From a virus, in the IMG/VR virus record IMGVR_UViG_3300037635_003602, positions 1-33,718 of that record: a stretch of DNA of 33,718 bases; one strand, 5' to 3'. Position 1 is the first letter of the stretch, and each line of letters starts with the position of its first letter. The notes under the pieces are model-generated. The model saw nothing but the letters and a program-made list of their open reading frames with translations. It had not been told where the DNA came from and searched no databases. Position numbers and translations under genes: made by a program. Below are positions 1 to 33,718 of the stretch, piece by piece.

Positions 1-170
1 GAATTAAACATAATATTCCAAAAGACAAAACATATATTATGCCGGCTGGCGACACTAGAAATGAATTAATTAAAATGTATCCGATGGTATTCGAAATGTG
101 TGCTGAAAAGGGTTATAATATGACCGGTAGAGACCACATTATTGCATATGATACAGAAAGAGGAGTATAA
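1..170 (+). CDS. queE: QueE-like 7-carboxy-7-deazaguanine synthase, C-terminal fragment (5' end outside window)
   Basis: Only the last 55 codons are present; the reading frame enters at base 3 and stops at TAA 168-170. The fragment has the QueE tail pattern: MPAGDTRNE, then MCAEKGYNMTGRDHI, and a terminal ERGV. In QueE this region normally reads as MPEG, then a Cys/Gly-Tyr segment, SPRLHI and a final RGV. QueE is a radical SAM enzyme that converts carboxytetrahydropterin to 7-carboxy-7-deazaguanine, the precursor of preQ0. The catalytic CxxxCxxC cluster would lie upstream and cannot be checked here. The stop codon overlaps the next start by one base (TAATG). The DpdA-like gene at 5877 supports a role in DNA base modification. 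The call is confident for the family, but not for activity. Confidence 0.75.
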   Translation, partial: IKHNIPKDKTYIMPAGDTRNELIKMYPMVFEMCAEKGYNMTGRDHIIAYDTERGV

Positions 171-406
171 TGAGTCAATTACTATATTTTACGGCACCAT
201 GGTGTGGACCATGTAAATTATTAAAGCCACAACTAAATAAGTTAACTGTTCCATTCCGAACAATTAATATTGACAATGATATGCAAATTGCTAATCAATA
301 TAACGTCAGAAATATTCCGTGTTTTATAAAAATTAATACACAAGGTCAAGAAGTTGCAAGGCTAGTAGGAAATAATGTTACCATTGCTAATATACAAGGA
401 TTATAA
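170..406 (+). CDS. Thioredoxin/glutaredoxin-like protein
   Basis: A 78-residue protein with the classical redox site WCGPC at residues 11-15 and the cis-proline IPCF around residue 50, both hallmarks of the thioredoxin fold. It is shorter than cellular thioredoxin (about 105 residues), as is common in phages, where such proteins donate electrons to phage ribonucleotide reductase or modify host redox proteins. A good ribosome binding site (AGAGGAG) sits just upstream of ATG 170. The start overlaps the stop of the queE-like gene by one base, indicating translational coupling. No signal peptide is visible, so it acts in the cytoplasm. No ribonucleotide reductase is in the window, so the partner is unknown. 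Confidence 0.9.
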   Translation: MSQLLYFTAPWCGPCKLLKPQLNKLTVPFRTINIDNDMQIANQYNVRNIPCFIKINTQGQEVARLVGNNVTIANIQGL

Positions 407-483
407 TGTACTGGTATAGCACGGCAACATATGAAAATTTAAAAATAAAGTTTATACTAATAAAAAAGAAGAACAAGTTATGA
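406..483 (+). CDS. Possible 25-residue small protein linking thioredoxin and groES
   Basis: A short open frame begins at the ATG that shares its A with the thioredoxin stop (TAATG at 404-408) and ends in a TGA inside the ATGA that starts the groES-like gene (480-483). The product begins MYWYSTATYE and ends in a very basic KKKNKL tail. Nothing identifies its function. The argument for a real gene is only positional: both ends make the tight stop-start overlaps used throughout this genome, and without it there would be an unusual 73-base gap. It may equally be a chance frame whose translation merely carries ribosomes into groES. Confidence 0.35.
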   Translation: MYWYSTATYENLKIKFILIKKKNKL

Positions 484-773
484 ATTGGAAACCAATGGGT
501 GATCAAGTATTGCTAAAAGTAGAAAAAAAGACAGAAAAGACTAAGTCAGGTATCATTCTAGTTGATAGAGACATGGCATTTGTATTAGGAACAGTAGTTG
601 CAACCGGTGATGGTTTATTTACTCAAACTGGAGCTCGTATTCCGATGACTGTAAAGGTTAATGATAATGTATATGTATATAAATCTAACTTAGGTGAAAA
701 CAAAGAAATCGTGTTAGACGATGAACACTTTATGTTGGTAAGAGAATCAGAAATTGCAGTAGTCAATGATTGA
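480..773 (+). CDS. GroES-like co-chaperonin (gp31 type)
   Basis: A 97-residue protein matching the length and layout of chaperonin-10. It opens with WKPMGDQVLLKVE, followed by the mobile-loop region KTEKTKSGIILVD that contacts GroEL. A glycine-rich segment follows, then a C-terminal strand ending in a hydrophobic-acidic pattern (FMLVRESEI). In T4-like phages a co-chaperonin of this kind (gp31) replaces host GroES so that the major capsid protein fits inside the GroEL cage. It overlaps the next gene by eight bases. The leader AAGAACAAGTT has no Shine-Dalgarno match, like several genes here. The family assignment is clear; the capsid-folding role is inferred from T4. Confidence 0.88.
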   Translation: MNWKPMGDQVLLKVEKKTEKTKSGIILVDRDMAFVLGTVVATGDGLFTQTGARIPMTVKVNDNVYVYKSNLGENKEIVLDDEHFMLVRESEIAVVND

Positions 774-993
774 AATTCTAGGATGGGTTAGCACATTATT
801 AGTCTTAGCCGGTTACATACTCAACGCTCAGAAATTAACTAAATACGCTATGATAACATGGATAGTTGGTGACATAGGTTGGGTAACGTATGATTTTTTT
901 ATATATAATATAAGTCATATGATGTTAAGTTTTATCATTATTACAATTAATATTTACGGCATATGGAACGTATGCAAAAAGCAAAAAAAGTAA
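766..993 (+). CDS. Small three-helix integral membrane protein
   Basis: A 75-residue, almost wholly hydrophobic protein with three predicted membrane spans at about residues 2-20, 27-47 and 50-68, ending in a basic tail (CKKQKK) likely to stay in the cytoplasm. The pattern GYILNA, then WIVGDIGWVTYDF, then an INIYGIWN end resembles small YgjV/CBU_0592-like or PnuC-like membrane domains, but this is impression rather than proof. No transport or enzymatic residue is evident. Its start overlaps the groES stop region by eight bases, and its stop directly abuts the DNA polymerase start, so it is expressed with replication genes. Confidence 0.7.
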   Translation: MIEILGWVSTLLVLAGYILNAQKLTKYAMITWIVGDIGWVTYDFFIYNISHMMLSFIIITINIYGIWNVCKKQKK

Positions 994-3504
994 ATGGCAT
1001 ATCAAGCAATCGGTTATGATAAACGTGGTGGTATAATGCACGTATGGGACGACGAATTAGGTCATCAAAAGTTTCCATTTAAGCCATATGGGTACTTACC
1101 AAATGAAAATGGACAATATCAAACATTAGATGGTGTTCGTTTAGATCGTGTACCTGGTAATCATCGTGATAATGCAAAAGCATATGAATCAGACTTGAAC
1201 GAAGAAGTTCGTACATTGATAGATCTATATTATGAAAATGATGATGTTTCAAAAGGGCATAGAGATTTTTATTTTGATATAGAAACAGCAAAAGACGAAA
1301 ATGGATATAGTACTATTGACGACGTCCGAACTTCTATAACATCAATTGCATATTATGACAAAGCTGGTAATGACCGTAGAGTTCTAATATTAGATGAACG
1401 TAATCGCATTAAAGAATCAGTTATAGAAGGCGATAACTACGTGTTGGAAATATTCCGAAGTGAACGTGATTTGCTTACAAGATTCATTAACGCATTTGCT
1501 GAGATTCAACCAACGGTTATAACTGGTTGGAATACCGACGGCTATGATATTCCATACCTATTAGGCAGATGTAAAAAGGTATTAGGTAATCAGTCTATAA
1601 AGAAATTTTCTCCAGCTGGAATAGTTACACAAAATCCTAAAAGTAAAAAGTGGAAGATATTCGGTGTGTCTAGTTTAGATTATATTAAATTATACAAAAA
1701 CTTTACATATACAGAACTTCCCAATTATAGATTAGATACAGTTGGTAAGACTGAGCTCGGTAAGGGTAAAGTTGAATATGATGGTGATTTAGATGATTTA
1801 TTCGAGCAAGATATCCATAAATTTGCTTATTATAATATGACCGATGTTGATTTGGTATATGAATTAGATGAAAAATTACAACTTATTAATTTAGCTAGAA
1901 CTATTTGCCATAAAGGACACGTTCCATATGAAGATGTATATTATGCATCTAAATATTTAGATGGAGCTGCAATTGTAGATCTAAAAAGAAACGGATTTGT
2001 AGCACCAAATAAACAATTTCGATTTATAGAAGAAGAACGACAAGATGCACTTGCGGGAGCATATGTAATGCCTCCTATTCCGGGATTATATAAATGGATA
2101 TATGATTTAGATTTAACTTCACTATATCCTAGTATCATTATGAGCTTGAATATATCTCCAGAAACTAAAATTGGAGTTATACAAAATTGGAATCAGGAAT
2201 ACTTATTACAATCTAATGCACAAACTGTTACAATTAACAATCAAACTATACCAGACGTTAAACAATGGTTGCAAGACAATAAATATACAGTTGCTAGTAA
2301 TGGAACAGTATATGATACATCAAGAGTTGGGTTTCTTCCGGCTATTCTTAAAAAATGGTTTATTGAGCGTGTTGAATATAAAAACAAGCGAGATGAATAT
2401 GAGGTTGGGTCTGAAGAGTATAAATTTTATGATGCATTGCAATTAACACAAAAAGTGTTGTTGAATTCATTTTATGGGGTGTTAGGACTTAAAACTTTCC
2501 GATTCCACGACTTAGACAATGCAGGTGCTATTACGGCAACAGGTCAAAGTGTAATTAAATTTTCTGCAAAAGCAATCAATGCATATTATACTAAAGAAAC
2601 TGGTAAAGATCATTTTATCAATGCAAATGGTAACAAAGCAGAATTTAGTTTTTATACAGACACAGATTCTACATTTGTTAGTTCGTTGCCACTCATAGAA
2701 AAGCGGTATCCTGGATATGATGAAACTGACGAACAGTTCATGATTGAAAAAACAAATGAAGTAGCGTCTGAAATACAAAAGTATGTTAATACCATGTATG
2801 ATCAGTATGCTGTACATTTTCACAATACAAAAGATCATCAATTTCAGATCAAACAAGAATATGTTGCAAAGTCTGGTCTTTGGATTGCTAAAAAGCGTTA
2901 TGCTCAATGGGTAATATTCAAAGAGGGTAAACCAACTAATAAAATGGATATCAAAGGATTAGACGTAGTTCGATCTAGTTTTCCGACTGATTTCAAAAAG
3001 ATCATGAAGGAAACATTATGGTGTGTACTCAAAGAAAAAAGCAAAACAGAAACGTCGGATGTTATATTTGAATTTAAATCGTCTATACAAAAATCAGACG
3101 TTCTCAATGTAATGAAGAATTCTGGCGTCAAGGAGGTATCTAAATACATTAAGAATCGTAAACCATTTACAGGATATATGTCAGGTACTCCGGCTCACGT
3201 TAAATCGGCAATTAATTTTAACGATATGTTAACACAATTAAAAACAGATGTAACTGATATTACAAATGGAGAAAAAGTAAAGTGGGGGTATCTTAAAAAT
3301 AATCCATATGGGTTTGATACCATGGCATTGCGTGGATATGAAGATCCTAAAGAGTTAGTAGATTTTGTTAACATGTATATTGATAGAGATAAAATGTTTG
3401 AGCGTGATTTGCAAGGAAAGATAGATGATTTTTACGCAGCAATGAATTGGGGTAAATTACCAGAAAATAATACGGTAAATAAATTCTTTTCATTTGGAAA
3501 ATAG
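994..3504 (+). CDS. DNA polymerase, family B (T4 gp43-like) with 3'-5' exonuclease
   Basis: An 836-residue replicative polymerase. The proofreading domain shows Exo I FDIET (residues 94-98, Asp95 and Glu97), Exo II WNTDGYD (179-185) and Exo III YNMTDVD (280-286). The polymerase domain shows motif A DLTSLYPS (373-380), motif B KVLLNSFYG (487-495) and motif C YTDTDS (554-559). All metal-binding carboxylates are intact, so the enzyme should be active in both synthesis and editing. The length is slightly below T4 gp43 (898). The C-terminus NKFFSFGK resembles a short clamp-binding peptide, which would fit the gp45-like clamp at 7146; that link is inference. The start lies one base after the previous stop with an A-rich leader and no clear Shine-Dalgarno sequence. 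Confidence 0.97.
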   Translation: MAYQAIGYDKRGGIMHVWDDELGHQKFPFKPYGYLPNENGQYQTLDGVRLDRVPGNHRDNAKAYESDLNEEVRTLIDLYYENDDVSKGHRDFYFDIETAKDENGYSTIDDVRTSITSIAYYDKAGNDRRVLILDERNRIKESVIEGDNYVLEIFRSERDLLTRFINAFAEIQPTVITGWNTDGYDIPYLLGRCKKVLGNQSIKKFSPAGIVTQNPKSKKWKIFGVSSLDYIKLYKNFTYTELPNYRLDTVGKTELGKGKVEYDGDLDDLFEQDIHKFAYYNMTDVDLVYELDEKLQLINLARTICHKGHVPYEDVYYASKYLDGAAIVDLKRNGFVAPNKQFRFIEEERQDALAGAYVMPPIPGLYKWIYDLDLTSLYPSIIMSLNISPETKIGVIQNWNQEYLLQSNAQTVTINNQTIPDVKQWLQDNKYTVASNGTVYDTSRVGFLPAILKKWFIERVEYKNKRDEYEVGSEEYKFYDALQLTQKVLLNSFYGVLGLKTFRFHDLDNAGAITATGQSVIKFSAKAINAYYTKETGKDHFINANGNKAEFSFYTDTDSTFVSSLPLIEKRYPGYDETDEQFMIEKTNEVASEIQKYVNTMYDQYAVHFHNTKDHQFQIKQEYVAKSGLWIAKKRYAQWVIFKEGKPTNKMDIKGLDVVRSSFPTDFKKIMKETLWCVLKEKSKTETSDVIFEFKSSIQKSDVLNVMKNSGVKEVSKYIKNRKPFTGYMSGTPAHVKSAINFNDMLTQLKTDVTDITNGEKVKWGYLKNNPYGFDTMALRGYEDPKELVDFVNMYIDRDKMFERDLQGKIDDFYAAMNWGKLPENNTVNKFFSFGK

Positions 3505-3510
3505 TAATAT

Positions 3511-3526
3511 TTTTACTATAATAAAT
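3511..3526 (+). promoter_or_regulatory. Promoter-like A/T element before the 3540 gene
   Basis: The 35-base gap after the polymerase stop contains TTTTACTATAATAAATA, a T-run followed by a TATAAT-like core 14 bases before ATG 3540. Similar T-run plus TATAnTATA elements recur in the other rare gaps (10624, 12217, 15632, 28094, 29449). It may be a phage promoter. It could also be simple A/T bias, as the genome is AT-rich. Confidence 0.3.
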
Positions 3527-3539
3527 AAAAAAGTTATAT

Positions 3540-3986
3540 ATGTACGGCAAAAAACAATGGCGTGGTTTAGAAGTTGAAGGTAGATATTCTGATATCATGA
3601 CATTCTTCGTAAGAGAGTTAGATGACGATAAAAAATATGGACTAAACGTATCTAATGTTAACGAATATCCTCATTATTATTTTACCATAGAATACATGTT
3701 AGAATGTTTTGTAGGAACTAAACAATTGGAAACAATTCGTTGGATATTAGACACAAGTAATTGTGCTATTACTATAGAAGCAAATACAGAAACTATAACA
3801 CGTATACCGCCTGATCTAATTAATAGATGCCACATTATATATAGAATACAAGATAAAGCATTACAAGTTCTTAAAGACACCGATACATTTAGTGTAGATG
3901 CTGGTTGGTATCGAGTTCATCAAGTAACTAAATGCAATATGATGGAAATTAAACCTAGCAACTATAAATTCGACGAAGAGCTATGA
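3540..3986 (+). CDS. Conserved-looking hypothetical protein
   Basis: A 148-residue soluble protein, not recognised. It carries charged N-terminal segments, a central stretch ITIEANTETITRIPPDLI, a CHIIYRI strand and a C-terminal VDAGWYRVHQVTKCNMMEI segment. No signal peptide, membrane span or catalytic motif is apparent. Its stop overlaps the start of the cytidylyltransferase-like gene (ATGA at 3983-3986), so the two are probably translationally coupled. Codon use matches the neighbours. It opens a small transcription unit after a promoter-like gap that continues through the cytidylyltransferase, the QueD-like gene, a glycosyltransferase and dpdA. A role in that pathway is possible but unsupported by the sequence itself. 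Confidence 0.75.
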   Translation: MYGKKQWRGLEVEGRYSDIMTFFVRELDDDKKYGLNVSNVNEYPHYYFTIEYMLECFVGTKQLETIRWILDTSNCAITIEANTETITRIPPDLINRCHIIYRIQDKALQVLKDTDTFSVDAGWYRVHQVTKCNMMEIKPSNYKFDEEL

Positions 3987-4408
3987 TGGATATTGGTATA
4001 ATTGCAGGTAATTTTGACGTAATACACCCAGGGTATATTGCAATGTTTAAAGAATGTAAATCTAATTGTGATAAATTTATAGTATTATTACATACTGATC
4101 CGTCTATTGAAAGGCCTCATAAATTAAAGCCGATTCTAAATGTACAAGATCGTGTTGAAATGTTAAAATGCTTTGAGCAGATCGATGATGTACTTACATA
4201 TACCACTGAAGCTGAATTATACAATATAATTGCAGATCGACAAGCTCAAATTAAAGTGAGATTCTTAGGAGACGATTATAAAGATAAAGAGTTTACAGGT
4301 AAAGATCTAAATATTCCAATACATTATATTAATAGAGATCATGGATGGTCTACAACTAAATTTAAAAAGTTAATAGCAAATGAAGTACTCAGTAGTAGTA
4401 ACGTTTAG
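3983..4408 (+). CDS. Cytidylyltransferase-like nucleotidyltransferase (TagD/RfaE-C fold)
   Basis: A 141-residue single-domain protein of the HxGH nucleotidyltransferase superfamily. The N-terminal signature is GIIAGNFDVIHPGYIAMF, with HPGY in place of the common HxGH, so the second His is replaced by Tyr. The second signature STTKFKKLI, near residues 123-131, corresponds to the ISTT motif. Members such as glycerol-3-phosphate cytidylyltransferase activate small phosphorylated substrates as CDP or ADP derivatives. The start may be ATG 3983 or 3986 (ATGATGG); 3983 gives the ATGA overlap. The altered second His could reduce catalysis or change substrate. The gene overlaps the QueD-like gene by 29 bases. 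Confidence 0.8.
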   Translation: MMDIGIIAGNFDVIHPGYIAMFKECKSNCDKFIVLLHTDPSIERPHKLKPILNVQDRVEMLKCFEQIDDVLTYTTEAELYNIIADRQAQIKVRFLGDDYKDKEFTGKDLNIPIHYINRDHGWSTTKFKKLIANEVLSSSNV

Positions 4409-4721
4409 CATTGAAGGATTTCATAATTGGCCCGAAGCTAAAGAAATATTTCCAGAAGTATCGTTTTTGTCTGACAGACATCGGCACCAATTTGGATTTA
4501 AGTGTTATGCAAAAGTAACACACACAGACAGAGATGAAGAATTTATTTTAATGCAACGTCGAATTAAAAAACAATTACGAACTAATTTTGGAGGTAATGT
4601 ATTAGAATTTGGTCGTATGAGTTGCGAAGATATTGGAGAATGGATTTTAGATAATAATACCAATCTATACAAAGTAGAAGTATGGGAAGATTGGGAAAAT
4701 GGAGCAATAGTAGAAAGATGA
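4380..4721 (+). CDS. QueD/6-pyruvoyl-tetrahydropterin synthase-like protein
   Basis: A 113-residue protein with the size and layout of a QueD/PTPS subunit. His15 (GFHNW) and the His34-x-His36 pair (SDRHRHQF) match the three zinc histidines of that family. SCEDIGEWI (81-89) sits where the PTAEN-type helix lies, and VEVWEDWENGA (99-109) where the C-terminal pterin-anchoring Glu lies. The catalytic Cys expected just before the HxH pair appears absent (Ser31-Asp32 occupy the area). The context, with queE upstream and dpdA downstream, fits a 7-deazaguanine role, although the missing Cys means it could be a divergent paralogue with another pterin reaction. The assignment is by pattern only. Confidence 0.5.
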   Translation: MKYSVVVTFSIEGFHNWPEAKEIFPEVSFLSDRHRHQFGFKCYAKVTHTDRDEEFILMQRRIKKQLRTNFGGNVLEFGRMSCEDIGEWILDNNTNLYKVEVWEDWENGAIVER

Positions 4722-5884
4722 GAAAATTATTTTATTTTGGCTTAGAGCCACTAAAAGCTAGATACACGTATCAGCTATCAAAAGAATGGATGCCGGCAAC
4801 ATTTGAGCCGTATGCTAATGAATTAGAGTTTATTGATGTAGAAGGAGAGTTTGATCCTGATCAGCAAATTAAAATTGGAGCAGTATTAGATGCAGTCGGT
4901 AGAGGTAAATTTGCAATGAGTCAATGTGCTAATTTCTTAGATATGTTGAATCGTGATGAAGTAAAAGATGGGGATATTATATTTCTGCAAGACTATTGGC
5001 ATCCAGGAATTGAGTCTATATTATATGCAATTGATTTATATGGAATTGATCTTAAGATTTATTCTATGCTACATGCTCAGTCTGTTGATGAATATGATTT
5101 TACATATCCAATGAGAAACTGGATGCGTGGCTTTGAGTTAGGTTTAGATAAACGAATGACAGGAATCTTTATTGGGTCTACGGTGCATAAAGAACAATTG
5201 AGAGAAGCTGGATTTACAGCACCAATACATGTTGTATCATTGCCAATTCATAAACAAGCAACATTAGCAAAACTACCAGAATATAATTCGTTAGATAAAA
5301 AAGACGTTGTTGTGTATTCATCTAGGCTCGACAAAGAAAAGAATCCGTTCTTTATGATGGAAGTGGCAAAAGAGTTTCTAAAACAAAAACCAGACTTCGA
5401 ATGGCACGTAACCACATCTGGTAAAGAGTTTAGATCCATGCTCCCGGGAGCAATTGATGCATTAAATAAACTAGCAGAAGAAGAACCTAGATTTAAATTA
5501 TTGAACGGTCTGACAAAGGAAGAATATTATACGGAGTTAGCTACATGCAAAATACAATTTAATTCAGCATTACAAGACTATGTGTCATGGACGGTAATCG
5601 AAGCAACAGCATTTGGGGCAGATATTGTATATCCAAATTTCAGATCATTTCCAGAATTTGTAGATAGTGATAGAATGTATAAAGCATTTGATGTACAGTC
5701 AGCAATCGATACAATTCATGATGTGTTAGAAAATATTAAAACTCACTATGATATAGTAGACACATCAGACTTAGGACGCCAAATGGAAGGATATATTATT
5801 GCAAATGACTATGATAAAGAAATATGCGTTTGGCATGAAAGAGAATATTGTAAACATTTATTAAAACAGGAACAAAATGGATAG
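4718..5884 (+). CDS. GT-B type glycosyltransferase (GT4-like) next to dpdA
   Basis: A 388-residue protein. ATG 4718 is chosen because it makes the ATGA overlap with the QueD-like gene and starts with a clean strand (MRKLFYFGLEPL); an upstream in-frame ATG at 4682 would overlap that gene by 40 bases. The C-terminal half is typical of GT4 enzymes: VVVYSSRLDKEKNPFFMMEV (sugar-nucleotide domain start), LNGLTKEEYYTELATCKI, and the donor-site region SWTVIEATAFGADIVYPNF with a conserved Glu. The acceptor is unknown. Because it is overlapped at both ends by base-modification candidates, it may glycosylate a modified base rather than surface glycans, but that is inference. Confidence 0.8.
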   Translation: MRKLFYFGLEPLKARYTYQLSKEWMPATFEPYANELEFIDVEGEFDPDQQIKIGAVLDAVGRGKFAMSQCANFLDMLNRDEVKDGDIIFLQDYWHPGIESILYAIDLYGIDLKIYSMLHAQSVDEYDFTYPMRNWMRGFELGLDKRMTGIFIGSTVHKEQLREAGFTAPIHVVSLPIHKQATLAKLPEYNSLDKKDVVVYSSRLDKEKNPFFMMEVAKEFLKQKPDFEWHVTTSGKEFRSMLPGAIDALNKLAEEEPRFKLLNGLTKEEYYTELATCKIQFNSALQDYVSWTVIEATAFGADIVYPNFRSFPEFVDSDRMYKAFDVQSAIDTIHDVLENIKTHYDIVDTSDLGRQMEGYIIANDYDKEICVWHEREYCKHLLKQEQNG

Positions 5885-7133
5885 GAAAGAGTTTTTATAT
5901 ATACCATCATTATCCGCAGGATCAATGGTTTCTGCATTTAAAAAGAATACTAAGTTTGAAGATGGAACTTCAATGAGGTTTTTTTCAAAAGAGTATCCAG
6001 AAAAATGGAGACACCCATACTTTCTAGTAACTGCAGGTCATCATTATAAGAAAATGGACTTCCGGGATCAATTGGGATTAGACGACGGTACATTTGTATT
6101 TGGAGACTCAGGAGGATTCCAGATTGCGACCGGTGCTTTAAAGTGGGATAGCACAATTCGTGAAAAGATATTTCATTGGTTAGAAGCTAATAGTGATGTT
6201 GCTGCAAATTTAGATATACCGCCCCGAGTTACATTTGAAAATAGATTTCAAGACTCAATGGATATATCATTTGACAATTTTAAATGGTTTGAAAAACATC
6301 AAAGTGGAAAGACAAAATTCTTAAATGTTATTCAAGGTACATTTAGTGAAGAGTATAAAGAATGGTATCATAAGTTTAAAGATTTTGATTTTAAAGGGTG
6401 GTGTATTGGAGGTCCTAAGAAATTAGTAGACTTTATGTATGTTATTGCTTTAATGCTTCAAGAAAGAGAATTTGAAAAGAGTCACGTAGAATATGTTCAC
6501 TTACTAGGAATAAGTAAAATATCAGACTTTTTTATATTAGCAACATTACAAGAACTGTTAAATAAATTAACTAATAACAGAATTCAATTGATGAGTGATT
6601 CATCATCCCCAGGACAATATCCAGTATTTGGAACATATCTTCATTCTGGTAACTATAAGACACAGACATTCACTGAATTGTATTTCCCAAAAAATGCTGA
6701 ATATCGTAGAAAAACTCATGTTAAACAAGGAAAAGATGGTGAGATATCTATAGATAAAACTAAAAAGGTACCATGCAGTATGGGATGCCCAGCATGCAAT
6801 GATTTTACATATGAATATCTAGGTGGAAAGACTGATTCTGGATTAGATAGATACTCTCAAGAAGGTATGCCAAGAATGGTAGTTCATAATACGCATTTAT
6901 ATTGTGAAATTGTTAAAGATATTAATAAGTTAACAAATAATCATGTTGAGTTGTTAGAAACAGCAATTCCAAAAGAATTATTCAATGTTATATTGTCATT
7001 ACACGAAATGTTCGAAGATCCAGACAACGCAATGAATGTATACTCAACATATAAAAAGACATATAAAAAGTTTGGTGGAGATAGTATATCAACTACCGAT
7101 GTTAAACAATTCAATAAATTTTTTAAATTTTAA
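5877..7133 (+). CDS. dpdA: DpdA-like DNA 7-deazaguanine transglycosylase (TGT superfamily)
   Basis: A 418-residue protein with the signatures of tRNA-guanine transglycosylases. DSGGFQ (77-82) is the base-recognition loop. LDIPP (112-116), NVIQGTF (150-156), GWCIGG (174-179) and HLLGIS (208-213) follow in order. Asp241 in SDSSSPGQ (240-247) is the candidate nucleophile. A zinc site is formed by Cys300, Cys304, Cys307 and His337 or His340. Viral and genomic-island members called DpdA act on DNA, replacing guanine by a 7-deazaguanine. The phage context, the queE fragment and the absence of a tRNA-binding PUA domain favour DpdA over tRNA TGT. It overlaps the glycosyltransferase by eight bases. 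The exact base inserted cannot be told from this window. Confidence 0.85.
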   Translation: MDRKEFLYIPSLSAGSMVSAFKKNTKFEDGTSMRFFSKEYPEKWRHPYFLVTAGHHYKKMDFRDQLGLDDGTFVFGDSGGFQIATGALKWDSTIREKIFHWLEANSDVAANLDIPPRVTFENRFQDSMDISFDNFKWFEKHQSGKTKFLNVIQGTFSEEYKEWYHKFKDFDFKGWCIGGPKKLVDFMYVIALMLQEREFEKSHVEYVHLLGISKISDFFILATLQELLNKLTNNRIQLMSDSSSPGQYPVFGTYLHSGNYKTQTFTELYFPKNAEYRRKTHVKQGKDGEISIDKTKKVPCSMGCPACNDFTYEYLGGKTDSGLDRYSQEGMPRMVVHNTHLYCEIVKDINKLTNNHVELLETAIPKELFNVILSLHEMFEDPDNAMNVYSTYKKTYKKFGGDSISTTDVKQFNKFFKF

Positions 7134-7145
7134 ATAGGTTATATA

Positions 7146-7856
7146 ATGGAAAAAAGTAAATTACAATCATTTATCAATCGATATTATCTTGCTGGTAATT
7201 GCGAAGCGGTAATATTAAAAGAAAATGAAAACGGGGTAGGTTGTGAACTTATCGATATGGATCAAACCGTCGTAGGAAAGCTTCAGTGGAACACGACTCC
7301 TTTTATGAAAGGCGAATTAGGTATTAATCATACCGGATCATTAATAAAAATGTTATCAGCTGTTGGTGAGAATATCAATATTGACGTACAAGATTCTGCA
7401 GGCAAAAATTATGCAATGAAAATTAGTGAAGGTAGTACAAGAGCAACTTTTATGTTAGCAGATACAACCGTTATTCCAGCAGTTCCTGCAATTAACGCAG
7501 AACCACCATATGAAGTAACATTGCCTATTGATGATGCATTTATGAGTAAATTTATCAAAGCAAAAAATGCGTTGCCTGATGCAAAGAATTTTGCAGTTCA
7601 AGTAGTTAATGGAGAAATTAAATTTATTATTAATTATTCAACCGTTAATTCAGATAATATTACATTTGATGTTGGAACGACCGATGTTACAGATTTAGAT
7701 CCAATTTGTTTTAGTGCCGATAAACTCAAGGAAGTATTGGTAGCAAATAAAGGTGATAATGGAACAATGCATGTATCAAGTCAAGGATTATCTAGAATTG
7801 ATTTTAGCGGAAATGACTTTGAATCTAACTATTGGCTAGTTCAATTACAGAATTAA
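7146..7856 (+). CDS. Sliding clamp (T4 gp45-like)
   Basis: A 236-residue protein close in length to T4 gp45 (228). It has the two-domain clamp pattern: an N-terminal half ending near TRATFMLADTTVIP, a linker rich in Pro-Ala (AVPAINAEPP), and a second half containing VTLPIDDAFMSKFIKAKNAL and FAVQVVNGEIKFII. Sequence similarity among phage clamps is low, so the strongest support is position: it is followed by dUTPase and the gp44-like loader and shares the window with a gp43-like polymerase. A trimer of this protein would encircle DNA and tether the polymerase, and in T4 it also activates late transcription. An AGG seven bases before the ATG is a weak ribosome site. Confidence 0.8.
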   Translation: MEKSKLQSFINRYYLAGNCEAVILKENENGVGCELIDMDQTVVGKLQWNTTPFMKGELGINHTGSLIKMLSAVGENINIDVQDSAGKNYAMKISEGSTRATFMLADTTVIPAVPAINAEPPYEVTLPIDDAFMSKFIKAKNALPDAKNFAVQVVNGEIKFIINYSTVNSDNITFDVGTTDVTDLDPICFSADKLKEVLVANKGDNGTMHVSSQGLSRIDFSGNDFESNYWLVQLQN

Positions 7857-7858
7857 TT

Positions 7859-8287
7859 ATGACAGTTAGAGTAATAAATAAATCAGATAATGACTTACCT
7901 AACTATGAAACAATGGGTAGTGCAGGATGTGATGTTAGATCTAATCATGATGCAACTATAAATCCAGGTCATAAATTATTAGTTAAAACAGGATTATATG
8001 TTGAAATTCCAGTTGGGTACGAAATTCAAGTAAGACCTAGAAGTGGATTAGCATATAGTAAAGGAATAACTGTATTAAATAGTCCTGGTACAATAGATGC
8101 AGATTATAGAGGAGAGATTGGTGTAATTTTAATTAATCACGGAAATGAACAAATATTTCTAGAAAAAGGAGAACGCATCGGTCAATTAGTATTAAATAAA
8201 GTTGAACAAATAGAATGGAACTCAGTATTAGTGTTAACAGACACTGATAGAGGTAAAGGTGGATTTGGTTCAACGGGAAAACAATAA
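7859..8287 (+). CDS. dut: dUTPase (dUTP diphosphatase)
   Basis: A 142-residue trimeric-type dUTPase with all five motifs: I GSAGCD (20-25), II RPRSGLA (59-65), III GTIDADYRGE (77-86, with the catalytic Asp), IV ERIGQLV (105-111) and V RGKGGFGSTG (131-140). It hydrolyses dUTP to dUMP and pyrophosphate, keeping uracil out of phage DNA and feeding dTMP synthesis. The start at ATG 7859 is chosen because motif I then falls at the usual distance, and because an upstream non-ATG frame from 7832 would overlap the clamp gene. It lies two bases after the clamp stop and three before the clamp loader gene. Confidence 0.95.
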   Translation: MTVRVINKSDNDLPNYETMGSAGCDVRSNHDATINPGHKLLVKTGLYVEIPVGYEIQVRPRSGLAYSKGITVLNSPGTIDADYRGEIGVILINHGNEQIFLEKGERIGQLVLNKVEQIEWNSVLVLTDTDRGKGGFGSTGKQ

Positions 8288-8290
8288 AAT

Positions 8291-9217
8291 ATGTTTGGAG
8301 TAACAGAAAATACATTATGGGTAGAATCCTTCCGCCCAGATACAATGGATGGGTATATTGGTAATGAGCACATTATTGACAAAGTTAAAATATTCATTAA
8401 GAATGGTGATGTTCCACATTTATTGTTCTTTGGACCAGCTGGTACTGGTAAGACTACATTAGCAAAAATTATTGCTAATAGTGTTGAAGCAGATATGATG
8501 TATATTAATGCGTCTGATGAAAACTCTGTTGACGCTGTAAGAGATAAGATTAAACGATATGCATCAACTGTAGGATTTAAACGATGGAAGATTGTTATAT
8601 TAGATGAAGCAGACTATTTGACTCCAAATGCTCAAGCAGCTCTTAGAAACTTAATGGAAACATATAGCAAGACTACTAGATTTATACTAACATGTAACTA
8701 TGTAGAGAAAATTATAGATCCAATTCAAAGTAGATGCCAGACATTTGCAATTACGCCACCTAATAAAACTGATGTAGCAAAACGATTGGTTACTGTGTTA
8801 GATGAAAAGAAAGTATCGTATAATGTACAAGATATTGCAGCAATTATTAATGCATCATATCCAGATATTCGTAGAGCAATTAATGCAGCACAAGCATCAG
8901 TAGTGGATGGCACATTACAATTAGACAAAGCAAGTGCTATACAGGCAAACTATATGACTGAAGTATTAGAAATGCTTAAAAATGCTAAAGACAAAAAAGC
9001 AACATTTAATAAAGTAAGACAATGTATTGCAGATAGTAAAGTTAAAGACTTCACACCATTATATACATTTTTATATGACAATCTAGACGAGTTTGCTACG
9101 GGACATATTGCTGCAATGATATTAATTATCGCAGAAGCTCAATTTAAAGATGCAACTGTAGTAGACAAAGAAATAAACATAATGGCAATGTTTGTTAATA
9201 TTATGAATGAATTATAA
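8291..9217 (+). CDS. Clamp loader ATPase large subunit (T4 gp44-like, RFC-small type)
   Basis: A 308-residue AAA+ ATPase. Walker A is GPAGTGKT (48-55), Walker B ILDEAD (103-108), sensor 1 lies in FILTCNY (131-137), and the arginine-finger SRC motif is at 147-149 (QSRCQTF). A sensor-2-like segment, PDIRRAIN, follows. The length and motif order match T4 gp44 (319 residues) and archaeal/eukaryotic RFC small subunits. Four copies with one gp62-like subunit (candidate at 9970) would open and load the clamp at primer ends. It directly follows dUTPase with only three bases between them. Confidence 0.95.
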   Translation: MFGVTENTLWVESFRPDTMDGYIGNEHIIDKVKIFIKNGDVPHLLFFGPAGTGKTTLAKIIANSVEADMMYINASDENSVDAVRDKIKRYASTVGFKRWKIVILDEADYLTPNAQAALRNLMETYSKTTRFILTCNYVEKIIDPIQSRCQTFAITPPNKTDVAKRLVTVLDEKKVSYNVQDIAAIINASYPDIRRAINAAQASVVDGTLQLDKASAIQANYMTEVLEMLKNAKDKKATFNKVRQCIADSKVKDFTPLYTFLYDNLDEFATGHIAAMILIIAEAQFKDATVVDKEINIMAMFVNIMNEL

Positions 9218-9228
9218 GGCAAGTAGTA

Positions 9229-9456
9229 ATGAATCAACTCAATTCAAATATTAAGCCAACCGATATGCAACCTATTATATGCAAAGAGTGTGGAGGTATG
9301 TATTTTCGTCAGGTAATGGCAATTAATAAAGTTTCAAAATTCTTAACAGGACAAGACAAAGATACTATGGTACCAGTACCTGTATTCAGATGTGATGACT
9401 GCGGTGCTATACCAGAAGAATTTCAACCAGTAAAAATAAAGAAAAATGACAAGTAA
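9229..9456 (+). CDS. Small zinc-ribbon protein
   Basis: A 75-residue protein with two CxxC knuckles, CKECGG near residues 18-23 and CDDCGA near residues 55-60, separated by about 33 residues. This is the arrangement of a zinc ribbon. Between them is a basic, Val-rich segment (MAINKVSKF, MVPVPVFRC). Such single-ribbon proteins are frequent in T4-like phages near clamp-loader genes, but the function is not known; nucleic-acid binding or transcription modulation is possible. It starts 11 bases after the clamp-loader stop and overlaps the next small gene by 11 bases. Confidence 0.75.
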   Translation: MNQLNSNIKPTDMQPIICKECGGMYFRQVMAINKVSKFLTGQDKDTMVPVPVFRCDDCGAIPEEFQPVKIKKNDK

Positions 9457-9622
9457 ATTTGAAATTGGCGATAAAGCTATAAAACCCAAAGGATATGATT
9501 TTCCATGTACTATAGTATCAGTGTTTACTACAGTTAAGGGAGATATTCGTGTTGTAGGAGAAATGGACGACTACGGTCTATTACATATATTCAATGAAAA
9601 TCAATTAGAATTAGCAAAATAA
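9446..9622 (+). CDS. Small SH3-like hypothetical protein (58 residues)
   Basis: ATG 9446 to TAA 9620-9622 encodes a 58-residue protein beginning MTSKFEIGDKAIKPKGYDF. The pattern FEIGDKAIKPKGY, then CTIVSVFTT, then a short loop and LLHIFNENQLEL suggests a compact beta-barrel of SH3/KOW type. Similar short proteins with an IFN-x-x-QL ending recur in many phages, to my knowledge without a defined role. The gene overlaps the zinc-ribbon gene by 11 bases, fills what would otherwise be a gap, and shows normal codon use. Function is unknown. Confidence 0.7.
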   Translation: MTSKFEIGDKAIKPKGYDFPCTIVSVFTTVKGDIRVVGEMDDYGLLHIFNENQLELAK

Positions 9623-9626
9623 ATAT

Positions 9627-9773
9627 ATGCACGAAATATTTCACATTATCGGATTATGTCCTGATCATTTTAGTCATACAAATTTAATTGATATTGTTAT
9701 GGCAAATCACGAAAACATATCACAATTTAATCCTAATCTAATAATAAAAAAACTATGGCAGAAAAGATCTTAA
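9627..9773 (+). CDS. Small hypothetical protein (48 residues)
   Basis: ATG 9627 to TAA 9771-9773 encodes a 48-residue protein beginning MHEIFHIIGLCPDHFSHTNL, with one Cys, several His and a basic end (KKLWQKRS). It starts four bases after the preceding stop and overlaps the next gene by 19 bases, which fits the dense packing here. The IGLCPDH...HTNLIDI pattern looks like a conserved short phage protein, but I cannot name the family. There is no membrane span and no known motif, although a metal-binding role for the Cys/His residues is conceivable. Confidence 0.55.
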   Translation: MHEIFHIIGLCPDHFSHTNLIDIVMANHENISQFNPNLIIKKLWQKRS

Positions 9774-9970
9774 AAGGACCAATTACTATTGTATTTAAAA
9801 CTAGTAATCGCACCAATGCTCGTGTAAAAATGAAAACATATAAAAAAAAGAGTATTGATGATATTTTAACTGCAAAAAAATTGGTTGGCGTCCCAGAAAA
9901 TGCTATAATATTAGAAATGGGAATGGGTACCGAGTTTGAAAAACAATGGAAACAAAAATATAAATTATAA
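9755..9970 (+). CDS. Small basic hypothetical protein (71 residues)
   Basis: A 71-residue Lys-rich protein (MAEKILKGPITIVFKTSNR...). It has an N-terminal beta strand, a central basic helix (TYKKKSIDDILTAKKLVG) and a C-terminal segment ending WKQKYKL. No catalytic motif is visible and the family was not recognised. Its stop shares one base with the start of the gp62-like gene (TAATG at 9968-9972), so expression is coupled to the clamp-loader small subunit. The basic character could reflect nucleic-acid binding, but that is speculation. Confidence 0.65.
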   Translation: MAEKILKGPITIVFKTSNRTNARVKMKTYKKKSIDDILTAKKLVGVPENAIILEMGMGTEFEKQWKQKYKL

Positions 9971-10401
9971 TGGCAAGTATATTTGATTTTATAAACGGCG
10001 TAACTAGTAAAAAGAAAAAGTGGGAAGAATGGTCGGAACCAGATCAAAAAAAGTTTGCTCCATTTATTGTGAATAGGTGGCTATCAATGAGAATGGAACT
10101 AACTGATTTAGTTAATGAACTTCAATGTTATACTATTGGTCAATTGAAGCCTAGAGATACATATAAATTGTATCATGATCTATTACCAAGTAATAAAGCA
10201 TTTGCTAAATATATAAAAGGCAAAAAATCTGATAAGTATGATGTTAAACTAATACAGCAATTTGCAGAGCATTATCAAGTAAGTAAATCTGAAGTAACTG
10301 AATATTTAGAATTATTAGATAAAGACAGTTGCGATCGAATACTTTCATTATATGGATATAATAAAGCAGAAAAAAAGAAATTATTGAAAGGAATAAAATG
10401 A
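9970..10401 (+). CDS. Clamp loader small subunit (T4 gp62-like)
   Basis: A 143-residue, largely helical protein. The segment KKFAPFIVNRWLSMRMELTD near residues 27-46, then a NEL helix, then LLPSNKAFAKYIKGKK and a C-terminal YQVSKSEVTEYLELL resembles the shorter gp62 versions of marine T4-like phages, where a PFIVNR...LS motif is typical. T4 gp62 itself is 187 residues and very divergent. One gp62-type subunit with four gp44 subunits forms the clamp loader. In T4 genes 44 and 62 are adjacent; here four small genes separate them. The call relies on remembered family pattern plus context. It overlaps the next gene by four bases (ATGA). Confidence 0.65.
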   Translation: MASIFDFINGVTSKKKKWEEWSEPDQKKFAPFIVNRWLSMRMELTDLVNELQCYTIGQLKPRDTYKLYHDLLPSNKAFAKYIKGKKSDKYDVKLIQQFAEHYQVSKSEVTEYLELLDKDSCDRILSLYGYNKAEKKKLLKGIK

Positions 10402-10607
10402 GTATAAAAGAAATACCATTCGCACATACCCAAAAACATTATATCGGTAAGGATAGTCTATATAAATTTGCAACAGAGTGGGAACTCAATGCATATGAAT
10501 TTGATATTCTTAAACGAATTGTAAGATGTCGACATAAAGGTAACTTTGAACAAGACCTAAATAAAACTAAAGACGTAATTGATATATATCTTAAAGAGTT
10601 TAAATAA
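10398..10607 (+). CDS. DUF3310-like small protein (nucleotide-kinase-type SaV domain)
   Basis: A 69-residue protein resembling the DUF3310 domain: an N-terminal HY-x-G start (KHYIGKDSL), then the helix TEWELNAYEFDILKRIVRCR and a C-terminal DLNKTKDVIDIYLKEF. DUF3310 proteins usually show HYxxG, then a Glu helix with GN-x-x-KY-x-x-R, then DL-x-KA-x-x-YL; the spacing here matches, but the GN pair is altered to EFD. The domain occurs in T7 gp1.7, a nucleotide kinase, and in many phage proteins of unclear function. The start overlaps the gp62-like stop by four bases. The family is moderately supported; enzymatic activity is uncertain. Confidence 0.5.
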   Translation: MSIKEIPFAHTQKHYIGKDSLYKFATEWELNAYEFDILKRIVRCRHKGNFEQDLNKTKDVIDIYLKEFK

Positions 10608-10623
10608 TTAGGTTATTAGCAAT

Positions 10624-10646
10624 ATTTTTCTTATATTAATAATAAA
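10624..10646 (+). promoter_or_regulatory. Promoter-like A/T element before the 10656 gene
   Basis: A 48-base gap follows the previous stop. It contains a T-run then CTTATATTAATAATAAAA, ending 10 bases before ATG 10656. The form (T-run plus TATAnTA core) matches elements in other gaps. An AAAAGAAG stretch may serve as a weak ribosome site. The promoter interpretation is inferred from recurrence only. Confidence 0.3.
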
Positions 10647-10655
10647 AGAAGTAAT

Positions 10656-11261
10656 ATGGCAAATCATGTTTATACTAATATTCATATACGATTCGAAGAT
10701 GAAAAAGCGTGTCGTAAATTTGAATCCGATATTTTGCAATATGATAAATGGATGAATAGTCCTGATACAGATGACTCTGTAACTACATATTGGCAACGAA
10801 TTACGAAACTACAAGATGCATATTTTAACATAATATGTCCTGATGTAGAACAAACAAGGTCTGATTATATTGAAAAGTTGGGTGCAAAATGGATATCTTT
10901 CGAAGATATCGACATCGACGAATTAGAAATTAATTTAAACATAACTTCAGCATGGAGTCCAGCCCATGGTTTATTTGCGAGAATATATGATCATGTTTCA
11001 AAGATAGACCCAGATGCTAGTCTACTAATTGATTATGAAGATGAAGGATTCAATTTTATTGGTGCTGCATCATATAATAAATTTGGTGATGATTGGGATG
11101 AATATGAACCAAGCGACGAAGATTTAGACTTACTCAATGAAAATTCAGGCGGTATTGATCGCAGTGATGAATTTTATGAGATAATTAATGATCGAATGTC
11201 TGAATTAATAGATTGTGTATTGTATAATACTAGTTTCACATTAAATGGATCTGATGAGTAA
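10656..11261 (+). CDS. Api92-like (DUF1281-type) ferredoxin-fold phage protein
   Basis: A 201-residue acidic protein starting MANHVYTNIHIRFEDEKACRKF. This opening, the later segment IEKLGAKWI and the ITSAWSPAHGLFARI segment followed by an EDEG turn are characteristic of Api92-like phage proteins, which adopt a ferredoxin-like fold. The function of that family is not established. The second half is unusually acidic (WDEYEPSDEDLDLLNE), which could mimic DNA, but that is only a compositional remark. It follows a promoter-like gap and overlaps the nuclease gene, so the two may be one unit. Confidence 0.65.
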   Translation: MANHVYTNIHIRFEDEKACRKFESDILQYDKWMNSPDTDDSVTTYWQRITKLQDAYFNIICPDVEQTRSDYIEKLGAKWISFEDIDIDELEINLNITSAWSPAHGLFARIYDHVSKIDPDASLLIDYEDEGFNFIGAASYNKFGDDWDEYEPSDEDLDLLNENSGGIDRSDEFYEIINDRMSELIDCVLYNTSFTLNGSDE

Positions 11262-12216
11262 AGAAAACGTAAATTATATTAGTCCGGTTTATAGATTAGC
11301 AGTAAGAGATCCAAAGTCGGTGCCAACTAGAATTTCATATTCACAATGGTCAATGTATGAAAAATGTCCATTGAACTGGAAGTTAGCATATATTGATCGA
11401 TTAGCACCATTCACGGCATCTATTGATACTGTCTTTGGAACTGCATTCCATGAGACACTGCAACACTTTCTAACGGTTATGTATACCGAGTCTGTAAAGA
11501 AAGCAGATGCAATAGATTTACCAGACTTATTAATGGAAAATCTTAAAATTGAATACAGTAAATGTGTTGCTGATCGTAACGGTGAGCATTTTTCGAATCC
11601 ACTACAGTTAGCAGAATATCATGAAGATGGTGTTGCTATATTAGATTGGTTCAAAAAGCGTAGAGGACAATATTTTTCGAGTCGTGATTATGAGTTGCTA
11701 GGAATAGAAATGGAATTGTGTACTCCAGCATCTCAAAAGAATTCATCAGTTTATTGGTATGGTTTTATGGATTTAGTGTTACGACATAAGCCTACTAATA
11801 CTATAGAAATTTTTGATATTAAAACTAGCAGAATGGGCTGGAATAAATATCAGAAAGCAGACTCATTAAAGTCAGCTCAATTAGTTACATATAAAACATA
11901 TTTCTCAGAACAATATGGTGTTCCTAAGGAAAATATCAATGTAGAGTTTTTCATAGTTAAGCGAAAGCTAATGGAGAATTCAATGTTTCCTCAAAAACGG
12001 ATTCAACAACATCGACCAGCATCAGGTACGGTTACACAGAAAAAAATACAAAAGCGTATAGACGAATTTATAGAAACATGTTTTGATGCCGATGGAAATA
12101 AGAATAAAGAAAGAGAGTATTTGGCACTTGCTGGCAAAGGAGCTAAACACTGCAAATGGTGTCCATTTAAAACTGATTATGAAAATTGTCCTAAAGAAAA
12201 TAGGATTCGAGAATAG
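11254..12216 (+). CDS. PD-(D/E)XK nuclease, RecB/Cas4-like with Fe-S cysteines
   Basis: With the start at ATG 11254 the protein has 320 residues (ATG 11245 would add three). Motifs: Cys38 in YEKCPLNW, His66 in GTAFHETLQ, Asp173 in YGFMDLV, Asp188-x-Lys190 in EIFDIKTS, and QxxxY at 209-213. The C-terminal Cys300, Cys303 and Cys312 (CKWCPFKTDYENC), with Cys38, give the 1+3 cysteine pattern of the 4Fe-4S cluster in AddB/Cas4-type nucleases. It should cut or trim single-stranded DNA ends, probably in recombination-linked replication or host DNA breakdown. No CRISPR array or cas1 is nearby, so a CRISPR role is not supported. It overlaps the upstream gene by eight bases. Confidence 0.85.
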   Translation: MSKENVNYISPVYRLAVRDPKSVPTRISYSQWSMYEKCPLNWKLAYIDRLAPFTASIDTVFGTAFHETLQHFLTVMYTESVKKADAIDLPDLLMENLKIEYSKCVADRNGEHFSNPLQLAEYHEDGVAILDWFKKRRGQYFSSRDYELLGIEMELCTPASQKNSSVYWYGFMDLVLRHKPTNTIEIFDIKTSRMGWNKYQKADSLKSAQLVTYKTYFSEQYGVPKENINVEFFIVKRKLMENSMFPQKRIQQHRPASGTVTQKKIQKRIDEFIETCFDADGNKNKEREYLALAGKGAKHCKWCPFKTDYENCPKENRIRE

Positions 12217-12232
12217 TTTTTTATATTATATA
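12217..12232 (+). promoter_or_regulatory. Promoter-like element TTTTTTATATTATATA
   Basis: The 20-base gap between the nuclease stop and ATG 12237 is wholly occupied by this T-run plus TATATTATATA element. It matches the element at 15632 (TTTTATATTATATATA) almost base for base. If it is a promoter, the transcript would start at or after the annotated ATG, so it may instead drive the SLOG-like gene or downstream genes. Confidence 0.35.
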
Positions 12233-12236
12233 GTAT

Positions 12237-12458
12237 ATGTATAAACCACATAAACATAAACACGTATATGTATATGATTTTGTTTTGAGTAAACACAAAT
12301 CACATAGTAATGGATATACGAAGTGCGAATATACTTTGTGTACTGACATTACTGGACCTAACACTAAACAGAATAGAAAATTATTAGAAATTGGTTTACG
12401 TATATCATATAATCATTATCCAAAAACAGTTAAGTTTGCATATGAAAAATACGACTAA
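12237..12458 (+). CDS. Small His/Lys/Tyr-rich hypothetical protein
   Basis: A 73-residue basic protein beginning MYKPHKHKHVYVYDFVLSKH with many His, Lys and Tyr and two Cys (YTKCEYTLC). No family is recognised. The start is not certain: an A/T element abuts the ATG and there is no ribosome site. It overlaps the SLOG-like gene by 17 bases. It may be a small nucleic-acid or metal-binding protein, but no motif proves this. Its composition differs from neighbouring proteins and a spurious call cannot be excluded. Confidence 0.55.
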   Translation: MYKPHKHKHVYVYDFVLSKHKSHSNGYTKCEYTLCTDITGPNTKQNRKLLEIGLRISYNHYPKTVKFAYEKYD

Positions 12459-12852
12459 CGTTGCAGTTATAGGAAACAAGAATTGGCAAAATCGCCGAAA
12501 AGTTCAAGAAACATTGCGAGGATTAAAAAATAAATTCGAAGACGTTGTAATTATCGGAGCTGGTGGCTCTGATGGTGCTAATAGTATGATTAGAAAATAT
12601 GCATTAGAATTTGGAATGAATTATAAAGAATATAATCCATCATATTCAGGATACAATCTATATTCAGCAATGCCAAAGACATATTATGGCAAATCATATC
12701 ACTTTAGTCAATTACATCACAGAATGAAACTCATTGCACAGAATTGTGATTACATGATTATCATGACAAATGAATCCAAAATGGATCCGTTTCTAAAAAC
12801 AGCATATAGTAATATTAATAAACAAAATAAACCGGTGGTTTTACTAGGTTGA
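12442..12852 (+). CDS. SLOG-superfamily protein (DprA/YspA/LOG-like Rossmann fold)
   Basis: A 136-residue protein from ATG 12442; upstream TTG codons give an unlikely extension inside the previous gene. It has the SLOG pattern: NVAVIGNKNW first strand, VVIIGAGGSDGANSMIRKYA (the GGx-GA-type nucleotide-binding turn and following helix), KEYNP, a helix containing the Arg (HHRMKLIAQNCDYMIIM), and a final NKPVVLL strand. SLOG domains bind or sense nucleotide-derived ligands and occur in DprA, LOG phosphoribohydrolases and several defence systems. Here the GG-x-GAD core is changed to GGSDGAN. Function in this phage is unknown. It closes the replication block just before the glycan island. Confidence 0.6.
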   Translation: MKNTTNVAVIGNKNWQNRRKVQETLRGLKNKFEDVVIIGAGGSDGANSMIRKYALEFGMNYKEYNPSYSGYNLYSAMPKTYYGKSYHFSQLHHRMKLIAQNCDYMIIMTNESKMDPFLKTAYSNINKQNKPVVLLG

Positions 12853-12865
12853 TATTTATATAAAA
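12852..12865 (+). promoter_or_regulatory. Repeated 14-base element ATATTTATATAAAA (copy 1)
   Basis: This 14-mer begins at the last base of the SLOG gene stop and lies 16 bases before ATG 12882. An identical copy is at 29816-29829, again between a stop codon and a new gene. It includes the palindrome TTTATATAAA. Followed here by a strong ribosome site AAGGAG (12871-12876), it probably marks a promoter that opens the glycan island. Confidence 0.45.
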
Positions 12866-12881
12866 GTTATAAGGAGTTTAA

Positions 12882-14354
12882 ATGGAGTTACCAAAAATAC
12901 AAACAATAGACAACAACAAATCTACAAAAAAGAAAATTTTATTATTATCCGATGATTTTCGATTACCTAGCGGCATCGGAACTATCAGCCGAGAAATTAT
13001 TTTAAAAACAGTACATCATTATGATTGGATACAGTTAGGAGCTGCACTACAACATCCAGAACATGGTAAAGCACAAGATGTATCGAAACAAATTCAAGAA
13101 GAAACTGGTATAGCTGATGCTAATGTAAAAGTTATTCCATGGACGGGGTATGGTGATAGAAACGTATTATTTTCTATAATTAATCAAGAAAAACCAGATG
13201 TAATTTTACACTTTACAGATCCTAGATATTGGACATGGTTATATTCATTAGAACATGAGATTAAAACTACATATGGTATACCAATAGCATATTATTCAAT
13301 TTGGGATGATCTACCATATCCAATGTGGAACGCCCCTTATTACGGTAGTTGTGATTTGATTATGGGAATCAGTAAGCAATCAGATAATATACATAGAGAA
13401 GTTCTTAAACAGAACGGATTTGGGGTATGTGATTATGATAAAACAACCAAAGCAAAAAATAATGATATTATTACTGGATATGTGCCTCATGGTTTAGATC
13501 ACAATATATATAAACCACTTCCAGACAATGACCCAGCATATGTTAAAATATTAGAACAAGTAAAAACAAACAATGATGCTGAATTTGTAGTGTTTTGGAA
13601 TAACAGGAATATTAGAAGAAAACAACCAGCAGATGTAATTTTATCGTTTAAAATGTTCAATGATATGTTACCAGAAGAGCAGCGATCAAAAACAATGTTA
13701 TTGATGCATACCACAGCAGTTGACACAAATGGAACAGACTTAAGAGCAGTAGCAAAACACATTGCCCCGAATTGTAAAATTGTATTTTCTGAAGCAAAAC
13801 TCTCAATACAAGATCTCAACGCAGTATATAACTCAGTAGATGTAGTAATTAATATAGCCAGCAATGAAGGATGGGGACTGAGTAGTACCGAAGCATTATT
13901 ATCTGGAACTCCTATCATTAATAATGTTACTGGTGGTTTACAAGATCAGTGTGGATTTAGAGATGAACATGGGAAATTAATCGAATTCACTCAAGACTTT
14001 CCAACTAATCATAAAGCAAAATATGTAGATCATGGAGTATGGGTGAAGCCAATATTTCCTAGTAATAGATCAATACAAGGATCTGTAGCAACTCCATTTA
14101 TATTCGACGACCGAGTTCAATCAGAACATGTAGCAACTGCAATATATGATTGGTATATTACTGAGCCAGAACAAAGAAAGGCAGCTGGTTTAGCAGGAAG
14201 AGAGTTTTGTTTAGAGAATGGATTAACTTCTGAGCAAATGGGTAATAAAATGATTGAAATGATGGACATGTTAATAAGTCGACCAATAACACGTCCTAGA
14301 TACACATTTAACAAAGTAGAAGAAAAACAATACGAAAACATAGGAATAGCATAA
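12882..14354 (+). CDS. GT-B glycosyltransferase (GT4-like), first gene of glycan island
   Basis: A 490-residue protein. After a short basic leader the N-terminal domain starts ILLLSDDFRLPSGIGTISRE, a GT4-type acceptor-domain opening with SGIG. The C-terminal domain begins near VVFWNNRNIRRKQPADVIL and contains the donor site SNEGWGLSSTEALLSGTPII, with the E-x7-E-like pattern of retaining GT-B enzymes. The substrate is unknown. It has the clearest ribosome site of the window (AAGGAG, five bases before the ATG) after a promoter-like repeat, consistent with strong independent expression. Its stop shares a base with the next start. It is larger than typical GT4 enzymes (about 380), mainly because of insertions in the N-terminal half. 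Confidence 0.88.
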   Translation: MELPKIQTIDNNKSTKKKILLLSDDFRLPSGIGTISREIILKTVHHYDWIQLGAALQHPEHGKAQDVSKQIQEETGIADANVKVIPWTGYGDRNVLFSIINQEKPDVILHFTDPRYWTWLYSLEHEIKTTYGIPIAYYSIWDDLPYPMWNAPYYGSCDLIMGISKQSDNIHREVLKQNGFGVCDYDKTTKAKNNDIITGYVPHGLDHNIYKPLPDNDPAYVKILEQVKTNNDAEFVVFWNNRNIRRKQPADVILSFKMFNDMLPEEQRSKTMLLMHTTAVDTNGTDLRAVAKHIAPNCKIVFSEAKLSIQDLNAVYNSVDVVINIASNEGWGLSSTEALLSGTPIINNVTGGLQDQCGFRDEHGKLIEFTQDFPTNHKAKYVDHGVWVKPIFPSNRSIQGSVATPFIFDDRVQSEHVATAIYDWYITEPEQRKAAGLAGREFCLENGLTSEQMGNKMIEMMDMLISRPITRPRYTFNKVEEKQYENIGIA

Positions 14355-15616
14355 TGAGAAAAGTAGTTATATCATCGCCAGTCGCAACACAATCTGGTTA
14401 CGGACATCACGCCCGAGAAATTATTAAACAGTTTATAGATAAAAAAGGCAAAGAATGGGAAATTAACCTACTATCAATGCCGTGGGGCAATACACCATTT
14501 ACATATCCTATACCAAGTGATTGGAAACAACGATTTGTCGGATTACCATTACAGACTAAACCGGATATTTGGGTACAAATAACAGTACCAAATGAGTTTC
14601 AAGCAGTTGGTCAATATAATATAGGAGTAACTGCTGGTACAGAAGGAAATGTTTGTAATCCAGAGTGGATTGATCGAATCAATCAGATGCAATTAATAAT
14701 TGTACCAAGTGAATTCACAAAGAAAACATTTGAAGATACTGCAGCACAATCAGGCAAACCTATAACAACAAATATTCAAGTTATTTCAGAATATTTTGAT
14801 GATACTGTATATAGCAATAAAAACGTAACAACATCAATACCAGCATTAGATTCAATTAAAGAAAAGAATGCATTCTTAATGTGTGGTCATTGGCTACAAG
14901 GTAATTTAGGAGAAGATCGAAAAAATATTAGTGGTGCGTTGCATTGTTTCTTTACGGCGTTCAAAGACAAACAAAGATCTACGCAACCAGCATTGGTATT
15001 GAAAACTAGCGGTGCAACATATAGCATAACAGATCGATGGGAAATTGAAAAAAAGATAGAACAAGTACGAAATACTTTTGGAAATGAAGTACACAAACTA
15101 CCTCCAGTATACCTATTGCATGGAGATTTGACTAATGCAGAAATGAATGCGTTATATAATCATCCCAAGATTAAAGCAATGGTATCATTTACCAAGGCAG
15201 AAGGATTCGGAAGACCGTTACTCGAATTTGCATCAACAGGGAAGCCTATCATGGCTCCACATTATTCTGGCCAGGCAGACTTCTTGAAAAAAGAATTTAT
15301 ATGTGCATTACCAGGAACAATGACAAATATACATGAATCTGCAGCAAATGATTTTCTTTTAAAAGAAGCACAGTGGTTTACAGTTGATTATGGATATGCT
15401 AGTAAAATGTTTGTTGATATACTAAAGAATACTAAGAAATGGAATGAGTTATCAAAAAGACAACGATATTTTGTTAATAGTAACTTTACTGAAACGGCTA
15501 TGATGAAGCGGTATGATGAAGTATTAGAAATTATTGACGCTGGAACTGAATCTATTCCAAAACATGTAGAATTAAAACTTCCTAAATTAGAATTGCCAAA
15601 ACTACAAAAAGTATAG
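14354..15616 (+). CDS. GT-B glycosyltransferase (GT4-like)
   Basis: A 420-residue protein starting VVISSPVATQSGYGHHAREI, a GT4-like N-terminal strand followed by SGYGHHAREI. The donor-binding region is VSFTKAEGFGRPLLEFASTGKPIMAP, with the conserved Glu pair EGFGRPLLE. The C-terminus carries a short Leu-Pro-Lys repeat (LKLPKLELPKLQKV) that looks like a flexible tether rather than part of the fold. It is coupled to the previous glycosyltransferase by a TAATG overlap, so the two may act in sequence on one acceptor. The sugar and acceptor are not predictable from sequence. Confidence 0.87.
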   Translation: MRKVVISSPVATQSGYGHHAREIIKQFIDKKGKEWEINLLSMPWGNTPFTYPIPSDWKQRFVGLPLQTKPDIWVQITVPNEFQAVGQYNIGVTAGTEGNVCNPEWIDRINQMQLIIVPSEFTKKTFEDTAAQSGKPITTNIQVISEYFDDTVYSNKNVTTSIPALDSIKEKNAFLMCGHWLQGNLGEDRKNISGALHCFFTAFKDKQRSTQPALVLKTSGATYSITDRWEIEKKIEQVRNTFGNEVHKLPPVYLLHGDLTNAEMNALYNHPKIKAMVSFTKAEGFGRPLLEFASTGKPIMAPHYSGQADFLKKEFICALPGTMTNIHESAANDFLLKEAQWFTVDYGYASKMFVDILKNTKKWNELSKRQRYFVNSNFTETAMMKRYDEVLEIIDAGTESIPKHVELKLPKLELPKLQKV

Positions 15617-15631
15617 GATTTTTGATATAAA

Positions 15632-15647
15632 TTTTATATTATATATA
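15632..15647 (+). promoter_or_regulatory. Promoter-like element TTTTATATTATATATA
   Basis: It lies in the 32-base gap before ATG 15649 and nearly matches the element at 12217. The preceding TTTTTGATATAAA may extend it. It sits directly against the start codon, so a transcript from it would be leaderless or would serve the downstream genes. Confidence 0.35.
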
Positions 15648-15648
15648 T

Positions 15649-16275
15649 ATGAAGATAAGTTACGCAATTACCGTCTGTAATGAATTCGAAGAAATTCAAA
15701 AGCTAATTCCGTTTTTATTAGAAAATAAACGAGAGGAAGATGAAATTGTTATACAACAAGATTCACGTGGTAGTGTTAAAGGATTACCTGATGTTAAAGT
15801 TAAAGAATATTGTGAAGGGTTAAGTAATGTTAAGTATATAACATTTGATCTAAACAACCACTTTGCTAATTTCAAAAATAACCTAACAGATAATTGCACT
15901 GGAGATTATATATTCCAGATAGATGCTGATGAGATACCTACCACGTATATGTTGGATATGATACCTGAAGTATTAAAACATAATGACGTTGATGTGTTAA
16001 AGGTTCCGAGAATAAATACGGTAGAAGGACTCACACAAGAACATGTAGATAAGTGGAATTGGAACGTTAACAATCAAGGTTGGGTAAACTTTCCAGACTT
16101 TCAATGGCGTGTTTATAAGAATGATAACAAGATAAAATGGAAAAATCCAGTTCACGAAGTATTAGACGGTTATCAAACAATAAGTTATCTTCCAACAAAT
16201 GAAGAGTGGTGTTTACGTCATGATAAGGTGATAGCAAAACAAGAACAACAAAATAAATTATATGAAGGATTATAA
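15649..16275 (+). CDS. Family 2 glycosyltransferase (GT-A fold)
   Basis: A 208-residue protein with a GT2 opening (ISYAITVCNEFEEIQKLIPF) and the metal-binding DxD motif as DADE at 92-95 (FQIDADEIP), preceded by the usual NNHFANFKNNL helix. The later WRVYKNDNKIKWKNPVHEVLDG segment is common in short GT2 enzymes related to LPS core transferases, where a conserved H-E pair follows the strand. The enzyme should transfer one sugar from a nucleotide donor in a metal-dependent way. It precedes the SDR epimerase by one base. The starting ATG lacks a Shine-Dalgarno sequence. Confidence 0.88.
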   Translation: MKISYAITVCNEFEEIQKLIPFLLENKREEDEIVIQQDSRGSVKGLPDVKVKEYCEGLSNVKYITFDLNNHFANFKNNLTDNCTGDYIFQIDADEIPTTYMLDMIPEVLKHNDVDVLKVPRINTVEGLTQEHVDKWNWNVNNQGWVNFPDFQWRVYKNDNKIKWKNPVHEVLDGYQTISYLPTNEEWCLRHDKVIAKQEQQNKLYEGL

Positions 16276-16276
16276 A

Positions 16277-17149
16277 ATGAAAACAAAAGTATTAATTACA
16301 GGAGGTTTAGGATTTATTGGTTATAACTTAGTAAAGCGCCTATTAGAGACTTCAGAATATGAAATAACCGTTATTGATAATTTAACATCAGATTCAAGTG
16401 ATATTAACAATAAACACGAAGGAGTTAATTATATTATTGATGATATTAACAATATTAATAATGAGAAATATCAAAACGTATCATATGATTTGATCTTTCA
16501 TTTGGCAGCACTTGCTCGCATTCAGCCTTCATTTGAAGATCCTGTTTCATATTTTCAATCAAATGTATTAGGTACTGTAAATATTTGCGAATTAGCAAGA
16601 AGATGCGGAGCCAAAATTATGTATGCTGCTAGTAGTTCGGCATATGGTGGTCCTAAATTGAACCCATATGCCTTTACTAAATATACTGGTGAAGAGATTC
16701 TAAAAATGTATGCAGAACTATATGACATATCAACAGTATGTGCCAGATTTTTTAACGTGTATGGAGATCGTCAACCAACCGAAGGAACATACGCAACTAT
16801 TATAGGTATTTTCGAAAGACAGTATTCAAATGGTGAATCATTAACTATAACTGGGGATGGAGAACAACGCAGAGATTTTACTCATGTATATGATATTTGT
16901 GATGGATTGATATGTTTGAGTAAAGATAAACATAGAGGAGAAGTTTATAACTTAGGTACTGGAACAAATTATTCTATAAATGAAATTGCTGCCATGTTTA
17001 GTGATGCCACTACGTATATTCCATCACGACCAGGAGAAGCAAGAATTACATTAGCTGATATATCTGCTACGAAAAAATTTGGTTATCAACCTAAACAAAA
17101 TATTACTAATTACATACAATCATTTAAAAAATCACCAAGTGAAGCATAA
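16277..17149 (+). CDS. NAD-dependent sugar epimerase/dehydratase (extended SDR)
   Basis: A 290-residue SDR protein. The start at ATG 16277 is preferred to ATG 16262 because GAAGGA lies six bases upstream and the Rossmann strand then begins at once: VLITGGLGFIGYNLVKRL, with GxxGxxG at residues 9-15. Catalytic residues are in ASSSAYG and YAFTK (Tyr-x3-Lys). NVYGDRQ and DFTHVYDICDG are typical of UDP-glucose epimerases and related enzymes. The region between the catalytic Ser and Tyr is unusually short (YGGPKLNPYAF), so the substrate loop is trimmed. It probably makes a nucleotide-sugar donor for the adjacent glycosyltransferases. It overlaps the next gene by 11 bases if that starts at GTG 17139. 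Confidence 0.9.
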   Translation: MKTKVLITGGLGFIGYNLVKRLLETSEYEITVIDNLTSDSSDINNKHEGVNYIIDDINNINNEKYQNVSYDLIFHLAALARIQPSFEDPVSYFQSNVLGTVNICELARRCGAKIMYAASSSAYGGPKLNPYAFTKYTGEEILKMYAELYDISTVCARFFNVYGDRQPTEGTYATIIGIFERQYSNGESLTITGDGEQRRDFTHVYDICDGLICLSKDKHRGEVYNLGTGTNYSINEIAAMFSDATTYIPSRPGEARITLADISATKKFGYQPKQNITNYIQSFKKSPSEA

Positions 17150-18104
17150 AAATATTTTATTTGTAACTACACAATATCGTGTTGGTGAGCGTATATATCC
17201 TATTATTTCTAAATTATCAGAATATTACAATTTAGATTTAATGAAGTTATACCAAATGAATTCTACATATCAATGGCCAGGCGATAATGATTTAAGAAAT
17301 TATTTTGATAAACAGTATTTACAGTATTTTGACAATGTTCATACAAATATAAATGCAAACTATGATAAATATGATTTAATTATTACAGATGATAATCGTC
17401 AGTTCAATGGATTATCTGAAATATTTCATCGTAAAAAATGTTTAGTATTAGCATGTAGCCATGGAGTTACAGAACATGGATATGAAACAAAAAATGTTGG
17501 CAAATCATATGATAAATGTTTTGTATTTGGTCGCAAGGAGGTTAAACACAGTTATCAGCTTCCAGCTGGAATACCTGCAAACGATATACTAAAAACATAT
17601 TCGAATATTGAAAAAAAGCATATACTAGTCATTGTTAATTATTTAGGTCATGAAGGACAAATATCTACTGGTAATGGTACTTTTTTTAAACTATTCGATA
17701 AACAAGTTTTTGACTCAATTGATTTATTATCATTACAACAACAAAGTGGATATCCCGTAGTGATAAAATTAAAATCTAGAATTGGTCTTAATATGCAAAA
17801 AAATAAACAATACTTAAATAGCATATTACCTGAAAGTTTAGATTACAATATTGTCTATGACGTAGAAGACGATAACAAATTAATTGCTCAAAGTGCGGAA
17901 GTATATAGTGCTCCTAGTACCTTAGCTTTAAAACCTATACAATTAGGAATACCAACTACATTGATTCCAGAAACAGGCCAAACAGGTATTTTTTATGATT
18001 ATGAAACTAATAAAAATTTTATTGAAGATACGTTAGAGGGAGGCAAAGATTTTAATAGTACTCAATGTTTTTTAAAATATATAGAAAGGTGTATAAATGA
18101 ATAA
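17139..18104 (+). CDS. Probable GT-B-like surface-polysaccharide transferase, family not recognised
   Basis: A 321-residue protein. The start is placed at GTG 17139, which gives an 11-base overlap and a clean first strand (NILFVTTQYRVGERIYPII); ATG 17079 would overlap the epimerase by 71 bases with a nonsensical leader. The two-domain layout, the central CSHGVTEHGYE segment, the linker DILKTYSNIEKKHILVIVN and a C-terminal YSAPSTLALKPIQLGIPTTL donor-site-like segment resemble CDP-glycerol/capsule-type GT-B transferases. No diagnostic motif settles the family. The gene is notably AT-rich. It overlaps the next gene by eight bases. Confidence 0.6.
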   Translation: MKHKNILFVTTQYRVGERIYPIISKLSEYYNLDLMKLYQMNSTYQWPGDNDLRNYFDKQYLQYFDNVHTNINANYDKYDLIITDDNRQFNGLSEIFHRKKCLVLACSHGVTEHGYETKNVGKSYDKCFVFGRKEVKHSYQLPAGIPANDILKTYSNIEKKHILVIVNYLGHEGQISTGNGTFFKLFDKQVFDSIDLLSLQQQSGYPVVIKLKSRIGLNMQKNKQYLNSILPESLDYNIVYDVEDDNKLIAQSAEVYSAPSTLALKPIQLGIPTTLIPETGQTGIFYDYETNKNFIEDTLEGGKDFNSTQCFLKYIERCINE

Positions 18105-19059
18105 AGATAATATAATAATATATGTATCTTCTAGAAATAACTATGATATGCTAGAAGGCGAAGTGTTAAAAAATATTGATACCGAAGGTTTTGAATTTAT
18201 TAACGTTGATGATAAATCTTGTGATGAAGAAATTGCAAAAGGTAAAACTATTTGTAAAAATCATGATATTGTTTTTCTAGAAAATAAATCTAGAGGAGTA
18301 CAAATGGCTACTCAAACATTAATTGATTTTATTAATGAATCTAGGCCCAATTGTAAATGGATAATATGTTTTCAACATGATCATTATCCTTTAAGTAAAG
18401 ATTTCTTTTGTTCTATAAATAAACGAATAGAAGATAATCTTTTAGATGAATTTGGACTTATAGGATTTAATGTGTTAGATAAAGGTAATTACACCGGAGA
18501 TGCATATAATAGATTCTCACAAGGCAAATCACCGTTAGGTATGATCGGAATGTGTCATTTATCTATTCATGATAGAACTGGTAGATGGTTATGTCCAAGC
18601 CAACAAGGTCAGTTATTAAAACAAGATATTTGGAAAACACCATTTATAGTAGAATTTCCAATGTGGGCATCAGTTGGAATCAACGTTGATAAATGGAATA
18701 AGGTTATCAAACCTACAACTGATTATCATTTTCACTTATGGTTACCTGATATTGCTATGCAATTTAATTATAAAAATTATCCTTGTTTGATACTACCTGA
18801 TTTATATACATTAAACGATCAACATTTAAAAACAAAATATGGTATAGATCAATCGTCTGCACCAGGAGCACGAAGAGGTAATGAATATCATTTTGGAAAA
18901 TATTCTAATTTTGATGCATGGACAGAAAGATGGGGTTGGTACTATGAAGATATAGTAAATGATTTTGAACAAATAAAATATAATTACAAAGATACATTAA
19001 TATGGGACTATTATCATCACGATATAACAACAGGCCCATTAAAAAGTTTTAATATATGA
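18097..19059 (+). CDS. Putative GT-A fold glycosyltransferase
   Basis: A 320-residue protein beginning IIIYVSSRNNYDMLEGEVLKN with an INVDDKSCDEE segment and GVQMATQTLIDF helix, as in GT2 enzymes. CFQHDHYPLS may hold the metal-binding acidic residue in place of DxD (H-D-H). The C-terminal half is rich in Trp, Tyr and His (WTERWGWYYEDI, WDYYHHDITTG), not typical of simple GT2 enzymes. The acceptor is unknown. It overlaps both neighbours by 4-8 bases and belongs to the same transcription unit. An alternative is a non-catalytic relative, given the changed DxD. Confidence 0.6.
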   Translation: MNKDNIIIYVSSRNNYDMLEGEVLKNIDTEGFEFINVDDKSCDEEIAKGKTICKNHDIVFLENKSRGVQMATQTLIDFINESRPNCKWIICFQHDHYPLSKDFFCSINKRIEDNLLDEFGLIGFNVLDKGNYTGDAYNRFSQGKSPLGMIGMCHLSIHDRTGRWLCPSQQGQLLKQDIWKTPFIVEFPMWASVGINVDKWNKVIKPTTDYHFHLWLPDIAMQFNYKNYPCLILPDLYTLNDQHLKTKYGIDQSSAPGARRGNEYHFGKYSNFDAWTERWGWYYEDIVNDFEQIKYNYKDTLIWDYYHHDITTGPLKSFNI

Positions 19060-20009
19060 AAATATTAGTTACAGGTGCAGCAGGATTAATCGGTAGTCAT
19101 ACAACAGATTTATTAATTGAAGCAGGACATATGGTTGATGGAATTGACGATTTATCATATGGGACTTTAAATAATTTGTCAGATGCTATAAAAAATAAAA
19201 ATTTTAAATTTATACATGACAAAGTAGAAAATATCGACAACTATAAAACAAAATATGATGTTATATATCATTTTGCATCATTAAAAAAAGCATGGGATGG
19301 TAGTGTGTTATCTGCAGATATTTTAGATACAAATTATTATATGACTAAAATTTTAGTTCAACGTTGTTTGCAACATAAAACTAAGTTTATATTTGCATCT
19401 ACTAGTGATATATATGGTAATTCAAAAACATTTTGCGAAGATGACAACATAACAATGGGTGCTCCTACTAATATTCGATATTCATATGCTTTATCAAAAT
19501 GGTATAGTGAACAACACATACTAAATACCTTTCAACAACAAGGGTTAGAGTGTACCGTGATACGTATCTTTGGATGTGCTTCAAAACGTTCTTCAACAAC
19601 ATGGAGTGGAGGACATATTCCATTATTTGCTAAATTAGCAGCTCAAGGTAAAGACATTGTAATACATGGTGATGGATTGCAAACTAGATCAATTTCTCAC
19701 GCAAATGATATAGCAACTGGATTTGTAAGTATTTTAAATAATCAACAAACAACAAATGGTGAAATTATAAATTTAGGAACCGATGAACAAACTACAGTAA
19801 AATACACTGCGGAATATATTAATAATTATTTTAAAAATCAATCAGACATAATATTTGTTCCATCAGAAAAAATATTTGGAAATTATCAAGAAATATTAGT
19901 TAGATTTGCTAATATTACAAAAGCAGAAAAATTACTAGATTATAAAATTAAAAAAAATACAAATGAAGTAATTCAAGAAATTTGTTTAAACATACAAAAT
20001 AAAAAATGA
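19056..20009 (+). CDS. NAD-dependent epimerase/dehydratase (extended SDR)
   Basis: A 317-residue SDR protein opening ILVTGAAGLIGSHTTDLLIE with GxxGxxG near residues 7-13. Asp-Asp after the second strand (IDDLSYG) indicates NAD rather than NADP. The catalytic Ser/Thr lies in FASTSDIYGN and Tyr-x3-Lys in YSYALSKWYSEQ. IRIFGCA and SISHANDIATG replace the usual NVYGP and DFxHVxD segments. Such enzymes epimerise or dehydrate nucleotide sugars. It is followed without a gap by a 2-hydroxyacid dehydrogenase, a CMP-sugar synthetase and NeuB, so it may prepare the precursor of a nonulosonic acid. The exact reaction is not predictable. Confidence 0.88.
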   Translation: MKILVTGAAGLIGSHTTDLLIEAGHMVDGIDDLSYGTLNNLSDAIKNKNFKFIHDKVENIDNYKTKYDVIYHFASLKKAWDGSVLSADILDTNYYMTKILVQRCLQHKTKFIFASTSDIYGNSKTFCEDDNITMGAPTNIRYSYALSKWYSEQHILNTFQQQGLECTVIRIFGCASKRSSTTWSGGHIPLFAKLAAQGKDIVIHGDGLQTRSISHANDIATGFVSILNNQQTTNGEIINLGTDEQTTVKYTAEYINNYFKNQSDIIFVPSEKIFGNYQEILVRFANITKAEKLLDYKIKKNTNEVIQEICLNIQNKK

Positions 20010-20953
20010 AAATAGCAGTAATAACCCCAGTATTTCATTTAGACGGAATCGTACAATTACTTATAAATAAAAGTAACGAGTTATATCTTCGTGAAGAATC
20101 ATCAAAAGAACAAGTTAGAAATTTACTATTAAAACGTAATATTGATACTATAGTTTGTAATCCAAATCAACAAACATATAAAATTGATGAAGAGCTACTA
20201 CAAGGAACCAATGTTAACTTAATCAATACATGTTCAACTGGTATGAATCATATCGACGTTGAATATTGTAAGAAACAAAACATTAAAATTTTGTCTTTAA
20301 CTAAAGATTATGAATTAATTAAACAGTTACCATCAACATCTGAATTAGCATTTGGACTGATGTTGTCATTGTTACGAAGTATACCACAAAGCAAACAACA
20401 TGTTTCTGAATATAATTGGGACTATATACCATTTATAGGACGAGAAGTTAAATCATTAACAATAGGTATCATTGGTTACGGTCGATTAGGAAAGATGATG
20501 TACAATTATTGCAAAGCTTTTGGAGCTAATGTAAAAGTATATGATCCATATAAACGAGATGAAATGGATGATGCATTTTTACTTAATACGTATTGCGAGT
20601 TAACAGATATGTTCAAACAATGTGATGTTATATCGTTACACGTTCATGTTACTGATGAAACGAAGTACATGATTAATAAAGATTTACTTGGATATAGTAA
20701 AAAATCTCCATATATTATTAATACCAGTAGAGGTGAAATAGTTAACGAAAAAGATATTGTAGAAGCATTGGAAAATAAAGTTATATCAGGTTATGGTGCA
20801 GATGTAGTTGAAAATGAATTTGACGACTTACAAGCATCTCCTATTATACAAGCAATGAATCAAGGAGAAAATATAATAGTTACGCCACATACTGGCGGAA
20901 TGACAATTGAAGGTCAAACTAGAGCATATAAATGGGCAATAAATAAATTATGA
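20006..20953 (+). CDS. D-2-hydroxyacid dehydrogenase family protein
   Basis: A 315-residue protein of the phosphoglycerate/2-hydroxyacid dehydrogenase family. The NAD-binding turn is IGIIGYGRLGKMMYNYCKAF (GxGxxG). Catalytic Arg is in INTSRGEIV, a catalytic-Glu candidate in GADVVENE, and His in VTPHTGGM. CSTGMNHID corresponds to the substrate-binding loop. The enzyme would reduce or oxidise a 2-keto/2-hydroxy acid with NAD(H). Inside a sugar cluster next to a NeuB homologue, this is unusual and suggests an acidic C3 unit is built or added to a glycan, but no known pathway is matched. It overlaps both neighbours by four bases (ATGA). Confidence 0.9.
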   Translation: MKIAVITPVFHLDGIVQLLINKSNELYLREESSKEQVRNLLLKRNIDTIVCNPNQQTYKIDEELLQGTNVNLINTCSTGMNHIDVEYCKKQNIKILSLTKDYELIKQLPSTSELAFGLMLSLLRSIPQSKQHVSEYNWDYIPFIGREVKSLTIGIIGYGRLGKMMYNYCKAFGANVKVYDPYKRDEMDDAFLLNTYCELTDMFKQCDVISLHVHVTDETKYMINKDLLGYSKKSPYIINTSRGEIVNEKDIVEALENKVISGYGADVVENEFDDLQASPIIQAMNQGENIIVTPHTGGMTIEGQTRAYKWAINKL

Positions 20954-21489
20954 AAATATTAGTAATTATACCAGCAAAAACAGATTCAACTAGATTACCT
21001 AAAAAAAATATACAAAAAATTAAAGGTAAAACATTAGTTGAATATTCAATTGATTATGCTAAACAAAGTAAGTATAATCCTGAAATTATAGTTTCATCAG
21101 AGAGTGATGACGTATTAAAAATAGCATTAGATAACCAAGTAGGGTTTACAGAACGCCCGGCTCATTTACTTAAGGATGCAGAGGTAACCGACGTATATAT
21201 TGACATATTAAAAAATACCACAACTAAATATGATCTAATAGTTTGTTTACAACCTGATCATCCAGATAGAGAACATACTTTTGATTATTGTGTAGATTAT
21301 ATGATAGATAATAACTATGACGATTTGATTACAATTGAGCCATCATTTAAACGGAGTGGATCTGTTAGAATTTTTAAATATGATCATTTACTAAACAGTA
21401 ATGTTTCAAAAAGAATAGGATGTATAAAAGATGATGCAACCGATATACATTACCAACAAGATTTAGAACGAGCAAAAGAACGACTATGA
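20950..21489 (+). CDS. CMP-nonulosonate (sialic acid-like) synthetase, NeuA-like
   Basis: A 179-residue cytidylyltransferase. It starts ILVIIPAKTDSTRLPKKNIQ, the nucleotide-binding signature of CMP-NeuAc and CMP-KDO synthetases (IPARxxSxRxPxKN). IIVSSESDDVLKIA and VCLQPDHPDR follow at the usual spacing; the second corresponds to the LQPTSPLR motif with PTSP changed to PDHP. It would join CTP to a nonulosonic acid, giving the CMP donor used by a transferase. It is about 45 residues shorter than typical NeuA, missing part of the C-terminal dimer arm. The immediate coupling to a NeuB homologue (ATGA overlap) strongly supports the pathway assignment. Confidence 0.85.
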   Translation: MKILVIIPAKTDSTRLPKKNIQKIKGKTLVEYSIDYAKQSKYNPEIIVSSESDDVLKIALDNQVGFTERPAHLLKDAEVTDVYIDILKNTTTKYDLIVCLQPDHPDREHTFDYCVDYMIDNNYDDLITIEPSFKRSGSVRIFKYDHLLNSNVSKRIGCIKDDATDIHYQQDLERAKERL

Positions 21490-22283
21490 ATATTATAGCA
21501 GAAATAGGATGGAACCATATGGGAGATATGGCATTAGCAAAACAAATGATTATTGAAGCTTCAACAAATGGAGCCACACATGCAAAGTTTCAATCATGGT
21601 CAGTAAGTAATCTTAAACCTGGAGTATGGGATACTGATGGTCGTCGTGAAATATATGAAAAAGCTCAATTAACATTAGCTGACCATAAATATCTTAAACA
21701 GGTATGCGATGATAATAATATCGAATTTATGTCATCTGTATTTTCATTGGAAGATGTTGGGTTATACAAACAAGTAACAACAAAATGTGTAAAAATACCA
21801 TCATTTGAAAGTAGAAATTATCCACTTATTAAAAAATGTATGGATGTGTTTGATAAAGTATATATATCAATCGGAACTACTACATGGGATGAAGTTAAAG
21901 AGTTAGCACGTATTATTGATATTAATAAAACGTGTATAATGCATTGTGTTTCAACATATCCATTACATCCAAAAAATGCAAATATTTTAAAATTAAAAGA
22001 ATTAAATAAATTATTTAAATGGGTTGGATATTCAGATCATATGCAAGGTGTTGAATCTGCAAAAGTTGCATTAGAATTTGGAATACATGCAATTGAAAAA
22101 CATTTTACGGTAGATAATGAATTGCCAGGGAGAGACAATAAATTTGCAATACTTCCTAAACAATTAAATGATTTATCTGAATACTTAAAATTACGAAATG
22201 ATATGATGATTGATAATGGACTAGATTATCAAGATTTTGAGTTAGATTCAAGACTAAATTATACAGGTAGATTCGATGGATAA
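21486..22283 (+). CDS. Nonulosonic acid synthase, NeuB-like (no SAF domain)
   Basis: A 265-residue TIM-barrel protein with NeuB signatures: IAEIGWNHMGD (4-14), AKFQ (33-36), MHCVSTYPL (152-160), GYSDH (181-185), EKHFT (204-208) and LPGRDNKFA (213-221). NeuB condenses a hexosamine (such as ManNAc) with phosphoenolpyruvate to form sialic acid or a related nonulosonate. Cellular NeuB has about 340 residues with a C-terminal antifreeze-like SAF domain that covers the active site of the partner subunit; it is absent here, which is odd and may change substrate or partner. It overlaps the CMP synthetase by four bases and the next glycosyltransferase by eight. The upstream 2-epimerase was not found. 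Confidence 0.9.
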   Translation: MNIIAEIGWNHMGDMALAKQMIIEASTNGATHAKFQSWSVSNLKPGVWDTDGRREIYEKAQLTLADHKYLKQVCDDNNIEFMSSVFSLEDVGLYKQVTTKCVKIPSFESRNYPLIKKCMDVFDKVYISIGTTTWDEVKELARIIDINKTCIMHCVSTYPLHPKNANILKLKELNKLFKWVGYSDHMQGVESAKVALEFGIHAIEKHFTVDNELPGRDNKFAILPKQLNDLSEYLKLRNDMMIDNGLDYQDFELDSRLNYTGRFDG

Positions 22284-22920
22284 TATTAGCATTATTATAA
22301 GAAATAGAAACGAGGCTGAGTTTATAGGATTTGCTATTCAATCTTGTTTAGATCATTTCAAAAAACCAGAAATTATAATAGTAGATAATAAATCTACTGA
22401 TGATTCATTAGAAATTGTCAATTTATTTAAAGATCGAACTACAATTAAAATTATATCAATTGACGACTATACGCCTGGCAAATCAATTAATATGGGTGTT
22501 AAACAATGTTCTAATGATTATATTTTAGTATTGTCAGCTCATGCTCAGATTACTAACATGAATCTTGAACGAGTTGTAATGCATTTTAAAAACAGAAATG
22601 TAGCAGTATTTGGAAATCAAATTCCTGTATATAAAGGCAAAAAAATATCAAAAAGATATATCTGGAGTCATTTTTCCGAAGATGAAACATTGGATATGTA
22701 TTCAGATATAGAACAACGTTATTTTCTTCATAACGCATTTTGTTTTTATGAAAAAGCCGTTTTAGTTAATAATCCAATGCCAGAACAATATCCAGGCAAA
22801 GAAGATAGATATTGGGCAAAAGATATGATAGATAAACATCAACATTACATTTACGAATCATCTATATCAGTTAATCATTTTTATACTGGTAATGGAGCAA
22901 CATGGAAAGGAATAGGATGA
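22276..22920 (+). CDS. Family 2 glycosyltransferase
   Basis: A 214-residue GT2 protein: ISIIIRNRNEAEFIGFAIQS opening, IIVDNKSTDDSLEIV, and a TPGKSINMGVKQCSNDYILVLSAHAQI segment in which the common DxD is replaced by SAHA, a variation known in short GT2 members. It retains the Asn-Met-Gly helix before it. GKEDRYWAKDM near the C-terminus supplies the E-D pair often acting as the catalytic base. As the first gene after NeuB, it may transfer the CMP-activated sugar, although CMP-sialic acid transferases normally belong to other families, so this is speculative. It overlaps the next gene by four bases. Confidence 0.82.
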   Translation: MDNISIIIRNRNEAEFIGFAIQSCLDHFKKPEIIIVDNKSTDDSLEIVNLFKDRTTIKIISIDDYTPGKSINMGVKQCSNDYILVLSAHAQITNMNLERVVMHFKNRNVAVFGNQIPVYKGKKISKRYIWSHFSEDETLDMYSDIEQRYFLHNAFCFYEKAVLVNNPMPEQYPGKEDRYWAKDMIDKHQHYIYESSISVNHFYTGNGATWKGIG

Positions 22921-23654
22921 ATATATTAGCAGTATTAGTTAACTATGGTGAAGAACAATTAAATTATTTACAACAAGTTGTTACCGAGTTAAAAAGTTTT
23001 CAAAAATATAATGTAACTGTTATAGTTAATTCTAATATTTCATTAAATCAGATTAACGGTATTGATAATTTAAATGTAATAAAATTAAATGATTACCAAT
23101 TATTACCATTAACATGTAGAAAAGTTATATGGGAACATAGGAACAATTTTGATATTTTTATGTTTGGTGAAAACGATCATTTGTTTAAAGAACATCATGT
23201 AGACAAGTATTTAGAATATAATAAAATTTTACCAAAAGATAGGATAACGGGATTAATACAATATGAAGAAAATGAAACAGGTAAATATTATCCAGCATAT
23301 CATGCTCACTATAAATGGGACAATAATAGTGTAGAAGAATATGGTAATAAAAAGTTTGCACATTTTACTAATATACATCAAGCTACATTTATATTAACAA
23401 AAGAACAGTTATTAGATATAGGAAAGAAACATGATTTTACTAAGTTTTTTGGATCATCACAATACAGTGTAAAATGTAAAGTTAATACCGATATCTATCA
23501 ATTTTGTGGAATGAAAAAAATGATTTGTATAAGTGAATTTGAAGATAATTTAATTCATCATTTACCTAACATATATATTAATGGTACAAATGGAAGAGCA
23601 AAATTAGGACGTAATCATACGCATATGATAAATTCAATAAAGGAAATATTATGA
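22917..23654 (+). CDS. Putative GT-A-like glycosyltransferase
   Basis: A 245-residue protein. ATG 22917 is chosen for its ATGA overlap and because the first strand MNILAVLVNYGEEQLNYLQQ then starts the fold. FMFGENDHLFKEHH supplies an acidic END motif at the place of DxD in GT-A enzymes. YHAHYKWDNNSVEEYG and FAHFTNIHQATFILTKEQLL follow, the latter as in enzymes that read a 'mature' acceptor strand. No family is recognised firmly. A structural comparison would decide between a transferase and a sugar-binding relative. It is coupled to the methyltransferase by a four-base overlap. Confidence 0.5.
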   Translation: MNILAVLVNYGEEQLNYLQQVVTELKSFQKYNVTVIVNSNISLNQINGIDNLNVIKLNDYQLLPLTCRKVIWEHRNNFDIFMFGENDHLFKEHHVDKYLEYNKILPKDRITGLIQYEENETGKYYPAYHAHYKWDNNSVEEYGNKKFAHFTNIHQATFILTKEQLLDIGKKHDFTKFFGSSQYSVKCKVNTDIYQFCGMKKMICISEFEDNLIHHLPNIYINGTNGRAKLGRNHTHMINSIKEIL

Positions 23655-24241
23655 TAAATTTAGAAGAAAAGGTAAATCAGTTATATAATACTAAATCTGA
23701 TATTAATGAGCACCTTCCAACAATAATAAGATATGGACAAGAATGTGATCATATTACTGAAATGGGTGTTCGTAGTATTTTATCTACATGGGGTTGGTTA
23801 GCAGCTGCTCCTAAGAAAAAATTAATTTCATATGATTTACAAAATCCAAGTAAATGGGGTGGCAACATTAATGATGTTATAGAAACCGCAAAAGCATATG
23901 GCATAAATTTTGAATTTATTGAAGCTGATGTTTTAAAGATTGATATTGAAGAAACTGATTTATTGTTTATCGATACATGGCATCATTATAATCAATTAAC
24001 AGCTGAATTAAAAAAACATTCGAACAAAGTTAAAAAATATATATGTTTTCATGACACAACTTCATATGAACACCATAGCGAACCAACTACTTCAGAAAAC
24101 TCATATTCAGACGAATTAATTTGGGAAAAGGGTTTATGGGATGCTGTTACTGAGTTTTTGGATGCAAATGCAGACACATGGAGATTAAAAGAACGATTTA
24201 CTAACAATAATGGTTTTACAATTATAGAACGTATTAAATGA
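23651..24241 (+). CDS. Class I SAM-dependent methyltransferase-like protein
   Basis: A 196-residue Rossmann-type protein. ITEMGVRSILSTWGWL, near residues 35-50, stands for motif I (E-x-G), LISYDLQ for the acidic end of strand 2, and DLLFIDTWHHYNQL for motif IV, followed by ICFHDTTSYEH. This arrangement matches class I methyltransferases of the FkbM/Methyltransf_24 and cephalosporin-hydroxylase-like groups, which often decorate sugars. The second Gly of motif I is replaced by Arg-Ser. It probably methylates a sugar or glycan of this cluster and could instead be a hydroxylase relative. It overlaps both neighbours by four bases. Confidence 0.7.
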   Translation: MINLEEKVNQLYNTKSDINEHLPTIIRYGQECDHITEMGVRSILSTWGWLAAAPKKKLISYDLQNPSKWGGNINDVIETAKAYGINFEFIEADVLKIDIEETDLLFIDTWHHYNQLTAELKKHSNKVKKYICFHDTTSYEHHSEPTTSENSYSDELIWEKGLWDAVTEFLDANADTWRLKERFTNNNGFTIIERIK

Positions 24242-24948
24242 AAATAATTTATAGAATATCAGATGCTGGTTATAAAAAAGAAAAACCAGATTACATAGAC
24301 AACGAAACATGTTTAGTAAATGCTTCGACGAGATTTGAACGAGAAGATTGGTTGGTCATTGCTGATAACTGCAGTGATGAAACTACAGATATGGTAAAAG
24401 CAGTAACAACGTCTTTTCATCTAGGAGATAGTAAACTTAAATCTGTTTCGGTAGGACATGGTGCGGGTACATTTAACATAGCATTAGACGAAGCATTGCA
24501 ATACAATGATGACGACATAGTTTATTTCATAGAAAATGATTATATACACAAACCAGAGTCTGCAAAGATAATACAAGAAGGATTTGATTTAGGAGCGTCA
24601 TTTGTTGCACTATACGATCATCCAGATAAATACCTAGACCCAAGTAAAGGAGGTAATCCGTATTGCCAAGGCGGGGGTGAAGATACAAGAGTATATCTAA
24701 CTAACAGCTGTCATTGGAAAATAACCAATAGCACAACAATGACATTTGCTGCAAAAGTATCCACACTAAAACGAGTAGAAGCAACATTGAGAAAACATAC
24801 ATCGGGAACACATCCTAATGATTTCCAAATGTTTTTAGAGTTAAGACAACAAGGAGAGTTGTTGATAACACCTTTACCAGGCTATGCTACACACGGAGAG
24901 ACAGCTTGGCTATCGCCATTAACCAATTGGAAAGCATATACGATATGA
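24238..24948 (+). CDS. GT-A fold glycosyltransferase-like protein
   Basis: A 236-residue protein. LVIADNCSDETTDMV resembles the GT2 donor loop, GHGAGTFNIALDEAL the following helix, and VYFIENDYIHKPESAKIIQE holds an END acidic motif in place of DxD. A CHWKITNSTTMTFAAKV segment and C-terminal YATHGETAWLSPLTNW include conserved His-Gly-Glu that could bind metal. This matches phage glycosyltransferases often placed beside sugar clusters. The substrate is unknown. It overlaps the last glycosyltransferase by four bases. Its codon use looks less AT-extreme than the 17-22 kb genes, but I made no systematic count. Confidence 0.65.
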   Translation: MKIIYRISDAGYKKEKPDYIDNETCLVNASTRFEREDWLVIADNCSDETTDMVKAVTTSFHLGDSKLKSVSVGHGAGTFNIALDEALQYNDDDIVYFIENDYIHKPESAKIIQEGFDLGASFVALYDHPDKYLDPSKGGNPYCQGGGEDTRVYLTNSCHWKITNSTTMTFAAKVSTLKRVEATLRKHTSGTHPNDFQMFLELRQQGELLITPLPGYATHGETAWLSPLTNWKAYTI

Positions 24949-25700
24949 TATCAGTAATTATCCCAACATATAAAAGTCCTGATATGCTAGATTTATGTTT
25001 AAGATCTGCAATTGAAGGGCAAAAGAATCAAAACCAAATCATAGTTGTAGTAGATGGATTCTATAATCTAAATAAAGAAGTACTCGAAAAATGGTCGGAA
25101 CATATTGATATTTTAAACTTAGAACAAAATGTTGGACTGTGTAGGGGAACAAACTTAGGTGTTTATAATGCAAAACATGATAAAATACTCATAGTAAATG
25201 ATGATAATGTTTTCCCTAAAGATTGGGATGTTATTCTTGAGTTAAATTGGAGTGATGGGGCTTTAATCTCACCCAACCAAATCGAACCATACCCAAGTAT
25301 GTTCTCTCAATTCCATATTAAAGATTTAGGTAAAAACATAAGTGAATTTGATTTAGATAAATTTTGGGAATATGAAAAATCTATCTCTCTAGAAAAACAA
25401 GATGGGTTTGGTTCAACATTACCTATATTCATGTCTAAATTAGATTACTTAAAAATGGGAGGATGGGATGAAAATTATGAATTAGGAATGGTAGCAGATT
25501 GGGATTTCTTTTTAAAGGCCGATTTAAACAATATATCCTTAATTAGACTATACAATCTACATTTCTATCACTTTGCTTCAGCATCAACTAATGGTGAATC
25601 TCGAAAAAAGGCTGAACGGTCTGGCCATGAATATTCTAAATATAAATGGGGCGGATATATACAACACGATCCCGAATCAAATAAAAAATTTATAGATTAA
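24945..25700 (+). CDS. Family 2 glycosyltransferase, last gene of glycan island
   Basis: A 251-residue GT2 enzyme. ATG 24945 gives the ATGA overlap and the canonical start ISVIIPTYKSPDMLDLCLRS. QIIVVVDGFYNLN, then NVGLCRGTNLGVYNAKHDKI and the DxD motif as NDDN (IVNDDNVFP) follow. GGWDENYELGMVADWDFFLKA is the typical acceptor-side ED/WD segment of active GT2 proteins. It should be active. It ends the island, and the next gene starts after a 37-base gap with its own ribosome site, so the transcription unit probably ends here or runs on into lysis genes. Confidence 0.9.
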   Translation: MISVIIPTYKSPDMLDLCLRSAIEGQKNQNQIIVVVDGFYNLNKEVLEKWSEHIDILNLEQNVGLCRGTNLGVYNAKHDKILIVNDDNVFPKDWDVILELNWSDGALISPNQIEPYPSMFSQFHIKDLGKNISEFDLDKFWEYEKSISLEKQDGFGSTLPIFMSKLDYLKMGGWDENYELGMVADWDFFLKADLNNISLIRLYNLHFYHFASASTNGESRKKAERSGHEYSKYKWGGYIQHDPESNKKFID

Positions 25701-25712
25701 TTTTAAACAATA

Positions 25713-25731
25713 CATATTTATTATTAAAGGA
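25713..25731 (+). promoter_or_regulatory. A/T element and ribosome site before endolysin
   Basis: The 37-base gap holds ATATTTATTATTAAAGGA. The first part resembles the 14-base repeat at 12852 and 29816 (TATTTAT core), and the AAAGGA end is a good ribosome binding site six bases from ATG 25738. Together they suggest an independent, late-type start for the lysis block. The promoter role is inferred. Confidence 0.35.
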
Positions 25732-25737
25732 TTAAAT

Positions 25738-26697
25738 ATGTTATTAAAAAAAGGCTCAAAAGGTAAAGAAGTAAAACAACTTCAAGAAGCTTTAAAAATA
25801 GGAGCTGATGGTATATTTGGCCCTGGAACAGAGAAAGCTGTCATGAAATTTCAAAAAGATAATGGACTAGCTGCAGACGGTATTGTAGGTTCCAAGACAT
25901 GGGAAGCAATAGGGATAGATACAGATCAATCCAGTAACACATCAGCAGAAGATACTGCGTATGATAAAGATAATAAACTTGCAAAGCACGGAACATATAC
26001 AACCAAAGATGGTCTTGTTATCGATAAAGTGTATTTAGATTCTGATGAATATGTTAGAGATTATGGAAAAATAGAACCTTTGGGATTCTTTATACATCAT
26101 ACAGCTGGATGGGACAATCCATATAACACTGTTAATAATTGGAACAGAGATAAGCGCGGGAGAGTAGCTACTCAATATTGCATTGGTGGAACTAATGTTA
26201 AAGGTAAAGCAGCTAAATATGATGGTGTAGTAGTTGAATGTTTTCCTAATAACTATTTAGGATGGCATTTAGGTAAAGTAGGCAATTTCCAAATTTCTAA
26301 GATGTCTGGTGGTGTTGAGCTTAACAACTTTGGATATCTCAAAAAGAAAGGCGACAAATATTATACATATGTAAATACAGAAGTCCAGCCAGAGTTTGTT
26401 TGCGATTTAGGTTATAAGTTTAGAGGACATCAATATTGGCACGCATATTCAAATAAACAAATTGAGAGTTTACGGCTCTTGATTCTTCACCTACGTGATA
26501 TTTATCCTAAAATGGATTTGGTAAATGGATTACCAAAACTATTGAAAGAAGGAGTTGCCCCGGCAGATGCATTTGAATTTAACTCAGACGCATATAATGC
26601 TAAGCAATTTGGATTATGGACACACACTAATGTTCGTAAAGATAAGTTCGATTGTTTTCCGCAACCGGAGCTAGTAGAAATGTTAAAACAATTATAA
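25738..26697 (+). CDS. Endolysin: peptidoglycan-binding domain plus N-acetylmuramoyl-L-alanine amidase
   Basis: A 319-residue two-domain lysin. Residues 1-58 form a PG_binding_1 domain (GSKGKEVKQLQEALKIGADG, then FGPGTEKAVMKFQKDNGL and VGSKTWEAIG). After a Ser/Asp-rich linker, residues 110-260 resemble amidase_2: FFIHHTAGWDN (His120-His121), ATQYCIGG, and GWHLG (His177); RGHQYWHAYSNKQIESL holds later His residues. In this family a His from the HH pair, a distal His and a Cys/Asp bind zinc; which later residue is the third ligand is uncertain. It would cut the bond between muramic acid and L-Ala at lysis. There is no signal peptide, so it needs the holin-like protein next door for release. Confidence 0.9.
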   Translation: MLLKKGSKGKEVKQLQEALKIGADGIFGPGTEKAVMKFQKDNGLAADGIVGSKTWEAIGIDTDQSSNTSAEDTAYDKDNKLAKHGTYTTKDGLVIDKVYLDSDEYVRDYGKIEPLGFFIHHTAGWDNPYNTVNNWNRDKRGRVATQYCIGGTNVKGKAAKYDGVVVECFPNNYLGWHLGKVGNFQISKMSGGVELNNFGYLKKKGDKYYTYVNTEVQPEFVCDLGYKFRGHQYWHAYSNKQIESLRLLILHLRDIYPKMDLVNGLPKLLKEGVAPADAFEFNSDAYNAKQFGLWTHTNVRKDKFDCFPQPELVEMLKQL

Positions 26698-26717
26698 ATT
26701 ATAAACAAAAAAAAAGG

Positions 26718-26728
26718 TTTTATATTAT
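26718..26728 (+). promoter_or_regulatory. Short TTTTATATTAT element near the holin-like gene start
   Basis: This matches the core of the elements at 12217 and 15632 and overlaps the upstream candidate start ATG 26727. If it is a promoter, transcription would begin downstream and the true start would be ATG 26763, which has its own ribosome site. Confidence 0.25.
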
Positions 26729-26762
26729 GAACAAGTTACTTTTAAAAATAAAAGGAAAACTT

Positions 26763-26999
26763 ATGGCGTTTGGTAATATCTTTAAAGACGACAATGATAT
26801 CAACGAAAAAAGTGTAGTTGGATTTGCTTCATTTGCAGTAATGGTAATATTTGCAGTAGCAGATGTTGTTACCGGCTGGGGTGGGGGTGATTTAGTAATT
26901 AATGAATTTATATACAATTCATTTTTATGGATTACATTAGGAAGCTTTGGAATTGCAGAAGCTGGTAAAATATTCAAATCAAAATCAAATAACGAATAA
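26763..26999 (+). CDS. Holin-like membrane protein (two transmembrane spans)
   Basis: A 78-residue protein from ATG 26763, which has AAAGGA six bases upstream; ATG 26727 would add 12 basic residues (MNKLLLKIKGKL) and is possible. Two hydrophobic spans, about residues 17-37 (GFASFAVMVIFAVADVV) and 45-65 (NEFIYNSFLWITLGSFGIAEA), are separated by a Gly/Trp turn (TGWGGGD), with a charged C-terminus (KIFKSKSNNE). Size, topology and position directly after an endolysin without a signal peptide are those of a class II-like holin. The dual-start arrangement resembles holin/antiholin pairs, in which the longer form with extra N-terminal charge is inhibitory. No sequence signature proves the role. Confidence 0.6.
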   Translation: MAFGNIFKDDNDINEKSVVGFASFAVMVIFAVADVVTGWGGGDLVINEFIYNSFLWITLGSFGIAEAGKIFKSKSNNE

Positions 27000-27000
27000 C

Positions 27001-28092
27001 ATGAGAATAGCATTAATAACATTGATAGTATGGTTAAGTGCATTTAATATTAATGCTCAAATCATTAAAAACTTCTTCAAGTACTCTACGGTATATGCAT
27101 CTGGTAGGGTTGGACAACCACTTCAAGAGACAAGCAAAGATTGGTATGTTGATCAAGGAAGTAATTTAACAGACGTAACTGAGGTTTATCCATATGATTA
27201 TACAATATCAGTCGGTATTAGAAAAATAGCTAGATTTGATTACGAAATCAAACCTAATGTATTTTATGATGGGTCGGAAGTAAATGTTGGATCTAAATCA
27301 AACGTCGGAGCAGTAAAGGGATTTGAATATATATTCGCGCATGACTGGGTTAGACAATGGGGAGACCAGTATCGAAATCAAACATACTTTTTACGATATC
27401 TAGGTAAATATTGGGTTGGTGCTATAAAATTTAACGAAATTGGTGTAGCTGATTTAAGATATTCTCAAGCAGATCTCAGAAGCCGGTTTGCTATAGGTAA
27501 ATTTTTTAATATTACCGCTGGGGTTGTAGGAAGAACACATAGGCCATATGGTTATAATCCAATTGCAGATTATCTACAATATAATCCATGGTGGAGTTTA
27601 GCATATGAATATGGATATACAGATAATTTTTATGGAATTGATTATGACAACGATAATGAGATAGATAATTTTGATTGGACGTGGAATGATCCAGATGGAA
27701 ATAAAGTTGCTGATACCGATTTAGATTTTAGAAACAATATATATGGTGATATTGTTAACGATTATAATAGTACCATGTTAGATTCAGTAGGAACAATGTA
27801 CACATTATCAGCCGCAGTTGGATTAGATTTTTATTATTATTCAGATAACGAACGTTTTTGGTGCCATATATGGGGAAATTTATTGCCATTTCATAAACAT
27901 ATAGCCGGCGATAGAGATTTTAGTTACTCTAACTTTATAGGTCAAAATCAATGGTTAGATTATAATGCTGGGGTAATTGCTGGCGCTAAGTTAGGTAAAG
28001 GATTTGGTCTGTTTGTAGAAGGAGAATATCTAAAATATTGGGATAGAAAAGTATATTCAGGTAAGATAGGAATTAATTATCAATTTAAATAA
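27001..28092 (+). CDS. Exported beta-barrel-like outer-membrane protein with calcium-loop motifs
   Basis: A 363-residue protein; ATG 27001 follows the previous stop by one base. Residues 1-20 are a Sec signal peptide (basic RI, hydrophobic core, AFNINAQ end). The mature part has alternating aromatic/polar strands and ends FGLFVEGEYLKYWDRKVYSGKIGINYQFK-like strands (residues 335-363), typical of outer-membrane barrels. A loop at 214-240 has two Asp ladders: Asp214, Asp216, Asp218, Asp222, Asp225 and Asp230, Asp232, Asn234, Asp238, both matching EF-hand-type calcium loops. A phage-coded protein placed in the host outer membrane is unusual; receptor masking, superinfection exclusion or lysis are possibilities. 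Alternatively it is a virion component. Confidence 0.65.
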   Translation: MRIALITLIVWLSAFNINAQIIKNFFKYSTVYASGRVGQPLQETSKDWYVDQGSNLTDVTEVYPYDYTISVGIRKIARFDYEIKPNVFYDGSEVNVGSKSNVGAVKGFEYIFAHDWVRQWGDQYRNQTYFLRYLGKYWVGAIKFNEIGVADLRYSQADLRSRFAIGKFFNITAGVVGRTHRPYGYNPIADYLQYNPWWSLAYEYGYTDNFYGIDYDNDNEIDNFDWTWNDPDGNKVADTDLDFRNNIYGDIVNDYNSTMLDSVGTMYTLSAAVGLDFYYYSDNERFWCHIWGNLLPFHKHIAGDRDFSYSNFIGQNQWLDYNAGVIAGAKLGKGFGLFVEGEYLKYWDRKVYSGKIGINYQFK

Positions 28093-28093
28093 G

Positions 28094-28109
28094 TTTTGTA
28101 TTATTATAT
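28094..28109 (+). promoter_or_regulatory. Promoter-like element TTTTGTATTATTATAT
   Basis: It sits just after the outer-membrane gene stop in a 53-base gap, one of the longest in the window. A second part of the gap, TTATTGATATTAATAGAGGTAG, ends in a GAGG ribosome site 11 bases before ATG 28146. The T-run plus TATTATTATA form fits the other elements. Confidence 0.35.
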
Positions 28110-28145
28110 GATAGGTTATTGATATTAATAGAGGTAGAATAATAA

Positions 28146-28442
28146 ATGGCAAAAGAATTAAATGAAGAAACGGGATTTAAAGTAAGTGTAAAGACATTAA
28201 TTGGTATTGCTGTCGGAATCACAACAATTGTTGGATTTTGGTTTGCATTTCAGGGCGATTTGCAAGTAATGCGTAATGATATCGAAGACGCAAAGAAATT
28301 ACCAGACCCGGTAATTGATAGAGTTGAATATGATTTAAAAGATCAATTAGTTAGACAAACCATTATGGACACTCAGGATGATGTTGATGAAATAAAAGAT
28401 GACATGGATCGTATTGAGGCAAAAATAGATAAATTAAAATAG
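28146..28442 (+). CDS. Membrane-anchored coiled-coil protein
   Basis: A 98-residue protein with one transmembrane span at about residues 17-36 (TLIGIAVGITTIVGFWFAF), a short basic/polar N-terminus and a C-terminal 60-residue coiled coil full of Asp/Glu/Lys heptads (VDEIKDDMDRIEAKIDKLK). The design (cytoplasmic N-terminus, one span, periplasmic coiled coil) is like an i-spanin or a phage structural tether. It follows a promoter-like gap with a GAGG ribosome site and lies directly before an exported protein, which could be its partner. There is no lipobox in the neighbour, so a classical two-component spanin is not established. Confidence 0.7.
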   Translation: MAKELNEETGFKVSVKTLIGIAVGITTIVGFWFAFQGDLQVMRNDIEDAKKLPDPVIDRVEYDLKDQLVRQTIMDTQDDVDEIKDDMDRIEAKIDKLK

Positions 28443-28451
28443 GATATATAT

Positions 28452-28823
28452 ATGAAGTATATTATCACATTATTAAGTATATGTATATGTACAATTGTTA
28501 TGTCGCAGTCTAGATTAACTAATACTACATTTAAAAAAGCAATATCAAAAGGTGTTACTGTAGTACAATTTAATGCAAAGTTTAATAAAGATAATGGATT
28601 ACGTAATCTTAACGATCTCAATCAATGTCATTGGCATACTGTATTTATTGATCTTAGTCCCGAGTTAAAAAAGAAATATAAGATATATGCAGTACCAACA
28701 ATAATTGTATTTTATAATGGGTATATTGAGAAAAAATTTAAAGGAAATATAATGCTTGAATTGGATGTAACAATATCTGATATACAAGCGGTAATTGACG
28801 AATTATTATTAAATAAATTTTAA
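28452..28823 (+). CDS. Exported thioredoxin-fold protein lacking the CxxC site
   Basis: A 123-residue protein with a Sec signal peptide (residues 1-18: KYIITLLSICICTIVMSQ). The mature part looks like thioredoxin: VTVVQFNAKFN strand, a helix, HTVFIDLS and the cis-proline AVPTIIVFYNG (Pro82). At the place of the redox CxxC it has Asn-Lys-Asp-Asn (residues 45-48), so it cannot act as an oxidoreductase. The only mature Cys is Cys59 (QCHWH). It is probably a periplasmic binding or inhibitory protein. A Bacteroidota-type host is suggested by this kind of signal peptide with an early Gln after Ser. It starts nine bases after the previous stop, with only A/T leader. Confidence 0.65.
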   Translation: MKYIITLLSICICTIVMSQSRLTNTTFKKAISKGVTVVQFNAKFNKDNGLRNLNDLNQCHWHTVFIDLSPELKKKYKIYAVPTIIVFYNGYIEKKFKGNIMLELDVTISDIQAVIDELLLNKF

Positions 28824-28830
28824 GATAAAA

Positions 28831-29430
28831 ATGATACACGAAGTATACTTAGGAATTATAACTGCATTAATTGGTGTTGTTGGCACATTAACAGCAATCT
28901 GGCTTAAATACTATTTAGATCGAAAAAAGAATAACCACAATTGTATTATCGATCAAACTATACGAGAAGACGGGGAGTTATTGTCTAAGCTTGAAGATGT
29001 CAAGAGTGAATTGTCAGCTGATCGAATTAGTATATTTTCATTTCATAATGGTGGAGAATATTATGCCGGGAAATCAATGCAAAAGCTTTCATGTTCATAT
29101 GAAGTTGTAAATCTAGGAGTTTCTAGAACACAACTAGATCTACAAAATATACCAGTGTCAGCATGTTTACCTACCCTTCGGCCGTTGATTAAGGATAAAG
29201 AGTATCACTGTTACGATATCAAACGAAATTACCCAGAAAGTTTTTGTAAGTATAAATTAATAGAAGGCGGCGTAAAATCAGTATATCAATTTGCTATATT
29301 TGATCTCAATAAAAAGGCCATTGGAATTATTCGAGCGGATTATGTTACTAAAAAAGTAAAGTTAACAACTAAAGATCTAGAAACCTTAAAATACCTAGCA
29401 ATTAAATTACCAGGATATCTTATTAAATAA
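28831..29430 (+). CDS. Membrane-tethered GAF-like sensor-domain protein
   Basis: A 199-residue protein. Residues 5-25 form one transmembrane span (VYLGIITALIGVVGTLTAIWL) followed by a basic stop-transfer stretch (KYYLDRKKN). The soluble part looks like a GAF domain: ISIFSFHNGGEYYAG, then a long middle loop, GVKSVYQFAIFDLNKKAIGIIRADYV and a final helix. GAF domains bind small molecules such as cyclic nucleotides, but no phosphodiesterase, kinase or output domain is present here. The domain is short and truncated compared with a full GAF. Function in phage is unknown. It starts seven bases after the previous stop, in the same transcription unit. Confidence 0.55.
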   Translation: MIHEVYLGIITALIGVVGTLTAIWLKYYLDRKKNNHNCIIDQTIREDGELLSKLEDVKSELSADRISIFSFHNGGEYYAGKSMQKLSCSYEVVNLGVSRTQLDLQNIPVSACLPTLRPLIKDKEYHCYDIKRNYPESFCKYKLIEGGVKSVYQFAIFDLNKKAIGIIRADYVTKKVKLTTKDLETLKYLAIKLPGYLIK

Positions 29431-29448
29431 TTTGAATATTCATATATA

Positions 29449-29465
29449 TTTCTTATAATATATAA
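29449..29465 (+). promoter_or_regulatory. Promoter-like element TTTCTTATAATATATAA
   Basis: This is the best match to the shared T-run plus TATAATATA form. It ends at the base before ATG 29466 within a 35-base gap. A transcript from it would be leaderless for the 29466 gene or would serve downstream genes. The recurrence of the form supports, but does not prove, promoter function. Confidence 0.35.
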
Positions 29466-29813
29466 ATGGATATCAAATATATAATCAACTCAGCTTTATT
29501 ATTTACATTAGGACAATGCATTGTTTGGATACAAGTTAATGGTCCTATCTTATGGCCTTGGGCTAAAACATGGCAGTGGGCATTGACATTACTCGGAATC
29601 CCAATCACTTATTTATTTATGGAAGCTACTCGTTTAGCAGTGCGCGGATTTCAAGGAGAGTTTTGGCCCGGCCGATTTGTATCATTTGTTTCTGGTATAG
29701 TTATATTTACTGTGATGACTTACTTGTTCCGGGGCGAAGGAATTAATGCAAAAACTGCTACATGTTTAGTATTAGCATTTTCTATTATATTTATACAGCT
29801 CTTTTGGAAATAG
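29466..29813 (+). CDS. Four-span membrane protein
   Basis: A 115-residue hydrophobic protein with four predicted spans at about 7-25, 36-54, 72-92 and 98-114, and a basic loop between the second and third (RLAVRGFQGEFWPGRF). Trp/Pro-rich segments (GPILWPWAKTWQW) mark the first loop. Proteins of this design are seen in T4-like phage tail-proximal regions, but I know no function. It might be a second holin, an antiholin or a superinfection-exclusion protein. The start directly follows an A/T element and lacks a ribosome site. Confidence 0.7.
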   Translation: MDIKYIINSALLFTLGQCIVWIQVNGPILWPWAKTWQWALTLLGIPITYLFMEATRLAVRGFQGEFWPGRFVSFVSGIVIFTVMTYLFRGEGINAKTATCLVLAFSIIFIQLFWK

Positions 29814-29815
29814 TT

Positions 29816-29829
29816 ATATTTATATAAAA
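29816..29829 (+). promoter_or_regulatory. Repeated 14-base element ATATTTATATAAAA (copy 2)
   Basis: This is identical to 12852-12865. It begins two bases after the stop of the membrane protein gene and lies 12 bases before ATG 29842; AGGAA behind it (29831-29835) is a likely ribosome site. It probably starts the virion-gene unit. Confidence 0.45.
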
Positions 29830-29841
29830 TAGGAATAATAC

Positions 29842-31776
29842 ATGAATAAAGCGTACTTATCAAAATTAATTGAACAAGAGACAATTAATGTTAAGATTCA
29901 ATTAGTTAAAGAGCACATAGAGATAGCTCGAGAAGAGCATATTCGATTATTAGAAAATGCATTTACTGCCGATAAAGGAGTGCTATTATCAGAACAAACA
30001 GAAGAAGATAAAACCACGTGGCCAGAAAACACATTAAAGACTCAAGAATTTCTAAAAAACATACCTGGTACGTCGGAAGAAACTAGAGGTTCAAATTTAG
30101 TTGCGTATGATGTAACTGTAACTATACCAGCATCCGGCGAACGTAAAACATCTTATAAGAATTTATTTACATTTTATGAAGATGGGTCAGTATATGATTT
30201 TAATTTAATGGGTCGCTTTGGTTATAAATACGACGAAAGTAAAAAACTTATAACCATAATGTCAAAAAATCCTGCTGCTATTATTACTTTGGCAGACAGT
30301 AAACCATTAGCTACTATTGACGCATCTGGAAAGTTTACGAATTTAGCGTATGCAGAACAGCCAAAGAGTACGTTTGATAAGCCTAAAGAAATTCCATGGT
30401 TAGACACATTGCAAACAGTATTAGACTTTGCTGGTCTAATTCCTGTAATTGGAGATGCATTAGATCTTATTAATGCTGTTATATATTTCTGGCGAGACAA
30501 ATACTTCGAAGGATTTTTATCACTAATCGCCATAATACCAGTAGTTGGTAGCATTATATCATTGGGTGTTAAAGGCGCAATCAAAGGCGCAAAAGCTACA
30601 TTGTTTAGTAGCAAACTAATTAGTCGTTGGTGGCTTAAGGGTGAAACTAAAGCCGTTAAAGAATTTTGTGATTATCTAATGAAGAATGGTGTTTCAGCAA
30701 AAGATATTAGAGCAATGGCTAAGCAGTTTGGAAGTTTTGGTTCTATGATGAAAAATGCTGGTAAAGCTATTCCTGATATAGCTGGTGGTAAAAGCGTAGC
30801 AAAAGCCATGGATAATGCCGGTGGTTCATTTAGTGTATTCATGAAGGGGGCAGATAAAGCAGTAGACGCTGCAACAGCGGCTAAACAAGTAACAAAAGCA
30901 GCAGAGGAAAGCGCAAAAATATGGAAAACACCAAAGGCAGTAGCAAACTTCTTGACATTTAATTTATTACCTAAGATCAAGAAAATGCCATTTTTTCCAA
31001 CTAAACAGTTAGCTGCAATGGGAGCTAAAACCGAAGCACGATTTATTAAAAAGAGCGCACAAAGTCCTGAAAGATTGGCATACCTAGCTAAGTTTGGTGG
31101 CTCTAAACAAAGAAAGGTTGTAGTAGAAGAGTTTGCTGATTTATACAAAAAGTTTGGAGAACCTGGCGCCTCTTTTAGCAAGAAAAAAATTGGCCAAATT
31201 AACAAGGCAATGAATAGTACCCCAGAACTACAAAAAATGTGGAAAGACGGACGGGGTATAATCGATTGGGATAATATGTTACAATCTGCAACTAAAACTC
31301 AAGACTTTATGACGTCATTATCAAAATCAGATCCAAAGTTGTTTAAAGAGTTCGGGGAAACACTAACAAACCAGGCTGTTTCTAATAACAACATATTGTG
31401 GAACACATATAAAGAGTCTACCGCCAATAAGATTATATCGTCACAAACAGCAAATGTATTAAAAACATCATTTGCAAAAAATGTGGATTGGATATGGAAC
31501 GAAATGCAGATGGCTGGAGAGACATTAGGATTTGAAAGTTCAGAACATCTAGGCAAAGTTGGGATTGTTCCATTAACAAAATGGGCAGTTGCAAGTTCAA
31601 TGCCTGGAACATATGCAAGTATGCAGGCAACGCGCGATGGTATTGTTGGATTGGGTAAAGCAGCAAAAGACACATTAAATGTAGCAGCAAATGCATATGG
31701 AATTCAATTATCAGATATGGATGAGTATCCACCATTAGGTGCAGAACAATACACATATCAAAAAGGCGAAGAATAA
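29842..31776 (+). CDS. Probable virion-associated protein with pre-toxin-like hydrophobic module
   Basis: A 644-residue protein. Residues 1-45 form a charged helix and 85-170 a beta-rich domain (NLVAYDVTVTIPASG, FYEDGSVYDFNLMG). Residues 190-250 hold a hydrophobic module with duplicated turns, DFAGLIPVIGDALDLINAVI and FLSLIAIIPVVGSIISLG. This form (Ile-Pro-x-x-Gly-Asp, then Ile-Pro-x-x-Gly-Ser) is seen at the N-terminal border of many polymorphic toxins and also in large virion proteins of T4-like phages. The rest is helical and Lys/Ala-rich without known enzyme motifs. A role in DNA ejection or host-membrane passage is a reasonable inference. It precedes structural genes with a ribosome site (AGGAA). 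Confidence 0.6.
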   Translation: MNKAYLSKLIEQETINVKIQLVKEHIEIAREEHIRLLENAFTADKGVLLSEQTEEDKTTWPENTLKTQEFLKNIPGTSEETRGSNLVAYDVTVTIPASGERKTSYKNLFTFYEDGSVYDFNLMGRFGYKYDESKKLITIMSKNPAAIITLADSKPLATIDASGKFTNLAYAEQPKSTFDKPKEIPWLDTLQTVLDFAGLIPVIGDALDLINAVIYFWRDKYFEGFLSLIAIIPVVGSIISLGVKGAIKGAKATLFSSKLISRWWLKGETKAVKEFCDYLMKNGVSAKDIRAMAKQFGSFGSMMKNAGKAIPDIAGGKSVAKAMDNAGGSFSVFMKGADKAVDAATAAKQVTKAAEESAKIWKTPKAVANFLTFNLLPKIKKMPFFPTKQLAAMGAKTEARFIKKSAQSPERLAYLAKFGGSKQRKVVVEEFADLYKKFGEPGASFSKKKIGQINKAMNSTPELQKMWKDGRGIIDWDNMLQSATKTQDFMTSLSKSDPKLFKEFGETLTNQAVSNNNILWNTYKESTANKIISSQTANVLKTSFAKNVDWIWNEMQMAGETLGFESSEHLGKVGIVPLTKWAVASSMPGTYASMQATRDGIVGLGKAAKDTLNVAANAYGIQLSDMDEYPPLGAEQYTYQKGEE

Positions 31777-31778
31777 TC

Positions 31779-32996
31779 ATGTTAACCGAATATGAAACAC
31801 AGAGCACACTAAATCCTAAACTATGGGATGGAGATCAACTTAAGCCGGGGTTGAATGAAAAGTTTTTGCGTATTGCAGATGCATTTTATAAATTCCTAGA
31901 GTTACCAGAAACAGTAGAAGTGTTTGATGTTTTAATTATTGGTAGTAATGCTAACTATAATTGGACAGAATATTCTGATATTGATTTGCATGTAGTAATT
32001 AATTATCAAGCAGTAGGCAATAATCTGCACTTAGTTAAAAATTACTTGATGGCAAAGAAAAGCATATGGAACAATAATTATCCGTTAAAATTCAAAGGAA
32101 TGGATATTGAATTATATGCTCAAGATCAAAACGACCAATTGCATGCATCTGTAGGACAATATTCATTAATGACCAATGAATGGTTAAAACAACCCTCTGC
32201 CGATATCATATCAGTTGATGATGAACTTATTCAATCAAAAGCAGATCCTATAGAATATGAAATAGAAAAGTTAACAGATACAGATCCTAGATTAGAATCT
32301 AAACTAGAAAGTATATTAACACGTTTATATAAAATGCGACAAAATGGATTAGAAGCTGAGGGAGAATATTCAGTTGAAAATTTAGCATTCAAGAAAATAC
32401 GTAATTCTGGATTACTTGATCGTATTAAACAATTAAGTAAACAGATAACACTGAGTCAGCTACAAGTAGAACAAGTAGTAGAAGAACAGTATGATACCGT
32501 ATTAGACGAATTAGCAGCTCATATGACCAAACAAAAAATATTAGACGATGCTGGATGGCAACGGGTAATGAAATATACTAATGCTATTTCTGATCCACAA
32601 GGTCAGTTAAATCATCCTGGTAAATGCACAATGATACCTAGCGGAAACATAACAATGAACAATGTTCCGCATAAAGTTTTAGGCATTGATGATACGGGTA
32701 ACACAAAAATGATGCGTCCGGATAATGATTATGGATATCCAGGAGGTCAGGTATTTGAAATACCAGTTACTCCAGAGCAAAACACGTTGTTGAAAAAATT
32801 AAGAATTCGTCTTAGTGATATGAGTATAATGAAAGAACAAGATTTTGCTGGACCATTTGGCAAGGAACATGATTATGGAGACTACGGCGGCCCATGGGGA
32901 ACTGGTCATCATCATAAAACAGATTTAAAAAAAGGCCCGGGTAAGAATCCAATGGATAGTATCAGTGCCAATTGGCCAGTAACAGATAAATATTAA
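31779..32996 (+). CDS. Nucleotidyltransferase-domain protein in virion region
   Basis: A 405-residue protein. Residues 50-113 form a minimal Pol-beta-type nucleotidyltransferase: GSNANYNWTEYSDIDLHVV, with the GS signature at 55-56, Asp67 and Asp69 as metal ligands, and Asp109 in FKGMDIELY as the third carboxylate. All three acids are present, so it may be active. The middle (residues 150-260) is helical, and the C-terminal part (KCTMIPSGNITMNNVPHKV..., then Gly/Tyr/His-rich HDYGDYGGPWGTGHHH) seems unrelated. Substrate (protein, tRNA or nucleotide) is unknown. Two bases separate it from the 644-residue gene. Homologues occur next to T4-like tail genes. Confidence 0.7.
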   Translation: MLTEYETQSTLNPKLWDGDQLKPGLNEKFLRIADAFYKFLELPETVEVFDVLIIGSNANYNWTEYSDIDLHVVINYQAVGNNLHLVKNYLMAKKSIWNNNYPLKFKGMDIELYAQDQNDQLHASVGQYSLMTNEWLKQPSADIISVDDELIQSKADPIEYEIEKLTDTDPRLESKLESILTRLYKMRQNGLEAEGEYSVENLAFKKIRNSGLLDRIKQLSKQITLSQLQVEQVVEEQYDTVLDELAAHMTKQKILDDAGWQRVMKYTNAISDPQGQLNHPGKCTMIPSGNITMNNVPHKVLGIDDTGNTKMMRPDNDYGYPGGQVFEIPVTPEQNTLLKKLRIRLSDMSIMKEQDFAGPFGKEHDYGDYGGPWGTGHHHKTDLKKGPGKNPMDSISANWPVTDKY

Positions 32997-33004
32997 GGAT
33001 ATAT

Positions 33005-33196
33005 ATGGAGTCTAGAGGATTAGGAGACAGCATAAAAAAGATTACATCAGCAACACGATTAGACAAATTATCTGAACGTATCGCACAATTATTAGATGAA
33101 GATTGTGGTTGTGATAAACGCCAAGAATGGCTTAATGATAAAACTAAAAATTGGCCAATGTATAAAAAAGGAAAAGTAAATGGCAACAATAAGTAA
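33005..33196 (+). CDS. Small cysteine-containing protein (63 residues)
   Basis: A 63-residue basic protein beginning MESRGLGDSIKKITSATRLD with a DEDCGCDKRQEWLNDKTKNW centre. The CGC pair, followed by a KR-x-x-WLN helix, is seen in short phage proteins of tail regions. I know no function; metal binding by the two Cys is possible. Its frame overlaps the start of the next gene by 17 bases. There is no membrane span or signal peptide. Confidence 0.65.
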   Translation: MESRGLGDSIKKITSATRLDKLSERIAQLLDEDCGCDKRQEWLNDKTKNWPMYKKGKVNGNNK

Positions 33197-33718
33197 GACA
33201 GGTATACAAGACGGATTAACTAGTAAGGCAGAACACATAACTAGAATTATCGACGCACTAGACGGTACAGCTACCACAGAAGTTGTTGCAACTGGTTCAT
33301 TTACTGGTTCATTCGATGGAATTTATACAGGTACAGTTGTTAGTGCATCATATGCTGTAACTGCTTCGCATGCATTAAACGGAGGGGGAGGAGGAGCAGG
33401 AATATTTGCACAAACCGGATCATTTTATGCAACTACCAACGATTTACAAATAACCGGATCAGTTATCTTAAACGGACAAGTGTCCACAAAAGGCAATGCG
33501 CCCACTACTTTTAGTGGATCGAGAGGAGTTGTAATGCCTGCAATATTGTTAAGTAACGGCGCAGTAGTGAGTCAACAGCTTACTAGTTTACCATTCGGCG
33601 GATATATATTTGTTGATCTTAGTAGTACCAGTACCGTTACTTTAACACTCCCAACCGCAGCAGATTCGTATGCTGGATATGAATGGAATATTGGGGTATC
33701 TGCAAAGGGTGGTACTGG
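33180..33718 (+). CDS. Tail fibre/structural protein with GSFTGS/ASYA repeats, 3' end outside window
   Basis: ATG 33180 opens a frame that runs to the window edge (179 codons seen). After a leader MATISKTGIQDGLTSKAEHI the protein shows low-complexity Ser/Thr/Gly/Ala beta repeats: ATGSFTGSFDGIYTG, SASYAVTASHALNGGGGG, AQTGSFYATTNDLQITGS. A later part, YIFVDLSSTSTVTLTLPTAADSYAG, looks like a beta-helix or head-tip domain. Such ASYA/TGSF repeats are common in fibre or appendage proteins of marine and Bacteroidota phages. The A-rich GGAAAAGTAA leader gives the ribosome site. The end, chaperone and receptor-binding part are not seen. Confidence 0.7.
   Translation, partial: MATISKTGIQDGLTSKAEHITRIIDALDGTATTEVVATGSFTGSFDGIYTGTVVSASYAVTASHALNGGGGGAGIFAQTGSFYATTNDLQITGSVILNGQVSTKGNAPTTFSGSRGVVMPAILLSNGAVVSQQLTSLPFGGYIFVDLSSTSTVTLTLPTAADSYAGYEWNIGVSAKGGT

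Follow-up and report, generated by a model that had tools for sequence, protein, structure and literature searches.

We propose that the secreted protein encoded at 27001-28092 of the window (a whole virus record of 33,718 bases), here termed OMP, serves in the outer membrane as one part of an envelope-spanning lysis module of three genes in uncultured, mostly marine, probably Bacteroidota-infecting phages, a reading that we hold at slightly under even odds. The other two genes encode a small protein with one transmembrane (TM) segment, TMCC, and an exported protein with a probable thioredoxin fold, TRX. The fixed linkage of OMP to these two envelope proteins in the lysis region is the informative feature of this DNA, and it was overlooked in the original prediction, which had dealt with the OMP gene as that of a calcium-dependent surface protein. 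The genes and features concerned are:

25738-26697, + strand: endolysin with PG_binding_1 and Amidase_2 domains (Pfam E 4.8e-15 and 4e-06; PHROG endolysin E 3.7e-18)
26727-26999, + strand: holin-like small membrane protein of 90 aa with two hydrophobic segments (from sequence; relatives in 80 viral loci)
27001-28092, + strand: OMP, predicted secreted outer-membrane-type beta-barrel protein (12-stranded AlphaFold model; Foldseek matches to outer-membrane barrels)
27001-27057, + strand: OMP signal peptide, residues 1-19, upstream of the conserved Q20 (from sequence)
28146-28442, + strand: TMCC, 98 aa, single TM segment at the N-terminus followed by a conserved helical tail resembling a coiled coil (from sequence)
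28452-28823, + strand: TRX, 123 aa, signal peptide and predicted thioredoxin-fold domain without WCxxC, C-terminal Phe (Pfam; profile against PDB)
27003-28839, no strand assigned: block absent from the near-identical viruses L005 and L006, which have 10 bp in its place

The OMP gene and its viral relatives

The OMP ORF is intact and encodes 363 aa, with an ATG that abuts the stop codon of the preceding gene. The signal peptide, the aromatic strand pattern and the barrel-like C-terminus named in the original prediction are all seen in this ORF: the N-terminal signal peptide ends in NINAQ, with Q20 invariant across 33 sequences, the strand pattern is rich in Tyr, Phe and Trp, and the C-terminus (GKIGINYQFK) is of the barrel type. 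By a simple rule, 102/109 OMP members have the N-terminus of a Sec signal peptide.

The window OMP protein had no match in Pfam, PHROG, NCBIfam, PADLOC or PDB sequences, and neither OMP nor TMCC received a family name at a convincing E-value from these collections. Likewise, none of 50,697 phage records matched the window OMP or a 39%-identical relative from another locus (L044). The direct protein search with OMP yielded a single spurious locus; the first viral match, L002, was rejected as a chance DNFDWTWN in an unrelated protein. Relatives were reached through the neighboring gene at 26727-26999 (80 viral loci), and an ORF search of those 80 loci and of 4 more fetched via another window gene gave 49 OMP ORF matches in 48 loci. 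An alignment of 33 OMP sequences, termed A1, was used for the wider searches and for AlphaFold. With A1, at least 587 related stretches were recovered from IMG/VR. A calcium-dependent surface protein made by a phage had been called unusual; in view of this number and of the other phage barrels that are known (PF24653), phage-made outer-membrane proteins as such are not unusual.

The A1 search of bacterial and archaeal genomes returned 11 contigs, and all three of those with genes listed look like phage DNA. Among 395 genomes of the class to which one Flavobacteriales MAG belongs, the sole OMP match was the contig of the seed MAG itself. As far as tested, OMP thus appears to be a virus family rather than a host gene family. 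These genome searches gave no support to a host-derived auxiliary porin or secretion channel, serving nutrient uptake or the export of phage secreted proteins, which we regard as improbable. Such a channel would fit the Foldseek matches to porins and to channels for export (NanC, FapF, Tsx), and also the relatives in which a cargo gene of the type IX secretion system (T9SS; Por_Secre_tail) adjoins the barrel gene, as in L086. However, besides the results of the genome searches, most loci lack the cargo gene, whereas TMCC and TRX are almost always present.

Predicted barrel fold

The AlphaFold model of OMP from the single sequence was unusable (pLDDT 33). Alignment A1 yielded a model with 12 long strands (pLDDT 74.6, pTM 0.65), the even number expected for the closure of an outer-membrane barrel; residues 79-103 are unsure. 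A segment around residues 72-93 is conserved. Foldseek with this model found outer-membrane barrels, among them the NanC porin (E 6e-6), Tsx, FapF, PcoB and autotransporter beta-domains, with low TM-scores. The best structural match was the BFVD entry A0A516LKJ4 (E 4e-29, 29% identity, nearly full length), a viral protein with no name or function in the tables, and this protein and OMP are probably members of the same family. Lom is another phage-encoded barrel. The cyanophage outer-membrane-protein-like beta-barrels of PF24653 (Phage_OMP) resemble OMP in being phage-encoded barrels of the outer-membrane type, but the PF24653 model had no significant match to the OMP family (1/33 members, E 0.057), and the structural matches of proteins named Phage_OMP to the OMP model were partial and weak (E 0.04 or worse).

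The model predicts that OMP is located in the bacterial outer membrane. Its longest loop comprises residues 181-265 and would be extracellular, assuming the usual barrel topology with both ends periplasmic. The original prediction had suggested structure prediction to look for a barrel with an extruded calcium loop, and the alignment-based model is in line with the barrel, having 12 strands in a fold that carries the first of two Asp ladders on a beta-hairpin within loop 181-265. It is very improbable that OMP is a structural or adsorption protein of the virion. It is phage-encoded and has an Asp-rich surface loop, as such a protein might, but a signal peptide, an outer-membrane-type barrel and a placement among lysis genes all argue against this role.

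Asp ladders and calcium

OMP had been proposed to carry two EF-hand-like calcium loops, which correspond to the following stretches:

27640-27675, + strand: first Asp ladder, residues 214-225 (DYDNDNEIDNFD), calcium-loop-like DxDxDxxxDxxD (pattern fit, shuffle P 0.003)
27688-27726, + strand: second Asp-rich stretch, spanning residues 230-242 and part of a hairpin motif common to the family (alignment, spacing test)

The proposal held for the first ladder, which fits the pattern D.D.[DN]...D..[DE], matched in 0.3% of composition-preserving shuffles of OMP. In the second ladder, DPDGNKVADTDL, EF-hand position 12 is occupied by L, a departure from the DxDx[DN]xxxDxx[DE] spacing. This ladder falls within a hairpin found across the family, [DN]P[DE]GxxVAxSDLxFR, in which the would-be ligand positions 230, 232, 234 and 238 are variable. 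On account of the spacing and the varying ligand positions, we rejected the second ladder as a calcium loop. The Pfam models for EF-hand, dockerin and TSP3 did not match OMP even at E 10, and the location of the first ladder on a beta-hairpin of the model differs from the helix-loop-helix of a canonical EF-hand.

The five Asp of the first ladder are identical in 7/112 aligned OMP members, mostly as DxDxDGxxDxxD; six of these carriers form one branch, and two changes are needed on the tree. The ladder is missing from the nearest full-length relatives of the window, L013 (64% identity) and L099. Judged by its pattern, the first ladder is a plausible calcium loop in the lineage of the window. Since one ladder is not a calcium loop by its spacing, and the other is present in 7/112 members with sister lineages lacking it, calcium cannot be the purpose of the family. 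It is a side feature of OMP, and the description of OMP as a calcium-dependent surface protein is not supported, since it relies on a single loop carried by few members.

The three-gene unit

TMCC has a single hydrophobic segment, and its helical periodicity is 2.30, compared to 1.39 for shuffled sequences; it thus shows the N-terminal TM segment and helical tail that characterize an i-spanin. The side C-terminal to the segment is the more negative one (-2.46 vs -0.62), a slight indicator of an N-in/C-out orientation. The window TRX matches Pfam Thioredoxin at E 2.4e-4, which is under the curated cut-off, and its profile matches PDB at E 1e-12. These matches, and those of 16/23 TRX members to PF00085, suggest that TRX shares the thioredoxin fold. 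It differs from PF00085 in that it is exported and lacks the CxxC site, with [WY]CxxC in 0/108 and any CxxC in 1/108 members. In a search against the 50,697 phage records, TRX had one match (MT836215.1, 30% identity). We also observed that the last residue is Phe in 95/108 TRX proteins; such conservation of the C-terminus is unusual for a periplasmic protein of this fold.

The linkage of the three genes was assessed in loci drawn from metagenomic contigs, many of them incomplete. TMCC and TRX lie within 2.5 kb of OMP on the same strand in 61/62 non-identical OMP loci (2.5 kb flanks), the exception being L096, in which the TMCC-TRX pair is 2.9 kb upstream of OMP; all three genes are co-stranded in 62/62. 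When the OMP-found loci with enough flank were dereplicated (<90% identity), TMCC and TRX were within 2.6 kb in 40/41, L096 again being the remaining one. Two gene orders occur, OMP-TMCC-TRX and TMCC-TRX-OMP. The TMCC and TRX genes are nearly fused, with a median gap of -1 bp and a gap of at most 40 bp in 109/112 cases. In some loci (L106, L111, L121, L130-L134 and L150), TMCC-TRX pairs flank the barrel gene on both sides, as if duplicated.

The well-flanked loci of the holin-like gene (n = 40) include 29 with all three genes, 9 with none, one with TMCC and TRX only, and one with OMP and TMCC, a co-occurrence with a Fisher P of 4e-8, computed on sequences that are not independent. In L005 and L006, the DNA on either side of the missing three-gene block is ~87% and ~95% identical to the window. 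The unit is absent at this locus in both records, each of which is incomplete, and is therefore not universal. The correlation of distances (Spearman) was 0.30 for OMP-TMCC, 0.26 for OMP-TRX and 0.59 for TMCC-TRX; the barrel thus tracks the TMCC-TRX pair only weakly and may be in part independent of it.

Lysis-region context

In the window, the gene order is endolysin, holin-like gene, OMP, TMCC, TRX. The holin-like protein has no Pfam or PHROG match and belongs to no named family; its position suggests that it is the holin. Lysis genes around the unit were labeled by Pfam and PHROG matches of representatives, extended by iterated HMMs. The neighbors identified in this way are Peptidase_M15_3/endolysin phrog_894, holin phrog_3427, Phage_holin_4_1, endolysin-like phrog_33083, amidase phrog_822 and a PG-binding amidase. 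In the OMP-found loci, to which this count is restricted, lysis genes had a density of 0.533 per kb up to 1 kb from the unit, which fell to 0.062 between 1 and 2 kb and to 0.000-0.018 farther out. A peptidoglycan enzyme is found no more than 2 kb from the unit in 28/34 loci; these enzymes vary in family (M15, two amidase types and the phrog_33083 type), and the three-gene unit beside them is constant.

We considered two further explanations in the light of this context. In the first, the barrel would mask or displace a phage receptor, in superinfection exclusion or envelope remodeling, with TMCC and TRX as helpers in assembly or anchoring and the lysis neighbors as shared late envelope genes. 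The signal peptide and barrel model are compatible with this, as is the long predicted surface loop 181-265, whose inserts, the Asp ladder among them, are particular to lineages, and the all-or-none occurrence of the trio in close relatives fits an accessory trait. However, so close a link to lysis enzymes of multiple families would not be expected, exclusion systems as a rule are expressed early and do without partners in the inner membrane (IM) or periplasm, and PADLOC gave no match, so we consider this explanation unlikely. A defence system was rejected for the same lack of a PADLOC match.

In the second explanation, which seems somewhat less likely still, TMCC and TRX would sense or hold the envelope in the manner of periplasmic antiholins, with the barrel as an anchor or signal input, and the role of the module would be to delay or trigger lysis instead of breaking the outer membrane. 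The same linkage and position data can be read in this way, and an inactive Trx fold would suit a binding domain. On the other hand, the holins vary by genome (phrog_3427, Phage_holin_4_1 or the holin-like gene) while the module is constant, which makes a holin-specific partner unlikely.

A proposed spanin-like bridge across the envelope

Under the lysis-module reading that we prefer, we infer that the trio forms a complex, bridges the envelope and disrupts the outer membrane. TMCC would sit in the inner membrane and, in a tentative orientation, extend its helical tail into the periplasm, and TRX would be exported to the periplasm, where its inactive thioredoxin fold could act as a binding domain. 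OMP would insert into the outer membrane as the predicted 12-stranded barrel and dock TMCC and TRX on its periplasmic side. With the inner membrane opened and the peptidoglycan removed by holin and endolysin, the bridge would then pull on the outer membrane or disrupt it locally, as Rz/Rz1 spanins do, with the barrel in place of the o-spanin lipoprotein. With slightly more reserve than for the role of OMP, we suggest that the TM protein with its helical tail, the redox-inactive Trx-fold linker and the 12-stranded barrel make up a three-component spanin-like system that is widespread in uncultured marine Bacteroidota phages, and that it offers a route of outer-membrane breakage to phages without recognizable spanins.

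The trio resembles the two-component Rz/Rz1 spanins of lambda in several respects. Both have their genes in the lysis region and include a small inner-membrane protein that starts with a TM segment and has a helical tail for the periplasm. In both, the partner for the outer membrane is exported separately, and a bridge presumably spans the periplasm. The trio differs in its additional third, thioredoxin-fold component and in its outer-membrane partner, which is a predicted beta-barrel, whereas the o-spanin of lambda is a lipoprotein. A lipobox was found in 0/109 OMP and 0/108 TRX proteins. By a crude scan, the window contains no lipobox ORF, and 10/49 loci have one within 3.5 kb. The trio had no match to a named spanin family in Pfam or PHROGs. 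Because its outer-membrane partner is not a lipoprotein, it is spanin-like in layout yet falls outside the two-component spanin family.

Several considerations count against the bridge. To our knowledge, canonical spanins need neither a barrel nor a third component, and genes that adjoin in a late operon can differ in function. Bacteroidetes phages are described as using only unimolecular spanins (PMC12596118), and one of these could lie elsewhere in the present genomes. Potential unimolecular spanins have been annotated in two of the flavophages of another study, with a holin/endolysin model for the rest (PMC8776804). The list of spanin-less phages in PMC6139136 includes some with Croceibacter (flavobacterial) and Bacteroides hosts, and its authors point out that the role of o-spanin could be taken by an outer-membrane protein. 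We found no published description of the three-gene module in the open-access literature. The breach of the outer membrane by phages without a recognizable spanin is a question raised in PMC6139136, for which the trio is a concrete, recurrent candidate. If the reading is true, it would add a barrel-based mode of outer-membrane breakage and provide a searchable signature for the lysis modules of uncultured viruses.

Host and other genes of the window

The host phylum is probably Bacteroidota: related phages encode type IX secretion tails, signal peptides end in Q, and part of the MAG labels of OMP contigs point to it. The remaining MAG labels conflict with this phylum, probably through errors in binning. 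Large secreted proteins are encoded beside the holin-like or barrel gene in several relatives (L086, 39-2156; L007, 8284-11055; L003; L009; L012; L096, 3992-5956). Several of these carry repeats of the GCxDxxAxNYDxxA type, and the L086 copy ends in the type IX secretion sorting domain PF18962. Given this domain, the phages may export cargo via the T9SS of the host.

Upstream of the lysis genes, positions 12882-25700 comprise ~13 kb of surface-glycan genes with many glycosyltransferase-like ORFs, two sugar epimerase/dehydratases (best matches LegB- and GalE-type) and one 2-hydroxyacid dehydrogenase. Within this region, 21486-22283 encodes a protein similar to sialic/pseudaminic acid synthases (NeuB, E 2e-50, under the curated cut-off) and 20950-21489 a possible nucleotidyltransferase. 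The gene content suggests synthesis of a nonulosonic acid or another glycan. The ORF at 5877-7133 contains a motif like that of tRNA-guanine transglycosylases (FGDSGGFQ) and had no NCBIfam match; it may encode a DpdA-like enzyme of 7-deazaguanine DNA modification. The 405-aa product of 31779-32996 has a weak similarity to nucleotidyltransferases (E 0.011) and a strong match to phrog_36119, a family of unknown function (E 2e-46).
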